Origin: an uncultured Phascolarctobacterium sp.
Lineage (GTDB): Bacteria > Bacillota > Negativicutes > Acidaminococcales > Acidaminococcaceae
DNA: 64,000 bases
Direction of reading: 5' to 3'
Assembly (NCBI GenBank): GCA_947630795.1
Contig: CANRJC010000009.1
Location: forward strand, 1-64,000
Under the pieces are notes generated by a model that saw only the letters and a list, made by a program, of their open reading frames with translations, had not been told where the DNA came from and did not search any database. How positions within the stretch are numbered: the stretch's first letter is position 1; each line of letters starts with the position of its first letter. The position numbers and the translations under genes are program-made. Positions 1 through 64,000 of this stretch are shown piece after piece.

Positions 1-42
1 ATAGGGTTGCCGAATGGACTGTCCATAACTATAAGTTTTTAG

Positions 43-67
43 AACCCCCACTAAAAGTGGGGGTTTT
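43..67 (+). terminator. Intrinsic terminator of a gene left of the window
   Basis: A perfect stem (AACCCCCACT paired with AGTGGGGGTT, 3-nt loop) is followed on the + strand by TTTTC. No + strand gene lies to its left within the window, so it probably ends a gene located before position 1. Confidence 0.8.
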
Positions 68-82
68 CTTCATACAAGAAGA

Positions 83-116
83 AGCGGGCAGCTCCGTCAC
101 TGCGGTGCTGTCCGCT
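83..116. terminator. Hairpin terminator after pcp, T-rich on both sides
   Basis: AGCGGGCAG pairs with CTGTCCGCT (one G-U pair), with a smaller CCG/CGG stem inside. On the minus strand it begins 7 nt beyond the pcp stop and is followed by TTCTTCTTG. On the + strand it is followed by TTTTTG, so it may act in both directions. Confidence 0.65.
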
Positions 117-123
117 TTTTGTT

Positions 124-720
124 TTATTCTTCTGCCAACAGTTCTATGAGGCGGGTGAGCACGGCCACGCTCTCGGCCAAAGGCAGAGCCATTTTTTCGT
201 CAAAGACCATCTCCGGCACGTAGGGGATGTGGACGAAGCCCACTTTGGTGGCGGTGCCGGCAAAATGCCGGGCGGTGAAATAAAAGATATCGTTGCACAA
301 AAAACCGTTCACCCGGGGAGTGAGAGCCACCGGGTAGCCTTCCCTCCGCAGACGGCTCACCAATTTCTCGGCCGGTATGGTGGCCTGATATCTGGCCTGC
401 CCTCCCGCCACCACTTCCTGCCCGCGGGGGCGGCGGCCCATATTGTCTTCGATACGGGCATCCCGCATGTTCACGGCCACCCGATCGATACACACTTTAG
501 TGCTGCCGCTGTTCATGCCCGTCAAAAGCACTGCATCGGGCCCCGGGGACGGCAACTGTTCCCGCAGCACCTTCCATTCCAGATCGTAAACGTTGGGCAG
601 TAGCACCTTGGTCAGGGCAAAGCCCGCCACTTCCTGCGGCAGTGCCTGCACCGCCGCCCAAGAAGGATTGATGCTGTAATGAGCAAAAGGATCGAAGCCG
701 GTGATGAGGAGTTGCTTCAT
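124..720 (-). CDS. pcp: Pyroglutamyl-peptidase I (peptidase C15)
   Basis: Predicted cytosolic cysteine peptidase that removes N-terminal pyroglutamate from peptides. The 198-residue product starts with the family pattern TGFDPF (residues 7-12). It carries the nucleophile Cys in NGFLCNDIFY, the catalytic His in GFVHIPYVPE and the DARIEDNMG segment. The start at 720 is chosen over an in-frame codon at 747 because AAAGG lies 7 nt upstream of it. An oddity is the third catalytic position: the usual glutamate in the (I/V)ERVA(I/V)N motif is Asp79 here (CIDRVAVN). Length is slightly below the usual ~210-215 residues. It is a single gene followed by a hairpin. The family call is secure; whether the Glu-to-Asp change affects activity is unknown. 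Confidence 0.88.
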   Translation of the reverse strand: MKQLLITGFDPFAHYSINPSWAAVQALPQEVAGFALTKVLLPNVYDLEWKVLREQLPSPGPDAVLLTGMNSGSTKVCIDRVAVNMRDARIEDNMGRRPRGQEVVAGGQARYQATIPAEKLVSRLRREGYPVALTPRVNGFLCNDIFYFTARHFAGTATKVGFVHIPYVPEMVFDEKMALPLAESVAVLTRLIELLAEE

Positions 721-839
721 CTCGTGCCTTTCTTTAAAAAAGTGCAAATTTTTGCGTCGCCCGCTCGCCCCTTCTGCCTCGCTAACAGAAGGCAGCGTCC
801 CTCGACGGCGGGCCTGTGTCGGCGGCGCCTAAGAAAAAA

Positions 840-862
840 CTCCCAAACTCAGGTCTGGGAGC
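840..862 (-). terminator. Intrinsic terminator of tRNA-Thr
   Basis: On the minus strand, 11 nt beyond the CCA end of the tRNA, CTCCCA and TGGGAG form a stem that is followed by TTTTTTCTT (positions 831-839). Confidence 0.8.
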
Positions 863-872
863 TTAGTTCTTT

Positions 873-948
873 TGGAGCTACTGACGGGATTCGAACCTGC
901 GACCTGCTGATTACGAATCAGCTGCTCTGCCAGCTGAGCTACAGTAGC
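873..948 (-). tRNA. tRNA-Thr (anticodon CGU), CCA encoded
   Basis: The minus strand folds as a complete cloverleaf. The acceptor arms are GCTACTG/CAGTAGC, the D arm contains AGCTCAGCTGGCAGAGC, and the T arm contains GGTTCGAATCC. The anticodon stem GCTGA/TCAGC encloses loop TTCGTAA, giving anticodon CGT (reads ACG, threonine). The discriminator base is T and CCA is encoded at 873-875. It has its own promoter and terminator, so it is a single-gene unit. Confidence 0.95.
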
Positions 949-962
949 GTCGTGTATAGGTT

Positions 963-992
963 ATTATAAGGTAAAAGAGCTGCTTTTGTCAA
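963..992 (-). promoter_or_regulatory. Sigma-A promoter of tRNA-Thr
   Basis: On the minus strand a perfect TTGACA (987-992) is separated by 18 nt from a perfect TATAAT (963-968). This lies 15 nt upstream of the tRNA 5' end. Confidence 0.85.
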
Positions 993-1003
993 TCGACGGC
1001 GGT

Positions 1004-1447
1004 TCAGCCCTCTTTGGCTGCTGCCTCCGCCTTTCTGGCCGCCTCTTCGGCCGCTGCTCTGTCGGCAAGGATCTGGGCCTTGGTGCGGCGGATGCGGGGC
1101 TTCTTGATCTGATTGATCTCGGCCTTCTTGATCACCTTGGCCAGCTCCGAGATGATGTGCAGCTCGTCAACGGTGCAATCGTTCAATACATCGGCCAACT
1201 CTTTGCGGAAAATGTTTTCGCTGTGGGTCACGCTGTCGCACAAAAGCTCATCCACGGACACGCCCAAAACATTGGCCAAGCTGATGATGGTGGGCAGCCC
1301 CAGTTTGGTGTTGCCGGTCTCGATATTGCTGATGTGAGGCGTCGACAGCCCGGTGATCTGCGCCACGGCTCCCTGAGTAATGTGCTTCCTCTGCCGTGCT
1401 TGTTTGATCCTGGCGCCTATCGCCTTATAATCAACATATACTTCCAT
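1004..1447 (-). CDS. XRE-family transcriptional regulator
   Basis: A predicted DNA-binding repressor or activator with an N-terminal Cro/C1 helix-turn-helix (about residues 5-60: IGARIKQARQRKHITQ, then LSTPHISNIETGNTKLGL, then LGVSVDELL). The middle is a helical linker. The last ~35 residues are very basic and alanine-rich (KKPRIRRTKAQIL, then AAAEEAARKAEAAAKEG), unusual for this family and possibly an extra DNA- or RNA-contacting tail. The start is uncertain: ATG at 1447 fits the family N terminus, while ATG 1459 and GTG 1462 lie too close to the AAAGG ribosome site. It has its own promoter. Targets cannot be told from context. Confidence 0.85.
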   Translation of the reverse strand: MEVYVDYKAIGARIKQARQRKHITQGAVAQITGLSTPHISNIETGNTKLGLPTIISLANVLGVSVDELLCDSVTHSENIFRKELADVLNDCTVDELHIISELAKVIKKAEINQIKKPRIRRTKAQILADRAAAEEAARKAEAAAKEG

Positions 1448-1517
1448 ATTGCGAAACATCACCTTTCTTTTGCTCTAGTCCGATATATTACGATCATCAA
1501 CTGCCGCAACAGTTATG

Positions 1518-1546
1518 ATTATAGTCGCAAAGTCTAAGAAAATCAA
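1518..1546 (-). promoter_or_regulatory. Sigma-A promoter of the XRE gene
   Basis: On the minus strand TTGATT (1541-1546), a 17-nt spacer and a perfect TATAAT (1518-1523) lie about 70 nt upstream of the XRE start. Confidence 0.75.
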
Positions 1547-1587
1547 GGGTTTTCGGAAAATATAATACTATAGAGACGAATGCTTTG

Positions 1588-2865
1588 CTATTTCTGCAAA
1601 AGGGGCACGGTCAAGCTGCCCTGGGGCATCAAAATGATGCTGTGCTCTTTCCCCACATAGGTCTCTGCTTTGGCGATGGCTTCATCGACGCTGTCTACAG
1701 CCTCAAAGAGCAGATCCTTTGCGATCTGTTTGTCGAGAGCGGAGACCAAAATGAAGCGGGCCTTCTTCATCAGGCGGGTGATGGCGTAAGCTTTGTGAGC
1801 GCCGATGACGAAGTTGGCCGCCAATTTGGCCGCGATGGCATCGGGAGACGGATTCTCCCGCAGAGCCTGCTCCAAAGCTGCGCTGCCGCTGCCTTCTTCG
1901 CACTCGCCGATGATGATCACCACGCCGCCTTCCTTAACGGCGCACCAAGCGTTGTCCATAGTCTTCTGCAATTGGTAGATATTGATGTCTTTGGGGTAAC
2001 CGCCGCAGCTGGCGATGACGATATCGGCGGGGGCGGGGATGGGCACGCCGTACACTTTGTCCACGAATTTGCAAGCCTCAAGATGGGCCAAGCGCCAATC
2101 ACCGGCGAAAATTTTCAAAAATTCGTGCTTAGCATTCAAAATGGCATTGAAGAGGAACATCCTGTGTTCTTTGGCAAAAAGGCCCACGCCTTCCATCTGA
2201 TCCTCATAGACCGGGTTCCCCTGCAATTTTCCCAGCCCCGAAGCGGGACTGAGCATGAGACTGTGATTTTTTCTTACAGTCTCCATGGCGGCGCAGCCGG
2301 GCAGCACTGCTTTGCGGCCGCCGCCGAAGCCGGAGAAGAAATGATGGACGATGGTGCCGGTGAGGATCACCAAGTCCACATCGCAGATCAGCTTGTTCAG
2401 CCACACGGGCGTGCCGAAGCTGGTGGTGCCGAAATATTGAAATGCTCCTTCTTCTTTGCAGTTGCTGTTGTACATTTTCAGACGGGAGGCCACGTCCTGC
2501 CCCACTGCCTCTGTCATCTCCGCCTCGGTCATGTCTCGGTGAGTGCCCAAAGCGAACACGATGCGCATATCCTCGTCCTTGATGCCCAACTTGTTCAGCT
2601 CGCGCACCAAAATAGGCATGAAGTCGAAACTGTTGGCCACGCGGGTGGGGTCGTTGCAGATGAAAGCGATCTTCTGGCCCGGCTTTACCAATTCCGCCAG
2701 CGAAGGACAGCCGATAGGCTCATAGATGGCCTTCAGTACGGCTTCTTCCAAATCCTCCAATAAAGGCACGTCGGCGGTGCGGATCTCTGCCAACACCTTG
2801 TCGGCGTCGAGAGTAAATTCTTTCTCGCCGTGGCCGTATTTGTATGCGTAACGGGTGAGCTTCAT
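1588..2865 (-). CDS. LarA-type nickel-pincer racemase family protein (DUF2088)
   Basis: The 425-residue product matches the LarA fold. LarA isomerises D/L-lactate, and relatives act on other 2-hydroxyacids, using a nickel pincer nucleotide bound to a lysine. Key positions fit Lactobacillus LarA numbering closely: Asp72 in CNDPTR, His109 in LGTHRDM, His174-His175 in VHHFFSGFGGGRK, the pincer-attachment Lys185 and His201. AAGGAGG sits 9 nt before the ATG. No larB, larC or larE cofactor genes are nearby, so the cofactor must come from elsewhere. The substrate is not determined by sequence alone, and lactate is only one option. Confidence 0.85.
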   Translation of the reverse strand: MKLTRYAYKYGHGEKEFTLDADKVLAEIRTADVPLLEDLEEAVLKAIYEPIGCPSLAELVKPGQKIAFICNDPTRVANSFDFMPILVRELNKLGIKDEDMRIVFALGTHRDMTEAEMTEAVGQDVASRLKMYNSNCKEEGAFQYFGTTSFGTPVWLNKLICDVDLVILTGTIVHHFFSGFGGGRKAVLPGCAAMETVRKNHSLMLSPASGLGKLQGNPVYEDQMEGVGLFAKEHRMFLFNAILNAKHEFLKIFAGDWRLAHLEACKFVDKVYGVPIPAPADIVIASCGGYPKDINIYQLQKTMDNAWCAVKEGGVVIIIGECEEGSGSAALEQALRENPSPDAIAAKLAANFVIGAHKAYAITRLMKKARFILVSALDKQIAKDLLFEAVDSVDEAIAKAETYVGKEHSIILMPQGSLTVPLLQK

Positions 2866-2945
2866 TTTCGAAAACCTCCTTAGGGCCTCGGTGCGTGCGC
2901 TCCGTTCTCTGCCGGGCTTCGCCGCCGGACTTTTTTCCCGAATAT

Positions 2946-2975
2946 ATTATACCTGTCGGCCTCCCGCCTTGTCCA
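2946..2975 (-). promoter_or_regulatory. Sigma-A promoter of the LarA-like gene
   Basis: On the minus strand TGGACA (2970-2975), 18 nt, then a perfect TATAAT (2946-2951). This gives a ~70-nt 5' leader containing a short CCGG-rich hairpin (about 2907-2928) before the AAGGAGG site. Confidence 0.7.
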
Positions 2976-3007
2976 GTAAAAACGGCGATCACGGAGCAGC
3001 CGCTTGG

Positions 3008-3203
3008 GCTCATCGACCTTTGACTTTTTTATTTTAGCTTGGGCTCGCTGATCTCTGACTTTTTCTTTTCAGGCAGTGCTCGGCAGTCGTTAACTTTTTC
3101 ATTTTGCCAAGAACTTTTTGGCTGTCGACTTTTCTATTTGAATAAGAGTTTAGCGGCCGACGGACTTTTCGTTTAAGTCAGGCCGAGAGCACCGCCTCTT
3201 TTT
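3008..3203. repeat. Degenerate ~35-bp tandem repeat in an intergenic region
   Basis: ACTTTT blocks start at 3023, 3058, 3093, 3128 and 3164, so spacing is 35, 35, 35 and 36 bp. A weaker block follows near 3197. Each block is followed by an ATTT/TTTT tract and preceded by a GC-richer GGCTCGGCTGTCGA-like segment. Units have diverged heavily, so this is a decayed minisatellite or a periodic T-tract array. It lies between the LarA-like promoter and the end of the antiporter operon and has no credible coding sequence. Confidence 0.65.
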
Positions 3204-3271
3204 CTGTTTGCTTCGATGGCGAAGGACTTTGCCTTTTAGATTTTAGACTTTGCCTTAAAATTTCATCGCTT

Positions 3272-3317
3272 AAAAAAAGCAAAAGCCATACTCGGAAATG
3301 CCTCCGAATATGGCTTT
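3272..3317 (-). terminator. Terminator of the antiporter operon
   Basis: AAAGCCATATTCGGA and TCCGAGTATGGCTTT (minus strand) form a long stem with one mismatch, followed by TTTTGCTTTTTTT. A T tract also lies on the + strand side (TGTGTTTTTTT), so it could work in both directions. Confidence 0.85.
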
Positions 3318-3362
3318 GTGTTTTTTTGCGCTGCGGCTCACCGAGCCGCGACTCCCGACAGA

Positions 3363-5105
3363 CTATTGGATGCGGGAGATGAAGTAAAGGATGCTCACCA
3401 CCAGCACCGTCAAGGTGATCATCATCGGGTCGGCGATGGAAGTGCGATAGTTATCCGGGCTGTAATGTTTCACCCTTCTGAAAGGTCTGGCATCCAAAAT
3501 ATTCATGGGATTGGCCGTCATCCCCATGAAGTTTTCGTAGAGCACGTTCCATGCGTTGCCCAAGCCGCCGCACAGAGCGCAGAACAATTCGGCGCAGCGC
3601 ACCACGAGGAAGCCGAAAGGTTTGCGATAGAACCAGTCGGTGTCCAAGCTGATGGCCGTATGAGGCTCCATCTTGGGCAGATACATCAAAAAGGGCACCA
3701 TGGCCATGCCCAGCATCTCCGCTGTCTGCAAAATTTTATCGGCGGTGAAGGGATGATAGGGGGCCATCTCAAAAGCAAAGTGGCGATACAGCAGGTCGGG
3801 GTATACGCCGTAAAGGGTGCACAGGAAGGCGCCGATGCACATGCCCGCATACATATTGACAGGCACCGGCCGTTTGATGGCCACCTTTTTGCTGTCGGAG
3901 CGCAAGAAGATGAAGTAGCCCATCTTCAAAGGAATGGACAAAAAGGTACCGATGCTGGCCAATTCCAAGAGAGAGAAGAGCAGATGGTTGCCTGCCTCGG
4001 CCGCTGCGTGCACGGTGATCACCTTGCTGACGAAACCGTTGAAGAGAGGGATGCCCGAGATGGAGAAGGCAGCCACGAAGAAACACAGGCCTACGAGCGG
4101 CAGCCTCTTCATCATGCCGCTTATCTCGTTGATGCGGCGGATACCGGTGGCATAGATGATGGTGCTGGCGCACATGAAGAGAGAAGATTTGAAAAGGATG
4201 TCGCAAAAGGCATGGGCGGTGGCGCCGTTGAGAGCCATGCCGGTGCCTATGCCGGCGCCGGCCACCATGAAGCCGGTCTGGCTGATGATGTGATGAGCCA
4301 AAAGCTTGCGCATGTCATTCTCCATGATCGCATAGCTGGCCCCGTAGACTGCCATCAGCGCACCGCCCCACATCAAAAGATCGGTGCCGGCAAAAACGCG
4401 GACCAAAGCATAGACCGCTACCTTAGTGGTGAGACAGCTCATGAAAACGCCGCCGGTGAGAGTGGAGTTGCCATAGGCATCTACCAACCAAGCATTGACC
4501 GGGGGCATGGCCACATTGACGCACATACCGGCCAGCATCAGCCAGTAAGCATAACCGTGAGGCCCTGCCGTGAGGTTGCCCACTTCGAAGTTGCCGCCGC
4601 TCACCGTCAGGAAAATGCCGAAGAGCAACAGGTTGCCGCCCAACATGTGGACCAATAAATAGCGGAAGCCTGCCCTGCGGGACTCGGGGGTGTGGTTGCA
4701 CCATACAAGATAGAGAGAAGTGAAGGCCAAAGCTTCCCAGAAGAAGATGAAGCACAGCCAATCTTTAGCCAAGGTGACGCCGATGGCGCAGCCAGCGTAG
4801 GAAAGGGAGCAGAGAGCCTCCATCTTGTTCTCGTTGTGAGCGGCATAAATGCTGCAGATGGCCGCCAGCACGGAGAAGATGAAAGTGAAGAGCCAGCTCA
4901 GTTTGTCTACGTAGATGAGCTGCACATGATAGCCCGCCACGAAATCGAAGCCCCAAGTGGTCCCCAGCGGCAAAAGCAGGGCGGCGACCACCGCAAAGAG
5001 CGGACCTGCGATCATGATGAAGCGCCGCAATTGTTTGGGCGCCACCAAAGCGAGGAAGCCTACCAAGATCAGTATCAACCCGGGATGAAGCATGAGATCA
5101 AGCAT
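3363..5105 (-). CDS. Antiporter-like membrane subunit (NuoL/MrpA-N/MrpD family), third copy
   Basis: A polytopic 580-residue membrane protein of the proton-conducting family shared by complex I and Mrp antiporters. It is the last gene of the mrp operon. The conserved TM5 glutamate is present (Glu124 in FFWEALAF) and so is a TM8-type lysine (Lys228). The TM7 lysine of the K-x-A-x-x-P-L-H-x-W motif is replaced by Asn197, and the motif His by Asn204 (VNVAMPPVNAW). This suggests a subunit that no longer pumps in the standard way. A long hydrophilic segment near residues 500-550 precedes a final membrane helix. The start at 5105 overlaps the preceding gene and has GGAGG 8 nt upstream. Confidence 0.85.
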   Translation of the reverse strand: MLDLMLHPGLILILVGFLALVAPKQLRRFIMIAGPLFAVVAALLLPLGTTWGFDFVAGYHVQLIYVDKLSWLFTFIFSVLAAICSIYAAHNENKMEALCSLSYAGCAIGVTLAKDWLCFIFFWEALAFTSLYLVWCNHTPESRRAGFRYLLVHMLGGNLLLFGIFLTVSGGNFEVGNLTAGPHGYAYWLMLAGMCVNVAMPPVNAWLVDAYGNSTLTGGVFMSCLTTKVAVYALVRVFAGTDLLMWGGALMAVYGASYAIMENDMRKLLAHHIISQTGFMVAGAGIGTGMALNGATAHAFCDILFKSSLFMCASTIIYATGIRRINEISGMMKRLPLVGLCFFVAAFSISGIPLFNGFVSKVITVHAAAEAGNHLLFSLLELASIGTFLSIPLKMGYFIFLRSDSKKVAIKRPVPVNMYAGMCIGAFLCTLYGVYPDLLYRHFAFEMAPYHPFTADKILQTAEMLGMAMVPFLMYLPKMEPHTAISLDTDWFYRKPFGFLVVRCAELFCALCGGLGNAWNVLYENFMGMTANPMNILDARPFRRVKHYSPDNYRTSIADPMMITLTVLVVSILYFISRIQ

Positions 5106-5343
5106 CCTTCTCACCTCCCCGGTCGTAATAGTCTTCATCTCTCTGCAGCAGCGGCGCCATGATCATTTTGGCCAAAATGATCAGCACCCACGCTCCTACG
5201 AAGCCGAAGAAAATGTTGTAGCCTATCGGCAGGGGCCACCACTCGGCGCCGTGCAGATGAACTCCCATGAGCTCACCCAAAACGCACAGCAGCAAAACAG
5301 CGGCCACGAGCAAATAAACCGTTTTCACACTGAACTTTGTCAT
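5098..5343 (-). CDS. Small two-helix membrane protein in the antiporter operon
   Basis: An 81-residue protein that I do not recognise. Two hydrophobic helices are predicted (about residues 8-28 and 47-67), separated by a short loop with HLHGAEWWPLP. The C-terminal tail is charged (RDEDYYDRGGEKDA). Translational coupling is tight on both sides: its ATG overlaps the previous stop as TAATG, and its end overlaps the next start by 8 bp. This strongly suggests a stoichiometric accessory subunit of the antiporter complex. No enzymatic motif is visible. Confidence 0.75.
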   Translation of the reverse strand: MTKFSVKTVYLLVAAVLLLCVLGELMGVHLHGAEWWPLPIGYNIFFGFVGAWVLIILAKMIMAPLLQRDEDYYDRGGEKDA

Positions 5344-6848
5344 TACAGCCACCCTCCTGTCCAGCCGGCGCAAATAGCCTCAGAGGCCATCACAGCCAGT
5401 CTATAGAAATGGGGATAGATGTTGGGGATAACGCCCAAAGCAACGCTGACGGCGGTAGTCACGCAGATCGGCACCAACATTTTGAGACTGAAGGCACCGT
5501 ATTGAATGAATTTTTCTCTGGGGTCACTGCGGAAGTAGGCCATCTGACAAACCGGCATCAAGTAGCCGGCCGCCAAGAGAGCGCTGGCCACCCACACCAA
5601 AATGTAAAGAGGCTTGCCCGCCTGCAAGGCACCTAAGGCCAAATTCCACTTGCTGATGAAACCTACTATGAAAGGCATGCCCGCTATGCCCAAAGAAGCG
5701 ATCGTGAAGCAGGCCATGGTCACCGGCAATTTTTTGCCTATGCCGTACATCTCGCTGATGTTGTTGCGGTGGGTGCGGGTGATGATGAGGCCCGCACACA
5801 TAAAGAGGGTGATCTTCATCACCGCATGGGCTACCAGATGCAGGTAAGCGCCCTTGATGCTGAGAGGAGAGATGAGAGCCGCGCCCAGCACGATGTAGGA
5901 AAGTTGTCCTACGGTGGAGAAGGCCAGCCGCCGTTTCAAATTATCCTGACGAAGAGCTATCATGGACGACACCAAAATGCTGATGGCCGCCGCCCAAGCC
6001 AAGCAGTCTATGATGCCCAACTGTGCCAAAAGTTTGGGGCCGAAAACGAAGCAAACGATCCTCAGCACGCAGAAGACGCCCGTCTTGACCACTGCCACCG
6101 CGTGCAAAAGAGCAGACACGGGAGTGGGAGCGATCATCGCAGCCGGCAACCAACCGTGAAGAGGCATCACCGCTGCCTTCACACTGCCCGCCAAGATCAT
6201 CAGCACGAAAACACTTTGCAGCACCCATTTGGGAGCCATATCGATGGTGAGCAAGCCGCCGGCCCTGAAGTCGATGCTGCCGGCGATGCAATAAACGGCG
6301 ATGACGCCGGCCAAGAACAACTGGCCGCTGATCAAAGTGTAGATCAAATATTTACGGCTGGCCAAGAGAGCTTCGTCATTTCTTTTGTGCAGCACCAGCG
6401 GCCAGCTGGCCAAAGTGAGAAGCTCGTAGAAGATGAAGAAAGTGAGCAGATTTTCGGCCAAGGCTATGCCCATGCAGGCGCTCATGCAAACGGCGAAGGC
6501 GGCGAAATAACCTGTCTGCTCGCCTTCATTGTTGCAGCGCATGTAGCCGATGGAATAGAAATTGATGGGCACCCACAGCATCGAGGCCAAAGTGGCGAAG
6601 ATCATGCCTGCCGGGTCGGTGCGCAGGGTGAGCCCTACGGTATCGGTGATCTGACAGAGCGTGTAGGTGTACACATCGCCGTTCAGCACCGCAGGCACCA
6701 TACTGAGGATGATGCCGAATTTTATGAAGGAAGCGATGGTGCTCCAAGCTTCCCGCACATTCGGTCTTTTATCGCTGAAGGCGATGAGCAATGCGGCTAA
6801 GAGGGAGACCCCTACGGCCAGAAATGGTCTGCAATCTACGATAGTCAT
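5343..6848 (-). CDS. Antiporter-like membrane subunit (NuoN/MrpD family), second copy
   Basis: A 501-residue membrane protein with about 14 hydrophobic helices. It is a proton-translocating antiporter module of the Mrp/complex I family. Hallmark charged residues are intact: Glu142 (FYELLTLASW), Lys224 and His231 (VKAAVMPLHGW), and Lys255. It overlaps the upstream mrpD gene by 4 bp (ATGA). It probably sits next to MrpD in the membrane and carries protons or helps exchange Na+ for H+. I cannot say which of the paralogues transports which ion. Confidence 0.9.
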   Translation of the reverse strand: MTIVDCRPFLAVGVSLLAALLIAFSDKRPNVREAWSTIASFIKFGIILSMVPAVLNGDVYTYTLCQITDTVGLTLRTDPAGMIFATLASMLWVPINFYSIGYMRCNNEGEQTGYFAAFAVCMSACMGIALAENLLTFFIFYELLTLASWPLVLHKRNDEALLASRKYLIYTLISGQLFLAGVIAVYCIAGSIDFRAGGLLTIDMAPKWVLQSVFVLMILAGSVKAAVMPLHGWLPAAMIAPTPVSALLHAVAVVKTGVFCVLRIVCFVFGPKLLAQLGIIDCLAWAAAISILVSSMIALRQDNLKRRLAFSTVGQLSYIVLGAALISPLSIKGAYLHLVAHAVMKITLFMCAGLIITRTHRNNISEMYGIGKKLPVTMACFTIASLGIAGMPFIVGFISKWNLALGALQAGKPLYILVWVASALLAAGYLMPVCQMAYFRSDPREKFIQYGAFSLKMLVPICVTTAVSVALGVIPNIYPHFYRLAVMASEAICAGWTGGWL

Positions 6849-8344
6849 CTCAGAAACACCTCCGGCAAGCCGACTTTAAGCACATCGGTGACGATGTCTC
6901 CGTTACAGAAGCCCAGCACCAAAATAGCCAAGCCCATCACCACGATAGGCACTGCCATCTCTATGGGCAGCCCCAACTTGGTGGACGGCGGCTGTATCTC
7001 GGTAAGAGAAGCCTCACGCTGCACGAACACCTGCTCGATGATGCGGAAGAAGTAGATGGCATTCAAGAGAGAGCTGATGACCAGCACGGCGATGTAAAAG
7101 TATTGAGCGCCGGTATAAGCACCTAACATCAAATACCATTTGCTGAAGAAGCCGCAGGTGGGAGGCAGGCCGATCATGGAGAGAGCAGCCAAGGTCAGGG
7201 TGACGGTACTGATGGGGATCTTTTTATGCATGCCCCCCAAACGGTAGAGGTTGACCTCGCCGAAGCGGTACTGGATGCCCCCGATCACCAAGAAGAGGGC
7301 GCTCTTCATGAACGCATGATTGATCATGTGCAGCACAGCGCCTATGAAGCCGTATAAATTGCCCATGGCCAAGCCGATGGCGATGTAGCCGATCTGAGCC
7401 ACGGAAGAATAGGCCAGCATGCGGCGAAAATCGAATTGGGCCAGCGCCATGATGGAACCTATCAAAATGCCGGCGATGCCCAACACTCCTATAACGTTGA
7501 GAGCGCTGTGGACCACCAGATTGTCAACATGGAAAATGTAGTAAAGGAAGCGGACCATAGCATAGGCCGGAGCCTTGCTCATGCAGCCGGCGATGAAGGC
7601 AGCCGCACCCGGATGGGAAAAGGTGTAGGCATCGGGTTGCCAGCCGTGCAAGGGGAAGAGGGCCATCTTGATGCCGAAGCCGATGATGAAGCAGGCCACA
7701 GCCATGGCAAAAAGAGGCGAATCCAAATGGGCCGCCACCAATTTGGCCAAGTCGGCCATGTTCAAGGTGCCGGTCATGGCGTAAAGATAGCCGACTCCCA
7801 AAAGGTAGAGGGAAGCGCCGATGGTGCCGATGAGCAAATATCTGAAAGCGGCCAGCATCGATTTTCGTCCGCCGAGGGCAATGAGGCCGTAGCCGGAAAG
7901 GCTCATGATCTCCAGATAAACGTAAAGGTTGAACACGTCACCGGTGATGATCATGCCGCAGAGGCCCACGCACAAGAGGCCGAAGAGAGTGTAATAACCG
8001 CCGAGGTGGAGCCAGTCTTCTCTCTTCACGAAAGGACGGCTGTAAATGCTCACCATCAAAGCGATGAAAGTCACCAGCACTGCCAGAACGCTGTTCAGCG
8101 GGTCCAAAACGAATTCGATGCCGATAGGAGGTTCCCAGCCGCCCATCCAATAATGGATGGCCTGACCGCCCGAGGCCAACACCTGCTTCAGCACTGTCGC
8201 CGCACTTATAAAAGCGCCGAAAATGGCGGCGATCACTATGTATGACCCTAAGTTACGGCTGATACGGCTGAAAAGCAGACAAAGAAGAGAGGCTGTCAGG
8301 GGCAAAAGAACGATGAAGACGGGCGCGTGTTGAACGAAATTCAT
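6845..8344 (-). CDS. mrpD: Na+/H+ antiporter subunit MrpD
   Basis: A 499-residue polytopic protein, the most typical MrpD of the three antiporter-like subunits. Glu145 (YVYLEIMSLSGYG), Lys226 and His233 (IKMALFPLHGWQPDAY) match the essential residues of the family. Position right after mrpC, with a 4-bp overlap, is the classical mrpC-mrpD order. Mrp complexes exchange Na+ (or K+) for protons across the cytoplasmic membrane and support pH and sodium homeostasis. Confidence 0.93.
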   Translation of the reverse strand: MNFVQHAPVFIVLLPLTASLLCLLFSRISRNLGSYIVIAAIFGAFISAATVLKQVLASGGQAIHYWMGGWEPPIGIEFVLDPLNSVLAVLVTFIALMVSIYSRPFVKREDWLHLGGYYTLFGLLCVGLCGMIITGDVFNLYVYLEIMSLSGYGLIALGGRKSMLAAFRYLLIGTIGASLYLLGVGYLYAMTGTLNMADLAKLVAAHLDSPLFAMAVACFIIGFGIKMALFPLHGWQPDAYTFSHPGAAAFIAGCMSKAPAYAMVRFLYYIFHVDNLVVHSALNVIGVLGIAGILIGSIMALAQFDFRRMLAYSSVAQIGYIAIGLAMGNLYGFIGAVLHMINHAFMKSALFLVIGGIQYRFGEVNLYRLGGMHKKIPISTVTLTLAALSMIGLPPTCGFFSKWYLMLGAYTGAQYFYIAVLVISSLLNAIYFFRIIEQVFVQREASLTEIQPPSTKLGLPIEMAVPIVVMGLAILVLGFCNGDIVTDVLKVGLPEVFLR

Positions 8345-8715
8345 TTTGACGCCCTCCTCAGTATCTCAACTTCCTCCAAAGAACCGAAGATCTCTTTGAT
8401 CCTCATCAAAAGGGCGATGGCCACGCCCGTAGTACCTAAACTTACTACGATGGCCGTCAGCATCAAGCCGTGGGGCAGCGGGTTGATGTAGGCATCGGGA
8501 TTCGTGGTGAGCCCGTTCTGGATGGGTATCATGCCTCCGTCTTTCTGAGCAAAGCACAGGTAAAAGAAGATGACAGCTACCTGCATCACGTTCATGGCCA
8601 TCAATTTTTTCATATAGTTTTTGCTCAAGACCATGCCGTAAACGCCTAGGAAGAACAGGATCATGACCAGAGCGTAAATGCCTCTGGTCTTCAGGAATTC
8701 ATTCAACATCTCCAT
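8341..8715 (-). CDS. mrpC: Na+/H+ antiporter subunit MrpC (NuoK-like)
   Basis: A 124-residue protein with three predicted membrane helices, homologous to NuoK of complex I. The third helix ends in LTAIVVSLGTTGVAIALLMRI, matching the MrpC/NuoK family pattern of a conserved LTxIVIxxAxxAxxLxL stretch. A GGGGGG-type ribosome site precedes the start. It overlaps mrpB by 17 bp and mrpD by 4 bp, indicating coupled translation. It is predicted to form part of the lateral proton path together with MrpA-C and MrpG. Confidence 0.9.
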   Translation of the reverse strand: MEMLNEFLKTRGIYALVMILFFLGVYGMVLSKNYMKKLMAMNVMQVAVIFFYLCFAQKDGGMIPIQNGLTTNPDAYINPLPHGLMLTAIVVSLGTTGVAIALLMRIKEIFGSLEEVEILRRASK

Positions 8716-9151
8716 TATCGGCCCCCCTCTTCACGATAGCATCCAGCAAGTTGATGATGGTCATCATCACACAGATGGCCACGCCTATCTCGATGAGGAA
8801 AATGCCCAGAGCATGCATCTCATGCTGCGGTTCCATGTGGATAGGCATGTAGTTGTAATCCAGAAAAAATTTCGCTCCGCCGAAAAGAGTGAGCCAGCCG
8901 GTGAAGGCGTAGATGAAAGTGCCTACGCCGGCCAAAACCACCGAGGTCTTGCCCAGCACGTTGAATTTGGCGTTTTCTCCCAAGATCAGGCGGCTCAAAA
9001 GAACGCCCACGGAAAGGACGGCACCTGCCTGGAAACCGCCGCCGGGAGAATATTCGCCCAAGCAGAGCACATAGATGGCATAGACGATGGTGAAGGGCAC
9101 CAGCAGCCTGAATGCCACATTGAGGATGAGACCGCCAAATGGTTCTTTCAT
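8699..9151 (-). CDS. mrpB: Na+/H+ antiporter subunit MrpB
   Basis: A 150-residue protein with about four membrane helices. The motif LGEYSPGGGFQAGAVL is the MnhB/MrpB family signature. The start at 9151 has AGAGG 7 nt upstream and overlaps the preceding stop as ATGA, so upstream in-frame starts are rejected. It is a structural membrane subunit of the antiporter complex. Confidence 0.92.
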   Translation of the reverse strand: MKEPFGGLILNVAFRLLVPFTIVYAIYVLCLGEYSPGGGFQAGAVLSVGVLLSRLILGENAKFNVLGKTSVVLAGVGTFIYAFTGWLTLFGGAKFFLDYNYMPIHMEPQHEMHALGIFLIEIGVAICVMMTIINLLDAIVKRGADNGDVE

Positions 9152-9465
9152 TTGATAACCTCTCCTTCCTCTCCGTCTTTCTCGGGCTTGCGCCCCATGG
9201 TGTTGCTGGTGAGCACCAGCACCGTGGTCACGCCGGCCAAGAACATTACCGAAGTCTCCCACATGGTATCAAAGCCTCTGTAGTCGATGATGACGCCGGT
9301 CACGATGTTGGGGGAGCCGGTGTCTTCGGCGCTGCGGGCAATGTAGACGGGGGTAACATGTTGATTAGGGGCCGTGTCTGCAGAGCCTATTTTCGGCAAA
9401 TAGGTGATCACCAAGCAGAAGAGCCCTGTCATGATAGCAAGTAAAACAGCAACCAGCCCTCGCAT
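9148..9465 (-). CDS. MrpA C-terminal/MbhE-like subunit
   Basis: A 105-residue protein with one N-terminal helix, an extracytoplasmic segment and one C-terminal helix. VTGVIIDYRGFDTMWE followed by a hydrophobic helix is the hallmark of the domain that follows DUF4040 in full-length MrpA and that is the separate MbhE subunit in membrane-bound hydrogenases. Here the domain is its own gene, ending in an ATGA overlap with mrpB. It is predicted to anchor MrpB within the complex. Confidence 0.82.
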   Translation of the reverse strand: MRGLVAVLLAIMTGLFCLVITYLPKIGSADTAPNQHVTPVYIARSAEDTGSPNIVTGVIIDYRGFDTMWETSVMFLAGVTTVLVLTSNTMGRKPEKDGEEGEVIK

Positions 9466-9707
9466 TATTTACACCACCTATCTATAGTCTTCAAAGAAGC
9501 TACGAAAAATACGGTGGAGATGCTCCCTATGACTGCCTCGGTGAAGGCCACGTCGGGAGAACCCATCATCAAATAAAGGAGCACGGCGGTAAAACTGAAG
9601 CCGCTGTAAATGATGGCCGCGCTGAGGATATCCTTGCAGAAGATCACGGCGCAGGTGATGGCGATGAGAAAGATCAATAAGATCGCTTCAATAATATATA
9701 TCTGCAT
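9465..9707 (-). CDS. DUF4040 subunit (MrpA C-terminal/MbhD-like)
   Basis: An 80-residue, three-helix protein. The motif MGSPDVAFTEAVIG is the NuoJ-like core of the MrpA C-terminal region, called MbhD in membrane-bound hydrogenases. The acidic residues within it are thought to lie on the lateral proton path. The start at 9707 is chosen because the family begins just before the first helix. It abuts the next gene (stop at 9465, shared with its start). Confidence 0.85.
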   Translation of the reverse strand: MQIYIIEAILLIFLIAITCAVIFCKDILSAAIIYSGFSFTAVLLYLMMGSPDVAFTEAVIGSISTVFFVASLKTIDRWCK

Positions 9708-9708
9708 C

Positions 9709-10116
9709 TCAGTTCCCCTCCTTCGCCGGCAAACTGCCCATGGGCTCGTTGGCGCTGCTCCCCTGAGGTTGGCCGCTGAGCACCTTGGGCGCATCTTTGG
9801 AAGCCAACGTCCACACAGGATGGCCCGACTTATAGGCTGCTTTGCCCAAAATGTGGCTGCCGATAGGATTGGCCAAGAAAACGATGAGGAAAACGAAGAC
9901 CATCTTCAAAGAGGTCAGCGTCAAGCCTTCGTAAATAATCAGGCCGATAAAAGACAACATACAGCCCAAAGTCTCGCTGTTGCCGGAAGCATGGACTCTG
10001 GTGTAAAAATCGGGCAGCCGCAGCATGCCTATGGCGGAGCCTATGAAGAAGACCAGCCCGCCCAAGAGAAAGAGAGCGGCGATGCCCTGCCTCAACATAT
10101 CCAAGGTAATGCTCAT
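9709..10116 (-). CDS. mrpG: Na+/H+ antiporter subunit MrpG
   Basis: A 135-residue protein with three helices, ending in a soluble tail. The segment GMLRLPDFYTRVHASGNSET is a near-perfect MrpG signature. GGGAGG lies just ahead of the start, which overlaps mrpF by 4 bp. The ~45-residue hydrophilic tail (from about residue 92) is longer than in many MrpG proteins. Confidence 0.93.
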   Translation of the reverse strand: MSITLDMLRQGIAALFLLGGLVFFIGSAIGMLRLPDFYTRVHASGNSETLGCMLSFIGLIIYEGLTLTSLKMVFVFLIVFLANPIGSHILGKAAYKSGHPVWTLASKDAPKVLSGQPQGSSANEPMGSLPAKEGN

Positions 10117-10376
10117 AGCTTCTTACCTCCCAGATATTTGGCCACGATGACAGAGCCGATGAAGCCCATCATCGCATAAGAGATGGCGATGTCCACATAC
10201 ATATCGGGACGCCCGTCCACGTAACCGAAAAGCACCAAAAGCAAGATCGTGTCGGCGCCGATGACGCCCAACCCGTTCATCCTGTCGTAAATGGTGGGCC
10301 CGTGAAAGAGCCTCTCCAGCATAGTGCCGATGATCAGAACTATGCCGAACATCACGATGATGAAGATTATCTTCAT
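10113..10376 (-). CDS. mrpF: Na+/H+ antiporter subunit MrpF
   Basis: An 87-residue, three-helix protein of the MrpF/MnhF family. The loop GPTIYDRMNGLGVIGADTIL between helices one and two, carrying conserved Asp residues, identifies it. It overlaps mrpE and mrpG by 4 bp each and has GGAGG upstream of its ATG. Confidence 0.93.
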   Translation of the reverse strand: MKIIFIIVMFGIVLIIGTMLERLFHGPTIYDRMNGLGVIGADTILLLVLFGYVDGRPDMYVDIAISYAMMGFIGSVIVAKYLGGKKL

Positions 10377-10942
10377 GCCGGCACCTCCTCTTCCGCTACG
10401 GCAAACTGCAGAGGCTCATCGAAGAGCCAAGCCACTTTCTTCTGCATGGACCCGTCCAAAACTCCCGAGGCCGCGCCGGGGGTGAGGGCGTGTATCTCAA
10501 ACAGTCCGTCGTCCGTGACATTGATGGTCACCGTGCCCGGAGTCAAGGTGATGCTGTCGGCCAGCACTATCGAAGCCATGGGGTTCTCCGCTTTGAAGTA
10601 AAAGCGCACCACCTTGGGGTCGATGGCCATCACCTGTCCGGTAGTTGCCAAAAGCACGTCTATGTTGGCCAAGATCAATTGCCACAGCAGCCACACGGAA
10701 TAGTTTAAAAGTTTGAAGACGGAGATGCCCAGCACGTAGTATCTCTTATCGCCGGCCTTGTTGGGCACCAGCATCAACGGATAGGTTATCCACACCGTTA
10801 CGGCGCTGGTGAGCAGGCCGTAGACGATGAACTTCGTTTCCGTCCTGCCTGCCAAAGCCATCCAAAAGGCGAACAGCAGAAGAAAGAGACAACTTTTGTG
10901 CAACAGCGGGGAACCGACTACATTTTGTTCTTCCTTAAACAC
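10373..10942 (-). CDS. mrpE: Na+/H+ antiporter subunit MrpE, first gene of the operon
   Basis: A 189-residue MrpE/MnhE-family protein. Two to three N-terminal helices are followed by the cytoplasmic domain containing VRFYFKAENPMASIVLADSI, then TLTPGTVTINV, a family hallmark. A GTG start at 10942 is preferred because AAAGGTGG lies 5 nt upstream; the earlier GTG at 10951 is inside that ribosome site. The first ~15 residues are poorly conserved. Its position directly after a terminator-bearing leader suggests that the whole operon is controlled by read-through. Confidence 0.88.
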   Translation of the reverse strand: MFKEEQNVVGSPLLHKSCLFLLLFAFWMALAGRTETKFIVYGLLTSAVTVWITYPLMLVPNKAGDKRYYVLGISVFKLLNYSVWLLWQLILANIDVLLATTGQVMAIDPKVVRFYFKAENPMASIVLADSITLTPGTVTINVTDDGLFEIHALTPGAASGVLDGSMQKKVAWLFDEPLQFAVAEEEVPA

Positions 10943-11002
10943 GGTTACCACCTTTCTTTATCGTTATGCTCAAAACGGCATCACAGTTTGAAAAACAGCG
11001 GA

Positions 11003-11125
11003 GAAAATAAGAAAAGCCAGTTTCATCGGGCTATGAAACCGGCAGGGGCCGTCTGCTCTGCTGACCTTTGCAGAATCCCCTCGATCGCAAGCCAACTGAA
11101 AAAACCGAAAACGGCACAAAACACA
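11003..11125 (-). promoter_or_regulatory. Structured leader with terminator before the mrp operon (possible riboswitch)
   Basis: Read on the minus strand, an inner CTGC/GCAG hairpin is enclosed by GAGGGG pairing with GGCCCCT. A strong stem follows directly (GCCGGTTTCAT/ATGAAACTGGC, 11016-11043) with TTTTCTTATTTT behind it. The terminator ends about 60 nt before the mrpE start, while murI ends ~170 nt upstream of it. So it is either the murI terminator plus spacer, or a leader with an aptamer-like fold controlling the operon. I could not match it to a named riboswitch class. Confidence 0.55.
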
Positions 11126-11210
11126 TATTCATATCAATAAACAAAAAAAATATTAGACATCGGCGGAAAAAATCCTGCCGTTCATAAATGATTGTGAAAT
11201 TTTTTTAAAT

Positions 11211-12032
11211 TTACTTTGACGGAAGTGTAACCATTCTGAAATCGCACTCCCGCTCCGACAGCATATGTGCGGCTAAACGTTTCACTCTTTCTATATCGGC
11301 GGTGCAGCAAACGGTGACGCTGCCTTTTGTCTTCTTCTCGTTCAGCAGGCCCTCTCCCTCGAGCTGCTGCCGGCAAAGAAGGGCGGTGGCCTCTGCGGGA
11401 TCGATGACGGTGACCGCAGAGCCGAGAGCGGCCTGCAATTCTTTTTGCAAAAAGGGGTAGTGAGTGCAAGAGAGACACACGGCATCCACGCCGGCTTCTT
11501 TCAACGGCCGCGTATATTCGTCGACGGCAGAGTCGAGCTCCGGCCCGGTGAAGCGCTCCCCTTCCACGAGGGGGACGAACTTGGGGCAGGGCACGGGATA
11601 AACTTGTACAGCAGGGTCGATAGCCTCTAAAGCTTTTTTGTGCATGGCGGAGGCAACGGTGAAGGGCGTGGCCATGATGCCGATCTTTTTATTTTTGGCG
11701 GCTGCCAAAAGCTGCTGCTCTCCTTTGCTCATGCCCACCAAGACGAAGGGATGGGCTTTTTGCAGACGGTCGCAGCCTAAAGCGGTGATGGTGTTGCAGG
11801 CCAACACTACCTGTTTAACTTTTTGTTCTTCCAAATAGCAGAGCATTTCTTCCACGAATTTTCTTATCTCTTCTTCTGCTCTGGTCCCGTAGGGGGTGCG
11901 GGCGGTGTCGCCGAGGTAGAGGAGATCTTCGTGGGGAAGTTCCTGCACGAGAGCTTTGAGGACGGAGAGCCCGCCTACGCCGCTGTCTAATACTCCGATC
12001 GGTCTGTCTTGCAAATGTTTTTTGTCCGGCAT
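11211..12032 (-). CDS. murI: Glutamate racemase
   Basis: A cytosolic cofactor-independent racemase supplying D-glutamate for peptidoglycan. The 273-residue product carries the catalytic cysteine pair, Cys79 (LACNT) and Cys189 (LSCTHYPFL). It also has the substrate-binding DSGVGGLSV (residues 16-24) and GDTARTPYGTR (41-51). GGAGG lies 7 nt upstream of the ATG. It probably forms a single transcription unit or a short one with the SDR gene, from which it is separated by a weak hairpin. Confidence 0.95.
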   Translation of the reverse strand: MPDKKHLQDRPIGVLDSGVGGLSVLKALVQELPHEDLLYLGDTARTPYGTRAEEEIRKFVEEMLCYLEEQKVKQVVLACNTITALGCDRLQKAHPFVLVGMSKGEQQLLAAAKNKKIGIMATPFTVASAMHKKALEAIDPAVQVYPVPCPKFVPLVEGERFTGPELDSAVDEYTRPLKEAGVDAVCLSCTHYPFLQKELQAALGSAVTVIDPAEATALLCRQQLEGEGLLNEKKTKGSVTVCCTADIERVKRLAAHMLSERECDFRMVTLPSK

Positions 12033-12134
12033 GTCATGCCCTCCTCTTTTTTAAGAAAACGACCGGCTTTGAAGCGTTTGTCGAAAATTTTTCATCTTCT
12101 CGTAAAAGCCTGCGCTTTTTTTCAAAACAGCAAA

Positions 12135-12152
12135 GGCCCGCAAGAACGGGCT
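12135..12152 (-). terminator. Weak hairpin between the SDR gene and murI
   Basis: AGCCCG/CGGGCC(T) stem on the minus strand, followed by TTTGCTGTTTTG. The T run is interrupted, so it may only partly terminate transcription. Confidence 0.4.
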
Positions 12153-12167
12153 CGAAAAATTTTTTAC

Positions 12168-12917
12168 TTAAGCCGTGAGGCCCCCGTCCACGCTGACGAT
12201 GCTGCCGGTCATGAAGCCGTTGGCGGGAGAAAGCAGCGAACAGATGACGTGGGCCACTTCTTCTGCTTTGGCTATCCGTCCCAAAGGATAAACTGCTTCC
12301 ATATCCGCCCTGCTGTAAGGAGCGCCGACCAATTGCGCTTCCGCTAATGGGGTATCCGCATCGCCGGGGCAGACGCAGTTGACTCTCACCCGGGGAGCCA
12401 AGTCCAGGGCCAAAGCTTTGGTGAGGGCCACCACCGCTCCTTTGGACGCACAATAAAGGGGACAATTGCGATTTCCCTTTAAGCCGGCATCGGAGGCTAC
12501 GGTGCAGACGGCGGCGTTCTCGCCGAAATAGGGCAGAGCTGCGGCGATAGCATAAAAAGTGCCCTTCACGTTCACCGCCATCATAGCGTCAAAAGCCTCG
12601 TCGTCGATATTTTGCAGCGGCCCTTCCCGATAAAAGCCGGCGCTGGTCAGCAAAAGATGGATGGGCCCGCTCTCGGCGGCGGCGGCCATGGCTTTTTCGC
12701 AAGCTCTTTTGTCTTCAACGTCACAGCGGATATAAGTCACTTTGTTTTTCGCCGCAGCCTTTGCTTCAACGAGAGCTTTCGCTCCTCGTTCTTCGTTTCT
12801 TCCCAATATATATACCGCGGCGCCGTCGGCGGCCAACAATTTTGCCGCAGCCAAGCCCAGGCCCGAAGTCCCTCCCGTTATCACCGCCGTAAGTCCGGCG
12901 CAACCGTAGTCGGCCAT
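12168..12917 (-). CDS. Short-chain dehydrogenase/reductase (SDR)
   Basis: A 249-residue NAD(P)-dependent oxidoreductase of the classical SDR type, similar to FabG-like enzymes. It has the cofactor motif TGGTSGLG (residues 15-22), the active-site YCASK with a conserved upstream serine (TVASDAGLKG), and the C-terminal GSIVSVDGG. An Arg after the second beta strand (LGRNEERG) hints at NADP use. Substrate cannot be inferred. The downstream neighbour is murI. Confidence 0.88.
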   Translation of the reverse strand: MADYGCAGLTAVITGGTSGLGLAAAKLLAADGAAVYILGRNEERGAKALVEAKAAAKNKVTYIRCDVEDKRACEKAMAAAAESGPIHLLLTSAGFYREGPLQNIDDEAFDAMMAVNVKGTFYAIAAALPYFGENAAVCTVASDAGLKGNRNCPLYCASKGAVVALTKALALDLAPRVRVNCVCPGDADTPLAEAQLVGAPYSRADMEAVYPLGRIAKAEEVAHVICSLLSPANGFMTGSIVSVDGGLTA

Positions 12918-12969
12918 TTTCCCGCTCCTCTAAGCTGAATGTTCGCATTTTTTGCCGCAAATATCTTTC

Positions 12970-14526
12970 TCAGACCTCTGCCGTCTCCAACGGCGGCGGC
13001 AACTTCACGATGACAGTGGTGAAACTTCCCAACTCGCTCAAAAGTTCCAACTTCATATCGTGGCGCAGGGCGATCTCTTTGGCGATGGCCAGCCCCAAGC
13101 CGCTGCCTTCTTCGTCGTTTTCGCCGGCCCTGCTGTAAAATTTGTCGAAAGCGTGGGTCACTTCTTCTTCGCTCATCCCCCGGCCGTGATCGGTGACCCG
13201 CACTTCTCTGCCCTGCAGGCAGAGCTCCAATTTGCTCTTCGCCGGCGAAAATTTTATGCCGTTATTGATGAAGATCAACAGCAGCTGCCGCAGCCGCCCG
13301 TAGTCGCCCTTTAAAAGGAAGACATCTCGATCCAGCTGCAGACTGACTTCCATCTCTTTTTCTCTGCCCAGCTGTCTTGCGGCTCTGGCCGCATCACGCA
13401 GCACATCGCACAAATTTATCAAACTTTTTTCGATCTTGTAATCCGGGTTCTGCAGGCGCGAATATTCCAAAAGATCGTCGATCAACCGCTCTAAAGTTTT
13501 CGTTTCTCTGATGATGCTGCTGCGGTAGGCGGCCACCTGTTCGGGCTCGGTCACCACTCCTTCGGCCAAAGCTTCCAAACTGCTGCGGATGACGGTCACC
13601 GGCGTGCGCAGCTCGTGAGAAACGTTGGAGAAAAAATCTTTGCGCAGCTGCTCCAGCTTCAGGCTCTCTTTTTCGGCGGCGGCCAAGCGGGCGGCCAACG
13701 TGTCCAAAGTGTTGGCCAAGTCTCCGATCTCGTCGTCCTGTTCGATCCGGCAGCGGGCGTCGTAATCTTTATCGGCGAGACGCAGGGCGATGGAGCGCAT
13801 CTTGTTGAGAGAATCGGTGATGTGCCACGACATGGGCACGATGAAAACGGCGATCAAAAGACAGGCTGCCAGGGCGCTGATCAAAAGCACTTTGCCGGCT
13901 AAAGCAGCCGCCTCGTCGCTTCCTAAGGCCAAAGCCTGCACCAAGAGCACGGCCCGTGTCGCCCCCTCTTGATTTTTGATGGGAGTGACCACCGTCAAAA
14001 CTTCTTCGCCCCAACTTTCGTCCATTTCCTCGACGATCGTTTTTTCGCCGCGAAAAGCTTTTTCTACCGCCTGCTTCACTTTGGGGCTCAATTGTTCAAA
14101 AGCTTCTTTGCGATCTGCGGGCAGAGGTCTGATCCGTGCATGCTCGTGTTTTTCTTTATGCTTTTTTCGCTGTTCGACGGCTTTCAGATTCAAAGACAGT
14201 TCTCTGTTGCTGTCCACCACCCACACCAAACCGGGAGTCACATCGTCCAAAAAATTCAAAAAAGGATTTTTCGCCAGATTATCGCCGTAATATTTCTCCA
14301 TCACCGGCAAATTTCTGCGGATGGTGCGGCTGAGGCGGACAGACTGAGCCTGCATTTGATTTTTCTTTAAGATGACGGTCTGAGCTCTGAGGAAATAGGC
14401 GAAGCACAGGCCCAAAAAAATGCAAAAAAGGACGATGATGAGGCTGAAGTAGCGTAACTGCCGCCTGGCGATACGGTTTTTTCTGAAGTTGCCCGGAGAA
14501 AAACAACCGAAAAGATCCACAGCCAT
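12970..14526 (-). CDS. Sensor histidine kinase (PhoR/WalK-like)
   Basis: A 518-residue membrane sensor kinase. TM helix 1 (about residues 27-47) and TM2 (about 212-232) flank a ~165-residue extracytoplasmic sensor with a lysine/histidine-rich stretch (EQRKKHKEKHEHARIR). A HAMP linker follows (about 233-285). The HisKA phospho-acceptor is His304 in FFSNVSHELRTPVT. ATP-binding boxes are N (FINNGIKFSP), G1 (TDHGRGM) and G2 (EGSGLGLAIAKE). It lies 6 nt after its response regulator and is surely its partner. The signal is unknown; the Lys/His-rich stretch might sense ions or surface charge. Confidence 0.93.
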   Translation of the reverse strand: MAVDLFGCFSPGNFRKNRIARRQLRYFSLIIVLFCIFLGLCFAYFLRAQTVILKKNQMQAQSVRLSRTIRRNLPVMEKYYGDNLAKNPFLNFLDDVTPGLVWVVDSNRELSLNLKAVEQRKKHKEKHEHARIRPLPADRKEAFEQLSPKVKQAVEKAFRGEKTIVEEMDESWGEEVLTVVTPIKNQEGATRAVLLVQALALGSDEAAALAGKVLLISALAACLLIAVFIVPMSWHITDSLNKMRSIALRLADKDYDARCRIEQDDEIGDLANTLDTLAARLAAAEKESLKLEQLRKDFFSNVSHELRTPVTVIRSSLEALAEGVVTEPEQVAAYRSSIIRETKTLERLIDDLLEYSRLQNPDYKIEKSLINLCDVLRDAARAARQLGREKEMEVSLQLDRDVFLLKGDYGRLRQLLLIFINNGIKFSPAKSKLELCLQGREVRVTDHGRGMSEEEVTHAFDKFYSRAGENDEEGSGLGLAIAKEIALRHDMKLELLSELGSFTTVIVKLPPPLETAEV

Positions 14527-14532
14527 CCGTCC

Positions 14533-15225
14533 TTATTTCGTATATTCGAATTTGTAGCCCTTGCCCCACACGGTCTTGATGTCCCACTCGGGATGGGGAT
14601 AAGCGGCCAGTTTGGCCCGCAGCCTTTTGATGTGAGAATCCACCGTGCGGCTGTCGCCTTCGTAATCGTAGCCCCAAATGCTGTCCAAAAGATTGTCGCG
14701 GGTGAAAGTTTTGGAGCTGTTGCGAGCCATCACGTCCAAAAGCTCGATCTCTTTTTTGGTGAGGGGCACTTCCTCCAGACCGATGCGGACGCTGTATTTG
14801 TCCATATCGATGTAGAGGTCGCCCACTTCGAAAATGTTGTGGGCGCTCTGCTCCTGCTGCCGCACCCGCCGCAGCACGGCCTTCACTCTGGCCATCACTT
14901 CGCTGGCGGAAAAAGGCTTCAGCACGTAATCGTCGGCCCCCAATTCCAGCCCCATGATCCGCTCGTAATCTTCCCCTTTGGCGGTGACCATGATGATGGG
15001 CACCATGGACTGCCGCCGCAGGCGGCGGCACACTTCGAAGCCGTCGGTTTTGGGCATCATCACGTCCAAAAGGCAGATGGCTATCTCGCTGCTGTAGGTG
15101 GCGAAGGCGGCCAAAGCTTCTTCGCCGTCGTAGGCCACGACGGGCTCAAAGCCCGCCTGCTTGGCGTAAGCGGCGAGGATGTCGGTTATCTGCCTGTTGT
15201 CGTCGGCGATCAGCATCTTCTTCAT
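14533..15225 (-). CDS. OmpR/PhoB-family response regulator
   Basis: A 230-residue DNA-binding regulator. The receiver domain has the acidic pair IADDN, phospho-acceptor Asp54 (LLDVMMPKTDG), Thr in MVTAKG and Lys in VLKPFSASE. The C-terminal winged helix contains LTKKEIELLDVMARN and the family-typical SRTVDSHIKRLRAKL. Start 15225 is preferred over 15234 because GAAGG sits 9 nt upstream of it. It is first in an operon with the histidine kinase. Confidence 0.94.
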   Translation of the reverse strand: MKKMLIADDNRQITDILAAYAKQAGFEPVVAYDGEEALAAFATYSSEIAICLLDVMMPKTDGFEVCRRLRRQSMVPIIMVTAKGEDYERIMGLELGADDYVLKPFSASEVMARVKAVLRRVRQQEQSAHNIFEVGDLYIDMDKYSVRIGLEEVPLTKKEIELLDVMARNSSKTFTRDNLLDSIWGYDYEGDSRTVDSHIKRLRAKLAAYPHPEWDIKTVWGKGYKFEYTK

Positions 15226-15334
15226 CTGCAGCATCCTTCGGAGAGAGCGATATTTTTCTAATTATACCACAAAGAGAAAGCACGGGGCAATGCAAAGGGC
15301 GGCTTTAAGAAAAAGAGGGAGCTTTGAGCGCGGT

Positions 15335-15510
15335 CAAGAAAAATTTTTAATATTTTTCTTTGAAGCTTCACAAAAAAATTCGACTCTCTCTTTGAAAGCT
15401 TTACGAAAAATTTTTCGGCTTTTTCTTGCGAACTGCGAGAAAAATTTTTCAGCTCGTTTTTGAAAGCCGTGCGTTAAAAACTTCGGCTCGTTTCGGCGCT
15501 CCGAGACGCT
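15335..15510. repeat. Degenerate ~34-bp tandem repeat with A5T5 palindromes
   Basis: AAAAATTTTT cores at 15339, 15406 and 15440, with a decayed core near 15373 and another near 15476, give 33-36 bp spacing. Units read roughly as CGAAAAATTTTTCGGCTC followed by a TTTTT tract and a GC-rich end. The stretch fills much of the 388-bp gap 15226-15613 together with a terminator. No coding sequence is supported there. Confidence 0.6.
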
Positions 15511-15544
15511 GAAACTTCCCCTCGTTATCGTGCTGTCAGACGTT

Positions 15545-15584
15545 AAAAAAGCTTCCTTCGTCAAAAAGATCCGACGAAAGAAGC
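15545..15584 (-). terminator. Terminator of the membrane-protein gene
   Basis: GCTTCTTTCGTC and GACGAAGGAAGC (minus strand, one mismatch) form a stem followed by TTTTTT. It lies 30 nt beyond the stop of the gene ending at 15614. Confidence 0.85.
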
Positions 15585-15613
15585 CCTTGCTCTTTTTAAA
15601 AATATACAATTTT

Positions 15614-16270
15614 TCAAGAGGAAGTGAGGTGCTCCTCCTTTTTCTTTTTTGCGGCGGCCCGCAGTTCCGAAAGACAATACACCGCAGCCGCCGCTATGAT
15701 CATGAAGCCCACCGTCTCCATGCTCTCTTCCACAAAGTTTTTAAAAATACCGGCTAAGCGCCTATCGACCACCAGCCGCCACAGCACGCCCATGCCGTAA
15801 ACTCTGGAGACCAAGAGCACCCAGATCAGCCCCACGGCCAAAACGAAATAGCTCTTGCTTTGCAGGAAAGCGGCGAGACTGCGGCCCGTCTCTTCGCGGC
15901 CGCCCTTCCTTAGGGCCAGATAGATGCAGAAAAAGGCCAGAGCCAGGGCTATGTAGGTCCAAGCTCCGTGAAAAAGAGCCTTGTCGAAAAAAGAGTCCAT
16001 CTCCCGCACGGCCATGCAGCCGATGAAGCCGCCCACCAAATAGAGCCCTCTTTTTTGATAAATTCGAGCGCCCCGCCAATAACAAAAAGCGCTGAAGCAG
16101 AGGAAGAGGAACTGAGCGTTCTCCGTCCAGCCTCCCTCTCTGAGGTAGTGATCTGCCTTAAAATCGTGATAGACCAAAAGGCCCATCACCGCTAGGGCCA
16201 AAGTCATCAAAAAAGCGGCGAGCAAAAATTGTCCGATCTTTTTCAATATATATCTTTCGTCTTCGTTCAT
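15614..16270 (-). CDS. Polytopic membrane protein of unknown function
   Basis: A 218-residue protein that I do not recognise. Five or six hydrophobic helices are seen, and the loop between helices three and four carries REMDSFFDK (reminiscent of other membrane proteins with an RE-x-D-x-x-FD motif). A basic tail (AAAKKKKEEH) ends the protein. The start at 16270 has GAGGG 8 nt upstream; the in-frame ATG at 16318 lacks a ribosome site. It is transcribed alone, between a TGATAAAAT promoter and a strong terminator. Confidence 0.75.
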   Translation of the reverse strand: MNEDERYILKKIGQFLLAAFLMTLALAVMGLLVYHDFKADHYLREGGWTENAQFLFLCFSAFCYWRGARIYQKRGLYLVGGFIGCMAVREMDSFFDKALFHGAWTYIALALAFFCIYLALRKGGREETGRSLAAFLQSKSYFVLAVGLIWVLLVSRVYGMGVLWRLVVDRRLAGIFKNFVEESMETVGFMIIAAAAVYCLSELRAAAKKKKEEHLTSS

Positions 16271-16334
16271 TATCAAGGCCCTCGGCTCTTCTGAATTTTG
16301 AGACAGCTTTCTCTTCATTTTGATTTCAGAATGT

Positions 16335-16343
16335 ATTTTATCA
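16335..16343 (-). promoter_or_regulatory. Extended -10 promoter of the membrane-protein gene
   Basis: TGATAAAAT on the minus strand is an extended -10 element about 65 nt upstream of the start at 16270. No good -35 is visible. Confidence 0.5.
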
Positions 16344-16580
16344 TGGATTCATCTTTTTGTGCTATGCCATATCCGAAAAAATCTCTTTATTTTTCCCTCT
16401 CCGTTGCGTTATGGTATCGTTGATCCATAGAGTTCACCCCTTGTAGTTTGATCATGGTCGTGCGACTGCATCCTACCGACAGATGACCTCTATGGCTCTT
16501 TTAATGTTCAGGTGCTCGATCTCATTTTAAGATCTACCGCAATATTTTTCCCCGATCGACGCAGCGAAAAATAAAGCTGA
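16344..16580. other. Non-coding region with an 8-bp inverted repeat 55 bp apart
   Basis: CCATAGAG (16425-16432) and CTCTATGG (16488-16495) are perfect inverted repeats. On the minus strand an AGGGGTG ribosome site precedes ATG at 16428, but the frame ends after 13 codons (MDQRYHNATEREK). This may be a decayed mobile-element end or a small RNA; nothing else is supported. Confidence 0.35.
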
Positions 16581-16627
16581 AAGAAAAACAGGCGGCTGCT
16601 CGCGCTCTTTCGTCGGCACACCGCCTG
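16581..16627 (-). terminator. Terminator of the aldo/keto reductase gene
   Basis: CAGGCGG and CCGCCTG (16589-16595, 16621-16627) form the stem. On the minus strand TTTTTCTTT follows; the + strand side is also T-rich. Confidence 0.75.
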
Positions 16628-16672
16628 TCTTGCTTTTTGTTTTTGTTTTTTAAATATTCACCGAAATTTTTT

Positions 16673-17773
16673 TCAACGGCCGAAATAAGCGGCGATCTCT
16701 TGCATCCGCCGGCTTTGAGGAACCTTGAAGGGACAGCGGCGGTCGCAGTGGCCGCAGCCGATGCAGTCTCCCGCTTTTTTGCTCAGCTTGTCGTAATGAC
16801 CGGCCGCCACTTTATCTCCGGCCAGAGCCAGATCGTAATATTTGTTGATCAGACCGATATCGAGACCCATAGGGCAGGGCCGGCAGTGATCGCAATAAAC
16901 GCAGTTGCCCCTGGCCGCAGCGGGAGTGAAGCTGCCGATGAGAGAGTAATCTTTTTCGGCGTCCGCAGCGTCGAAATATTTCAACAAGATGCCGAGGTCG
17001 TCTGAATTTCTCACCCCCGGCACCACCGTCAAAACTCCCGGCCGATCCAAAGCGTATTGGATGCATTGGCTCTGAGTGAGGGCCACGCCGAAGGGAGACG
17101 CCGCTTCATCCAGCAATTTGCCGGCGAAGAAAGGCTTCATCACCGAGATGCCCACGCCTTGCATCTCGCACCTGCGAAAGAGCCGAGCTCTTTCCGCATT
17201 GCTGCCCACGGCCAATTCGTCGCCCTGTTCGAGATCATAGGCCGGATTGATGGAAAACATCATCATATCCACTTCGACGTTGTCTAACACTTTCATCGCC
17301 ACAGAAGGAGTGTGGGAAGAAAAGCCGAGGTGACGAAGTCTGCCTGCCTCTTTTTCTTTTCTCGCAAAATCTAAAAGGCCGGAGGCGGCGATCTCTTCGA
17401 AGTCTTCCTCTTCGTCCACGCAATGCAAGAAGCCGAAGTCGGCGTAGTCGGTGCCCAAAGTTTGCAATTCCCGGCGATAGGTGCGTTCTATCTCCCGCAG
17501 ATCGCGAGACCAGCCATACTCGCCTTTGGAGTTATAAACTGCTCCCAAGTGGAGTTGGAACAGCACCTTCTCTCTTTTTTGAGCGATGGCCCGGCCGAAG
17601 GGAGCATAAACATTGGCGGCCCCGGCGCAAAGGTCGAAGAAATTGATGCCCTCATCGATCGCCGCAGCGATGATCTTTTCGATCTCGGCATCCGTATTGG
17701 CCCAGATACTGCCGGTGCCCAAGCCCAGCACTCCTATCTTTTCTCCCCCGTGGGGCAGGCTTCTGTATTCCAT
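16673..17773 (-). CDS. Aldo/keto reductase with C-terminal 4Fe-4S cysteines
   Basis: A 366-residue oxidoreductase. The N-terminal ~270 residues form the aldo/keto reductase barrel (LGLGTGSIW, then INFFDLCAG, with LGFSSHTPS and VVPGVRNSDDL). The C-terminal ~80 residues carry a ferredoxin-like cysteine set, CVYCDHCRPCPMG and CIGCGHCDRRCPF, enough for two [4Fe-4S] clusters. Such fusions are common in anaerobes and may couple ferredoxin electrons to carbonyl or diol substrates. The usual catalytic Tyr of the barrel appears to be altered (DLCAGAANVY region), so the chemistry is uncertain. AAGGAG lies 6 nt before the start. Confidence 0.88.
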   Translation of the reverse strand: MEYRSLPHGGEKIGVLGLGTGSIWANTDAEIEKIIAAAIDEGINFFDLCAGAANVYAPFGRAIAQKREKVLFQLHLGAVYNSKGEYGWSRDLREIERTYRRELQTLGTDYADFGFLHCVDEEEDFEEIAASGLLDFARKEKEAGRLRHLGFSSHTPSVAMKVLDNVEVDMMMFSINPAYDLEQGDELAVGSNAERARLFRRCEMQGVGISVMKPFFAGKLLDEAASPFGVALTQSQCIQYALDRPGVLTVVPGVRNSDDLGILLKYFDAADAEKDYSLIGSFTPAAARGNCVYCDHCRPCPMGLDIGLINKYYDLALAGDKVAAGHYDKLSKKAGDCIGCGHCDRRCPFKVPQSRRMQEIAAYFGR

Positions 17774-17804
17774 ATCCTTCTCCTTAAAATTTTTCGTTTT
17801 TATG

Positions 17805-17840
17805 AAAGAGACGGCCCCGAATTTTTCGACCGTCTCTTTT
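17805..17840. terminator. Hairpin after the ECF operon
   Basis: AAAGAGACGG and CCGTCTCTTT form a perfect stem between the ecfT stop and the aldo/keto reductase start. The T tracts are short (TTTC or TTTTGG), so efficiency is uncertain. Confidence 0.55.
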
Positions 17841-17869
17841 GGCATCTTCGTTGCAAATTTTTTTACTTT

Positions 17870-18547
17870 CTATGCTCCCGTTAAATATTTTTGCCAGAAG
17901 GGGAAGCTGCAGCCTGCTAATACCAAAAGCAGGACCAGATAGTCAAAAATATTCAGCTTCTCCGGCGGCATGTTCTTATAAGTGTTGTTGCCGAAACCTT
18001 TCAGCTCCATGCTGAGGGCCAGCGTCTCCGACTTGGCCACCGCCCGCATCACCAACGGCCTTATCACCACCAGATAGGCCAAAAAACGTTTGATGAAGTT
18101 CTGTCGGTTAGAATAGCCCCGGCAGCTTTGAGCGTCCAAGGTTATCTCGCTGTCCAGCAAGAAGTTGGGCACGAAACGAAGAGCCGTCGTCAGCATGAAG
18201 GCATATTCGCAGGGCAGATGAAATTTTTCCACGAGAGCTTTGGCGATGTCTTGGATGCGGCAGGCTGCCAACAAACAGAGAAAGGCCATGGTCATCACCA
18301 GCATCCTGAGGCCGCCGATGAGAGACTGGAGCAGAGGAGTGCCGAAGAGCAGCTGCAGCAGCACCATAAGACCGGTGAACACCGCCAGCCCGCCGATGGC
18401 CGCCAAAGTCATTTGATCGTGCTTGATATAAAGAAGCAGCGTCAATTCCAACACCAAGATAGTGGCCACCGCTTCTGTGGGCAAAATGAAGACCCAAGCC
18501 GTCACGGCCAGAGTAACGATGATTTGAGTGAAAGCCGCTAAGCGCAC
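17870..18547 (-). CDS. ecfT: ECF transporter transmembrane subunit EcfT
   Basis: A 225-residue CbiQ/EcfT-family membrane protein coupling two ATPases to the substrate-binding subunit. Five or six helices are predicted. The two cytoplasmic coupling motifs are visible as LDAQSCRGY and LSMELKGFG (family A-R-G pattern, the second with Lys in place of Arg). The start is a GTG overlapping the upstream ATPase gene by 10 bp. It is the last gene of a four-gene S-A-A'-T operon. Confidence 0.92.
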   Translation of the reverse strand: MRLAAFTQIIVTLAVTAWVFILPTEAVATILVLELTLLLYIKHDQMTLAAIGGLAVFTGLMVLLQLLFGTPLLQSLIGGLRMLVMTMAFLCLLAACRIQDIAKALVEKFHLPCEYAFMLTTALRFVPNFLLDSEITLDAQSCRGYSNRQNFIKRFLAYLVVIRPLVMRAVAKSETLALSMELKGFGNNTYKNMPPEKLNIFDYLVLLLVLAGCSFPFWQKYLTGA

Positions 18548-19362
18548 GCTCCCTCACCTCCCTCTTTTTTATCGCAAGTGAGAAGCTCGCAGAGTTCTTC
18601 GACGGTGGCAGCTTTTACATCCATGCTCGCCGCTAAGGAGCAAACAGCCGGTTGGCGCAAGCCCCACTGTTCCAGAGGTCGAGTGCCGTCGAATAAAGCG
18701 GCGGGACTGCCGTCGTAGACCAAACGGCCCGAGCTGAGCACCACGGCCCGGCGGGCATAGCGGCGCACCACATCCATATCGTGAGAGATGAGCACTATGG
18801 TCACGCCCTGCTCTCTGTTCAATTTGTCGAGATGAGCCATCATGCCTTCGATCTCCAAAGCGTCTTGGCCGTTGGTGATCTCATCCAAGATCAAAGTGCG
18901 CGGGCAAAGAGCCATAGCCGCCGCCACACCCAGCCTTCTTTTTTGTCCGAAAGAAAGGAGACGGGGATAGGAATCTCTCAGTTCCGTCAGCCCCATGGCC
19001 GCCAAAGCTCCTTCCACTTGCTCTTTCACTTGGGCCTCCGGCAATTTTTTCACCCGCGGTCCGTAGGCCACCTCTTCATAAACGCTGTCGGCCAAAATTT
19101 GTAGGTCGGGGTTTTGAAAAACATAGCCGATCTTGTCTGCCAAGTCTGCCGGCTCTGCCGCCGCTGCATCTTCGCCGTCCACCAAGATCTCGCCGCTGCG
19201 GGGATGACAAAGGGCCATGAAGAGACGGCTCAAGGTCGTTTTGCCGCTGCCGTTGTGTCCTAAGAGGGCGACGAATTCTCCGTCCCCGATCTTAAGATCC
19301 ATGTCGAAGATCACCGGCCGGCCTCGTGTGTAGGCATAGTTGACTTTTTTAGCTTCCAACAT
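18538..19362 (-). CDS. ecfA2: ECF transporter ATPase (second)
   Basis: A 274-residue ABC ATPase. Walker A is LLGHNGSGKTTL, the Q-loop YVFQNPDLQI is typical of EcfA proteins, the signature is LLSFGQKRRLG (divergent from LSGGQ) and Walker B is TLILDEITNGQD. The H-loop is ISHDMDVV. It pairs with the other ATPase of the operon as a heterodimer. The start overlaps its neighbour by 14 bp and is preceded by GGAGG. Confidence 0.92.
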   Translation of the reverse strand: MLEAKKVNYAYTRGRPVIFDMDLKIGDGEFVALLGHNGSGKTTLSRLFMALCHPRSGEILVDGEDAAAAEPADLADKIGYVFQNPDLQILADSVYEEVAYGPRVKKLPEAQVKEQVEGALAAMGLTELRDSYPRLLSFGQKRRLGVAAAMALCPRTLILDEITNGQDALEIEGMMAHLDKLNREQGVTIVLISHDMDVVRRYARRAVVLSSGRLVYDGSPAALFDGTRPLEQWGLRQPAVCSLAASMDVKAATVEELCELLTCDKKEGGEGACA

Positions 19363-20236
19363 GGCCCGTGCCCTCCTTTTTTCTCACGCCGCGACTTTTC
19401 ATATCTTCGATGGCTTCTTCTTCACTGCGCCAATCGTTCAATTTCAGGCCCAAACGTTCTTCAAGCCCCAATTTTATCTGCCACAACGTAGGCAACAAGG
19501 GCCGCAGTTCTTTGTCGGCATAAACGATAGGGCAAGCTGCTTCGAAAGTATCTGCCGCTACCGACTCTCCCTCTTTCAAAGCGATGAGGTCCGTCACGTA
19601 GGGCAACAGAAAATCCATGCGGTGCTCTACGACCACGATGGTCGTGCCCAACCGTTTATGGATGGAAGCCAATAAACTGTATAAACTTTGGGCGCCGTCG
19701 GGATCCATGGCCGAGACCGGCTCGTCTAAAACGATGAGCTCGGGCTCCACCGCCAAAGTAGAAGCCAAAAGCAATCTTTGCCGCTGCCCGCCGCTCAATT
19801 CGTCTAAACGATAAGTTTCACGGCCGGGCAGGCCCACCGCTTCCAAAGCCCAGCTGACTCTCTTTTCCACTTCTTCCGGTTTGAAGCCGTGGTTCAAAAG
19901 ACTGAAGGCCACTTCTTCACCGGCAGTGAGGGACACCAGCTGGCTCTCGTAATCTTCCATGATGAAGCCCACGTGCATGGCGATGTCGCTGACTCTCTGT
20001 CCTTTGGTGCTTTTTCCCAAAACTTTCACATCGCCGGCATACCGGCCGCCCATATAAAAGGGCACGATGCCGGTGATGGCTCGGCAAAGAGTGGTCTTGC
20101 CCGCGCCGCTGGGGCCTATCAAACAGGTAAAGCTCCCCTTGTCCACCTTCAAGTTGATGTTGCGCAGCACCACCTGCCCGGGCGGGGTAGCCTTGTATGC
20201 GAAATAGAAATCCTCGATGGCGATCTGTGCTGTCAC
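19349..20236 (-). CDS. ecfA1: ECF transporter ATPase (first)
   Basis: A 295-residue ABC ATPase with Walker A LIGPSGAGKTTL, Q-loop GFIMEDYESQLV, a canonical signature LSGGQRQRLLLAS, Walker B LIVLDEPVSAMD and H-loop VVEHRMD. With a canonical signature here and a degenerate one in its partner, the two probably form one strong and one weak ATP site. GTG start, GTGA overlap with the S-component gene, AGGAGGG upstream. The C-terminal ~60 residues are an extra soluble domain. Confidence 0.92.
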   Translation of the reverse strand: MTAQIAIEDFYFAYKATPPGQVVLRNINLKVDKGSFTCLIGPSGAGKTTLCRAITGIVPFYMGGRYAGDVKVLGKSTKGQRVSDIAMHVGFIMEDYESQLVSLTAGEEVAFSLLNHGFKPEEVEKRVSWALEAVGLPGRETYRLDELSGGQRQRLLLASTLAVEPELIVLDEPVSAMDPDGAQSLYSLLASIHKRLGTTIVVVEHRMDFLLPYVTDLIALKEGESVAADTFEAACPIVYADKELRPLLPTLWQIKLGLEERLGLKLNDWRSEEEAIEDMKSRGVRKKEGTGHVGS

Positions 20237-20802
20237 TTTCTACCCTCCTGCGCATAAAACAATCGTTTCACCGGAGCGAAAAGCAAAAAAGTGATCAGCC
20301 CGTTCAACAGGCCTACCACCGCCACTACCGGCAGCATGGCATAGACCCACACCGACAGAGGCAGCCCCAGCACCAGTTTGAGGATGAAAGTGAAAACGCT
20401 GCCGCTGGCCATGGTGGCCAAAAAACCGGTGACCAAAGGGCGCAGCTTCCACTCGCCCAGCCCTGCGGCCAGCATCGCTTTCACCACGAGGCAGCAGAGG
20501 ATGGCGCCGCTCAATTCGCTGGCGATATTGCCCAAAGGAAAGGCCGATTTAGATGAAGGCACCAACGTCAGGCCGGCGATGAAACCGATCCCCACTGCCT
20601 GGCTCAGCTTGGGGTTGAACATACTGATGACGATGGAATACATGGCGATGGTCCAGTTGGGGGTCACGCCGCCCACGTTGGGGCTCACGGTGTGAAGGAT
20701 GATCCCGATGGCAAAGAGCATGGCAGTTATGGCCACCCAGCGGTAGCCCTCCTGCAGCGGCTCTACTTCTTCTAAAGGGGGCAGAGACTTTGCTTCGTCC
20801 AT
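20233..20802 (-). CDS. ECF transporter substrate-binding (S) component
   Basis: A 189-residue membrane protein with about six helices, first gene of the ECF operon. A short acidic N-terminal tail precedes the first helix (WVAITAMLFAIGIILHTV). The loop SPNVGGVTPNWTIAMYSI and NPKLSQAVGIGFIAGLT resemble tryptophan-type (TrpP) S components, but the match is partial. As in other ECF systems it should bind one micronutrient outside the cell. Which one is not settled by sequence. Confidence 0.78.
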   Translation of the reverse strand: MDEAKSLPPLEEVEPLQEGYRWVAITAMLFAIGIILHTVSPNVGGVTPNWTIAMYSIVISMFNPKLSQAVGIGFIAGLTLVPSSKSAFPLGNIASELSGAILCCLVVKAMLAAGLGEWKLRPLVTGFLATMASGSVFTFILKLVLGLPLSVWVYAMLPVVAVVGLLNGLITFLLFAPVKRLFYAQEGRK

Positions 20803-20842
20803 CTGTTGCTACACCTCCCGAAAATTTTCCCGTTCGTTTTTT

Positions 20843-20851
20843 ATTGTATCA
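20843..20851 (-). promoter_or_regulatory. Extended -10 promoter of the ECF operon
   Basis: TGATACAAT on the minus strand is an extended -10 box, about 40 nt upstream of the S-component start. No clear -35 is present. Confidence 0.5.
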
Positions 20852-21001
20852 CACTTAAATGAAAAGTAATAGAAAAAAGGCCGAGGCCTCTCCAAATAAG
20901 TGGCGCCGCTTGCGCGGCAGGATTTTTATTTTCATACATAGAATAAAATTTTACGGTCGACGGAAATGACAGTCGGCATTGCGAAAAGAGGAGGAATTTT
21001 T

Positions 21002-21598
21002 ATGAATTGCGCCTTTTGCCCTCATCATAATTGCTACACCAAAGGCCAAAATTGCAGCGGCCGCACCGAAGAGGAAGCTCTTGCTCTGTACGACGAAGAA
21101 GATAAAAAGATCATGCTGGCAGCGGCAGCCACCGAGAGCCGCAACTATTTGAAAATGACCCGCCTGGAAGAAGTGCTCTTCTTCGCTCAACAATTAAACG
21201 CGAAGAAGGTGGGCATCGCCTTTTGCATCGGTCTGGCCGCCGAGGCTCGTTTTTGCGCTCAATATTTGCAAAACGCCGGGCTCAAAGTGGAGAGCGTCTG
21301 CTGCAAAAACTGCGGCATCGATAAAGATGAGCTCGCTTTGGAAAAGATCAAACCGGGGCAGTTCGAGGCCATGTGCAATCCCCGCATGCAGGCAGAGCTC
21401 CTCAATAAGGCGGGCACCGAATACAATTTCATCGTCGGTCTCTGCGTAGGCCACGATATGGTCTTCACCAAAGCCAGCGAGGCCCCGGTCTCCACTCTCA
21501 TCGCCAAAGACAGAGTGCTGGCCAATAATCCGGCCGGAGCTGTCTACTCCCGCTATTGGCGGCGCAAGCTGGGCATTTTGGAAAAAGGCACGGTCTGA
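21002..21598 (+). CDS. DUF1847 metal-binding protein
   Basis: A 198-residue cytosolic protein of the DUF1847 family. The N terminus is a zinc-finger-like cluster (CAFCPHHNCYTKGQNC). Further conserved cysteines occur in ESVCCKNCGIDK, EAMCNP and VGLCVGHDM. The start at 21002 follows AGGAGG with 9-nt spacing. It is a single + strand gene in a leftward region. Family function is unknown; a role in metal or redox handling is inference from the cysteines. An N-terminal extension to 20966 lacks a ribosome site. Confidence 0.85.
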   Translation: MNCAFCPHHNCYTKGQNCSGRTEEEALALYDEEDKKIMLAAAATESRNYLKMTRLEEVLFFAQQLNAKKVGIAFCIGLAAEARFCAQYLQNAGLKVESVCCKNCGIDKDELALEKIKPGQFEAMCNPRMQAELLNKAGTEYNFIVGLCVGHDMVFTKASEAPVSTLIAKDRVLANNPAGAVYSRYWRRKLGILEKGTV

Positions 21599-21630
21599 AG
21601 GCCCCGGTGCCGCTCCCTCTTTCTTAAACA

Positions 21631-21735
21631 AAAAAGCACCCCTGCCCGAGCGGTTCTGCTTTTTCTATCAAGGCACGGCTTTGTGCCCCGTGCTTTTTGG
21701 AAAAAGCAAAGCTGCGTGAGCAAGGGTGTTTTTAT
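21631..21735. terminator. Nested ~105-bp hairpin between convergent genes
   Basis: Two ~35-nt imperfect arms (AAAAAGCACCCCTGCCC side against GCAAGGGTGTTTTTA side, about three quarters matched) enclose a second hairpin (GGCACGG/CCGTGC). T tracts on both sides suit bidirectional termination of DUF1847 and the VOC gene. Confidence 0.65.
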
Positions 21736-21737
21736 GT

Positions 21738-22121
21738 TTATCTTTTTCCGTAAACTGCCAGCTCCACCAAATTGCCGTCGGGATCCCGCACATAGATGCT
21801 GTCCATGGGGCCCAGGGCGCCGTTTCTCGGCACCGGCCCCTCTTCTACGGGCCAGCCTTTGGCGAGAAGCTCCTCTTTGATCTTCTCTATATCACCTTCA
21901 ACGCTCAGGCAGAGGTCCTGACTGCCCAAAGTGGGCCGCAGGGCTGCCGGCAAAAATTCTCCCGGGCGGCAGTGGATGTTGAGCTTTTGTTTGCCCAATA
22001 AAAAGGCGCGGCGGCCGTTTTTCTCCGTCACCTCTAACCCCAAAATGTCGTGATAAAAATGACGGCACTTAGAGTAATCTTCTGTGGTGATCACCAAATG
22101 ATCCAAGCCTTCGATCTTCAT
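21738..22121 (-). CDS. VOC-family (glyoxalase-like) protein
   Basis: A 127-residue protein made of two beta-alpha-beta-beta-beta modules. Likely metal ligands are His8 (LDHLVI), His50 or Asp69, and Glu120 (PDGNLVELAVY). This fits the glyoxalase/dioxygenase/fosfomycin-resistance superfamily, where the substrate cannot be read from sequence. GAGGAG sits before the ATG, 10 bp after the LCP gene stop relative to its reading direction, so it may be co-transcribed with the LCP genes. Confidence 0.82.
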   Translation of the reverse strand: MKIEGLDHLVITTEDYSKCRHFYHDILGLEVTEKNGRRAFLLGKQKLNIHCRPGEFLPAALRPTLGSQDLCLSVEGDIEKIKEELLAKGWPVEEGPVPRNGALGPMDSIYVRDPDGNLVELAVYGKR

Positions 22122-22131
22122 GAAATGCTCC

Positions 22132-23721
22132 TCAATAACGATAGTCCTGTCCTAAAATGACGGTGCCGTCCCAGTTGCCCTCGGGCTTGGCGGCGATGAA
22201 AATTTTGTTTTTGAAGGGGATCTTGCTCAATTTGTAGACCACCGAGCTGCTGAACGCCACCACACGAGTGTCCGGCAAAGGTGTGTCGCTGCCGCCGTCG
22301 ATGACGAAGTAGCCCGCCTTGGCCAATTGAGCGGCAGCGTGAGAAGCAGCCGCCGGGTCGCCGGAGCGGTTTATAAGGCGTAAAGTCGTCTGAGAACGGC
22401 TCGCCGATGTCTTTTGAGCAGGTGCGGCCAACACTTCTTCTTTGGCGATGGCCGTTTTATTGCTCTTATCGCCTGCCGTCGTCTCGCTTTTGGGGGCGGC
22501 CTTTTCTTTTTCGGCAGTCTCTTTTAGGGCCTTCGCCTCGGCTTTTTTCATTTTTTTGATGGCGGCCGAAACTTCTTCCCTTTTGCTCTCTATCGCTTTC
22601 TTCTCTTTGCGCAGTTGCTGACGTATCTTTTTATCCTTAGCCTGTTTGATGTCCTCTTCTAATTTTTTCTCTTGCTGCAAAAGCTGCCGCTCTCGCCGAG
22701 AAAGTTCTTCCATCGTCTCCGGGCCGGGCTGCCGCAGCTCTTTCTCTGTCGTCGGGCTGCCCTTTACCTCTTTGTTTTCGCTGCGCTTCGCTTCTCTTTC
22801 GTATTCGGCGGCTAAAAGTTTGGCGGCGGTCACATATTTATCGCTCATCTGAGCGCCCTGCATATCGGCCACCATGCGCCGCAATTCGACGATGTCCGGC
22901 AGCCAGTAGCTGATCCCTTCGATATATTCGGGAGTGCCCGGCACCGTCGCCATCACCAGCCCCTTTTCTTTCACCATGGCCCGCAGGGCGCGGCCTATCT
23001 CCAGCATATCGCCCATAGAAAGATCGGTCTCGATCATGGTGAACAGTTGTTTGCTCAGCCCCGGCAGCCTAAGCAGCAATTGAGCCGAATTGATCTTTTC
23101 GTAAACGGCCATCAAGAAGTGCTGCTGACGGCGGATGCGGCCTATATCGCCGTCTTCGTCTCGATAACGGACGTATTGAATGGCTGCGGCCCCGTTCAAA
23201 TGCTGACGGCCCGCCTTCAAGTCGACGGTGAAACCGTCATAAGGATCGTGATACTGCATGTCCTTTTCCACGTCGATATCGATGCCGCCGATGGCGTCCA
23301 CCAGACCGGCGAAACCTTTGAAGTCCACCGCCACATAATTGTGGATGTGCAGGCCCAGCAATTCTTCCACCGTCGCCTGAGTGAGTTTTCTGCCGCCGTA
23401 AGCATAGGCGTGGTTGATCTTGTCCCAACCGTGCTTTTGGATCTTCACCCGCGTGTCGCGAGGGACGCTGAGCAGGGCCACATCTTTTTTGTCGGAATCG
23501 AACATCACCACAAAGAGGGTATCGCTTCGCCCAGGATCGTTATCTTCCGGCCGCGGGTCCACTCCCAGCACGACTATATTGCGTTTTACGGCCAAACGTT
23601 CCGTCGGTCTCAGGGCGTCGAGGCTCTCTTGGCCCGAGGGTGCGAAAAAGTCGCGCAAAGCATAGCCCACTGCCAATACTGCCGCTAAGACGACGGCCAA
23701 AATACAGAGCTTATTCTTCAT
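22132..23721 (-). CDS. LytR-CpsA-Psr (LCP) ligase with C-terminal LytR_C domain
   Basis: A 529-residue membrane-anchored enzyme that probably attaches glycopolymers to peptidoglycan. Order: N-terminal helix (about 5-25), LCP domain (about 45-300) with GRSDT, SVPRDTRV and IGRIRRQQHF carrying the phosphate-binding Arg and Asp residues, a coiled-coil-rich Lys/Glu linker (about 320-430), then a LytR_C domain (about 440-529, beginning TTLRLINRSGD). It is a paralogue of the adjacent upstream gene. The first 95 bp are identical to the start of that gene. Confidence 0.9.
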   Translation of the reverse strand: MKNKLCILAVVLAAVLAVGYALRDFFAPSGQESLDALRPTERLAVKRNIVVLGVDPRPEDNDPGRSDTLFVVMFDSDKKDVALLSVPRDTRVKIQKHGWDKINHAYAYGGRKLTQATVEELLGLHIHNYVAVDFKGFAGLVDAIGGIDIDVEKDMQYHDPYDGFTVDLKAGRQHLNGAAAIQYVRYRDEDGDIGRIRRQQHFLMAVYEKINSAQLLLRLPGLSKQLFTMIETDLSMGDMLEIGRALRAMVKEKGLVMATVPGTPEYIEGISYWLPDIVELRRMVADMQGAQMSDKYVTAAKLLAAEYEREAKRSENKEVKGSPTTEKELRQPGPETMEELSRRERQLLQQEKKLEEDIKQAKDKKIRQQLRKEKKAIESKREEVSAAIKKMKKAEAKALKETAEKEKAAPKSETTAGDKSNKTAIAKEEVLAAPAQKTSASRSQTTLRLINRSGDPAAASHAAAQLAKAGYFVIDGGSDTPLPDTRVVAFSSSVVYKLSKIPFKNKIFIAAKPEGNWDGTVILGQDYRY

Positions 23722-23738
23722 GCCTCTCTCTCATTTCT
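23644..23738. repeat. Direct repeat copy A (95 bp, start of LCP gene 1)
   Basis: This segment is identical over 95 bp to 25085-25179. It covers the 5' end of the gene (first 26 codons and the ribosome site) and a few bases upstream. Flanking sequences differ sharply. Confidence 0.95.
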
Positions 23739-23845
23739 TGCAAAGCCACCAATAGGAGTTTATTTACTTTATGCACTGCAGACCTACTGTTTGCCTCTAC
23801 CTCTGTATCCAGCAGAGGGAGATAGTTACATACAGTCCTCGATCC

Positions 23846-25162
23846 TTACCCTGCTTTGTCCAACTGAGCGGTTGTTGGCGGCTTGCCGTTCTGCTTTTTC
23901 TCATAGTCGTTTCCTTGCTTTTTTTGCATATCTATCTTACGTTTCTTTACTGCCTTCTTTGTTGTTTTTTCATTTGCCTTTTTGAGCCCTTTATATTTAG
24001 GAGAGTGTGCTTTGTCTTTCTTCTCCGCCGTTTTTTCTTTTTTATGCAACTGCCGTACTGTCTCCGCTTTTTTTGTCTTTTTTATATCTTCCTTTGGCTC
24101 TTTCTTTTGCTCAGGGGCCCGCTTTTCCCCATTAATTGAAGCTTTGATGCTTTTACTTTGGTAAGAAGTCAAAGGCTTCTTAGACTTTAAATCAGCATCT
24201 TCGATTGCAGCCTTTTTGCCCTGCTCGGTTCCGCTTTGGTACTTGGCAGTTAAAACCTTGTCGGCAGTTGCATATTCATCGCTCACCTGAGCGCCCTGCA
24301 TATCATCAACCAAGTGGCGCAAATCAGTAACATCCGGCAACCAATAACTAACACCCTCAATGTATTCAGGAGTACCCGGCACTGTGGCCAGCAACAACTT
24401 TTTCTCCTGCATCATAACCAGCAAAGTCCGGCCCAATTCCACCATATCGCTCAACGATAGGTCTGTCTCGATCATAGTGAACAGTTGCTTGCTCAGTCCC
24501 GGTAGTTGCAACAGGAGTTGGGGAGAGTTCATCTTTTCGTAGGCGGCCAGTAAAAAATGTTGCTGTCGACGAATACGTCCTATATCTCCGTCCCTGCCGC
24601 GGTATCGCACATACCTAAGGGCAGCAGCTCCGTTAAGGTGTTGTATTCCTGGCTTCAATTTTAAATTAAAAGTAGCATAGGGGTCGCGGTAGAACAATTC
24701 CTTTTCTATTTCTATATCTACCCCTCCGATGGCATCTACCAGTCCTGCGAAACCTTTGAAGTCCACTACCACATAATTATGGAGTTTTAACTTCAACAAT
24801 TCTTCCGCCGTCTTCTTGGTTAACTCCGCACCTCCAAGAGAGTAGGCATGGTTGATTTTGTCCCAACCGTGGTTGTCTATCCACACTCTGGTATCACGAG
24901 GTACGTTTAATATGGGCACATTCTTTTTGTTAGGATCTAGCATCACCACAAAAATAGTGTCGCTCCGCCCTGCATCAAATTTTTTCGGCCGCAAGTCTAC
25001 CCCTAAGACTACGATATTGTGTTTTATTGACAGTTGCTCTATAGAGCTCGCATCGTCGGAGTTCTTCTCTACAGCTTTTGGAAGGAAAAAGTCGCGCAAA
25101 GCATAGCCCACTGCCAATACTGCCGCTAAGACGACGGCCAAAATACAGAGCTTATTCTTCAT
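23846..25162 (-). CDS. LCP-family protein without LytR_C domain
   Basis: A 438-residue paralogue of the neighbouring LCP protein. The membrane helix and LCP domain are kept (GRSDT, NVPRDTRV, IGRIRRQQHF). The C-terminal ~120 residues are a lysine-rich low-complexity tail and the LytR_C domain is missing. Codon use is visibly more A+T rich than in the neighbour, with many ATA, TTA and AGG codons, while the first 95 bp match it exactly. This fits a copy that diverged or came from elsewhere and whose start was later overwritten by gene conversion. Likely function is cell-wall polymer attachment. It follows the Nudix gene by 18 bp. Confidence 0.88.
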   Translation of the reverse strand: MKNKLCILAVVLAAVLAVGYALRDFFLPKAVEKNSDDASSIEQLSIKHNIVVLGVDLRPKKFDAGRSDTIFVVMLDPNKKNVPILNVPRDTRVWIDNHGWDKINHAYSLGGAELTKKTAEELLKLKLHNYVVVDFKGFAGLVDAIGGVDIEIEKELFYRDPYATFNLKLKPGIQHLNGAAALRYVRYRGRDGDIGRIRRQQHFLLAAYEKMNSPQLLLQLPGLSKQLFTMIETDLSLSDMVELGRTLLVMMQEKKLLLATVPGTPEYIEGVSYWLPDVTDLRHLVDDMQGAQVSDEYATADKVLTAKYQSGTEQGKKAAIEDADLKSKKPLTSYQSKSIKASINGEKRAPEQKKEPKEDIKKTKKAETVRQLHKKEKTAEKKDKAHSPKYKGLKKANEKTTKKAVKKRKIDMQKKQGNDYEKKQNGKPPTTAQLDKAG

Positions 25163-25179
25163 GCCTCTCTCTCATTTCT
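25085..25179. repeat. Direct repeat copy B (95 bp, start of LCP gene 2)
   Basis: Identical to 23644-23738. It ends just inside the Nudix gene 3' flank (TAAGAGAAATGAGAG reading leftward), showing the boundary of the shared segment. Confidence 0.95.
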
Positions 25180-25180
25180 C

Positions 25181-25828
25181 TTAAATATTCGCCAGCAGCT
25201 CGCGATGAGTGCGAAGGAAACTGCAGAGGATGCGGGCCGTCATGCCCCAGATCACCCGTTCTTCGTATAAGTAGAAATAAACCGCATAGTCTTTGCGCCG
25301 GCGCCAGTTGCGTTGCCGCTCCGGCACCAAATGAAAGGGGAAATCCGCTCTCGGTCTGTCGGCCAGCTCCACCATCGCCGTCAACGGCTCAGTCTTCAGG
25401 AAGAAATTAAGTGGCACGGTGAAGACTTCTTCCACCTCCGCCGCACTGAAGCCGATCTTCTTCGGTTCTTCGATCGCTCCCAAAAAAGGATGGATGATAG
25501 GACCTGAATAGGTGACCAAAGTGGACAGTTCACCCAGCACGGTTATGTCCGTCGGTGCCAGCCCCAACTCTTCGCAGCACTCCCGCACCGCCGTCTGCCG
25601 AAAATCTTTGTCGGTGCACTCTGCCTTGCCGCCGGGGAAACAGATCTCTCCCGGCTGACGCTTCAGGGCTTTGGACCGCACTTCAAAGAGCAGAGCGACG
25701 CCCTCTTTTGTCGGCACCAGCGGCAGCAACACAGCTGCATCCCACAGACCGTCCGTTTTGTCTATCTCCGCCGGTTTGAGGCTCAAGTCCGTCGCAAGGC
25801 GGGCGCTCAATTCTTTAAGATCTTCCAT
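25181..25828 (-). CDS. Nudix hydrolase, CoA pyrophosphatase type
   Basis: A 215-residue cytosolic Nudix enzyme. The Nudix box starts at GGKAE and continues to VRECCEELGL. Upstream, LLFEVRSKALKRQPGEICFP matches the UPF0035 pattern of coenzyme A diphosphatases (NudL/YeaB type), which split CoA to phosphopantetheine and 3',5'-ADP. It leads a run with the two LCP genes (18-bp gap), suggesting a shared transcript. Confidence 0.88.
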   Translation of the reverse strand: MEDLKELSARLATDLSLKPAEIDKTDGLWDAAVLLPLVPTKEGVALLFEVRSKALKRQPGEICFPGGKAECTDKDFRQTAVRECCEELGLAPTDITVLGELSTLVTYSGPIIHPFLGAIEEPKKIGFSAAEVEEVFTVPLNFFLKTEPLTAMVELADRPRADFPFHLVPERQRNWRRRKDYAVYFYLYEERVIWGMTARILCSFLRTHRELLANI

Positions 25829-26271
25829 GCCGCCGCTTCCCCTTCCGTTATTATCATTATAACCTTTCTTAGCCGCCTGTGAAAAGGATTATTTGCCACC
25901 GCACATAGTCCTCTTCGCGTAAAAAAACTTGGATTTTTCAAATTTTTCAAAGATAAAAACTCTCGATGTTCCTCTCTTGGGCTTTGCGGGAAAAAATTCG
26001 TATATCTTTTAAAGCAGGGCAAGAAAAAGGTCACTGCCGCTACAGAAAAGAGAGATGCTTTCTATTCGGTGCGGCACGGCAGCAGCATCGATCTTCACGA
26101 ACTGCTGCACAGTACTGACTTCGAGCAACTTACCTATGAGCACTTGCTTTATCGAAAATAAGATGAGAGGGAAGGGATCGTACATCGATATCTGTATGCT
26201 CACGCTTCATGACCCGAGAAAATTTGCGCATCACTCGAATTTTGCCCAAGCGTCGACGAAAAAACATCGGC
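25829..26271. other. Gene-poor AT-rich intergenic region
   Basis: No gene is supported. On the + strand one frame stays open from about 25880 to 26149 and ends in a protein-like stretch (RDAFYSVRHGSSIDLHELL then HSTDFEQLTYEHLLYRK), but it has no start codon or ribosome site. It could be a gene remnant. Confidence 0.3.
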
Positions 26272-26303
26272 AAAAAAGGCAGCTTCCTTTTGGGGGAGGC
26301 TGC
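26272..26303 (-). terminator. Terminator of the small secreted protein gene
   Basis: GGCAGCCTCC and GGAAGCTGCC (one mismatch) form a stem followed on the minus strand by TTTTTT. It lies ~60 nt beyond the stop at 26364. Confidence 0.8.
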
Positions 26304-26363
26304 CGCTTTTTGCTATTCGGTTTTTTGTGCGCTGCATAGCTGAAAAATTTCGGAAACGCTCTT

Positions 26364-26549
26364 CTACTTACGGCCGCACCTGCATCTGCTCTCGATCACC
26401 CAGTCCGCCGCATCGCTGCCCAACGCGTTTTCCAGCGCATCTTCCACCCACATGGTCGGCCCGCTCCCGCTGTAGTAGGCCCGAGTAACTTGACTGGATA
26501 CTATCCCGCACACTATCAGGAGCAGAAGGATCATCCCCGTTCTTTTCAT
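26364..26549 (-). CDS. Small secreted protein, unknown
   Basis: A 61-residue protein that I do not recognise. Basic start (MKRTG), a hydrophobic stretch (MILLLLIVCGIVSS) and a possible cleavage site after TRA give a mature peptide of about 38 residues ending in the cysteine pair CRCGRK. A very good ribosome site (GGAGG, 8 nt spacing) and a strong terminator support a real gene despite its size. The Cys in the hydrophobic part (VCGIVS) could instead make it a lipoprotein. Confidence 0.65.
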   Translation of the reverse strand: MKRTGMILLLLIVCGIVSSQVTRAYYSGSGPTMWVEDALENALGSDAADWVIESRCRCGRK

Positions 26550-26670
26550 TTGCCTTACCTCCTTTTGCTTATCTTATACTTAAAGAGCCCGGCCCCTATT
26601 TCCGGCGGACAGTTGCTATGGGTATGATATATGTTCCGATCTTTTTCGTCATCCCATCTGCCCGATCGAT

Positions 26671-28506
26671 CTATCTTCTGTGCTGACCGCCGTGGCCTCC
26701 ATGCCCCCCGTGCCCCCGAACGCGATCGCTATCATAAGACGGCGGCTCATGATGCACAGAACTTCTCGCAGGAGCTCTCTGCAGCGAAGGTCGGGGAGCG
26801 CCGGGCCTTGACTGACTCACCCGGGGCCTGCTCGCATTTTGGGCAGGGACACTGACACGGGGAGCACTGCCGCTTGCCGGACGGCGAAAAGTCGCGCTGC
26901 TCTGTGCAGGCCGACTGACTGACTGGCCCGATCTCTTCATAGTCGCCTGTCGTGTGCTCATCGTCGGCCGTTGGACCGAAGAGCCGGAGCTTGCGGTTGC
27001 GGGACGACGAAACGTTGAACTTGTCGTGCTCGATGTCGGTCTTTGAGCTGAAGAGCGAGAGCTTGCAACTGCGGGGCGATGAAACGTTGAGCTTGTCGTG
27101 CCCGACGTCGGTCTTTGAGCTGAAGAGCGAGAGCTTGCGGCTGCGGGACGACGAAACGTTGAACTCGTCGTGCTCGACGTCGGTCTCTTCACGATCGGCG
27201 CAGTCTTTTCAACTGTCGGTATTTTTGCTGTGTTCCCGGTCGTGGGCTTAGAAACTATCGCCGAAGAACTGCCGCCGGCAGGCAGAGGCATCGTGCTGAC
27301 AGAGCCGTCGCTCTTAGGTGCGGCGGTTTTGTTCCCTCTTACGATCTCGGTGGCCGGTGCCTTTGCGCCCGGGCGTTTTACTATCGCCGGTCCCTTCCAA
27401 CCGTCGGGCAAAAGCACCTGAGGTCTAGAAGCGCCTTTCTTCGCTTCGGGGGCAGGAGCGACGGTATTTTTCCCCGCCTTGGGCAGCGACGGTACATTGA
27501 TCTTCGGTGCCGGTGTAGAACTTACATGAGGAGCAGCTGTGACCCCTCCTCTGGCCAAATTGGGCAACATCACCGCTCCCTTTTCTTCGGGCGGTCGAGC
27601 CGGTCCCGGTCCTACATCGCCGCCGGGCGGAGGAGGCGGTGCACCGCCGGGATCAGAGCCCGGATGATGGGCCGGTGGCGGCGGAGGTGGCATATGGCCG
27701 GGCCGCCAGCCGCCGGGCGGAGGCGGCGGAGCATGATGAAAATGATGCGGCCAGCAGAAATTGAGGTAGAACCAATACGGTCTCTCCCAATAGCAATAGC
27801 GATAATAATGATCGTGGCCTCTGTAATGAATGCTCCTGTCCTTATCGGCTTCGATGGCGGCGCTCAATTCTTTATCCAAAGCCTTCAGCTCTTCATTGCC
27901 CGAGTCGTATTGTAAGCCCTTAGTGGCATAAGCCTTGGCCTTATAGATCGAGTCCTTGTTTCTTTCTGCCAAAGCCAATTCCAAACACATCAGGGCCCGC
28001 ACGGAATTCAGGTCGCCGTCGGAATTGATGCCCGGGAAAAGTTTCAGGCCCGCCTCGTATTCACAAGCCCAATAATAAACGGAAGCGATCTCGGCCGGGG
28101 AGCCGGTGACCTGCTTTTTGTGGCTCTTGTAATATTTTACGCTCTCTTTGGCCGTTGCTCTGAGCTTGCCCATATCGTCTTCTTCTGTGTAGATAGTCAA
28201 AAGCAGAGCCAAAGTGGGCCAGTCCTTGTCGTATTGCAGAGCTTTTTCCAAATAAAGGGCGGCTTGCTCGTTGTTTCCCTCTTGGTGTTCCAAATAACCG
28301 CGCCAATAATAGCCTTCGCCCTTTTTGGGATATTTGGCGATATAAGCATCGATCTTGGAGAGAGCGGCCCCCTTGTCTTCTTGGATCAAAGCCGCGGCTG
28401 CCGCCTTATCTTTAAAAAGAACAGCCGTTTTGGCTTCCGTCATTCCCGGCGCCTGAGCCAAGAGCAGGGCAGCGACGGCCGCCGCTACCCAACTTCTTTT
28501 TTGCAT
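26671..28506 (-). CDS. Exported TPR protein with Pro/His-rich and repeat regions
   Basis: A 611-residue predicted exported protein. Signal peptide (first ~25 residues, cleavage near TEA), then TPR-like helices (about 35-220: YYWRGYLEHQEGNNEQAAL and similar). An aromatic/His-rich segment (HDHYYRYCYWERPYWFYLNF and PHHFHH) leads into runs of PPPPP. The C-terminal half is low-complexity Ser/Thr/Arg/Pro with three 24-residue repeats and ends HGGHGGHGGQHRR. The start is moved to 28506 because AAGGTGGGG precedes it. A role in the envelope or in binding metal or polymers is inference. It is followed downstream by the small secreted gene and preceded by the SIMPL gene. Confidence 0.78.
   Translation of the reverse strand: MQKRSWVAAAVAALLLAQAPGMTEAKTAVLFKDKAAAAALIQEDKGAALSKIDAYIAKYPKKGEGYYWRGYLEHQEGNNEQAALYLEKALQYDKDWPTLALLLTIYTEEDDMGKLRATAKESVKYYKSHKKQVTGSPAEIASVYYWACEYEAGLKLFPGINSDGDLNSVRALMCLELALAERNKDSIYKAKAYATKGLQYDSGNEELKALDKELSAAIEADKDRSIHYRGHDHYYRYCYWERPYWFYLNFCWPHHFHHAPPPPPGGWRPGHMPPPPPPAHHPGSDPGGAPPPPPGGDVGPGPARPPEEKGAVMLPNLARGGVTAAPHVSSTPAPKINVPSLPKAGKNTVAPAPEAKKGASRPQVLLPDGWKGPAIVKRPGAKAPATEIVRGNKTAAPKSDGSVSTMPLPAGGSSSAIVSKPTTGNTAKIPTVEKTAPIVKRPTSSTTSSTFRRPAAASSRSSAQRPTSGTTSSTFHRPAVASSRSSAQRPTSSTTSSTFRRPATASSGSSVQRPTMSTRQATMKRSGQSVSRPAQSSATFRRPASGSAPRVSVPAQNASRPRVSQSRPGAPRPSLQRAPARSSVHHEPPSYDSDRVRGHGGHGGHGGQHRR
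26971..27186 (-). repeat. Three 72-bp in-frame tandem repeats
   Basis: Units at 27186-27115, 27114-27043 and 27042-26971 encode RPTSSTTSSTFRRPA plus ASSRSSAQ with few changes. A partial fourth unit (RPTMSTRQATMKR) follows. Copy number is likely to vary between strains by slippage. Confidence 0.9.
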
Positions 28507-28570
28507 AGCCCCACCTTCCTTCATTGCCGATCCTCATTCACATGCTTTGATATATGCTGCCTTTGCTTTT

Positions 28571-29299
28571 TTACTCCAAGGCAAAAGTAACGTCCACGTT
28601 GGCGCTCACTTCCAATTGCACCGGTTGGATCACCGTCTGAGAGGCCAAATTTTTCGCCATGCTGCCCGAGGCCACACCGTCCATGGCGCTCATCACGCCG
28701 CCGTAACTGTTGATCCTGGCAGTGAGCAAGCGGCCCACTTTACGCCCGTCGCTTTGGGCCACAGCCTCGGCCTGCCGTCTGGCAGAGGCCACGGCCTCGG
28801 CCAGCAGCTGGTTCCACACCTGTTCCCGCTTGCTCAGGCTGTATTCGATGTTATTGATATTATCTACACCGCCGGCCGCCAATTTATCGATGACGGTGCC
28901 GATCTTACTAAGAACATCCACCTTCACCTTCATGGTGTTGCTTGCCTGATAGCCGTTGATCTTACCTTTGCTGTCATAGCGGGGACTTACATTGAAGCGC
29001 ACCTGATAATAGTCGTCTCTGGTCAAATTACTGCCCAACAACGAGCGTTTGATCTGGGCTGTTTTGCTTGCCACCTGCTGCACCGCTTCTTCCGAAGTGG
29101 AACCCGAGCCTTGTACGGAAAAGTGGATATAGGCCATATCGGGGGCCACTTGCCGCACCGCTCTCGTGTTGAGAGCTATGTCCTCCAACTCTCCCTTGTA
29201 GGCTTGGGCGGCGGGTGCGCCCGTAAAACCCAAAAAAGTTCCGCCGATCAAGCAGATGCTCAAAGCCCTGCACAAAATTTTTTTCGTCTTTCTATCCAT
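28571..29299 (-). CDS. SIMPL (DUF541) domain exported protein
   Basis: A 242-residue protein with a signal peptide (KILCRALSICLIGGTFLGF, cleavage near AQA) and one SIMPL domain. The domain shows the usual N-terminal strand (VAPDMAYIHFSVQGSGST), the YQVRFNVSPRYD segment and helical AVASARRQAEAVAQS. AAAGG lies ahead of the ATG. SIMPL proteins are periplasmic or surface proteins of poorly known role. It is transcribed toward the TPR protein and might share its transcript (64-bp gap). Confidence 0.87.
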   Translation of the reverse strand: MDRKTKKILCRALSICLIGGTFLGFTGAPAAQAYKGELEDIALNTRAVRQVAPDMAYIHFSVQGSGSTSEEAVQQVASKTAQIKRSLLGSNLTRDDYYQVRFNVSPRYDSKGKINGYQASNTMKVKVDVLSKIGTVIDKLAAGGVDNINNIEYSLSKREQVWNQLLAEAVASARRQAEAVAQSDGRKVGRLLTARINSYGGVMSAMDGVASGSMAKNLASQTVIQPVQLEVSANVDVTFALE

Positions 29300-29455
29300 A
29301 TTCTTACCATCCTTTCATCGCCTATTTTCGGGGAAAGGACCTTTACGGCCCCTTTTGTCTTTAAGTATAGCGGCGAACTGTGGCAAAATTATGACGAAAA
29401 TTTTTCTCGCAAAAATTTTTTCTGCTTTTTTCAAACGGCCGGCATAATTTCAAAG

Positions 29456-29950
29456 TCAGTCTTTTTGCGGCCGCCGTTCTTTGAAAAAATCTTTCAGCAC
29501 TGCCCGGCACTCTTCTTCCAAAACTCCCGCCCGCACCGCCGTGCGATGATTCAGTGCGGCGTTGTCTGTGATGTTGAAGATGGACCCTGCTCCTCCCGCT
29601 TTGCTGTCCGGGCAGCCGTAGACGAGGCGCCCCACCCGGGCGTTGACCACGGCGCCGCTGCACATGGGGCAGGGTTCCAAGGTGACATAAAGAGAACAAT
29701 CGCTCAAACGCCAGCGGCCCAATACGGCGCAGGCTTCTCGCACGGCGATGAGCTCCGCATGAGCGGTGGCGTCGTGCAACTCTTCTCTTTTGTTGCGGGC
29801 GGCGGCCACCACTCGCCCTTCCCCGTCCGCTATCACCGCTCCCACGGGAACTTCTCCCGCCTCTTTTGCCAGCCGTGCTTCCGCCAGCGCCAATCCCATA
29901 TAAAATTCGTCGGACTGTCTGCCTGCGTCGATCTTTGCTTTTTCTTTCAT
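29456..29950 (-). CDS. tadA: tRNA-specific adenosine deaminase
   Basis: A 164-residue zinc deaminase converting A34 to inosine in tRNA-Arg(ACG). Zn ligands are His64 in AHAE (Glu66 is the proton shuttle) and Cys94/Cys97 in EPCPMC. The loop N in DNAALNHR region and the GEVPVGAVI start are typical. Start 29950 overlaps the ABC-F stop as ATGA and has GGAGG 7 nt upstream, so the longer frame is rejected. Confidence 0.94.
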   Translation of the reverse strand: MKEKAKIDAGRQSDEFYMGLALAEARLAKEAGEVPVGAVIADGEGRVVAAARNKREELHDATAHAELIAVREACAVLGRWRLSDCSLYVTLEPCPMCSGAVVNARVGRLVYGCPDSKAGGAGSIFNITDNAALNHRTAVRAGVLEEECRAVLKDFFKERRPQKD

Positions 29951-31881
29951 GCGTCGGCCTCCGCCGCTTCCATCAGCTCTTCCCATTTTTTCATCAGCTT
30001 CTCTATCTCTTCGCCGTAGGCTGCGTGCCGAGCGGCCAGTTCTTCGCTCTTCTTTATATCACGCTGATTGGCGGGATCGTTCAACTCTTTTTCCAAAACT
30101 TTTCGCAGCACTTCCTGCTCTCTGATGGCAAGTTCTACCCCGGGCAAAAGTTTCAAAGCCTCTTCTCGGCTAAAGCGTCTTTTCTCGCCGCTTCCTGCTT
30201 TCTGCTCGGTCGTCGCAGGTCTCTCTTTTACCGTCGCCTTCTTATCGTTTTTTGTCGAGCTCAAAGCAAGCGCTTTTTGCTGTTCTTCTTTGGCCTTGCA
30301 CTCGTTGTAATAGTCGTAGCCTCCGGCGTAAATGCGAATGGTCTTGGCAGCGGGGTCTATCTCCCAAATGCGGTCGGCGATCGCTCGGATAAAATAGCGA
30401 TCGTGGCTCACTGCCAGCACTGTGCCGCCGTAACTTCGCAGCGCTTCCTCCACCGCTTCCCGGGCCGGGATGTCCAAATGATTGGTGGGTTCGTCCAGCA
30501 CCAGACAGTTGGCGCCGTCCAGCACCAATTTCAACAGCATCAGCCGCGCTTTTTGACCGCCGCTCAAACTGTCGACTCTTTGAAAAACTTCTTCGCCTTG
30601 AAAAAGGAGACCGCCCAAAAGCGAGCGGGCCTCTGCTTCCTCCAGGCCGTGATCAAGCACGATGTTCTCCAACACCGTTCGCTCTTGCCGCAAACGCTCG
30701 TAACTTTGAGAAAAGTAGCCGATCTGCACCCTGTTGCCGATCTGACTGCTCCCCGTCAAAGGAGGCACTTCGCCCAGCAAAGTGCGGAGCAAACTGGTCT
30801 TGCCGCTGCCGTTGGGACCGATGAGCGCTACCTTCTCGCCTCTGCGTAGGGTGAGGCTCAGGTCTTCGAGCAAAATTTTGCTGCCATAGCCGACCCCCAA
30901 GCCTTCTGTGAAAAGCACCCGCTGAGCGCATTCGCTCACCGCAGGCAACCTCAGTCGAAAATTTTTCGTCTCTACAGGCGGGGCGATGCGTTCCAAACGG
31001 GCCAGCTGCGCCTCTCGGCCTCGGGCCATTTTCGCTTTGATCCCCGCTTTGTAGCGGCGAATGTAATCTTCCGTTTTTTCTATATAGGCCTGCTGCGCTT
31101 TAAAAGCCGCTGCCTCGCTGGCTCGGCGCAGCCTTTTTTGTTCCAGATAACGAGAGTAGTTGCCCTTATAAGAAGTCAGACGGCCTTGCTCCAGCTCCAA
31201 AATATTTTCCGCCACTTCGTCGAGAAAGGCTCTGTCGTGGCTCACCACCAGCAGTCCGCCTTTAAAATCGCGAAGATAGTTTTCCAGCCACTCGGTCATG
31301 TAAATATCAAGATGGTTAGTCGGCTCGTCTAAAAGCAAAAAGTCCGGGCTGTCCAGCAGGGCGGCTGCCAACATCAACCTGGTCTTCTCGCCGCCGCTCA
31401 AATTTTCCGCTTCCTCTTCCCATGTTCCCTCGGGGAACCCCAAACCGAGCAAAACTTTTTTGATGCGAAGCTCAAGGCCGTCCCCTTCTAAATGATCGTA
31501 GCGTTTCGTCAACCGCTCGTATTCTTGCAAAAGGGGAGGCTGTGCATCTTTTTGTGCTTCGGCCAAAGCAGCGGTCAATTCTTCCATACGCCGCCGCAAG
31601 GTCATGATCTGAGAGCAGCCGGCCAGCATGAATTGCCAAATTTTTCCCTTCACCGCCGTGAAGCTCTGCTCTACGTGCCCCACTTTAGTGGCCGGGGCAA
31701 AGTGTACGGTGCCGCTGTCGGCGAAGCTCGGCTCCAGCAAACAACGCAGCAGCGTGGTCTTGCCGCTGCCGTTAGGCCCTACCAGCCCCACGTGCCGCCC
31801 TTTGGGCACGGCAAAACCGAGCGCAGAAAATATCTCCGCGCTCCCGTAGGCCTTGGCAAGTTTATCCACCGTCAATTGCAT
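29947..31881 (-). CDS. ABC-F family ATPase (Uup/YfmR type)
   Basis: A 644-residue cytosolic protein with two ABC domains and no membrane part. Domain 1: GPNGSGKTTL, LSGGEKTRL and LLLDEPTNHLD. Domain 2: GPNGSGKTSL, LSGGQKARL and LVLDEPTNHLD. The P-site linker (about 240-300) is helical and basic. A C-terminal Lys/Glu coiled coil (about 560-644) is as in Uup/YfmR translation factors. It likely acts on ribosomes rather than in transport. Its stop overlaps tadA. Confidence 0.92.
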   Translation of the reverse strand: MQLTVDKLAKAYGSAEIFSALGFAVPKGRHVGLVGPNGSGKTTLLRCLLEPSFADSGTVHFAPATKVGHVEQSFTAVKGKIWQFMLAGCSQIMTLRRRMEELTAALAEAQKDAQPPLLQEYERLTKRYDHLEGDGLELRIKKVLLGLGFPEGTWEEEAENLSGGEKTRLMLAAALLDSPDFLLLDEPTNHLDIYMTEWLENYLRDFKGGLLVVSHDRAFLDEVAENILELEQGRLTSYKGNYSRYLEQKRLRRASEAAAFKAQQAYIEKTEDYIRRYKAGIKAKMARGREAQLARLERIAPPVETKNFRLRLPAVSECAQRVLFTEGLGVGYGSKILLEDLSLTLRRGEKVALIGPNGSGKTSLLRTLLGEVPPLTGSSQIGNRVQIGYFSQSYERLRQERTVLENIVLDHGLEEAEARSLLGGLLFQGEEVFQRVDSLSGGQKARLMLLKLVLDGANCLVLDEPTNHLDIPAREAVEEALRSYGGTVLAVSHDRYFIRAIADRIWEIDPAAKTIRIYAGGYDYYNECKAKEEQQKALALSSTKNDKKATVKERPATTEQKAGSGEKRRFSREEALKLLPGVELAIREQEVLRKVLEKELNDPANQRDIKKSEELAARHAAYGEEIEKLMKKWEELMEAAEADA

Positions 31882-31899
31882 GCGACCGCTCCCGTTTTG

Positions 31900-33024
31900 T
31901 TATCGATCTTTATTCCCCTCGCTGCCCTCGTTCTCTTTTTTATCCAAAAGCAACGCCGCCCATTCTTCCAAGCTGTATTCGTTCAAATTTTCGAAGAACT
32001 GCCGTCTGGCGGGGTGAACGGGCATCGACTTTGCCACCGCCAAATTATATCGAGCTCCTTTGGCGAAGTCCGTAGCTAAGATCTCCGCATTCTTTTTGAT
32101 CGCATCGAAGAGAGCCTGCCCTTTTTCGGTGTTGATGATGGTGAGGGTCACTCCCTTGTCGTCGTCGAAGTCGGGGAATTGTTTATCTATGCCCCAGTAA
32201 TCGGCGATGGTGAGGTCTGCCAAACTGCGCCTGTCGTTAAAAGCGCAGTCGGAGCAGGAAGGCCTTGTGCAGACAGAATTCAAAAAAAGACGCATGTAAG
32301 GCTCCCGCCTCTTTGTATCCCCGAAGCAATGATGGGCGGTGTAAAAAAGAGTGTGCCCGTTCTTCCAACCGTTCTCTTTGCTGCGGAAGCGAACGGCAGT
32401 GACCGGCTCCCCTGCCTGCGCCGCTATTTCCTTTAAATGTTTGCGGTAAACTGCCGGGCTGGGCACACCGTGGCACACCACATCCACCGTGTAAAGATCG
32501 TCGTAAGGGCGGCGCAAAAAACCTTTCAATCCGGCGATCTGACAAGGGGTGCCGCAAAAAAGCACCGTCTTGCCCTCTTTCAGTAAAACAGCCGTCTCTT
32601 TAAAGCAATCGCCCAGCAAACTTTGCACATATTTAGAGCCTCGCAACCGCGGCAATTCCCTTTCGCTGTCTATTCTGATGTGGCGCACGTTGAGCTCTTC
32701 ATCCAAAACGGCGCCGTACACGCAGCCGCCTCTTTTGAGCACTGCTTGCGCCAACAGTGTGAAGCAGCCGCCGCTGGAGGAGGTGAGCCTCACCTCTTCA
32801 TCTTTGTTCTTCAGGCCGTAGACCCCCGACAGCGAGTGCCTGGCAGGTCTATGCAGCAAAGGGCAAACTTTTTCGCAAAGCCCGCACTTGATACAACTTT
32901 TTTCATCGGCTCGCGGATAAAGAAAGCCCTCGTCGTCGGGTCTCAATTCGATGCATTTTTTCGGGCAAACGGAGGCGCAGGCACCGCAGCCGCAGCAGGC
33001 CGACTTATCGTCGATCAGGATCAT
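31900..33024 (-). CDS. F420 hydrogenase/dehydrogenase beta-subunit-like protein
   Basis: A 374-residue protein. Two ferredoxin motifs open it (Cys10, 13, 16, 20 and Cys44, 47, 50, 54). Then come the FrhB N- and C-terminal domains, with SSSGGCFTLLA, LRGSKYVQS, GTPCQIAGLKGFL and NSVCTRPSCSDCAFNDR. Bacterial members often sit in polysaccharide clusters, sometimes with polysaccharide pyruvyl transferases, and are thought to carry electrons to a flavin. The galE-galU-manB genes just upstream support a glycan-related role. Its own reaction is unknown. Confidence 0.82.
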   Translation of the reverse strand: MILIDDKSACCGCGACASVCPKKCIELRPDDEGFLYPRADEKSCIKCGLCEKVCPLLHRPARHSLSGVYGLKNKDEEVRLTSSSGGCFTLLAQAVLKRGGCVYGAVLDEELNVRHIRIDSERELPRLRGSKYVQSLLGDCFKETAVLLKEGKTVLFCGTPCQIAGLKGFLRRPYDDLYTVDVVCHGVPSPAVYRKHLKEIAAQAGEPVTAVRFRSKENGWKNGHTLFYTAHHCFGDTKRREPYMRLFLNSVCTRPSCSDCAFNDRRSLADLTIADYWGIDKQFPDFDDDKGVTLTIINTEKGQALFDAIKKNAEILATDFAKGARYNLAVAKSMPVHPARRQFFENLNEYSLEEWAALLLDKKENEGSEGNKDR

Positions 33025-33092
33025 ATTTTATTCCAACTCCTCTTTTGGGTGAAAAAGGCTGCCCGGGGCAGCCTTAATGTTTTCCGAATGCA

Positions 33093-34091
33093 TCAATCGG
33101 CGAAGCCGTGAGGATGAGCCTTGTGCCAGCGCCAAGCGCTGGCGATGATGTCCGTCAGGCGAGAGCGAGAAGGCCGCCAGCCCAATTCCTCTTTTATCTT
33201 CTCCGAAGATGCCACCAGCCCGGCCGGGTCTCCCGGCCGTCTGCTGCCTATGACCACGGGGAAATCGATCTCTGTCACCGCCTTGGCTTCTTTGATCACT
33301 TCACCTACACTGAAGCCCTGTTGACTGCCCAGATTGTAGATGCGGCTGCCGCCGCCCTGCAACAAATGTTTGAGCGCCAGCACGTGAGCCTCGGCCAAGT
33401 CGCACACGTGGATGTAGTCGCGGATGCAAGTCCCGTCGGGAGTGGGGTAATCGTCCCCATACACCTGGATGTTTTGACGCAGGCCCAAAGCCGTCTTCAA
33501 GATCAAAGGGATGAGGTGGCTTTCGGGCCTGTGGTCTTCGCCGATAGCTCCGCCGGGAGAAGCCCCGGCCGCGTTGAAATAACGCAAGGCCACATAGTTA
33601 AGGCCGTAGGCAGCAGAATAATCAGCCAACATCCCTTCGATAGTAAGTTTGGTGCGCCCGTAAACATTGGTGGGGACCGTGGGGCTGTCCTCTTTGATGG
33701 GAAGAGCCTCCGGCTGACCGTATACGGCGGCGGTAGAACTGAAGACCAACCTCTCTACACCTTGGGCCCGCATGGCCTCCAATAAGCAAAAGCTGCCCAC
33801 CACATTGTTGTGATAATATTTGGCCGGCTCTACCATGGATTCGCCCACCAGGGAGGAAGCGGCAAAATGCATGACCCCTTCGATGTCGTATTCTTCTAAA
33901 ATATGGCGAACAAAAGCCGTGTCGTGGATATCCCCTTCGATCAACTGTACATCTTCGGGCACCGCAGCGGCGTGACCGGTAGATAAATTGTCGTAGACTA
34001 CGGGGCAGTAGCCCTGCTGTCGAAGAGCTTCCACCACATGGGAGCCTATGTAACCGGCGCCGCCGGTGACCAGAACGGCGGTCTTACTCAT
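33093..34091 (-). CDS. galE: UDP-glucose 4-epimerase
   Basis: A 332-residue extended SDR interconverting UDP-glucose and UDP-galactose. NAD motif TGGAGYIGSH (residues 9-18), active-site Ser in FSSTAAVYG and YGRTK (Tyr-xxx-Lys), plus the YFNAAGASPGGAIGEDH stretch. It overlaps galU by 8 bp with AAGGAGG ahead of its start. Forms a galU-galE operon that provides UDP-galactose for envelope polysaccharide. Confidence 0.95.
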   Translation of the reverse strand: MSKTAVLVTGGAGYIGSHVVEALRQQGYCPVVYDNLSTGHAAAVPEDVQLIEGDIHDTAFVRHILEEYDIEGVMHFAASSLVGESMVEPAKYYHNNVVGSFCLLEAMRAQGVERLVFSSTAAVYGQPEALPIKEDSPTVPTNVYGRTKLTIEGMLADYSAAYGLNYVALRYFNAAGASPGGAIGEDHRPESHLIPLILKTALGLRQNIQVYGDDYPTPDGTCIRDYIHVCDLAEAHVLALKHLLQGGGSRIYNLGSQQGFSVGEVIKEAKAVTEIDFPVVIGSRRPGDPAGLVASSEKIKEELGWRPSRSRLTDIIASAWRWHKAHPHGFAD

Positions 34092-34974
34092 GCTGTCCGT
34101 CCTCCTTAGCCAACAGAGCCTTTAAATAAGTCAAAAACCCTTCCCGCAACTCGGGCCGCTTCAGGGCCATCTCGACCGTGGCTTCCAAAAAACCCTGCTT
34201 GTCGCCCACATCATAGCGCCGTCCCGCAAAGTTATAAGCATAAACAGGCAGACTGCGGCCCAATTCCCGCAGGCCGTCGGTCAGTTGTATCTCCCCGCCT
34301 CTGCCTCTGGGAGTTTTTTCCAAAATAGGAAAGATAGCCGGGTCGATGATGTAGCGCCCCAACACCGCGAGCCGCGAAGGGGCATCTTCGGGCCGGGGTT
34401 TTTCTACCATGTCCGACACTTTGAAGGCCCGAGGATCGGCTGTAGGCTGAGCAGCCACGATGCCGTAAGCCGAAACTTTATCGGCCGCTACTTCCTGCAC
34501 GCCCAAAACTGTGGCGCCGGTCTGCTCGTAGTAGTCCATCAACTGTTTGAGCACAGGCACCGGGGCATCCACCACATCGTCGCCCAACAGTACTGCAAAA
34601 GGTTCGTTGCCGATGAATTGCTTGGCACAGAGCACCGCATGGCCCAGTCCTTTGGGCTCTTTCTGGCGAATGTAATGGATGCTGATGTCGGAGATAGCTC
34701 TTATCATCTGCAGTTCATCGGTCTTCCCCGTTTCCTGCAGGTGCAGTTCCAGTTCTATGCTGCGGTCGAAGTGATCCTCGATGCTCCTCTTGTTGCGGCC
34801 GGTGATGATGAGGATCTCCTCTATGCCCGAGGCCAAGGCTTCTTCGATGATGTACTGGATAGTGGGTTTGTCCACTATGGGCAGCATCTCTTTGGGCGAT
34901 GCCTTGGTCGCCGGCAAAAAGCGAGTCCCCAATCCCGCTGCCGGGATGACGGCTTTACGTACTTTTTTGATCAT
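34084..34974 (-). CDS. galU: UTP-glucose-1-phosphate uridylyltransferase
   Basis: A 296-residue nucleotidyltransferase making UDP-glucose. N-terminal VIPAAGLGTRFLPATKASPK holds the nucleotide-binding and catalytic residues. LLGDDVVDA, EKPRPEDAPS and GRYIIDP match GalU. AAGGAG lies 9 nt upstream of the start. Operon with manB upstream (22-bp gap) and galE downstream. Confidence 0.95.
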   Translation of the reverse strand: MIKKVRKAVIPAAGLGTRFLPATKASPKEMLPIVDKPTIQYIIEEALASGIEEILIITGRNKRSIEDHFDRSIELELHLQETGKTDELQMIRAISDISIHYIRQKEPKGLGHAVLCAKQFIGNEPFAVLLGDDVVDAPVPVLKQLMDYYEQTGATVLGVQEVAADKVSAYGIVAAQPTADPRAFKVSDMVEKPRPEDAPSRLAVLGRYIIDPAIFPILEKTPRGRGGEIQLTDGLRELGRSLPVYAYNFAGRRYDVGDKQGFLEATVEMALKRPELREGFLTYLKALLAKEDGQHE

Positions 34975-34996
34975 ACACGATTCTCCTTTATCCCTT

Positions 34997-36364
34997 TTAT
35001 GCTTCTTTGCCTCCTATCAGCTCCAACACTTCCCGTGTTTTTGCTTTTAAGAGTTCTTTATCGCCTTTGCTCTCCACGTTGAGCCGTAAGACCGGCTCTG
35101 TATTGCTGGCCCGCACATTGAAGCGCCAACGATCGTAACCTACGGACAAACCGTCCAAACGGTCTTGCTCACCGTCGGCGTAGCGGGCAGCCAAAGCAGT
35201 CAGCACGGCAGCACTGTCTTCCACCTGCCGGTTGATCTCGCCGCTGCACGGATAAAGAGCCATTCGTTTTTGCACCGTTTGGCTGAGACTTTTGCCGCTG
35301 CTGCTGAGCAATTCGGCCACCAAGAGCCAAGGTATCATACCGCTGTCGCAACAGGTGAAGTCGTGAAAATAATGGTGTGCGCTCATCTCACCGCCGTACA
35401 ATACGCCTTCGTCCCGCATGCATTGCTTCATAAAGGCATGACCGCTTTGACAGCGCACCGGCACGCCCCCATGGGCGGCGATGATATCTTCTGTGTTCCA
35501 AACTAAACGAGGATCGTACATGATCTTGGCCCCGGGCTGCTTTTGCAAAAAAGCTTCGGCCAAAAGCCCGACGATGTAATAGCCTTCGATGAACTCTCCC
35601 TTCTCATCGAAAAAGAAACAGCGGTCGAAGTCTCCGTCCCAAGCCAGGCCCAAGTCGGCTCGCGAGGAACGGACCAAAGCCTCGGTAGCTCCCCTGTTGT
35701 TTGGAAGCAGAGGATTGGGCACGCCGTTGGGAAAATTTCCGTCAGGTCCCATGTTGATAGAGGAAAATTTAAAAGGCAAACGCTCGGCGAGTTCTTCGAC
35801 GATCGGGCCGGCCCCGCCGTTGCCCGGGTTGACTGCTATGTGCAGAGGTCTCAGCTTATCCACGTCGATATATGTGAGCAAGTGATCGATGTAATTGGGA
35901 ACGATGTCCACCTTCGTCACTTTACCTCTGCTCTTGCCGGCGACTGTTTGATGTCCGAAGTCGTTCCCCGTCACCATGGCGCCGATCTCTTTTAGTCCGG
36001 TGGCTGCTGAAATGGGCCGGGCCCCCTTGCGCACCAGCTTCATGCCGTTATAGTTTTTGGGATTGTGGCTGGCAGTGACCATGATGCCGCCGTCGGCATT
36101 CAAATAAGAGGTGGCAAAATACACCAGCTCTGTCCCGCACAGCCCGATATCCAAAACGTGGCTGCCCCCGTCCCGCAGTCCCTCGGTGAGAGCGTCAGTC
36201 AGCTCCGGCCCGCTGAGACGGATATCGTGCCCCACCACTACGGTCTCGGCCGCCAACATGGCCGAAAAGATGCGGCCCAAACGATAGGCCAACTCTTCGT
36301 TTACCTCTTCGGGGTAAAGGCCGCGGATATCATAAGCCTTAAACGCTTTGTTGCTTACTTCCAT
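34997..36364 (-). CDS. manB: Phosphomannomutase/phosphoglucomutase
   Basis: A 455-residue alpha-D-phosphohexomutase. The phospho-serine is Ser99 in TASHNPKNYNG; the Mg loop is DGDFDRCFF; the sugar-specificity loop is GGEMSAHHYF; and the phosphate-binding loop is RASNTEPVLR. Together these match the bifunctional ManB/AlgC group converting mannose-6-P or glucose-6-P to the 1-phosphates. It heads the manB-galU-galE run. The start at 36364 has GGGAGA upstream; an in-frame ATG at 36379 is an alternative. Confidence 0.92.
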   Translation of the reverse strand: MEVSNKAFKAYDIRGLYPEEVNEELAYRLGRIFSAMLAAETVVVGHDIRLSGPELTDALTEGLRDGGSHVLDIGLCGTELVYFATSYLNADGGIMVTASHNPKNYNGMKLVRKGARPISAATGLKEIGAMVTGNDFGHQTVAGKSRGKVTKVDIVPNYIDHLLTYIDVDKLRPLHIAVNPGNGGAGPIVEELAERLPFKFSSINMGPDGNFPNGVPNPLLPNNRGATEALVRSSRADLGLAWDGDFDRCFFFDEKGEFIEGYYIVGLLAEAFLQKQPGAKIMYDPRLVWNTEDIIAAHGGVPVRCQSGHAFMKQCMRDEGVLYGGEMSAHHYFHDFTCCDSGMIPWLLVAELLSSSGKSLSQTVQKRMALYPCSGEINRQVEDSAAVLTALAARYADGEQDRLDGLSVGYDRWRFNVRASNTEPVLRLNVESKGDKELLKAKTREVLELIGGKEA

Positions 36365-36472
36365 GATCTTTTCTCCCATCTCTTCATCCGCGATCCCGGC
36401 CGCTCGCAGTCGGGCCGGAGCTCATCAAGCATCGTTATTCTATACGAGCAAAGCAAAGTCCTGCTCTGCCGT

Positions 36473-37249
36473 TCACAGCTTATAGTCTCTGCGGGCCAGC
36501 ACCTCTTCGGCGGCAGCCCCCAGATAAAAACGCATAACACTGAAAAAGGGCAGGCAATTCCCTTCCTCATCCGGCTGCAGCCATTCTTCTGCCAACAAGC
36601 GGTGAACTTCTTCCGGGTCCATGCCCTGATCGATGTAGTGCACTTCATCGTCGAAGAGGGTGCGTATCACCTCCAAGCGCATCCTTTTCAGGCGAGAACA
36701 ATTCAAGTTCAGCTCGGCGATGGTGTTTTGCGCCGGCCGTATCAGCTCCGGCGGACAGGTCTTTTCATCTACGGCCATGGCTCCGTCATAAAAATTGTAG
36801 CGGAAGATGCGGGCTCTGGCGGGCAAGAGCAAAGGATTGAGGATGCGCCCTTCTATCTCTTTGTTGCCCTTTAAAACATCGCAGCTCCTGTCTCTTTGTT
36901 CGGGGCTGAAGCGCCAGTCTGCATCTCCCACGTTGGGCTGACTTCCGCCGTGGCACACCCCCAGCATGTTGCGCCAATCTAAATGAAAGTTATGAGCTCC
37001 GGGTTTGCTGGCAGACTTGGGATAAAAATGCTCCACGCGGAAATCGTCTACCTGTCCCGGCCGCAGCGCCTCTTGAATGGCGATCTCGCAATAAGCGCAG
37101 AGGCCGTGCTGATCTTCCAAGATAGCTCGCTTCACCGCCTGATAATTGGCTCGGCTGTGACGAAATGCTTCCCAAGTCCCGTCCGGGAAACGCTGCCGAT
37201 AAGTTTTCAGTCTCTCCGGCTCTTCTGCCCGTTTCTCTACGTGCTTCAT
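36473..37249 (-). CDS. ptuB: HNH endonuclease, PtuB-like (TIGR02646 type)
   Basis: A 258-residue nuclease with an HNH/zinc core: Cys51-Cys54 (CAYCE), His74 in RVEHFYPKS, and DWRNMLGVC (Cys99). This is the TIGR02646 pattern, found as PtuB in Septu and in retron-associated systems. Its ATG overlaps the ATPase stop (ATGA), so the two proteins should be made together. In Septu the nuclease is held by an ATPase complex and degrades DNA during phage infection. Defence is inference from family and partner. The C-terminal ~120 residues are helical without clear motifs. Confidence 0.8.
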   Translation of the reverse strand: MKHVEKRAEEPERLKTYRQRFPDGTWEAFRHSRANYQAVKRAILEDQHGLCAYCEIAIQEALRPGQVDDFRVEHFYPKSASKPGAHNFHLDWRNMLGVCHGGSQPNVGDADWRFSPEQRDRSCDVLKGNKEIEGRILNPLLLPARARIFRYNFYDGAMAVDEKTCPPELIRPAQNTIAELNLNCSRLKRMRLEVIRTLFDDEVHYIDQGMDPEEVHRLLAEEWLQPDEEGNCLPFFSVMRFYLGAAAEEVLARRDYKL

Positions 37250-38532
37250 CTGCTTCTTCTCCCGGCCCGCCGCAGACGGATATCCATGTCGGCCCGCAAA
37301 AGCGCCGGTTCTTTGCCCTGCGACCATTCATTCAGAATTTTTCGCAGGCTTTGAGCTTCTTCGCTGTCCCAGCGGTCTTGGGCGACCAGCTCGAGATAGC
37401 GATGCAGTTGCTGCACTATGGGCAGATTGGCGGCTCTCGTTTCCACATGCTGGATATCTTTCAGCAGTTGATAGCTTTCCGCTCCCAAAGAGAAACCGGG
37501 CCGGCGGACCCACACTTTGCCCCGTTCTTCTTTATCCCATTCCAAAATACGGATGGAAGAAGCAGGCACAGTGCTCAGCACCTGAGGCGAGTGGGTGGTG
37601 AGGATGAACTGTACTTGCGGGAAGATAGCCGTAAGATCGCCGACGATGGTCTGCTGCCAAGCGGGATACAAATGCATGTCCACTTCATCGATGAGGACGA
37701 TGCCGGGGGTGAGTTGCGGTGCTTTTCGCCCCAGTTGAGGGTTGAGGCGCACCATGCGGTAGGCTATGTCCGTCACCATGGATATGATAGCCCGCGACCC
37801 GTCGCTCAATGCATCGGTGATGGGCAATTCGCCGTAATCGGGATGAGTGACCACTATTTTATCTATGGCCTCATTGTAACGCGGGCTGCTCCATCCGGTG
37901 TGAGCCAAGCAAATATTCAAAGCTTCGTCCACCGCCGCCAAAAGTTCTTCGTCCCGGCAATCGCGCAGCCAACCCAAAAATGTGTTGTATGAACTGCTGG
38001 GCTCCAAACATTCTATATAACCGCGCAATCTGCCGGGGACCGACTGATATTTTTGCAAAAGGCTGCTGTCCTGCCAGATCCTCTGAGTGCCGTAATAGCC
38101 CAGCACCGGCAGCACCAGCGCTTCGTTGGTCTGCCAAGTTTTGAAATTTTCCACGAGGGCGGCGCCCCGGCCGTCATCGGCGACGTTGTAGCTGAGCTCG
38201 TCTTCCCCGTCCAAACGGCAACTCCAACTGAAAGTGTTCCCTTCGTCTAAACAGCCCTCGGCGTGGATGACAACAGGATAGCGAGCCTCCATGCCTTTGA
38301 TGCGCCGTTCTTGATCGTAAAAAAGGATGTTGCGGGCATCGCCGGAGGAAATTTTGCCGGCCTGCAAGCCGAAAATGGTCAGATAAGGAGCGAAGGCCTT
38401 GGCCAAAGCATCGAAGATCGCCGTCTTGCCCCGGCCGTTATCTCCCACTATCACCGTCAGCTTCGGTTCGAAATCCATATCCAGTTTCTCATAACAGCGA
38501 AAATTTTCCAGATGCAGGCTTTTGATATACAT
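37246..38532 (-). CDS. ptuA: RecF/SMC-like ATPase, PtuA-like
   Basis: A 428-residue ATPase. Walker A GDNGRGKTAI (residues 30-39), signature ALSDGSRAII (241-250), Walker B GIVLIDEVDMHLYP (277-290) and H-switch LTTHSPQVL (311-319). N-terminal LHLENFRCYEKLDM is typical of the overcoming-lysogenisation-defect/RecF AAA group. The middle (100-230) has no domain I can name. Start 38532 has AAGG 6 nt upstream, so the longer frame is rejected. With the HNH gene it forms a two-gene operon matching PtuA-PtuB. No reverse transcriptase or retron RNA lies beside it. Confidence 0.82.
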   Translation of the reverse strand: MYIKSLHLENFRCYEKLDMDFEPKLTVIVGDNGRGKTAIFDALAKAFAPYLTIFGLQAGKISSGDARNILFYDQERRIKGMEARYPVVIHAEGCLDEGNTFSWSCRLDGEDELSYNVADDGRGAALVENFKTWQTNEALVLPVLGYYGTQRIWQDSSLLQKYQSVPGRLRGYIECLEPSSSYNTFLGWLRDCRDEELLAAVDEALNICLAHTGWSSPRYNEAIDKIVVTHPDYGELPITDALSDGSRAIISMVTDIAYRMVRLNPQLGRKAPQLTPGIVLIDEVDMHLYPAWQQTIVGDLTAIFPQVQFILTTHSPQVLSTVPASSIRILEWDKEERGKVWVRRPGFSLGAESYQLLKDIQHVETRAANLPIVQQLHRYLELVAQDRWDSEEAQSLRKILNEWSQGKEPALLRADMDIRLRRAGRRSR

Positions 38533-38570
38533 GGGACACCTTCTTCGCTTTTGAAATCTTCTGCCGCCGC

Positions 38571-39677
38571 TCACTTTTTCTTCTTATCTTTTTTATTTTT
38601 ATCTTTGTTTTTATCGTCGCCCTCGGCAGCGCTCGCATTGGCTATCTCGGCCCACTTGCGCAGCAAAGAGGTGCAGGCCGCGGCGTAACTGCCGGCATCG
38701 GGGCTGATCCCCTGGGCATCCTGAGCGTAGACGCGCAGCAGTTGGATGTCGTCGTAATAGAGGTCGGCGCTGGCCCCACGATCGTAGACCAAGAAGCGGT
38801 TGGGATCGATGGGCCCCCGCTGCCTGGCCACCCAGAGGCCGCCGGCCAGCATATACGCCCGATAGGCCGCCTTGGTGTTGCCGATGCTGCGGGAGATGTT
38901 GAAGGTCCAAGCTCCCTCTTTCACGGCGGCGGTTTCGCCCTCCACCGTCACTTCCGGCTTGATCTTCATTTTTTTCAGCAGCTTCCACTGCCGCTCCACC
39001 CGCTCCTCCGGCTCGGGATGGCTGGAGAAGAGGCCGTAGTTACTGCCTCCCCCCTGTTTCGCCAGATCTTCCAGTTTGGAAGCGGTGATCAGCATCGAAT
39101 AGGGGTTGTAGCCGGCCTTCACCGTGTTGTAAAAACCTTCTTTGTCCGCGCCTCTCTCGTCGGTGCGGCTGTAGCCCGCAAAAAGAGCTTGTTGGGCCAC
39201 GGACACCAAGCCCAAGCCCTCGCCTCTGGTGGCGACGGCCAAGAGCACCGTAGTCAAAAGTTGTTTCTCGATAGCGTTGACTGTGTGCCTCTTGGCCACA
39301 TGACCGATCTCATGGCCCAATACGCCCGCCAGTTCTGTATCGGTGGGCATGTAATCCAATAGGCCCTTAAAAACATAGATGAAGCCGCCGGGACAGGCCA
39401 GCGCGTTCACTTCGTTCACGTTGAGCACTTTAAACGTGTAATCGAGATCGGTGCGGCCACACACCGGCACCAAACTTCGGCCGATGCGCTGCACTCTTTC
39501 GTTGGCTTCGTAGCCTTGATAGAGGCCGTACTGAGCTTCCAGTTTTTGCGCCGTGGCCTTCCCCATCTCTATCTCCTGCTGCTTGCTGATGAGGAAGCCG
39601 GCCTGAGCTGGCTGAACAGAGACGAAACTTACCGTCAGCACCAGAGCCGCCCAAAAAATGCCGAAATATTTTTTCAT
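38571..39677 (-). CDS. M48-family metalloprotease, exported
   Basis: A 368-residue protein with a signal peptide (cleavage after AQA26) and an M48 zinc-protease domain. HEIGH at His122-His126 supplies two ligands; the third is a Glu in DERGADKEG. The C-terminal half (about 240-345) looks like a separate beta-rich domain, and the tail is lysine/aspartate-rich (DDKNKDKNKKDKKKK). It is probably a periplasmic or surface quality-control protease. Transcribed alone, 38 bp upstream of the PtuA start in the reading direction, so read-through into the ptu pair is possible. Confidence 0.87.
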   Translation of the reverse strand: MKKYFGIFWAALVLTVSFVSVQPAQAGFLISKQQEIEMGKATAQKLEAQYGLYQGYEANERVQRIGRSLVPVCGRTDLDYTFKVLNVNEVNALACPGGFIYVFKGLLDYMPTDTELAGVLGHEIGHVAKRHTVNAIEKQLLTTVLLAVATRGEGLGLVSVAQQALFAGYSRTDERGADKEGFYNTVKAGYNPYSMLITASKLEDLAKQGGGSNYGLFSSHPEPEERVERQWKLLKKMKIKPEVTVEGETAAVKEGAWTFNISRSIGNTKAAYRAYMLAGGLWVARQRGPIDPNRFLVYDRGASADLYYDDIQLLRVYAQDAQGISPDAGSYAAACTSLLRKWAEIANASAAEGDDKNKDKNKKDKKKK

Positions 39678-39767
39678 CAGATCTTTTTCTCCTCGATAGA
39701 CCTTGCGGGGCTTGGCGAGAGCTTTTTACAGCTTCCGCTTTTTGAGAGTTGCCTTTTGACAGTCGAT

Positions 39768-40910
39768 CTATATTGCTCCCATTTGCCGCAATTTTATGAT
39801 CTCGTCTACGCTGTAGCCTAAGTTCGTCAAAATATTGGCGCTGTGTTCTCCGAGCCGCGGCGCCCGCCGCCTGATGCTGCCCCCTTGGCCGTCGAATTTT
39901 ATCGGGGCGCCCAGATAACGGACCGTCCCCAGGTCGCTCTCTTGTTCGGTGAGCAGGCCTTCCTGCTCCGTCAGAGGATCGGCCAAAGCTTCTTTCAACG
40001 TGTGAACGGGTGTGACGCAGATCTCTTCGCCGCCCAAAAGTTCCAGCCATTCTTTTAAAGTTTTTTCCGAAATTTTAGCGGCGATGAGGCGGCCGATCTC
40101 TTCTGTGTGTTCGAAGTCGAATTGACGCTCTTGCAATTCGGGCAACTGCAAAAGTTTACAGAGGCTGCTCCAAAATTTCGGCTCGATGGTGCCCACGGTC
40201 AAATAGCGGCCGTCGCGGCAGCGGTAAACGTTGTAATAGTGGCCGGCCCGGCCGAAGCTTCGGCCTCCCTCTTCTTCGCAGCCCCACAAACTCGAAGCGG
40301 CGGTAGACTGCAGGCTCAAGGCCGTGGCGTATAGATTCACGTCGATGTGGCGGCCCGGCCCGCCTCTTTCTCGCTCGAGCAGATTCATGCAGACGGCGCT
40401 CAAAGCATTGAGGGCGCTGCCCAAGGCGCTTTCCTGCACATTGCTCACGCAGGGCGTCCCTTCTTCGCCGAAGTCGTTGAGACCGGCGAGACCGGTGACG
40501 TTGAGATCGTGGGCCGGTTTGTGACAGCGCTGCCCGAAACCGGTGATGGAACAATAAACGAGCCCGGGGTTGAAGCTGTGGACCTCTTCGAAGCCCAGCC
40601 CGTAGCGGGCGAGATAGCCCGGGCGAAAGCCTTCCAAAAAAACGTCGGCCTTGCTCAAAAGCTCCAGCAGGATCTGCGCGCCCTCGGGCTTTTTGATATC
40701 CAGCGCCAAGCCGAACTTGTTGCGGTTCAGCATCAGGTGCCAATAACTCATGTTCTCTTCTTTGGCCGGGAAGAAACGGCGGGTGCCGTCTCCGGCCAAG
40801 TCTTCGACTTTGATGACCGTGGCGCCGTAATCGGCCAGCAGCATGCCGCAGTATTGGCCCGGCAGCCATTTGGAAAAATCGACGACGGTGATGCCCTCTA
40901 AGATGCCCAT
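39768..40910 (-). CDS. CaiB/BaiF-superfamily CoA enzyme (racemase-like)
   Basis: A 380-residue protein of the CoA-transferase family III/alpha-methylacyl-CoA racemase fold. The N terminus (VVDFSKWLPGQYCGMLLADYGATV) and LNRNKFGLALDIKKPEG match the family. His134-Asp135 (AHDLN) match the racemase His motif. At the position of the catalytic Asp of transferases and racemases there is Glu160 (NVQESALG). So it may be a racemase-like enzyme rather than a CoA transferase. No acyl-CoA metabolism genes are adjacent. Confidence 0.82.
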   Translation of the reverse strand: MGILEGITVVDFSKWLPGQYCGMLLADYGATVIKVEDLAGDGTRRFFPAKEENMSYWHLMLNRNKFGLALDIKKPEGAQILLELLSKADVFLEGFRPGYLARYGLGFEEVHSFNPGLVYCSITGFGQRCHKPAHDLNVTGLAGLNDFGEEGTPCVSNVQESALGSALNALSAVCMNLLERERGGPGRHIDVNLYATALSLQSTAASSLWGCEEEGGRSFGRAGHYYNVYRCRDGRYLTVGTIEPKFWSSLCKLLQLPELQERQFDFEHTEEIGRLIAAKISEKTLKEWLELLGGEEICVTPVHTLKEALADPLTEQEGLLTEQESDLGTVRYLGAPIKFDGQGGSIRRRAPRLGEHSANILTNLGYSVDEIIKLRQMGAI

Positions 40911-41004
40911 TTTTCTTTGACTCCTGCTTGATGCATTGCTCTCTTTTATTTTTAAAAACTTCTACGCGTTCCCTTTTTTCCCTGCCTTCGCCTTCCCTGC
41001 ACCC

Positions 41005-41034
41005 TTGATTTTGCGACGGCGGCGATGATATAAT
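41005..41034 (+). promoter_or_regulatory. Promoter of the thiW-arsR operon
   Basis: TTGATT (41005-41010), 18-nt spacer and perfect TATAAT (41029-41034) on the + strand. Just downstream an inverted repeat, TTGCGT (41039-41044) and ACGCAA (41061-41066), could be a hairpin or an operator. Confidence 0.75.
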
Positions 41035-41098
41035 GAAGTTGCGTTTTCGTCTGTTGCTTTACGCAAAATTTTTCGACGCAAAGAGTGAGGCACAAGCG

Positions 41099-41587
41099 AT
41101 GGAACTTCGCAAATTTACTTCGGCGGCGCTTTTGGTGGCCATAGGCACCTTGAGCGCTCATCTCGTCTACATACCCGTGGGCGTCTCCAAGTGCTTCCCC
41201 GTGCAGCACGCCATCAACGTCATGGCCGGCGTTTTGCTGGGGCCCGATTACGCTGTGGCGGTGGCCTTCGTCATCTCCTGCCTGCGCAATATTTTGGGCA
41301 CCGGCTCTCTTTTGGCCTTCCCGGGCAGCATGTGCGGCGCTCTTTTGGCCGGCTTGGCCTATGCCCGTTGGCAAAATCTGTCTTTAGCCATGAGCGGCGA
41401 GATCTTCGGCACCGGCATCGTGGGCGGCCTGCTGGCTTGGGCAGTGGCTTACCTTCTGCTGGGCAGTCAGGCGGCGGCGTGGACCTTCGTGCCTCCCTTT
41501 TTGCTGAGCACCGTGGGGGGCAGCCTCATCGCCGGTCTCGTGCTGAAGAGCGGTGTGCTGCAGCAGCGTTTGAAAGAAGGAAAATAA
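41099..41587 (+). CDS. thiW: ThiW, thiazole ECF S component
   Basis: A 162-residue membrane protein with about five helices. LSAHLVYIPVGVSKCFPVQH and NVMAGVLLGPDYAVAVAF are the ThiW family core. The family is assumed to take up hydroxyethylthiazole for thiamine synthesis, using shared ECF ATPases. GTGAGG is upstream of the ATG. No thiamine riboswitch (THI box) is seen upstream. It shares a transcript with the next two genes. Confidence 0.9.
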   Translation: MELRKFTSAALLVAIGTLSAHLVYIPVGVSKCFPVQHAINVMAGVLLGPDYAVAVAFVISCLRNILGTGSLLAFPGSMCGALLAGLAYARWQNLSLAMSGEIFGTGIVGGLLAWAVAYLLLGSQAAAWTFVPPFLLSTVGGSLIAGLVLKSGVLQQRLKEGK

Positions 41588-41588
41588 A

Positions 41589-41882
41589 ATGGATCTTGAG
41601 CGGGCTGTCAATTTGATGCTCTATGCCCTCAGCGGCTTTTTCTTCGGCATCTTCGCTGCCCGCTGGTGTATTTACGGCGCCGCCAGGATCGCAGATAAAT
41701 GGCGGACGGAAGGGGTGACCGGCCTCTTTTCCTGTCTGCCCTTCTTTCTGCTTTTGTCGGTGGGCTTCTTCTTTTTCCCCATGTGGTTCGTCACTAAGAC
41801 CGAGTTAGGCAGCTTCGTCTACTATCTGGTGCTGATCTTTTTCTTCAACCGAGGCTACAGGGCCTTGAACAAAAACAGGTGA
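41589..41882 (+). CDS. Small membrane protein, unknown
   Basis: A 97-residue protein with three hydrophobic helices (about 8-28, 46-68, 74-90), the last followed by NRGYRALNKNR. The gene starts 1 bp after the thiW stop and ends 4 bp before arsR. Not recognised. Its position suggests a link to thiW or to the ArsR-sensed metal. Confidence 0.7.
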   Translation: MDLERAVNLMLYALSGFFFGIFAARWCIYGAARIADKWRTEGVTGLFSCLPFFLLLSVGFFFFPMWFVTKTELGSFVYYLVLIFFFNRGYRALNKNR

Positions 41883-41886
41883 AGCG

Positions 41887-42222
41887 ATGAGCGGCGACGC
41901 TAAAAATTTCGAAAACATCCCGGCCGGTGCGGTGGAAGCTAAATATGTCCAGCCTATGGCCGCCATCTTCAAAATGATCGGCGACCCCACCCGCATCCGC
42001 ATCCTGGCTCTCTTGGCGCAGCAGGAACTGTGCGTGAACTGCATCGCCTCTTCTCTGGCCATGACCCCTTCGGCCATTTCTCATCAGCTGCGGCTGCTGC
42101 GAGAAGCGGGGCTGGTGAAATTCACCAAAGACGGCAAAGAAGTGATCTATTCTTTGGACGACGAGCACGTCCTCACCCTCTTCGACCAGGCGTTGGATCA
42201 TGTGAAGCATAAAACGCCCTGA
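41887..42222 (+). CDS. ArsR/SmtB-family metal-sensing regulator
   Basis: A 111-residue winged-helix repressor. HTH: IASSLAMTPSAISHQLRLL. The alpha-3 site ELCVNC keeps two cysteines of the ELCVCD motif. The alpha-5 site is complete: Asp92-x-His94-x10-His105-x2-His108, the Zn/Co/Ni ligand set of SmtB and CzrA. So it should release DNA on binding a divalent metal. It is the third gene of the thiW operon, which it may autoregulate. Confidence 0.9.
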   Translation: MSGDAKNFENIPAGAVEAKYVQPMAAIFKMIGDPTRIRILALLAQQELCVNCIASSLAMTPSAISHQLRLLREAGLVKFTKDGKEVIYSLDDEHVLTLFDQALDHVKHKTP

Positions 42223-42245
42223 AAATTTTTTCGAAAAAAGCAAAA

Positions 42246-42291
42246 AACACACGGCTTCGTCCCTTGAAAAGACGGAGCGTGTGTTTTTCTT
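42246..42291. terminator. Bidirectional terminator between arsR and the lipoprotein gene
   Basis: ACACACGGCTTCGTC and GACGGAGCGTGTGT form a long stem (one mismatch) followed by TTTTTCTTTT on the + strand. T-rich sequence also follows on the minus strand. Confidence 0.85.
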
Positions 42292-42301
42292 TTGCGTGCG
42301 G

Positions 42302-43330
42302 TCAGCGGGCTTCCTTCCACTTGCGGATGACTTCGCTTTTATAGATGCTGGTCCACCCCAGATCGTCCACCGGCACCTGCACCTTGCCGATGAATTCTTT
42401 GCGGCCCACGTTGTCGGGATAATTTTTCACATGCCAGAGGAAGTAGTAGCCGTTTTCCCTGAGCAGCTCCACGCTCTCGTCGCTCATCAAATAATCCAAA
42501 AAAGCCCGGGCTCCCTCTTTGTTGGCGGCGTTGGCCAAAAGAGCCGCCCCGGTGAGCAGGTTGCGGTTGGCGTCTTTGATGATGCTGGCAAAAAGATGGG
42601 GATGCTTGCCCTCTAGGATCATCGCATAAGAGAGGGGCACCACGGCCACCGTCTTTTCGCCGCTGTAGACCAGCCAGCCTGCCTCTGCCAAGCCGGCGGT
42701 GAGCTGCGGCCTTTGAGCATTGAAGCGGGCGGCGTAGGCCAAAGCCTTATCTTTGCCCCGCAGCTGCCAGATGCTGGTGAGCATGCTGTAGCTGGCGCCG
42801 CCGTGCTCATAATCGGGCACGGCGATCTCGTCCCGAAGTTTTTCATCCAGCAGTTCGTCCCAAACGGTGGGGGCGTAAAGGCCGAAGCGCCGCAATTTTT
42901 CTTTGTTGCTGATCAGCCCGATGTAACCCAGATAGAGGCTGGTCCAATGGCCGTCTTTGTTGCGCAAAGTGACGGGCACTTTGTAGGCTTCCCGAGTGAG
43001 GTAAGGCTCCAGCGCCGCTTCCCGATGCGCTAAATAGTATTCTTCCGCCGTGCCGCCCAGCCACACATCGAAGCGGCCGTTTTTCAAATAGGCCAAGCGC
43101 TCTTGAAAAGTGCCGGCCGGCAAATAGGTGACTTCCGCTCTCGCTTGCTGCCTTTGGGTAAAATCGCGGATCAAAAGGCCGGTGAGGTCTTCGCCCAGAC
43201 TGCTGCAGACCCGCAGCACCTGCCGCTCCTCTCCCTTGCGGCTCTCGGCGGGCCCGCCGCAGCCGACAGCTGCTGCCGCCAGCAGGAGGAGCCCGATGAG
43301 CACCGTCGCTTTACCTAACTTTTTGAACAT
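42302..43330 (-). CDS. Extracellular solute-binding lipoprotein (Fe/AfuA-like, family 1)
   Basis: A 342-residue periplasmic-type binding protein with a lipobox ending in Cys24 (AAAAVGC). Two-lobe fold with RVCSSLGEDLTGLLIRDF at the start of lobe one, GRFDVWLGGTAEEYY and later ISNKEKLRRFG. This resembles iron or organophosphonate binding proteins of ABC importers (AfuA/PotD class). No permease or ATPase gene is adjacent, so it is an orphan. GGAGG sits 8 nt upstream of the start. Confidence 0.85.
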   Translation of the reverse strand: MFKKLGKATVLIGLLLLAAAAVGCGGPAESRKGEERQVLRVCSSLGEDLTGLLIRDFTQRQQARAEVTYLPAGTFQERLAYLKNGRFDVWLGGTAEEYYLAHREAALEPYLTREAYKVPVTLRNKDGHWTSLYLGYIGLISNKEKLRRFGLYAPTVWDELLDEKLRDEIAVPDYEHGGASYSMLTSIWQLRGKDKALAYAARFNAQRPQLTAGLAEAGWLVYSGEKTVAVVPLSYAMILEGKHPHLFASIIKDANRNLLTGAALLANAANKEGARAFLDYLMSDESVELLRENGYYFLWHVKNYPDNVGRKEFIGKVQVPVDDLGWTSIYKSEVIRKWKEAR

Positions 43331-43687
43331 GACCGCCGCCTCCGCACATTGCTAACTAATTATACAACTTGCCGGCGAAAAATGCCACCGCCATCTCCGT
43401 TAAAGAGACGGCCGCACTTGTATGCCGAAATTTTTCTCCGTGAGTCCCATGAGCCCCCTTCCCACCGAAAGAGCAAAAGCGCCGCGACCCCTCGACTTTG
43501 CAAAACGGCGCGGCTTTTTTCTGCGCAGGCTTTTGCAGATCATCTAACTTTTTTTGAGAGGAGAAAAAGCAGCGTCGGTCTTTGCAAATTATCACCGCCC
43601 CTTCCTCTCAAGAGCGCAGGCCTGTGGTAAAATAAAAATAAGCGCCGACCCGCGGCGCAACTTTGCGCAAAACAAGGAGGCTCTCTC
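43331..43687. other. Divergent intergenic region with promoters and one extra hairpin
   Basis: Contains a minus-strand -10 (TATAAT at 43359-43364) for the lipoprotein gene and a + strand extended -10 (TGGTAAAAT, 43625-43633) for the radical SAM gene. Between them a GCGCCG/CGGCGC hairpin (43479-43511) is followed by CTTTTTT on the + strand, like the end of a small RNA or a leader. A second GC hairpin (43642-43658) sits in the radical SAM leader. Confidence 0.5.
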
Positions 43688-44626
43688 ATGCCCTACTGTT
43701 ATATCTGTCCCCATCGCTGCGGCGTAGACCGCCCTTTGACTCTCGCAGACAGCGCAGAAGGCCGCTGCTTCGGCAGCTGCGGCTGCGGTCTCGCCCCCAT
43801 CGTGGCCCGGGCCGCTCTCCATCGCTGGGAAGAGCCCTGCATCAGCGGCACCCGCGGCGCAGGCGCCGTCTTCTTCTCCGGCTGCAACCTGCACTGCGTT
43901 TTCTGTCAAAATTTTTCTGTCAGCAGCAAAAACGGCTACGGCGACGGCTTCGGCATCGAGATCGATGTGCCCCGGCTGCGGCAGATCTATCGCGAATTGA
44001 TCGAAGAAGGCGCCCACAACATCGATCTGGTGACCCCCACCCATTTCGCTCAGGCGGTGGCGGAAAGTTTGGACGCACCTCTCGGTGTGCCGGTGATCTA
44101 TAACTGCGGCGGCTTCGAGACCTTGGACACTTTGGCCAAGCTCAAGGGCAAGATAGATATTTATCTGCCCGATCTGAAATGGTACGACGATGTGGCGGCC
44201 GTGAAATACAGCAACGCCCCTTCCTATTTCCGCGTGGCCACCGCCGCCATCGAAGCCATGTATGAACAAGTGGGCGCTTATAAATTAGACGAAGACGGCC
44301 TCTTGCAAAAAGGCGTGCTGATCCGCCACTTGATCATGCCCGGCTTTCTCGACGACACGAAAAAGATCATCGACTGGGTGGCGAAAACTTTTAAGCCCGG
44401 CCAGGTGCTCTTCAGCCTCATGCGTCAATATGTGCCCTGCGGCAGAGCAAAAGAGTATCCCGAGATCGACCGCACCTTGAGCGACGAAGAATATAAAGAG
44501 GCGGAAGCCTATCTTCTGGCAAGTTCTATCGAAGACGGTTACCTGCAGGAAGAAGCGGCCTGCGCGTCCGAGGACTTCATCCCCGCCTTCGACGGCACCG
44601 GCGTGCTGAAGAAAGCGGAGAACTGA
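43688..44626 (+). CDS. Radical SAM protein (PflX/PflA-like, COG1313 type)
   Basis: A 312-residue radical SAM enzyme. The SAM cluster is Cys66-xxx-Cys70-xx-Cys73 (GCNLHCVFCQN). An N-terminal cysteine group (residues 4, 7, 11, 27, 31, 33) could hold another cluster. SAM-binding LVTPTHF and a TIM-barrel strand order (VPVIYNCGGFE, DIYLPDLKW) match uncharacterised pyruvate-formate-lyase-activase relatives. AAGGAGG lies ahead of the ATG. No target protein is adjacent, so its substrate is unknown. Confidence 0.88.
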   Translation: MPYCYICPHRCGVDRPLTLADSAEGRCFGSCGCGLAPIVARAALHRWEEPCISGTRGAGAVFFSGCNLHCVFCQNFSVSSKNGYGDGFGIEIDVPRLRQIYRELIEEGAHNIDLVTPTHFAQAVAESLDAPLGVPVIYNCGGFETLDTLAKLKGKIDIYLPDLKWYDDVAAVKYSNAPSYFRVATAAIEAMYEQVGAYKLDEDGLLQKGVLIRHLIMPGFLDDTKKIIDWVAKTFKPGQVLFSLMRQYVPCGRAKEYPEIDRTLSDEEYKEAEAYLLASSIEDGYLQEEAACASEDFIPAFDGTGVLKKAEN

Positions 44627-44693
44627 AAGGCGAAGAGCGCAGGAGAAAACTAATATCGTTGAGCAAGCAGACGAAGAGCAAAATAAAAACACA

Positions 44694-44731
44694 AAAGGGC
44701 CCCGGCGGGCGATCGCTCGTCGAGGTCCTTT
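44694..44731. terminator. Terminator between convergent genes
   Basis: A long imperfect stem centred on GCGATCGC (AAAGGGCCCCGGCG side to CGTCGAGGTCCTTT side). T-rich tails on both sides serve the radical SAM gene and the HAD gene. Confidence 0.75.
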
Positions 44732-44759
44732 CCTTCTGAGTTTTTTGCGAGGCTCTCTT

Positions 44760-45575
44760 TTATTTCTTTTTATTTTTTTGCTCTTCCGCCAAACGGGCGA
44801 TGTCGCCCACGCCGTCTAAGACCAGCGAAGGTCGATAGGCGAAAGTTTGGATCTCTTCTTTGGCAGTGACGCCGCTCAGCACCAGCACCGTGGTCATGCC
44901 GCTCTCTAAGCCCGAGATAACATCCGTGTCCATGCGGTCGCCTATCATCACCGCTTCAGCGGAGTGACAATCTAAAAGCCTCAGCCCCGTGCGCATCATC
45001 AAAGGATTGGGCTTGCCGCAAAAATAGGCCTGCTTGCCGGTGGCCAGCTCTACGGGAGCGATCAAAGCCTTACAGCCGGGCATGATGCCGTTTTCCACCG
45101 GGCCCGACACGTCCGGGTTGGTGCCGATGAGCTTGGCTCCCGCCAGCACCAAGTTGGCCGCTTTGGTGAGGGTGTCCAAAGAATAGACTCTGCCCTCGCC
45201 GAAGACCACGTAATCGGGGTTCACGTCGTTCATGGTGAGGCCCGCATCGTAAAGAGCATTCAAAAGCCCCGCCTCGCCGATGGCGTACACCGAACAGCCC
45301 GGCGCCTGCTCTTTTAAAAAGGCCGCCGTGGCCAAAGCGCTGGTATAAAAATGTTCTACCGGCACGTCCAACCCCATGCGGTGCAGTTTTTGCCGCAGGT
45401 CCATGGGAGTGTAGCCGCTGTTGTTGGTCAAAAAAAGATATTCTTTCTTTTCTTTCTGCAGCCAACGGACGAATTCTTTGACACCGGGCAGCACCAAATT
45501 GCCGTGGTAGATGACGCCGTCCATATCGCACATGAAGCCTTGTTTCTTGTTAAAGTCGATCGAATTTTCTTCCAT
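44760..45575 (-). CDS. HAD-superfamily phosphatase (subfamily IIA, NagD-like)
   Basis: A 271-residue hydrolase. Motif I DMDGVIYHG, motif II in LTNNSGY, Lys in CGKPNPLM and motif IV GDRMDTDV. A large C2-type cap (about 90-200) puts it in HAD-IIA with NagD, which acts on nucleotides or sugar phosphates. The first ~12 residues extend past the usual start. Substrate not known. It is transcribed with or after the exported lyase gene. Confidence 0.9.
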   Translation of the reverse strand: MEENSIDFNKKQGFMCDMDGVIYHGNLVLPGVKEFVRWLQKEKKEYLFLTNNSGYTPMDLRQKLHRMGLDVPVEHFYTSALATAAFLKEQAPGCSVYAIGEAGLLNALYDAGLTMNDVNPDYVVFGEGRVYSLDTLTKAANLVLAGAKLIGTNPDVSGPVENGIMPGCKALIAPVELATGKQAYFCGKPNPLMMRTGLRLLDCHSAEAVMIGDRMDTDVISGLESGMTTVLVLSGVTAKEEIQTFAYRPSLVLDGVGDIARLAEEQKNKKK

Positions 45576-45651
45576 ATCTACAGCTCTCTTTCTTTTGCCG
45601 CCTCTTTTTTGCCGGCGGCTTTTTTATTTTTGACGAACTGCCGAAAATATC

Positions 45652-47154
45652 TCAGCCGTTCAATAAACGGTCGAAGTCTTCGTTCAGCCGTTTTTCGGCG
45701 GCGCTCAGTTTATTTTTTGCCTCAGCCTGCCACTTGCGGTCCACGGCGATCGCCTCTTTTTCTTTTTTCATCATGATCTTTATCTCTGCGGGCTGGGGCC
45801 CTCCCTTCACTGCCCTATGCTGCACGATAGCTGCAGGGTCTAGGGCCGAGCGCCACTCTTCTTCGCTGAGAGGAAAAGTTTGAGGCAGACTGCTGTCTTC
45901 ACTAGCCAAACGAGCGTAAAGCTTCGCCGCTTCACTGTAGGTGAAAGCGGAAGGAGGGATGTTGTTATTTCGAGCATAAGTCACGACTTCCGAGGCGAAG
46001 TGATGGCCGGTGCGGAAGGGCACGTCGTGTTTCAACATCAAAACATCGGCTATCTCCTGAGAGCAGGTCCAATCCAAATTCAATTCTTCCAGAGCACGCT
46101 GGGGCCTCACGTCTAAAACATGAAGGATGTGAGCGAAGTCGCTCAGCATTTTTGCGGTCTTCTCCGTTAGGGGATCGCCGCCCGCAAGACGGCCGTCGGC
46201 CATACCGGCCGGGATATTGTGGCTGCGATAAGTCTCGGCCGCCGCCAAACCCAGCAAGGTAGAGCAATCGGTGCGGCATTGGTTCAAGATGCCCGGATTT
46301 CTTTTTTGAGGCATGGCCGAAGACACATAGGTGTTGCCTCCTCCCTCTTGCAGCAAGATCCAAGGGCGAGGCTGAGCATATTGCTGCATGATCTCTTGGA
46401 TAAAACTTGCGGTGTGCACGGCGACAGAAGCAACTATGCCTCCCAGCTCCAAGGGAGCTTCCATGGGATAGATCTGTCCGGCATCGTAGGTGTTATAGGC
46501 AAGGCCGTCGAAGCCCAAATAAGCCGCCATCTTGTCTCGGTCCAAAGGCCAGCCGGTGCCGTTGAGCACTGTGGCCCCCATGGGCGAACGGTTGAGCCGC
46601 ACATAAAATTCTTTCAGACGCTCTTCATCGCGGCCGTAGGCCGTGGCATAAGCCAAAAGGTAATGAGCATAACTGTTGGGCTGAGCGGCCACGCCGTTGG
46701 TGTAATTGGGGAGCACCATATCGGGGTAGCGCTCGGCCAATTCTAGCAAAGACGAACGGACTTCGGCCAAAGCGTCCGCCAATTTCAAAGAAGCCTCTCT
46801 CTGCCGCACCAAACTGCAGGTGGTGAGCATGTCTTGGCTGGAGCGCCCGGCGTGGATACGGGTGATGTCCGCTCCCGCCGCTTTGATCAAAAGAGGTTCG
46901 AAGGTGATCACCAAGCCGGGCCGGGCTGCCCCGGGGGCCTCTCCCTCTTGCAAAACTTTTTGCAGACCGGCGGCAAAAGTTTTTCCCTGTTCTTCAGAGA
47001 GCAGGCCCTGACGAGTGTTGATGACGATGCTGGCCTTATTGATCTGTCCCAGCCAATAGAAATTGTCTTTCGTCTCTGCCTGGGCGACGGAGCTGCCGGC
47101 ACAGAGGCAGGCGAGAGCCAGAGGCGCTGCTTTTTTCATGAGATCTCTTTTCAT
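45652..47154 (-). CDS. Exported argininosuccinate-lyase-like protein
   Basis: A 500-residue member of the aspartase/fumarase (argininosuccinate lyase) superfamily, but with a signal peptide (hydrophobic core then VAQA-E, cleavage near residue 26). Motifs: HAGRSSQDM (like GRSRND), QPNSYAHYLLAY (like QPITLGHYLLAY) and SSAMPQKRNP (signature with catalytic Ser279). The His of the conserved YTH motif is replaced by Asn153 (YTNGVAAQP). So it is unlikely to be a standard arginine-synthesis enzyme. No argG is adjacent. It could be a lyase working on an extracytoplasmic substrate. Confidence 0.85.
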   Translation of the reverse strand: MKRDLMKKAAPLALACLCAGSSVAQAETKDNFYWLGQINKASIVINTRQGLLSEEQGKTFAAGLQKVLQEGEAPGAARPGLVITFEPLLIKAAGADITRIHAGRSSQDMLTTCSLVRQREASLKLADALAEVRSSLLELAERYPDMVLPNYTNGVAAQPNSYAHYLLAYATAYGRDEERLKEFYVRLNRSPMGATVLNGTGWPLDRDKMAAYLGFDGLAYNTYDAGQIYPMEAPLELGGIVASVAVHTASFIQEIMQQYAQPRPWILLQEGGGNTYVSSAMPQKRNPGILNQCRTDCSTLLGLAAAETYRSHNIPAGMADGRLAGGDPLTEKTAKMLSDFAHILHVLDVRPQRALEELNLDWTCSQEIADVLMLKHDVPFRTGHHFASEVVTYARNNNIPPSAFTYSEAAKLYARLASEDSSLPQTFPLSEEEWRSALDPAAIVQHRAVKGGPQPAEIKIMMKKEKEAIAVDRKWQAEAKNKLSAAEKRLNEDFDRLLNG

Positions 47155-47245
47155 CTCGGGTCACTCTCCTTTTTTTACATTATAACGCTTTGCCTTTGGG
47201 CAAACGGTCAAGTTTTTGTAAACGACAGTTCAAAAATAGCGCCCG

Positions 47246-47278
47246 CGAAAAAGAAAGCCCGGGTCGAACACCGGACTT
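47246..47278 (-). terminator. Terminator of alr
   Basis: AGTCCGG and CCCGGGCTT (minus strand) form a stem followed by TTCTTTTT. Confidence 0.6.
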
Positions 47279-47297
47279 TTTTCGGCGCCGAAGGCAC

Positions 47298-48425
47298 CTA
47301 ATTCCCTCTGACATATTCTCTCGGCACCCGGGGGCTGATAGAGCAGGCCACTTCATAGCAGATAGTGTCGGCCCATTGGGCCACCAACTCCAAAGGCAGC
47401 TCGCTGCCGCCGAACACCAGCACTTCCGTGCCCACTTCGGCTCGAGGGATGTCGGTGACATCTAACATCACCTGATCCATGCAGACTCTGCCGGCGATGG
47501 GAGCCTTCTTGCCGTCGATGAGCATGTAGCCTTTATTGGAAAGGCGGCGGCTGATGCCGTCGGCATAACCCATGGGCACGGTGGCGATGCGGCTGTCTCT
47601 TTTAAGGATGCAGCTGCGGCCGTAGCCTACGCTCTCTCCGGCCGGCAGCTCTTTGACGAAAGATATTTTCGACTTTACTTTCATCACCGGCTCGAAGGCT
47701 TTATAACAATCGATCATGTGAGCGGGGTGGAGCCCGTAGAGAGTGATGCCCTGGCGCACCATGTCCAGCTGATATTCCTGCAGCTCCGTCAAAGCGGCGC
47801 TGTTGGCGATGTGACGGATGGGCACCTTCACGCCTTCTCTTTCGATGAGGGCCAAAGCCTCTTTGAAGCGGGCGAACTGCAAAGCGGCGAAGCCTTTGTC
47901 GTCGGCGTCGGCGGTGGCGAAGTGAGAGAAGACTCCTTCGATATTAATGCCGGGGAAAGAGGCGGCCAAACGGGCGAATTTTCCCGCTTCCGCCACATGG
48001 ACGCCGATGCGGTGCATGCCGGTATCGACTTTTAAATGCACCTTGGCCCGCGTGTGCTGTTTAAGAGCTGCCTCGTTGAGAGCAGAGAGAGCCTGCTCAT
48101 CGAAGACAGCGTGGCTCACATCATAGCGCACGGCAAGATCGGCCACCTCGGGCTGCAGAGCCCCCAAGACGAGGATGGGAGCATCCAGCCCGGCGTCTCT
48201 TAAAGCCACCGCCTCTTGCAAAAGAGCCACGGCCAAAAAATCGGCGCCGTTCCTCACAGCCTCCATGGCGATACGCACAGCCCCGTGACCGTAAGCGTCG
48301 GCCTTCACCACCGCGCACAATTTGGTGGCGGGCCTAAGCTGAGCCTTGGCTGTTTGTACATTATGGGCCACAGCATCTAAATTTATTTCCGCCCAGGCGC
48401 CCCGCTGGATGTGCAAGCCTACCAC
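47298..48425 (-). CDS. alr: Alanine racemase
   Basis: A 375-residue PLP enzyme making D-alanine for cell-wall synthesis. PLP lysine is Lys41 (VVKADAYGHG), the opposite base is Tyr268 (SVGYGRS), and GRVCMDQVM is conserved. Second D-amino-acid gene in the window besides murI. It is 60 bp from map, whose promoter may serve both. Confidence 0.95.
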   Translation of the reverse strand: MVGLHIQRGAWAEINLDAVAHNVQTAKAQLRPATKLCAVVKADAYGHGAVRIAMEAVRNGADFLAVALLQEAVALRDAGLDAPILVLGALQPEVADLAVRYDVSHAVFDEQALSALNEAALKQHTRAKVHLKVDTGMHRIGVHVAEAGKFARLAASFPGINIEGVFSHFATADADDKGFAALQFARFKEALALIEREGVKVPIRHIANSAALTELQEYQLDMVRQGITLYGLHPAHMIDCYKAFEPVMKVKSKISFVKELPAGESVGYGRSCILKRDSRIATVPMGYADGISRRLSNKGYMLIDGKKAPIAGRVCMDQVMLDVTDIPRAEVGTEVLVFGGSELPLELVAQWADTICYEVACSISPRVPREYVRGN

Positions 48426-48485
48426 CTCATAATATCTTCAGAAAAATTTCTTCGTCGCCTTTTCTTTCAGTATATACAAAAGCGC

Positions 48486-49343
48486 TCAATAAGTCAAAAC
48501 TTCCGGCCCGTTCTCGGTGATCAAGACGGTGTGCTCCCATTGAGCGCTGAGACTGCCGTCGGCGGTGTAAACGGTCCAGCCGTTGGTTTCGTCCACGTAG
48601 ATTTCTTTCCGTCCCATGTTGATCATGGGCTCGACGGTGATCACCATGCCCGGCACCAAAAGCATGCCTGTCTTTTTTCTCCCCACGTGAGGCACGAAGG
48701 GATCTTCGTGAAATTCATTGCCCACGCCGTGGCCGCCGTATTCTTCCACTACACTGTAGCCGTGTTTATGGGCGAGGCCGGAGACCGCAGCCCCGATGTC
48801 CCCCAAAAAGCCCCAGGCTTGAGCGGCGGCGACGCCTCTTTTCAAACATTCTTTGGTGACGGCCACCAAGTCTTTGGCTTTTTTGTCTGTTTTGCCGATC
48901 ATGAACATACGAGAAGCGTCACCGTAGTATCCTTTATATATAGTAGAAACATCTACGTTGACGATGTCGCCGCTCTTTAAGACGACCCTCTCGTCGGGGA
49001 TGCCGTGGCACACCTGATCGTTCACGGAGGTGCACACGCTTTTGGGGAAACCGAAAAAGCCCAAAGGGGCGGGGGTGGCCCCGCATTTGAGAGTGAAATC
49101 GTACACGATGCGGTCGATCTCTGCCGTCGTCATGCCCGCCTTTATGTATTTCGCCACTTCGTCCAGCACCAGGGTGTTGATGCGGCAGGCTTCTCTGATC
49201 CCTGCCAACTGTGCGGGCGTCTTGATGAGCGATCGATCCGGCACTTCCCAGCCTCTCGTTTTGGCGGCGGCGATCTTGGCATCGATCATTTGATGACAGT
49301 CTTCATATTTTTTCCCGCTGCCGCACCAGCATAGTCCTTCCAT
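48486..49343 (-). CDS. map: Methionine aminopeptidase with SEC-C motif
   Basis: A 285-residue type I methionine aminopeptidase. An N-terminal SEC-C zinc motif (CWCGSGKKYEDCH) precedes the pita-bread domain. Metal ligands: Asp in VNVDVS, Asp in GDASRMF, His in GGHGVG, Glu in VEPMINMG and the final Glu in WEHTVLI. Removes initiator methionine from new proteins. Divergently transcribed from the DedA gene. Confidence 0.95.
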   Translation of the reverse strand: MEGLCWCGSGKKYEDCHQMIDAKIAAAKTRGWEVPDRSLIKTPAQLAGIREACRINTLVLDEVAKYIKAGMTTAEIDRIVYDFTLKCGATPAPLGFFGFPKSVCTSVNDQVCHGIPDERVVLKSGDIVNVDVSTIYKGYYGDASRMFMIGKTDKKAKDLVAVTKECLKRGVAAAQAWGFLGDIGAAVSGLAHKHGYSVVEEYGGHGVGNEFHEDPFVPHVGRKKTGMLLVPGMVITVEPMINMGRKEIYVDETNGWTVYTADGSLSAQWEHTVLITENGPEVLTY

Positions 49344-49458
49344 TTACAACTCCTTCTCGCCTTTTTTATAGCAGCTTTTTTCTCTCACTTCAAAATTTTA
49401 AGGCTAAAGAAAAAATAAAAAACTTTTTTCAAGGCGTCTCTCTTTTTTCCAGTACAGT

Positions 49459-49464
49459 ATTATA
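49459..49464 (-). promoter_or_regulatory. -10 element of map (extended)
   Basis: TGCTATAAT on the minus strand, an extended -10 box about 115 nt upstream of the map start. Confidence 0.6.
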
Positions 49465-49474
49465 GCACAGTCGG

Positions 49475-49504
49475 GTGACAAGCACATAGGACTTGTGATA
49501 AAAT
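49475..49504 (+). promoter_or_regulatory. Promoter of the DedA gene
   Basis: GTGACA (49475-49480), 18 nt, TAAAAT (49499-49504) on the + strand. It partly faces the map promoter, so the two may compete. Confidence 0.6.
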
Positions 49505-49537
49505 TAGTTTATCATTTCGAATAAAAAGAGGTTTTTT

Positions 49538-50185
49538 ATGGAAAGCGTCATCGCCGGCTTCATCGATCTTATTTTGCATTTGGACAAACATCTCCCCGAA
49601 ATCATGGCCGCCTACGGCTCCTTCATCTACGCCATTTTATTTTTAGTCGTCTTCTGCGAGACGGGGCTGGTGGTCACTCCCTTTTTGCCGGGCGACTCTC
49701 TGCTTTTCGCCTGCGGAGCTTTGGCCGCGGCCTCGGAGAGTTTGAGCATCGGCTGGGTCACCGGTCTCTTTTTGCTGGCGGCGGTGCTGGGAGACGCCAG
49801 CAATTATTTTATCGGCGAACGGCTGGGAGAAAGGCTGCTGGCCTCTCACAACCGGCTCATCAAACCGGAGCACGTGCAAAAAGCTTCCGATTTTTACGCC
49901 CGCCACGGTCATAAAGCCATCTTTCTCGCCCGCTTCGTGCCCATCGTCCGCACCTTCGCCCCCTTCGTGGCCGGCATCGGCAAGATGCACTATCTCACCT
50001 TTGCCCATTACAACGTGGTGGGGGCCGTCGTCTGGGTGGGCCTCTTCGTAGGCGGCGGCTATTTCTTCGGCAACATCCCCGTGATCAAACAAAATTTTAC
50101 CTTCGTCACCTTGGGCATCGTCGTCGTTTCTCTTTTGCCCGTGCTGTACGAGACAGTGGGCAAACGCCTTTTGGGAAAAGAATAA
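49538..50185 (+). CDS. DedA-family membrane protein
   Basis: A 215-residue membrane protein of the DedA/VTT family. Family signatures: ETGLVVTPFLPGDSLLF, GDASNYFIGERLG, and ARFVPIVRTFAPFVAGIGKM, with the conserved Arg residues. DedA proteins are thought to recycle undecaprenyl phosphate or phospholipids across the membrane. AGAGG upstream. Followed 13 bp later by threonine aldolase in the same direction. Confidence 0.92.
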   Translation: MESVIAGFIDLILHLDKHLPEIMAAYGSFIYAILFLVVFCETGLVVTPFLPGDSLLFACGALAAASESLSIGWVTGLFLLAAVLGDASNYFIGERLGERLLASHNRLIKPEHVQKASDFYARHGHKAIFLARFVPIVRTFAPFVAGIGKMHYLTFAHYNVVGAVVWVGLFVGGGYFFGNIPVIKQNFTFVTLGIVVVSLLPVLYETVGKRLLGKE

Positions 50186-50198
50186 GGAAGGGACTGCT

Positions 50199-51239
50199 AT
50201 GGGCAAATATTTTTTCACCAGCGATTATGCCGAGGGCTGCCACCCGAAAGTGCTGGAAGCTTTGGCGGCCGCCAACATGGAACAATGCACGGGCTACGGC
50301 CTCGACCCTTTTTGCGAAAAGGCCCGGGCCCTCATCAAAGAAACTTTCGCCTGCCCTGAGGCCGACGTTCACTTTTTGGCGGGCGGCACTCAGGCCAACC
50401 TGACGGTGGTCTGCGCCGCTCTGCGTCCTCATCAGGGCGTGTATGTGGCCGCCACCGGCCACCCCAACAATCACGAAGCCGGCGCTTTGGAGCATCAGGG
50501 CCACCGAGTGCTGACCCTGCCCACCGCCGACGGCAAGCTCTATGCAGAGCAGGTGGATGCGGCCTATCGTCAATATGCCGAAGATCCTTTCAACGAGCAT
50601 TGGTGCCAGCCGAAGATGGTCTACATCTCGCAGCCTACGGAAGTGGGCAGCCTCTATTTGAAAAAAGAGTTGGAAGACCTGTACGAGGTGTGCCGCCGTC
50701 ACGGCCTCTATCTTTTCGTAGACGGCGCCCGCTTGGGCTACGCCCTCACTTCCCCGGCCTGCGACTTCAGCCCCGCCGACTTAGCAGCCAACTGCGATGT
50801 GTTTTACGCCGGCGGCACCAAGTGCGGCCTGCTCTGCGGCGAAGCGGTGGTGCTCTTGAACGATGCTCTTAAACCGGACTTTCGCACCATCGCCAAACAA
50901 AACGGCGCCATCCTCTCCAAGGGGCGCCTCTTGGGCGTGCAGTTCGCTGCCCTTTTCACCGACGGTCTTTACTTTAAGATCTGCGGCGCTGCCAATAAAG
51001 AAGCTCTGCGTATCAAAGCGGCTCTCGGCGCCAAAGGCATAAGCTTCGTCACCGACTCTCCCACCAATCAGCAGTTCGCCATCCTCACCCCGGCTCAATA
51101 TGAGGCTCTCAGCGAAAATTTCGAGCTGGGCCTCACCGAGTATCTGCCCGGCGGTCTCTTGAACGTCCGCTTCTGCACCAGTTGGGCCACCGACCCTGCC
51201 CAAACGGACAAATTGATCGCGGCCATCGAAGCTCTGTAA
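50199..51239 (+). CDS. ltaE: Threonine aldolase/beta-eliminating lyase family
   Basis: A 346-residue PLP enzyme of fold type I, probably splitting threonine or allo-threonine into glycine and acetaldehyde. PLP lysine is Lys208 (FYAGGTKCGLL); FVDGARLGYAL holds the pyridine-nitrogen Asp, and AGGTQANLTV binds phosphate. The stretch VAATGHPNNHEAGA corresponds to the family's THI-x-x-x-E-xG segment. It is co-transcribed with the DedA gene. Confidence 0.88.
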   Translation: MGKYFFTSDYAEGCHPKVLEALAAANMEQCTGYGLDPFCEKARALIKETFACPEADVHFLAGGTQANLTVVCAALRPHQGVYVAATGHPNNHEAGALEHQGHRVLTLPTADGKLYAEQVDAAYRQYAEDPFNEHWCQPKMVYISQPTEVGSLYLKKELEDLYEVCRRHGLYLFVDGARLGYALTSPACDFSPADLAANCDVFYAGGTKCGLLCGEAVVLLNDALKPDFRTIAKQNGAILSKGRLLGVQFAALFTDGLYFKICGAANKEALRIKAALGAKGISFVTDSPTNQQFAILTPAQYEALSENFELGLTEYLPGGLLNVRFCTSWATDPAQTDKLIAAIEAL

Positions 51240-51413
51240 AAAATTCGCGAGGATTTTTCCGGCACTTCTTTTTATAAATATTTTCCGGTAAAAAGAGCGG
51301 CGTTTTCTTGAAAAACTTTTTTAAAAAAGCAGAGCGCAAAAACTTCTCTCTTCTTCCGAAAAACAGCTCCCCTCGCTCCTAGCGCCGAAATTTTTTCCGC
51401 TATCAAAAAAGCG

Positions 51414-51450
51414 AACGCTGCCCCGGCTCTCACCGAGGCAGCGTTTATCT
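51414..51450. terminator. Bidirectional terminator between ltaE and alaX
   Basis: AACGCTGCC and GGCAGCGTT form a perfect 9-bp stem with a 14-nt loop. T-rich tails on both strands (TATCTTTTGC and CGCTTTTTTG). Confidence 0.85.
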
Positions 51451-51480
51451 TTTGCTTTTTTCGTTGTGGGAAGAGAAAGA

Positions 51481-52686
51481 TCAAAGAGCCAAGAGCTGCG
51501 GCTCGCAGGCGGCCAATTTTTCCCGCCAAGCGAGCTGATAAGGAGCGCCTCCCTGAGCGCAGTCTTCTTTGCCGCCGCCCCGGCCTCCCAAAGCTTCGTT
51601 GAGCAGCTTCATATAGGCTCGGCAGTCGGCGCCGCTGCCGCTGCCTCTTACCACCGTGTAATTGAGCCGCTCTCCCGCCGCTACGGCGACGATGCTGACG
51701 GTGTCGGGCAAAAGGCCCAGCTTGGGCAGCAAAAGTTTTCCTTCTTTGCCGTCCCCCTGTTCCAAACAAAGGGTGAGCAGTTTGCTGCCGTCGGCTTTGC
51801 TCTTCGCCTTCTCTAAAGCTTCGGCCAATTTCAGATCGAGGAACATGGCAGCCGCCGCTTTGTTCTGTTCGTGCAAGGCGGCCATATCTTTTTTCAATTT
51901 TCCCAAACGCTCCGGCACTTGCTCCGGCTTGCAGGCCAAGTCCTGAGCCGCCGCCGCAAGCTGAGCGTTCTTGCGGTCCGCATCCAAAAGGGCCCGCTTG
52001 CCGCACAAAAATTCCACCCGGCAGCCTTCTTTGTGTTTTTCGGAGCGGATGACCTTCACGCTGCCCAACATGCCGGTGAAAGGAGGATGCAGACCGCAGC
52101 AGGTGCACATGTCCGCATCTTCTACGGCCACGATGCGCAGAATGCCGGTGAGCTTGCTGTTGAATTTTCTCATTTTGTCTTTTAAGAGAGCGGCTTCCTT
52201 GCTGTCCATATAGCTGACGTGCACGGGCCGGTCCTCCCAAATTATCTCGTTGGTGAAAAGCTCTGCCTGCAACAAGTCTTCCATCGACAAATTTTTGTCC
52301 AGGTCGATGGTGACGAAGTCTTCGTTCATGTGAAAGCCGATGTTGTTGGCCTGAAAAAGTTTGAAGCAGGCATAGCTCAAAAGATGCTCGCCCAAATGCT
52401 GCTGCATCCTATCAAGACGAACGGGCCAATCGACATTGACTTCCGCTTCGCTGCCCACTGCAAGAGGCCGGTCGCATTCGTGGAAGATCTGCTCTCCTTT
52501 TTCGAAAACATACGAGCAGACCGCGTCTCCTATCTTGCCCTTATCGCTGAGCTGCCCGCCCCCTTCGGGATAGAGCACCGTCTTATCCAATTCTATGAGG
52601 AATTTTTTCCCTTGGGCTGTGCAGGAGAGCACCGTGGCTTGGCAGCTGCGGAGCATGGGATCGTTCTCGTACAATTTTTCCGTCAT
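51481..52686 (-). CDS. Alanyl-tRNA editing protein AlaX with DHHA1-like C terminus
   Basis: A 401-residue protein that hydrolyses mischarged Ser- or Gly-tRNA(Ala). Zinc-binding residues are His97 and His101 (HLGEH) and CxxxH at Cys196-His200 (CCGLH). VLYPEGGGQLSDKG is the AlaX/AlaRS-editing start. The C-terminal ~160 residues look like the DHHA1/C-Ala domain with GSGSG and GGRGGGKEDCAQGG. This matches long AlaX-L proteins. Confidence 0.9.
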   Translation of the reverse strand: MTEKLYENDPMLRSCQATVLSCTAQGKKFLIELDKTVLYPEGGGQLSDKGKIGDAVCSYVFEKGEQIFHECDRPLAVGSEAEVNVDWPVRLDRMQQHLGEHLLSYACFKLFQANNIGFHMNEDFVTIDLDKNLSMEDLLQAELFTNEIIWEDRPVHVSYMDSKEAALLKDKMRKFNSKLTGILRIVAVEDADMCTCCGLHPPFTGMLGSVKVIRSEKHKEGCRVEFLCGKRALLDADRKNAQLAAAAQDLACKPEQVPERLGKLKKDMAALHEQNKAAAAMFLDLKLAEALEKAKSKADGSKLLTLCLEQGDGKEGKLLLPKLGLLPDTVSIVAVAAGERLNYTVVRGSGSGADCRAYMKLLNEALGGRGGGKEDCAQGGAPYQLAWREKLAACEPQLLAL

Positions 52687-52772
52687 AATTTACCACCCCT
52701 CGTTTTACTATTGTATCACTAAGGGCCCCTTTTATGATATAATCAAAAAAGAATTTTCCGCAAGGAGCTCAT

Positions 52773-53441
52773 ATGTTTCATTATCTTCTTTTCGATCTGG
52801 ACGGCACCCTCACCGATTCCGCCGAAGGCATCACCAAATGCATGCAGTACGGCCTCTCTTTTGTGGGCATCCATGAGCCCGATCGAAAAAAATTGGAAGT
52901 TTTCGTAGGCCCGCCTCTGCGGGCCACCAGCAGAGAAGTGTACGGCCTCACCGCCGAAGAGGCAGAGCTCTGTCTGCAAAAATATCGGGAGCGTTACGGC
53001 AGCGTCGGCATGTACGAGAACCGAGCTTACGACGGCATGGCAGAACTTTTGGCCGAGCTGCGGGCCGACCCTCGGCGGCCGGTGCTGGCCATCTGCACCG
53101 GCAAGCCGGAAGTTTACGCCCGCCCCATCGCCGAACGTTACGGCCTCACTCCCTATCTCGACGACATCGTCGGCTGCGATCTGGAAGGTAAACTGGATCA
53201 AAAGCGGCTGGTGGTGGCAGAAACTTTTCGCCGTTTGGGCATCGACGAGCAAGAGAAAAAACGCGCCGTCCTCATCGGCGACCGCAAAGAAGATGTGCTG
53301 GCCGCCCACGCCTGCGGCATCAAATGTTTGGGAGTGGGCTACGGCTTCGGCAGTTTCGAAGAATTGAGCGCCGCCGGCGCCGACTTTTACGTGCCCACGG
53401 TGGCCGAGCTGCGAAAGGAACTTTTCTTATGTCTGGAGTGA
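52773..53441 (+). CDS. HAD hydrolase (phosphoglycolate phosphatase-like)
   Basis: A 222-residue HAD-I phosphatase. DLDGTLTDS (motif I), ICTGKP (motif II), a Lys in KLDQKRL and GDRKEDVLAA (motif IV). It resembles the Gph/PpaX group. The gene overlaps DUF1638 by 13 bp, so the two are translated together. Confidence 0.9.
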   Translation: MFHYLLFDLDGTLTDSAEGITKCMQYGLSFVGIHEPDRKKLEVFVGPPLRATSREVYGLTAEEAELCLQKYRERYGSVGMYENRAYDGMAELLAELRADPRRPVLAICTGKPEVYARPIAERYGLTPYLDDIVGCDLEGKLDQKRLVVAETFRRLGIDEQEKKRAVLIGDRKEDVLAAHACGIKCLGVGYGFGSFEELSAAGADFYVPTVAELRKELFLCLE

Positions 53442-54097
53442 TCTACAGCTGCCCCACCCTGCGGGGGCCGTTGCTTTCTGCTTTAAAGAAAGCGGGCAAT
53501 CCTTCTCCCGTTTATTTTTTGCCCCAAGCTCTCCACAGCGACCCGCAAAAACTGCACGCTTATCTGCAGGAACGCTTGGATAATATCTTTAACGTGGAGC
53601 GGGTGGTGCTGTGTGTGTCCGGCTGCGGCGGCGCCACCGTCGGTCTCGCGGCGAAAAATGCGGAGCTCATCGTCCCCCGCACCCGCGACTGCATCGATCT
53701 TCTTTTGTCCGGCGACGATTACCGCACCGTACCGAGAAAAAGGCGGGTCTATATGACCGAAGACTGGCTGCGCCACATGGAAAACAGCGATATCAGCCTC
53801 CCCAAGCTCTGCGCCGCCAAAGGAGAAGCGGGAGCCAAAGCGTTTTTGAAAAAACTTTATCGGGGTTTTGAAGAATTCATCGTCATCGATAGCGGCGAAA
53901 ACGATGTGGCTGCCATCCTCGCCGGCCTCGCTCCCTATTTAGAAGCCATCGGCGGCCATGCCCGGGTGGTGCAAGGCGAGCATCGCATCATCAAAGAATT
54001 GGCGGAAGAAAAATACGGGCACAATTTTTTGCGCATCAAAAAAGGCGAAACTGTCCCCGCCGGCTTCTATCCGCCCAACCCCGGCCCGGAGGCATGA
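53429..54097 (+). CDS. DUF1638 protein
   Basis: A 222-residue cytosolic protein of the DUF1638 family. Recognised by YGLCGNG-like segment replaced here as CVSGCGGATVGL, the conserved PRTRDCIDLLLS, YMTEDWL and the Asp/Glu pair in VIDSGENDVA. In other anaerobes such proteins often occur with corrinoid methyltransferases, absent here. The start at 53429 has AAAGGA 9 nt upstream. Function unknown; a metal- or cofactor-binding role is inference. Confidence 0.82.
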   Translation: MSGVIYSCPTLRGPLLSALKKAGNPSPVYFLPQALHSDPQKLHAYLQERLDNIFNVERVVLCVSGCGGATVGLAAKNAELIVPRTRDCIDLLLSGDDYRTVPRKRRVYMTEDWLRHMENSDISLPKLCAAKGEAGAKAFLKKLYRGFEEFIVIDSGENDVAAILAGLAPYLEAIGGHARVVQGEHRIIKELAEEKYGHNFLRIKKGETVPAGFYPPNPGPEA

Positions 54098-54146
54098 GCA
54101 TGCTCTTTTCGGCGAAAACTTTTTTGCAAAAAACGGGAGGCCGCCG

Positions 54147-54959
54147 ATGAGCACCGTCAATGTCACCATGCTGGCCAGCGGCAGCAAGGGCAACGCCGCC
54201 CTCATCAGGCTCGGCGTTTCCTTTTTTCTCATCGACTTGGGCCTCAGCTGCCGCGAATTACAAAAAAGGCTGAAGCAAGTGGGCCTCGCCATCGAGCGAA
54301 TAGAAGCGGTCTTCATCACTCATTATCACAACGATCACATCAAAGGCTTGGCCGCTTTTTTAAAAAATTACAAGATCCCCGTTTACGCCACCAACGCCGC
54401 TTGGCGGGAGATCGCCTATCGTCTCAACATCCCCCTCACCTCCGCCTGCTCGCTTTTGCCGGAGGAAGCGGAAGTGGCGGGAGTCAAAGTAGAAACTTTC
54501 CCCGTCCCTCACGATGCCGCAGAGACCAAAGGCCTGCGCCTCAGTTTGGGGGACGAAGCCTGCGTATATATCAGCGATGCCGGCTGCGTCACCCCGGAGA
54601 TGGCTGCCGCCGCAGAAGGAGCCGCCGTGTTGGTCATCGAAGCCAATCACGATGTGGCCCTCTTGAAAGCCGGCAGCTACCCCGCCCAATTGAAGCGGCG
54701 CATCTTGGGGCGGCGGGGCCACTTGGCCAACGGCGCCGCCGCCGAGTTCGTCGCCGCTTTAAAGCGGCCGCCCCGCACCGTCATCCTCGCCCATTTGAGC
54801 GCCGAAAACAATCGGCCCGCTTTGGCTTTGCAAGCCATGCAAGACGCTCTCGCGAACAAAGAAGGCTCTCCTTTGCCGAACATTTTGGTAGCCGCTCAAG
54901 ATAAGATCGTCGGCACCGAGCTGCCGGAGCAGCCCTCTGTTTTTGCCGACGAAAAGTGA
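54147..54959 (+). CDS. MBL-fold hydrolase, WalJ/YycJ-like
   Basis: A 270-residue metallo-beta-lactamase-fold protein. Metal motif THYHNDHIKG (HxHxDH), further ligands in PVPHDAAET, SDAGCV and ILAHLS. MLASGSKGNA is the YycJ start. In Firmicutes yycJ/walJ precedes htrA and rlmH, and the same order holds here. It is probably a nuclease linked to replication or cell-wall control. Start 54147 has GGGAGG upstream. Confidence 0.9.
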   Translation: MSTVNVTMLASGSKGNAALIRLGVSFFLIDLGLSCRELQKRLKQVGLAIERIEAVFITHYHNDHIKGLAAFLKNYKIPVYATNAAWREIAYRLNIPLTSACSLLPEEAEVAGVKVETFPVPHDAAETKGLRLSLGDEACVYISDAGCVTPEMAAAAEGAAVLVIEANHDVALLKAGSYPAQLKRRILGRRGHLANGAAAEFVAALKRPPRTVILAHLSAENNRPALALQAMQDALANKEGSPLPNILVAAQDKIVGTELPEQPSVFADEK

Positions 54960-55129
54960 AGCTGTCTTTAAGAACGCTCTGCCTTTTATTTTTCTTCGCA
55001 AATTTTTCTTCGTTGTTCTTCGTCCCGGCGGCAGTTTTTTTAAACTTGCCGGCTCGGACGCTCTTACGATAAGCTCACGCGATCCTTTTGAGGCTGTAAG
55101 ATCGCACAAGAGACAAAGGAGTGACAAAC

Positions 55130-56230
55130 ATGCTCAAAACGTGGAAGAAAAGCAGTCAATTCATCATCTGCGGCACGGTGCTGACCACCCTGCTGCTGGC
55201 AGGCTGCAACAATAACACCAACGCCGCCCCTGCCCAAAAAGAGGGGGCCGTCGCCAAAAAAGAAGCGCCTCTCAGCGGCGCCCGCAACACCCCCATCGTA
55301 GCCGCAGCCAAAAAAGTGGGGCCGGCCGTGGTGGGCATCACCAACAAAGCCTATATCCGCGACTTTTTCAACCGCGTGCAGCTGCGGGAGAGAGGCACCG
55401 GCTCCGGCGTCATCTACGACAGCAAAAACGGTTACATCGCCACCAATAATCACGTAGTGGAAGGGGCCAGCGAGATCGTGGTCAGCCTCACCGACGGCCG
55501 CAGCGTCAAAGGCAAGGTGTTGGGCGCCGATGCCGCCACCGATCTGGCAGTAGTGCAGATCGAGAGCAAAGATCTTCCCCAAGCCGTCTTCGGCGACAGC
55601 GACAGCCTGCAGGTGGGCGAGCCCGCCATCGCCATCGGCAATCCTCTGGGCCTGGAGTTTCGGGGCAGCGTCACCGCCGGTGTGATCAGCGCTTTGAACC
55701 GCACCATCAATTTAGGCGAGCGTAAGTTCAATCTTATCCAGACCGATGCGGCCATCAACCCCGGCAACAGCGGCGGTGCTTTGGTCAACGCCGACGGAGA
55801 AGTAGTCGGCATCAACAGCGCCAAGATCGTAGTGGGCGGCGTGGAAGGCATCGGCTTCGCCATCCCCATCAACACCGCCAAACCCATTTTGGACGAACTG
55901 GCCGACAGAGGCCGCATCGCTCGGCCTTATCTCGGCGTCTCTTTGATGGATAAAGATGTAGCCGAACGTTACGGTTTCGACATCGATCTCCACGGCGGTA
56001 TCTTTTTGGTGAAAGTGCTGGCCAACGGCCCCGCCTATAAAGCGGGCCTGCGCAGCGGCGACATCATCCTCAGCTTCGACGGCAAGAAAGTCAGCCGCTA
56101 TCAGGAGCTCACCGAAGCCCTCGCTCAGCACAAAGTGGGCGATCGGGTCGGCCTCACTGTTTGGCACGAAGGAGCCGAAGTGAGCCGCACCGTCGTTTTG
56201 GAAGAAGTGCCGAAAAATTACGGCAACTGA
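55130..56230 (+). CDS. htrA: HtrA/DegP-family serine protease, lipoprotein
   Basis: A 366-residue envelope protease. The signal ends in a lipobox (LLLAGC, Cys26), so it is a predicted lipoprotein, unusual for HtrA, which normally has a plain membrane anchor. Catalytic triad: His108 (NNHVV), Asp138 (TDLAV), Ser214 (PGNSGG). One PDZ domain (about 270-360). Start 55130 is chosen because AAAGGAG lies 8 nt upstream. Confidence 0.92.
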   Translation: MLKTWKKSSQFIICGTVLTTLLLAGCNNNTNAAPAQKEGAVAKKEAPLSGARNTPIVAAAKKVGPAVVGITNKAYIRDFFNRVQLRERGTGSGVIYDSKNGYIATNNHVVEGASEIVVSLTDGRSVKGKVLGADAATDLAVVQIESKDLPQAVFGDSDSLQVGEPAIAIGNPLGLEFRGSVTAGVISALNRTINLGERKFNLIQTDAAINPGNSGGALVNADGEVVGINSAKIVVGGVEGIGFAIPINTAKPILDELADRGRIARPYLGVSLMDKDVAERYGFDIDLHGGIFLVKVLANGPAYKAGLRSGDIILSFDGKKVSRYQELTEALAQHKVGDRVGLTVWHEGAEVSRTVVLEEVPKNYGN

Positions 56231-56232
56231 TC

Positions 56233-56712
56233 TTGAAGATCACCATAGCCTGCGTAGGCAAGATCAAAGAAAAATATTTAGAGGCGGGCATCGCCGCTTA
56301 TCTCAAACGGCTGGCCCCCTACGTGCGGGTGAGCATCGTCTCATGTCCGGAAGAAAAAATGCCCCTCTCTCCCGGCCCTGCCGAAAAAGCAGAAGCCTTA
56401 AAGAAAGAGGGCCGGCGTTTGGGTGCTCTCATCCCTAAAGATGACTACGTTATCTTGCTGGATCTGAAAGGCGAGCAGCTCACTTCGCCTCAACTGGCGG
56501 CAAGATTGGCGGACTTGGCTCTCTCCGGCTGCAAAGGTCTCTCTTTCGTCATCGGCGGTCCCTTCGGGCTGAGTGACGAATTGAGAGAGCGCTCGCAACT
56601 GCGGCTGAGCTTTTCAGCCTTCACCTTCACTCATCAAATGATCCGTCTTTTGTTGTTGGAGCAGCTCTATCGAGCTTATAAGATCAACAGAGGCGAAAAA
56701 TATCATTGGTAA
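56233..56712 (+). CDS. rlmH: 23S rRNA pseudouridine-1915 N3-methyltransferase
   Basis: A 159-residue SPOUT methyltransferase. It starts with a TTG codon, giving the family N terminus MKITIACVGKIKEKYL and the exact usual length. FVIGGPFGLSDEL is the SAM-binding knot, and LLLEQLYRAYKINRGEKYH is the conserved end. It begins 2 bp after the htrA stop, as in many Firmicutes. Confidence 0.95.
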   Translation: MKITIACVGKIKEKYLEAGIAAYLKRLAPYVRVSIVSCPEEKMPLSPGPAEKAEALKKEGRRLGALIPKDDYVILLDLKGEQLTSPQLAARLADLALSGCKGLSFVIGGPFGLSDELRERSQLRLSFSAFTFTHQMIRLLLLEQLYRAYKINRGEKYHW

Positions 56713-56733
56713 TCATTTAAAACGATAATTTAA

Positions 56734-56768
56734 AAGGGCTCAGGCCTTTGCCTGAGCCCTTACTTTAT
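56734..56768. terminator. Terminator after rlmH
   Basis: AAGGGCTCAGG and CCTGAGCCCTT form a perfect 11-bp stem; followed by ACTTTATTTTT on the + strand. It also serves the convergent DUF951 gene. Confidence 0.9.
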
Positions 56769-56962
56769 TTTTCGACCGGTTTCTCGATGGCCTTAGCGGC
56801 CTTCAAAAATTTGTTTCTGGGCAGCAACACGTAGTGGCCGCAGCCTTGGCACTTCAGCCCTATGTCCATGCCCACCCGTGTTATCAGCCACAGAGAGCTG
56901 CCGCAGGGATGGCTCTTTTTCAAACGAGCCACATCGCCCACGCCGAAAGCAGCCGACAGCAT
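56765..56962 (-). CDS. DUF951 protein
   Basis: A 65-residue protein matching DUF951: FGVGDVARLKKSHPCGSSLW, LKCQGCGHYVLLPRNKF. The CxxC and HPCG cysteines suggest zinc binding. In Firmicutes it often sits near ParB or GTPase genes. Here it ends the CBS-ACT unit (1-bp overlap of stop and start). Confidence 0.88.
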   Translation of the reverse strand: MLSAAFGVGDVARLKKSHPCGSSLWLITRVGMDIGLKCQGCGHYVLLPRNKFLKAAKAIEKPVEK

Positions 56963-57615
56963 CAGCTGACACCGTGCATCGTCATCACGTCGGAAACTTC
57001 ATAGCCTGCTTCCCGCAGTTCTTCTATGATGTCCATGCCGTTCAGAGTAGCTCGGGCCACGATCTCCGCTTTGCCGTTGCCCAAAGGTTTGCACAGCAGG
57101 GAGAGGATGTTGGCCTTATTATCTCTGAAAAGCCCGGCCACATCCGCCAGCACGCCCACTTCATCGGGCACGATCAAAGAGATGCGGGTGCAGGGTTTAT
57201 CCACGCTCATGCTCTGAGCAAAGGCCCTGAACATATCGTTTTGAGCGATGATGCCCACCAGCTTGAAATTGTCGTCCACTACCGGCAGGGCGTTCACCCT
57301 CATCTTGTAGAGGTTGAAGGCCACGAACTCGATAGAATCGGAGGCATTGACGGCGGTGATGTTGCGGGTCATCAGATCTTTGACCCGCAGCCGGCCCAAA
57401 AGATAGTTGGCTTCGTACTTGCTGAGGGTGCTGTCGAGAGAGGGGGAAGCCTGACCGATATCGGTGGCCGTTATCATGCCCCTTACCCGCATCAGATCGT
57501 CTACCACCGGCAGCGAACGCAGATTTTTGCCCCGCATGGCCTCTCTGGCCTCCAAAATGGTCTGATCCTCTTTGACGGTGACTACCTCTTTGGTCATAAA
57601 GTCTTTAACCAGCAT
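56962..57615 (-). CDS. CBS-pair and ACT domain protein (AcuB-like)
   Basis: A 217-residue cytosolic sensor. Two CBS domains (about 1-60 and 78-135: VKDFMTKEVVTV and VKDLMTRNITAV) should bind an adenylate nucleotide. An ACT domain (about 145-210: ISLIVPDEVGVLADVAGLF) should bind a small ligand, often an amino acid. It lies 20 bp from livF, so it may regulate or sense branched-chain amino-acid uptake. Confidence 0.88.
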   Translation of the reverse strand: MLVKDFMTKEVVTVKEDQTILEAREAMRGKNLRSLPVVDDLMRVRGMITATDIGQASPSLDSTLSKYEANYLLGRLRVKDLMTRNITAVNASDSIEFVAFNLYKMRVNALPVVDDNFKLVGIIAQNDMFRAFAQSMSVDKPCTRISLIVPDEVGVLADVAGLFRDNKANILSLLCKPLGNGKAEIVARATLNGMDIIEELREAGYEVSDVMTMHGVS

Positions 57616-57635
57616 AGTTCCTCCTAACCGGCAGC

Positions 57636-58340
57636 TTAGCCGCCCAAATACGCCTTGCGCACCGCTTCGCTGCTGGCCAATTCTTTGGCCGTGCCGCTCA
57701 AAGTGATACGCCCCGTCTCCAGCACATAAGCTTTGTCGGCGATGGAGAGCGCCATGTTGGCATTTTGCTCCACCAAGAGAATGGTAGTGCCGGAGGCGTT
57801 GATCTCTTTGATGATGTTGAAGATCTCCTTGACCAAAAGCGGCGCCAAGCCCATGGACGGCTCGTCCATCAAGAGCAGTTTGGGTTTGCTCATCAACGCT
57901 CTGCCCATGGCCAGCATCTGCTGCTCGCCGCCGGAGAGAGTGCCGGCCAACTGTTCTTTCCTCTCCAACAATCTGGGGAAGCTCTCGAAGACCTTCTTCA
58001 TGTCCCGAGCGATCCCGTCTTTATCCTTGCGGGTATAAGCGCCCATTTCCAAATTTTCCAAAACCGTCATATTGGCAAAGACCCGGCGGCCTTCAGGCAC
58101 TTGGCAAAGGCCCATGCTGACGATCTTATGAGCCGGTTTGCCGGTGATGTCCTTATCGTCGTAGATGATACTGCCGCTTTTGGGTTTCATCAAACCGGAT
58201 ATGGTGCGCAAAGTCGTGGATTTGCCGGCGCCGTTGGACCCAATCAAAGCCACTATCTCGCCGTCTGATACTTCCAAACTGATCCCCTTGATGGCGTGGA
58301 TGGCCCCGTAATAGACGTTGATATCTTTTACCTGCAGCAT
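57636..58340 (-). CDS. livF: Branched-chain amino acid ABC transporter ATPase LivF
   Basis: A 234-residue ABC ATPase. Walker A IGSNGAGKST, signature LSGGEQQML, Walker B LLLMDEPSMGL, H-loop VEQN. VKDINVYYGAIHAIKGI is typical of LivF. Start 58340 overlaps livG's stop (ATGA) with GGAGG upstream. Last gene of livKHMGF before the CBS-ACT gene. Confidence 0.95.
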   Translation of the reverse strand: MLQVKDINVYYGAIHAIKGISLEVSDGEIVALIGSNGAGKSTTLRTISGLMKPKSGSIIYDDKDITGKPAHKIVSMGLCQVPEGRRVFANMTVLENLEMGAYTRKDKDGIARDMKKVFESFPRLLERKEQLAGTLSGGEQQMLAMGRALMSKPKLLLMDEPSMGLAPLLVKEIFNIIKEINASGTTILLVEQNANMALSIADKAYVLETGRITLSGTAKELASSEAVRKAYLGG

Positions 58341-59116
58341 CAGTTGATCACCTCCTCGCCCAAGTAGGCCTCGATGACCCGCCGATTGTGCTTGATCTCT
58401 TCCGGCACGCCCTCGGCGATCTTCATGCCGTATTCCAGCACGTAAATGCGTTCGCACACGCCCATCACCAAACTCATATCGTGCTCTATCAGAAGGATGG
58501 ACAGGGAGAAGCGTTCTCTTATCCAGCGGATCAACTCCATCAGTTCGTGGGTCTCCTGGGGGTTCATACCGGCGGCAGGCTCATCCAAAAGCAACAGTTT
58601 CGGCTCCGTGGCCAAAGCTCTGGCGATCTCCAGCCGCCGCTGCTGCCCGTAAGGAAGGTTCTTCGCCGTTTCCTGAGCAAAATCCTCTAAGTGGAAGATC
58701 TTCAGCAAGTCCATGGCCTTTTCGGTGATATAATGCTCTTCTTTCACATATTTGCCGTCCCTGATGATGGCATCGGCCAGATTGTAGGAAACGTGCATGT
58801 TGTAAGCGATCTTGACGTTGTCGACGACGCTGAGCTCGCTGAAGAGACGGATATTCTGAAAGGTGCGGGCCATGCCCATCTGGGTGACCTGATAGGACTT
58901 ATGGCCGCTGGACTTTTTCCCGTCGAAATACACTTCGCCTTCGGTAGGAGTATAAACGCCGGTTATCATGTTGAAGACAGTGGTCTTGCCTGCGCCGTTC
59001 GGCCCGATGAGGCCCACCAACTCGCCCTTGTCGATGTGCATGGTCAAGTTGGAGACAGCCCGCAGTCCTCCGAAGATCATGGAGATGTTATCTATTTTCA
59101 GCAAGGTCTCAGCCAT
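58340..59116 (-). CDS. livG: Branched-chain amino acid ABC transporter ATPase LivG
   Basis: A 258-residue ABC ATPase. Walker A GPNGAGKTTVFN, the LivG-type insertion with VTQMGMARTFQNIRLF, a signature LPYGQQRRLE (the usual LivG variant), Walker B LLLDEPAAGMN. It overlaps livM by 8 bp. Confidence 0.95.
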   Translation of the reverse strand: MAETLLKIDNISMIFGGLRAVSNLTMHIDKGELVGLIGPNGAGKTTVFNMITGVYTPTEGEVYFDGKKSSGHKSYQVTQMGMARTFQNIRLFSELSVVDNVKIAYNMHVSYNLADAIIRDGKYVKEEHYITEKAMDLLKIFHLEDFAQETAKNLPYGQQRRLEIARALATEPKLLLLDEPAAGMNPQETHELMELIRWIRERFSLSILLIEHDMSLVMGVCERIYVLEYGMKIAEGVPEEIKHNRRVIEAYLGEEVIN

Positions 59117-60050
59117 TTTGCCTGCCTCCTAACCTGAACATCTTGCGGCTCAGTTCCTCACTGCCGAAGAGGCCCTGCGGCCGACGCAGCATCAGCACTA
59201 TCATGGTGACGGAATAGATGACCATGCGCCACTCGGGAAAATCCGACAGATAGGCGCTGATGAAGGTGAGCAAAGTGGCTCCGCAGATGGAGCCGGTCAT
59301 GGACCCGAGGCCTCCCAGCACCACCATAGTCAAAATATCGAAGGACTTCATGAAAGTGAAGGTGGCGGGATGAGCCAAGAAAAAGTAATGACTGAAGAGG
59401 CAGCCGGCCGTACCGGCGAAAGAAGCGCCCAAAGTGAACGCCATCACTTTATACTTGGTAGTGTTGATACCCATGGTATCGGCAGCGATCTCGTTCTCCC
59501 TGATGGCCAAGCAGCAGCGGCCGGGAGCGCTGTTCTTGAAGTTTTTGATGAAGAAGATGATCGCGATCATCAGCCAGAAAGCCACAGTAAAGTTGGTAAA
59601 ACGAGGAATGCCCATCAAGCCGGAAGCACCGCCCACATAGTCGATGTTGAGGATGCAGATGCGGATGATCTCGCCGAGGCCCAACGTAGCGATGGCCAAA
59701 TAGTCTCCGTCCAGACGCAAAGTAGGCAGGCCGATCAAAAAGCCCAGCAGACCGGCGCTGACGGTAGCTACCACCAGACCGAGAGCGAAGGGCAGCCCCA
59801 GTTTGACGGTGATCACCGCCCCGGTGTAGGCTCCCACTGCCATGAAACCGGCATGGCCGATGGAGAACTGGCCGGTATACCCGTTGATGAGGTTCAGGCT
59901 CACCGCCAGAATGATATTGATGCAAATGAGGACGATGTTCAATTCCCAGAAGGGACCGATGACCTCGACGGCGATAAGGCCCTGCACCACGGCGTAGATC
60001 AGGACGCAGGCGATGATGGCCTTCAGATCGAACTTACGAATAGGATCCAT
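59109..60050 (-). CDS. livM: Branched-chain amino acid permease LivM
   Basis: A 313-residue permease with about nine helices. Family core: SLNLINGYTGQFSIGHAGFM and the cytoplasmic coupling segment AIRENEIAADTMGINTTKYK. It pairs with LivH in the membrane. It overlaps livG by 8 bp. Confidence 0.95.
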   Translation of the reverse strand: MDPIRKFDLKAIIACVLIYAVVQGLIAVEVIGPFWELNIVLICINIILAVSLNLINGYTGQFSIGHAGFMAVGAYTGAVITVKLGLPFALGLVVATVSAGLLGFLIGLPTLRLDGDYLAIATLGLGEIIRICILNIDYVGGASGLMGIPRFTNFTVAFWLMIAIIFFIKNFKNSAPGRCCLAIRENEIAADTMGINTTKYKVMAFTLGASFAGTAGCLFSHYFFLAHPATFTFMKSFDILTMVVLGGLGSMTGSICGATLLTFISAYLSDFPEWRMVIYSVTMIVLMLRRPQGLFGSEELSRKMFRLGGRQNG

Positions 60051-60062
60051 AGCGCTGCCTCC

Positions 60063-60953
60063 TTATACTTTTTCCCGCACATTCTTGCCCAACAGGCCGG
60101 TAGGCTTATAGAGCAGAATGAGGATGAGGATGGCGAAAGCAGCCGCATCTCGGAACGTGGAAGAGATGAAACCGCTGACCAGAGCCTCCACCACGCCTAA
60201 AATGATACCGCCGATCATGGCGCCGGGGATGATGCCTATGCCTCCCAGCACTGCCGCCACGAAAGCTTTCAAACCGGGCATCATGCCCATCAGGGGATCG
60301 ATGGAGTTGTAATAAACGCCCACCAGCACGCCGCCGGCCGCAGCCAGCGCCGAACCCAAAGCGAAGGTGGTGGAGATGACGCGGTCGATATCTATCCCCA
60401 TGAGCCTGGCCGCATCGGCATCAAAAGACACGGCCCGCATGGCCTTGCCGGCTTTGGTCTTGTTGACGATGTAAGTGAGCACCGTCATGAGGATGATGGC
60501 GCTGATCAAAATGACCAGCTGCTGACTGTTCATCACCAGCGGCCCCATATTGTACACCGTCGCCGCAAAGATAGAGGGGAAGGTGCGGGGCTGAGGGCTC
60601 ACGAAAAGGATCATGGTGTATTCCAAAAAGAAGGATACGCCGATGGCGGTGATCAAAATGGCGATACGGGGAGCATTGCGCATAGGCCTGTATGCCACTC
60701 TTTCGATGATGATGCCTGCCAAAGCCGCTCCCACCATCGCGAAAATAATGGCCGGAAAGAAGGACAGGCCCAAAGCGGTAGTGGCAAAAAAGCCCAAGTA
60801 GGCACCCAGCATATAGATATCACCGTGGGCGAAGTTGATCAGTTTGATGATGCCGTAGATCATGGTATAGCCCAAAGCGATGAGCGCATAGATGCTGCCC
60901 AGGGATATGCCGTTGATCAGTTGCTGGCAAAGCTGACCGAAAAAAGTGTCCAT
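60063..60953 (-). CDS. livH: Branched-chain amino acid permease LivH
   Basis: A 296-residue permease with about eight helices. GISLGSIYALIALGYTMIYG and INFAHGDIYMLGA are the LivH start, and the coupling helix is MRAVSFDADAARLMGIDID. Preceded by a hairpin that separates it from livK. Confidence 0.95.
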   Translation of the reverse strand: MDTFFGQLCQQLINGISLGSIYALIALGYTMIYGIIKLINFAHGDIYMLGAYLGFFATTALGLSFFPAIIFAMVGAALAGIIIERVAYRPMRNAPRIAILITAIGVSFFLEYTMILFVSPQPRTFPSIFAATVYNMGPLVMNSQQLVILISAIILMTVLTYIVNKTKAGKAMRAVSFDADAARLMGIDIDRVISTTFALGSALAAAGGVLVGVYYNSIDPLMGMMPGLKAFVAAVLGGIGIIPGAMIGGIILGVVEALVSGFISSTFRDAAAFAILILILLYKPTGLLGKNVREKV

Positions 60954-61000
60954 AGCTGACCTCCGAAGCCGGCTGTGCCGGCTCTTTCTTAATTAAGAGA

Positions 61001-61026
61001 GAGGCTGTTGCCAAAACAACAGCCTC
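61001..61026 (-). terminator. Attenuator-like hairpin between livK and livH
   Basis: GAGGCTGTTG and CAACAGCCTC form a perfect stem followed by TCTCTTAATT, an imperfect T tract. Such a partial terminator would yield more binding protein than permease. Confidence 0.65.
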
Positions 61027-61061
61027 ATTGGTGAATCAAGCTGATAAAGGGGCCTTACCTA

Positions 61062-62237
61062 TCAGGGATTAACTTTGGATTTGAAAGTCTGAACGCCGTC
61101 TTTGTGCTCGATGATAACAGCGCTCTTGATGGGATTGTGCTGCTCATTGAAGGTAACTTCGCCGGACACGCCCTTGAAGCCTTTGATCTTGGCCATGGCC
61201 GCAGAGATCTTGGCCGGTTCGGTGGACTGAGCGTCCTCGATAGCCTTGGCTACCAGCAGGGCGCAGTCATAAGCAAGTGCTGCGAAAACGTCCGGCTTGG
61301 TGTTGTAGGCCTTTTGATACTCGGCGACGAACTTCTTGTTCAGCTCGGAAGTATCATCGGGAGAATAGAGGTTGGTGAAGAACGTGTTGTTCAGAGCAGC
61401 TTTGCCTGCGATCTCGGGCAGCTTGGAGGAGTCCCAACCGTCGCCGCCGGCCATGGGCACGTTCAAGCCGATCTCTCTTGCCTGCTTAACGATGAGGCCT
61501 ACTTCCTGGTAGTAACCGGGGATGTAGATGAAGTCCGGATCGGCGGCCTTGATCTTGGTCAAAGTGGATTTGAAGTCGGTGTCCTTTTGCAGGTAAGCTT
61601 CTTCGGCTACCACGGAGCCGCCGTTCTTCACGAAGTTTTCTTTGAAGAAGGCAGCCAAGCCCTTGGCGTAGTCGGAGGTGTTGTCGATGTAGATGGCGGC
61701 CTTCCTGATGCCCAGATCTTTATAAACATAGTTGGCCATTACGGTGCCTTGGAACGGATCGATGAAGCAGGCGCGGAAGCTGTGCTCTCTGGTCTTACCG
61801 GTCTTGGGGTCGACGGTAACGTCGGGGTTGGTGCCCATAGGGGTGATGTCCAACACTTTCATGCCGTTGTTGATGGCGCCGGAGGCGATGACGGCGGAAG
61901 ACTGGTTGGGGCCGATGACTGCGACTACTTTATCTTGGCTCAACAGTTTCTGCATGCCGTTGGTGGCTTCGGAAGCCTCGGACTTGGTGTCGGCTACCAC
62001 CAGTTCCAGTTTTTTGCCGCCCAGCACGCCCTTGGTGTTGATCTCTTTGAAGACCAGATCGATGGCGTTCTTGGAAGAAATACCGAAGGAGGCGCTGCCG
62101 CCGGTCATCTCCAGCAAGCCGCCTACTTTGATAACATCGGCGTTTTCGGATTTCTTCGAGCCGCCGCAGCCGCTCAACGCACCCATGACGCAGGCGCCTG
62201 CAGCCAATAGAGCCAAAGCCTTCAAACTTTTCTTCAT
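61062..62237 (-). CDS. livK: Branched-chain amino acid binding lipoprotein
   Basis: A 391-residue periplasmic-binding protein (type I) with lipobox MGALSGC (Cys24). VGGLLEMTGGSASFG, PNQSSAVIASGAI and FGDGWDSSK-like AGGDGWDSSKL match LivK/BraC. First gene of the livKHMGF operon, with a strong promoter. Confidence 0.93.
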   Translation of the reverse strand: MKKSLKALALLAAGACVMGALSGCGGSKKSENADVIKVGGLLEMTGGSASFGISSKNAIDLVFKEINTKGVLGGKKLELVVADTKSEASEATNGMQKLLSQDKVVAVIGPNQSSAVIASGAINNGMKVLDITPMGTNPDVTVDPKTGKTREHSFRACFIDPFQGTVMANYVYKDLGIRKAAIYIDNTSDYAKGLAAFFKENFVKNGGSVVAEEAYLQKDTDFKSTLTKIKAADPDFIYIPGYYQEVGLIVKQAREIGLNVPMAGGDGWDSSKLPEIAGKAALNNTFFTNLYSPDDTSELNKKFVAEYQKAYNTKPDVFAALAYDCALLVAKAIEDAQSTEPAKISAAMAKIKGFKGVSGEVTFNEQHNPIKSAVIIEHKDGVQTFKSKVNP

Positions 62238-62538
62238 AAACTATTCCCCCTCACTGAAAATAATGATCGGAGCAAGCAGCCGGCAAAGCCCTGCTCCCGA
62301 CAGCGAAGACTTCGGGCCGAAACGGTTTTCGGCGCCGTTTTTTTCGCTATGCACCTATTATAGACATCGTTTCACATTTTTGTCAATGTTGCCGCTAAAA
62401 GGTGTTTCACCTCTCCTCGCGATCCTTTGTAACATTTGTTGCACAATTTTCCCGATAAAACTCTTTTCAAGACCTTTATTTCATTATGACCTGCGCAAGT
62501 ATACAGTATTATTTCTTCGCGGCCGCCGGATAAAAAGT
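62238..62538. other. Region between thrC and livK
   Basis: Holds the livK promoter and its ~115-nt leader. A short GAAACGGTTTTCGGCGCCG-like element lies near 62320-62340. Downstream of thrC no clear terminator is seen. No gene supported. Confidence 0.5.
62357..62386 (-). promoter_or_regulatory. Strong sigma-A promoter of livKHMGF
   Basis: Perfect TTGACA (62381-62386), 18-nt spacer and perfect TATAAT (62357-62362) on the minus strand. Confidence 0.85.
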
Positions 62539-64000
62539 TTATCGCAAAACGTTCAGCACTGCTTCTTCCATGCCTTGTGCATCGATAACTTCTTTGTGGA
62601 GCACCGGCAGCTCCCGCAGAGCTGCGAGTTTTGCGGGGGCGGCGGTGCCGCTCGCTTCTTCCAGTTTTTTGAGCAGAGCGAAAGGATCGGCCTGCGGCTC
62701 TGTATCTTCGCCCAGCGCCCGCAAAACGGAGTCGGGGAACTTATAGGGGCTGGCGGTAGAGAGCACGATGCTGTAGGTGGTGTCGTCGGTGAGGATGCGA
62801 TACTTCTCCAAAGCCCGCCAAGCCACTGCCGTGTGAGTGTCCAAAAGATAAGCGTGCTCGCTCTTCACTTTGTCGATAGTCTCTTCTGTCTCCACTTCGT
62901 CGACCCAGGCGGCGAAGAAGTGACGGCGGATCTGTTGCAAGATCTCCCGCTCGATCTGGTAGCTGCCGCCGGCCGCCAGTTTCTCCATATATCCCGTCAC
63001 CTGCTCTCCGTTGCGGCCGCAGGCATCGAAGAGCAGCCGCTCCAGATTGCTGGACACCAAAATATCCATGGAAGGAGACATGGTCCTGTAAAAATCTCTC
63101 TTCTTGTCGTAAATGCCCGTGTCGATGAAATCGGTGAGCACGTTGTTGCTGTTGGAGGCGCACAAGAGGCGGGCTATGGGCAAGCCCATCAGTTTGGCAT
63201 AATAGCCGGCCAAGATGTCGCCGAAATTTCCCGTGGGGACCGCGAAGTTCACCGGCCGTCCCTGCTTCACCTGCCCGGCCAGCACAGCCTGAGCATAGGC
63301 GCTGAAATAATAAACTATCTGCGGCACCAGCCGTCCCCAGTTGATGGAGTTGGCGGAAGAAAGAACGTAGCCTCTTTCGTTCAAAGTTTCGGCCAAAGAC
63401 CGATCGCCGAAGAGCTGCTTCACGCCTCTTTGAGCATCGTCGAAATTGCCGCGGATGCCGAAGACATGGACATTGCTCCCTTTTTGGGTCTCCATCTGCC
63501 GCTTTTGCAAAAGGCTCACGCCCTCGGCGGGATAAAAGACGATTATCTCGGTGCCTTCCACATCGGCGAAACCTTCCAGAGCTGCCTTGCCGGTGTCGCC
63601 GCTGGTGGCCACCAAGATGGCCACCTTCTGCTCCTGCCCCAGTTTTTTTCTCGCCATGTTCAGCAAATGAGGGAGCAGCTGCAGAGCCATGTCTTTAAAA
63701 GCGCAGGTGGGCCCGTGCCACAGTTCCAGCACGCCGGTGTGAGGAGCGGCCTGCACCAGAGGGGCCGGCCGGGCACCGCCGAATTTTTGCGGTCTGTAGG
63801 CCGCAGTCACCGCAGAGCGCACTTCGTCTTTGGTGTAATCGGTAAGATAAAGGCTCAAGATCTCCGTCGCCAGCTCCGTATAGGGCAGCCGCGAGAACTC
63901 CTCGATATCTTCCGGCCTGAGCGACGGCAGCTGCTGGGGCACGAAGAGGCCGCCGTCGGCGGCCAACCCTCTGCTGATGGCATAAGCCGAAGAAACTATA
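62539..64000 (-). CDS. thrC: Threonine synthase (5' end beyond the window)
   Basis: A PLP enzyme turning O-phosphohomoserine into threonine. The frame stays open to the end of the window, reading VSSAYAISRGLAADGGLFVP, so the first ~5-10 codons are missing. PLP lysine lies in GPTCAFKDMALQL; phosphate-binding ATSGDTGKAALEG and VPTGNFGDILAGYYA follow. Full-length homologues are ~495 residues. Confidence 0.93.
   Translation of the reverse strand, partial: IVSSAYAISRGLAADGGLFVPQQLPSLRPEDIEEFSRLPYTELATEILSLYLTDYTKDEVRSAVTAAYRPQKFGGARPAPLVQAAPHTGVLELWHGPTCAFKDMALQLLPHLLNMARKKLGQEQKVAILVATSGDTGKAALEGFADVEGTEIIVFYPAEGVSLLQKRQMETQKGSNVHVFGIRGNFDDAQRGVKQLFGDRSLAETLNERGYVLSSANSINWGRLVPQIVYYFSAYAQAVLAGQVKQGRPVNFAVPTGNFGDILAGYYAKLMGLPIARLLCASNSNNVLTDFIDTGIYDKKRDFYRTMSPSMDILVSSNLERLLFDACGRNGEQVTGYMEKLAAGGSYQIEREILQQIRRHFFAAWVDEVETEETIDKVKSEHAYLLDTHTAVAWRALEKYRILTDDTTYSIVLSTASPYKFPDSVLRALGEDTEPQADPFALLKKLEEASGTAAPAKLAALRELPVLHKEVIDAQGMEEAVLNVLR

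What the first reader, a model, noticed from the sequence alone, without database searches (positions are those of the whole stretch)
36473..38532. PtuAB-like nuclease/ATPase pair (Septu-type anti-phage candidate)
An ATPase with Walker A, signature, Walker B and H-switch overlaps by ATGA an HNH nuclease with the TIGR02646 cysteine/His pattern. This is the composition of Septu and of the effector pair in some retrons. There is no reverse transcriptase, so it would be a stand-alone system. The ATPase is short (428 residues) and its middle region is unassigned, so it may be a distinct subtype. It sits among nucleotide-sugar and protease genes with no mobile-element genes.
Basis: partly seen in the sequence, partly recalled or inferred. 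Interest (0 to 1): 0.62.

Follow-up and report, generated by a model that had tools for sequence, protein, structure and literature searches.

The report
Fixed, inherited Septu anti-phage gene pair
The two genes are an ordinary-looking Septu anti-phage pair (an ATPase and a nuclease), but unlike most such systems this one sits at the same chromosomal spot in most members of a whole bacterial family and appears to have been inherited vertically rather than swapped around.

Summary
In detail: ptuA (37246-38532, minus strand, 428 aa) and ptuB (36473-37249, minus, 258 aa) overlap by ATGA and are real, selected genes. Full-length profile matches put them in Septu type I: PADLOC PtuA1 E=2e-120 and PtuB1 E=2e-91, with solved PtuA 8ee4 at 6e-64. 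The 'short, unassigned, perhaps distinct subtype' part is not supported. PADLOC PtuA1 models run to 421-455 positions, the middle aligns to solved PtuA, and the protein lacks only a 20-residue loop that most relatives have.

PtuA is in 40 of 59 genomes (12 of 18 genera) of the window's family. PtuB follows it in all 39 that can be judged, and 33 have the pair directly upstream of pgm, usually followed by galU-galE-ABC-F. About 1% of other genomes in the phylum have it. Catalytic residues are invariant, dN/dS is about 0.02-0.10 as in the flanking housekeeping genes, and divergence tracks theirs. Several lineages have lost it cleanly.

So this is a standard stand-alone Septu, unusual in being vertically inherited and position-fixed across a family. 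Anti-phage function and the target (phage DNA or tRNA) are inferred, not shown.

The parts
37246..38532 (-). ptuA: SMC/RecF-like ABC ATPase of Septu type I, 428 aa; Walker A residues 30-37, signature LSDGSRA 242-248, Walker B ending D282-E283, H-switch H314
   Evidence: PADLOC PDLC00278 PtuA1 2.3e-120 over residues 1-426; solved PtuA 8ee4 6e-64; these motif residues invariant in the family relatives; dN/dS 0.10
36473..37249 (-). ptuB: HNH endonuclease of Septu type I, 258 aa; C51-A-Y-C54-E, E73-H74-F (catalytic His), H89, N94, C99-H100
   Evidence: PADLOC PDLC00349 PtuB1 1.9e-91; TIGR02646 2.4e-25 above cut-off; H74 aligns with the His that is Ala in chain 9o4a of the retron Ec83 HNH protein; motif invariant in 37 relatives
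37246..37249 (-). ATGA stop/start overlap, consistent with translational coupling of ptuA and ptuB
   Evidence: Sequence; a 4-base overlap of the called ORFs recurs in genera g3, g5, g8, g9, g10, g14, g15, g16 and g17
34997..36379 (-). pgm/pmm: phosphoglucomutase/phosphomannomutase, the conserved downstream neighbour (start of the cluster pgm-galU-galE-ABC-F, usually followed by tadA in relatives); not part of Septu but marks the fixed site
   Evidence: Pfam PGM_PMM I-IV; directly downstream of ptuB in 33 of 40 carriers
36380..36472 (-). 93-nt interval ptuB-pgm, no convincing terminator or promoter found
   Evidence: Scan no better than shuffles
38571..39677 (-). M48 peptidase gene upstream of ptuA; seen only in the window's genus, replaced in most other genera by other genes, often a divergent DUF401 permease gene
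   Evidence: Pfam Peptidase_M48 4e-27; neighbour comparison

Best explanation
ptuA-ptuB is a stand-alone Septu type I anti-phage system. By homology PtuA is an ABC-type ATPase that forms a multi-subunit scaffold and holds the HNH nuclease PtuB inactive until phage infection changes its nucleotide state. PtuB then cuts its target (phage DNA, or a host tRNA such as tRNA-Tyr) and infection fails or the cell stops growing. In this bacterial family the pair was in place early, next to pgm-galU-galE-ABC-F, and has since been passed down mainly vertically under strong purifying selection, with occasional clean losses. Shown here: identity, catalytic motifs, co-selection, fixed position, largely vertical descent. 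Inferred from relatives: oligomer, ATP control, target, anti-phage outcome.
For: Full-length PADLOC PtuA1 and PtuB1 matches; solved Septu PtuA 8ee4 and retron HNH 9e8z as relatives. Adjacent in 39 of 39 evaluable genomes. 40/59 genomes and 12/18 genera of the family versus 2 of about 397 (PtuA, E<=1e-25) and 4 of about 397 (PtuB profile) elsewhere in the phylum. Same site upstream of pgm in 33 of 40. Each multi-genome genus is one clade. Tree distances correlate with four flanking housekeeping genes: Spearman 0.83 over 32 genomes, 0.88 over 12 genera, 0 of 2000 permutations as high. dN/dS about 0.02-0.10, like pgm and ABC-F. No in-frame stop in any of 40 PtuA copies. Relatives are experimentally anti-phage: Septu EcB88 cleaves tRNA-Tyr (PMC13096335), Providencia Septu is active and needs PtuB H53 (PMC12935923).
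Against: No phage assay. Septu relatives differ in target (PMC11555353), so the target here is open. Housekeeping-like conservation and a housekeeping neighbourhood are not typical of defence genes and leave a host role possible. AU tests reject identical topologies for ptuAB and pgm or galE, although pgm and galE reject each other too, and ptuA and ptuB trees also differ, so some allele exchange is likely.
Confidence: 0.82

Rival explanations
1. Domesticated Septu: the pair keeps its nuclease but serves a host function (for example a stress- or prophage-triggered growth arrest, or a role tied to the nucleotide-sugar/translation neighbourhood), which would explain family-wide retention at one site.
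For: Near-core distribution, fixed position, housekeeping-like dN/dS. Downstream neighbours in many genera include ABC-F and a tadA-like tRNA deaminase gene.
Against: Cleanly absent with both flanks kept in G006 and G018, and absent from all nine g12 genomes, so dispensable. In genera g15 and g17 the pair has been separated from pgm and still persists, so no strict tie to pgm.
Confidence: 0.13
2. Hot spot: the site upstream of pgm is a recurrent landing site into which related Septu pairs were inserted repeatedly, so the synteny reflects a hotspot and not descent.
For: Some deep splits differ between the PtuAB and housekeeping trees. dS of ptuA exceeds that of neighbours in some pairs, for example G026/G068.
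Against: Only this one Septu subfamily was seen at the site; no other defence or mobile gene was recognised there. All seven multi-genome genera are clades in PtuAB; distances track the flanks; in the window's genus dS of ptuA and ptuB (0.17, 0.21) equals the flanks (0.16-0.25). Topology conflict is no larger than between pgm and galE.
Confidence: 0.04
3. Orphaned retron effector: the pair came from a retron type I-A that lost its reverse transcriptase and non-coding RNA.
For: PtuB is closer in sequence to the retron Ec83 HNH protein (4.6e-26) than to the PtuB chain 8ee7 solved with Septu PtuA (0.02).
Against: PtuA is closer to stand-alone PtuA 8ee4 (220 bits) than to retron PtuA (128 bits), and lacks the roughly 63-residue N-terminal extension and some 54 middle residues that retron PtuA has. 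No retron RT in the genome. Upstream neighbours recognised in carriers are DUF401, M48, permease, dapF or aminotransferase-like genes, not RT.
Confidence: 0.01

Closest known systems
Septu type I (PtuA + PtuB), e.g. the solved PtuA 8ee4 / PtuB 8ee7 complex and Septu EcB88 (PMC13096335)
   Same: Two genes only, PtuA ABC ATPase then PtuB HNH nuclease, no RT; full-length PtuA homology; all ATPase and HNH motifs kept
   Different: PtuA lacks about 26 residues after position 189 relative to 8ee4; PtuB diverged from 8ee7. The locus is position-fixed and inherited in a family, whereas Septu is reported in about 4% of prokaryotic genomes overall (PMC11811056)
Retron type I-A effectors (Ec78/Eco7, Ec83/Eco4 PtuA-PtuB)
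   Same: Same two protein families; PtuB most similar in sequence to the Ec83 HNH protein
   Different: No RT or ncRNA; PtuA lacks the N-terminal extension and extra middle residues of retron PtuA; NCBIfam NF041760 and NF041761 curated cut-offs not reached (267 of 500 and 137.5 of 150 bits)
Other core-like defence loci, e.g. the E. coli type I-E CRISPR locus (PMC10121019)
   Same: Defence locus at a fixed chromosomal site, present in about 70% of genomes and degraded in the remainder; not on a mobile element
   Different: That case is within one species; here the site is kept across 11 genera with PtuA identities down to about 45-50%

Membership tests
Septu type I | PtuA-type ATPase matching curated PtuA1 profiles over its length | tested here: met
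   PDLC00278, 400.8 bits, 2.3e-120, residues 1-426 on profile 1-433/436
Septu type I | PtuB-type HNH nuclease matching curated PtuB1 profiles over its length | tested here: met
   PDLC00349, 304.6 bits, 1.9e-91, residues 1-257 on profile 1-259/260; TIGR02646 above cut-off
Septu type I | ptuA and ptuB adjacent as a two-gene unit | tested here: met
   ATGA overlap in the window; adjacent in 39 of 39 evaluable relatives
Septu type I | Intact ATPase (Walker A/B, signature, H-switch) and HNH catalytic residues | tested here: met
   Invariant across 38 PtuA and 37 PtuB sequences where the alignment column is filled; H74 aligns with the residue replaced by Ala in 9o4a
Septu type I | PtuA-PtuB complex formation and ATP control of the nuclease | not testable with these tools
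   Inferred from solved homologues only
Septu type I | Protects against phage | not testable with these tools
   Shown only for relatives (PMC13096335, PMC12935923)
Retron type I-A | Reverse transcriptase and msr-msd next to the effectors | tested here: not met
   No RT in the locus; the only genome RT is on contig C8 and scores as group II-like, in a DGR-like context; no Rfam hit
Retron type I-A | Retron-type PtuA with N-terminal extension (about 550 aa) above the NCBIfam cut-off | tested here: not met
   428 aa; NF041760 266.7 of 500 bits; alignment starts at retron residue 65
Mobile defence-island gene | Integrase, transposase or other defence genes nearby; variable position between relatives | tested here: not met
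   Neighbours are housekeeping genes; same position in 33 of 40 carriers. Wider flanks were not scanned exhaustively for mobile genes

The most novel reading that the evidence does not exclude
A Septu nuclease system has become a near-core, vertically inherited, position-fixed component of a whole bacterial family and has taken on a host role (for example a built-in infection- or stress-triggered growth arrest) beyond opportunistic phage defence.
Probability: 0.13. Interest if true: 0.7.

Novelty: new member of a known kind. Interest (0 to 1): 0.4.

Why it matters
Defence systems are usually thought to turn over quickly on mobile elements; E. coli defence hotspots have a median occupancy of 8% (PMC10121019). 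A Septu pair kept at one site across 11 genera, under purifying selection like that on sugar-metabolism genes, is a natural case for asking why some defence systems become permanent. Relatives with and without it, and with both flanks intact, give matched comparisons.

Tried and rejected
Distinct subtype because of short PtuA: rejected. PADLOC PtuA1 models have 421-455 positions and the only sizeable gap against relatives is 20 residues after position 194. Retron origin: rejected. Structured RNA near the pair: no Rfam hit. Promoter/terminator scan: no signal above shuffles. The search for related loci in genome contigs with PtuB found only one locus, L033; its contig, CANQBR010000009.1, 51373 bases, titled uncultured Phascolarctobacterium, has the same length as G001 contig C9. 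Plasmid and phage records hold only distant PtuA (at most 38% identity over the full length). Literature search for Septu with Phascolarctobacterium gave nothing relevant in its titles, and the Li et al. Septu structure paper is not held. Two IQ-TREE scripts failed for technical reasons. I did not run structure prediction: solved homologues cover the fold and only near-identical sequences were eligible for the alignment.

Full report
WHAT IS THERE. On the minus strand, ptuA (37246-38532, 428 aa) is followed by ptuB (36473-37249, 258 aa) with an ATGA overlap. PADLOC gives full-length matches to PtuA1 (PDLC00278, 2.3e-120) and PtuB1 (PDLC00349, 1.9e-91). Pfam gives AAA_15/AAA_21 for PtuA and nothing for PtuB. 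NCBIfam TIGR02646 passes its cut-off for PtuB, while the two retron Ec78 equivalogs do not reach theirs. Among solved structures the closest PtuA is 8ee4 (6e-64) and the closest PtuB is the retron Ec83 HNH chain 9e8z (4.6e-26). The genes are Septu type I by profile, composition and order.

THE SHORT PtuA. PADLOC PtuA1 models have 421-455 positions. The alignment to 8ee4 runs through the middle, apart from about 26 residues after position 189. Against relatives in the family the only sizeable gap is 20 residues after position 194. Retron PtuA proteins are longer because of a roughly 63-residue N-terminal extension and some 54 more residues in the middle. The shortness is an ordinary loop difference.

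NO RETRON. The genome has one RVT_1 hit, on contig C8. It scores as group II-like and lies beside a protein ending in RPLIVIN and a 190-aa ORF, which from memory resembles a diversity-generating retroelement, not a retron. Rfam finds no RNA family in 28000-46000.

DISTRIBUTION. In 59 genomes of the same family PtuA (E<=1e-25) is present in 40, in 12 of 18 genera, 24 of 38 among good-quality genomes; none of the copies has a stop inside. In the rest of the phylum PtuA was found at this threshold in 2 of about 397 genomes, at 31-32% identity. A PtuB1 profile found 4 of about 397, one of them with an in-frame stop. As yardsticks in the same 59 genomes, Cas1 is in 22 and HSDR_N in 29 above cut-off, with several genomes holding multiple copies on different contigs; I did not test whether any of those is position-fixed.

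FIXED POSITION. In 33 of 40 carriers, from 11 genera, ptuA-ptuB lies directly upstream of pgm, usually followed by galU, galE and an ABC-F gene and often then a tadA-like deaminase gene. Upstream there is often a divergent DUF401 permease gene; in g13 a small secreted-type gene, often with an aminotransferase-like gene and dapF beyond it; in the window's genus M48 and CaiB genes. Of the other seven carriers, G033 keeps the pair beside galE, and several in g15 and g17 keep DUF401 next to ptuA although pgm has moved. PtuB follows PtuA in all 39 genomes where the contig allows judgement. Clean empty sites exist: DUF401-pgm in G006 (100% complete) and dapF-aminotransferase-small gene-pgm in G018. 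All nine g12 genomes lack PtuA, and the pgm loci read there have another gene in that place. The pair is thus dispensable but usually kept.

DESCENT. In a PtuAB tree each of the seven genera with more than one genome is a single clade. Tree distances correlate with those of pgm+galU+galE+ABC-F (Spearman 0.83 for 32 genomes, 0.88 for 12 genera; 0 of 2000 permutations as high; median rate ratio 1.37). The topologies are not identical: AU tests reject pgm and galE trees for ptuAB, but pgm and galE also reject each other with similar likelihood differences, and random trees are thousands of units worse. ptuA and ptuB trees also differ. I read this as mainly vertical inheritance with some noise or allele exchange. 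One candidate exchange is ptuA in G026/G068, where ptuA has dS 0.66 while ptuB and pgm have 0.14 and 0.12.

SELECTION. dN/dS in close pairs is about 0.02-0.10 for both genes, overlapping pgm, galE and ABC-F. In the window's own genus dS of ptuA and ptuB (0.17, 0.21) equals the flanks (0.16-0.25). Walker A, signature, Walker B, H-switch and the HNH/Cys residues are invariant where aligned. H74 of PtuB aligns with the His that is Ala in 9o4a.

HOW IT LIKELY WORKS. From relatives: PtuA and PtuB form a complex with a horseshoe-like arrangement (PMC11811056 citing earlier work). PtuB H53 is needed for defence in Providencia (PMC12935923). Septu EcB88 cleaves tRNA-Tyr in the variable loop only upon infection (PMC13096335), retron Eco7 PtuAB depletes tRNA-Tyr, and another Septu was reported to cut phage DNA (PMC11555353). 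Everything beyond identity, integrity, adjacency, position and descent is inference for this locus.

VERDICT. A known kind of system, with an uncommon history: a Septu pair that has become a position-fixed, mostly vertically inherited feature of a bacterial family. Whether it still serves only against phages or has acquired a host role is open and testable.

Noticed in passing
L060:9766-13321 (genome contig C8): A probable diversity-generating retroelement: 411-aa RT, 190-aa Avd-like ORF without a Pfam hit, and a 500-aa protein with a VR-like C-terminus (GVRPLIVIN). It is the only RT hit in the genome.
   Followed up: partly
L058 (G051 contig C17, about 49.6-51.6 kb): A broken Septu pair in another family of the same class: PtuA in pieces with a stop, PtuB with an in-frame TAA, in contrast to the 40 PtuA copies without stops in the window's family.
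   Followed up: partly
L059 (G017 contig C14, about 28.9-30.5 kb): A second, divergent PtuA-like/PtuB-like pair (34-37% identity) in a genome that also has the fixed copy.
   Followed up: no
L035:10168-11385 and relatives: A DUF401 permease gene stands divergently next to ptuA in many genera and stays with the pair in genomes where pgm has moved away; a shared control region is possible.
   Followed up: no
L105 (G068) versus L036 (G026): ptuA differs far more than ptuB or pgm between these two close genomes (dS 0.66 against 0.14 and 0.12), suggesting local replacement of ptuA by recombination, or an assembly artefact at a contig end.
   Followed up: partly
L056 and L057 (genus g15): The PtuA proteins of this deep-branching genus are only 369-375 aa, lacking more of the middle, yet remain open and next to DUF401.
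   Followed up: no
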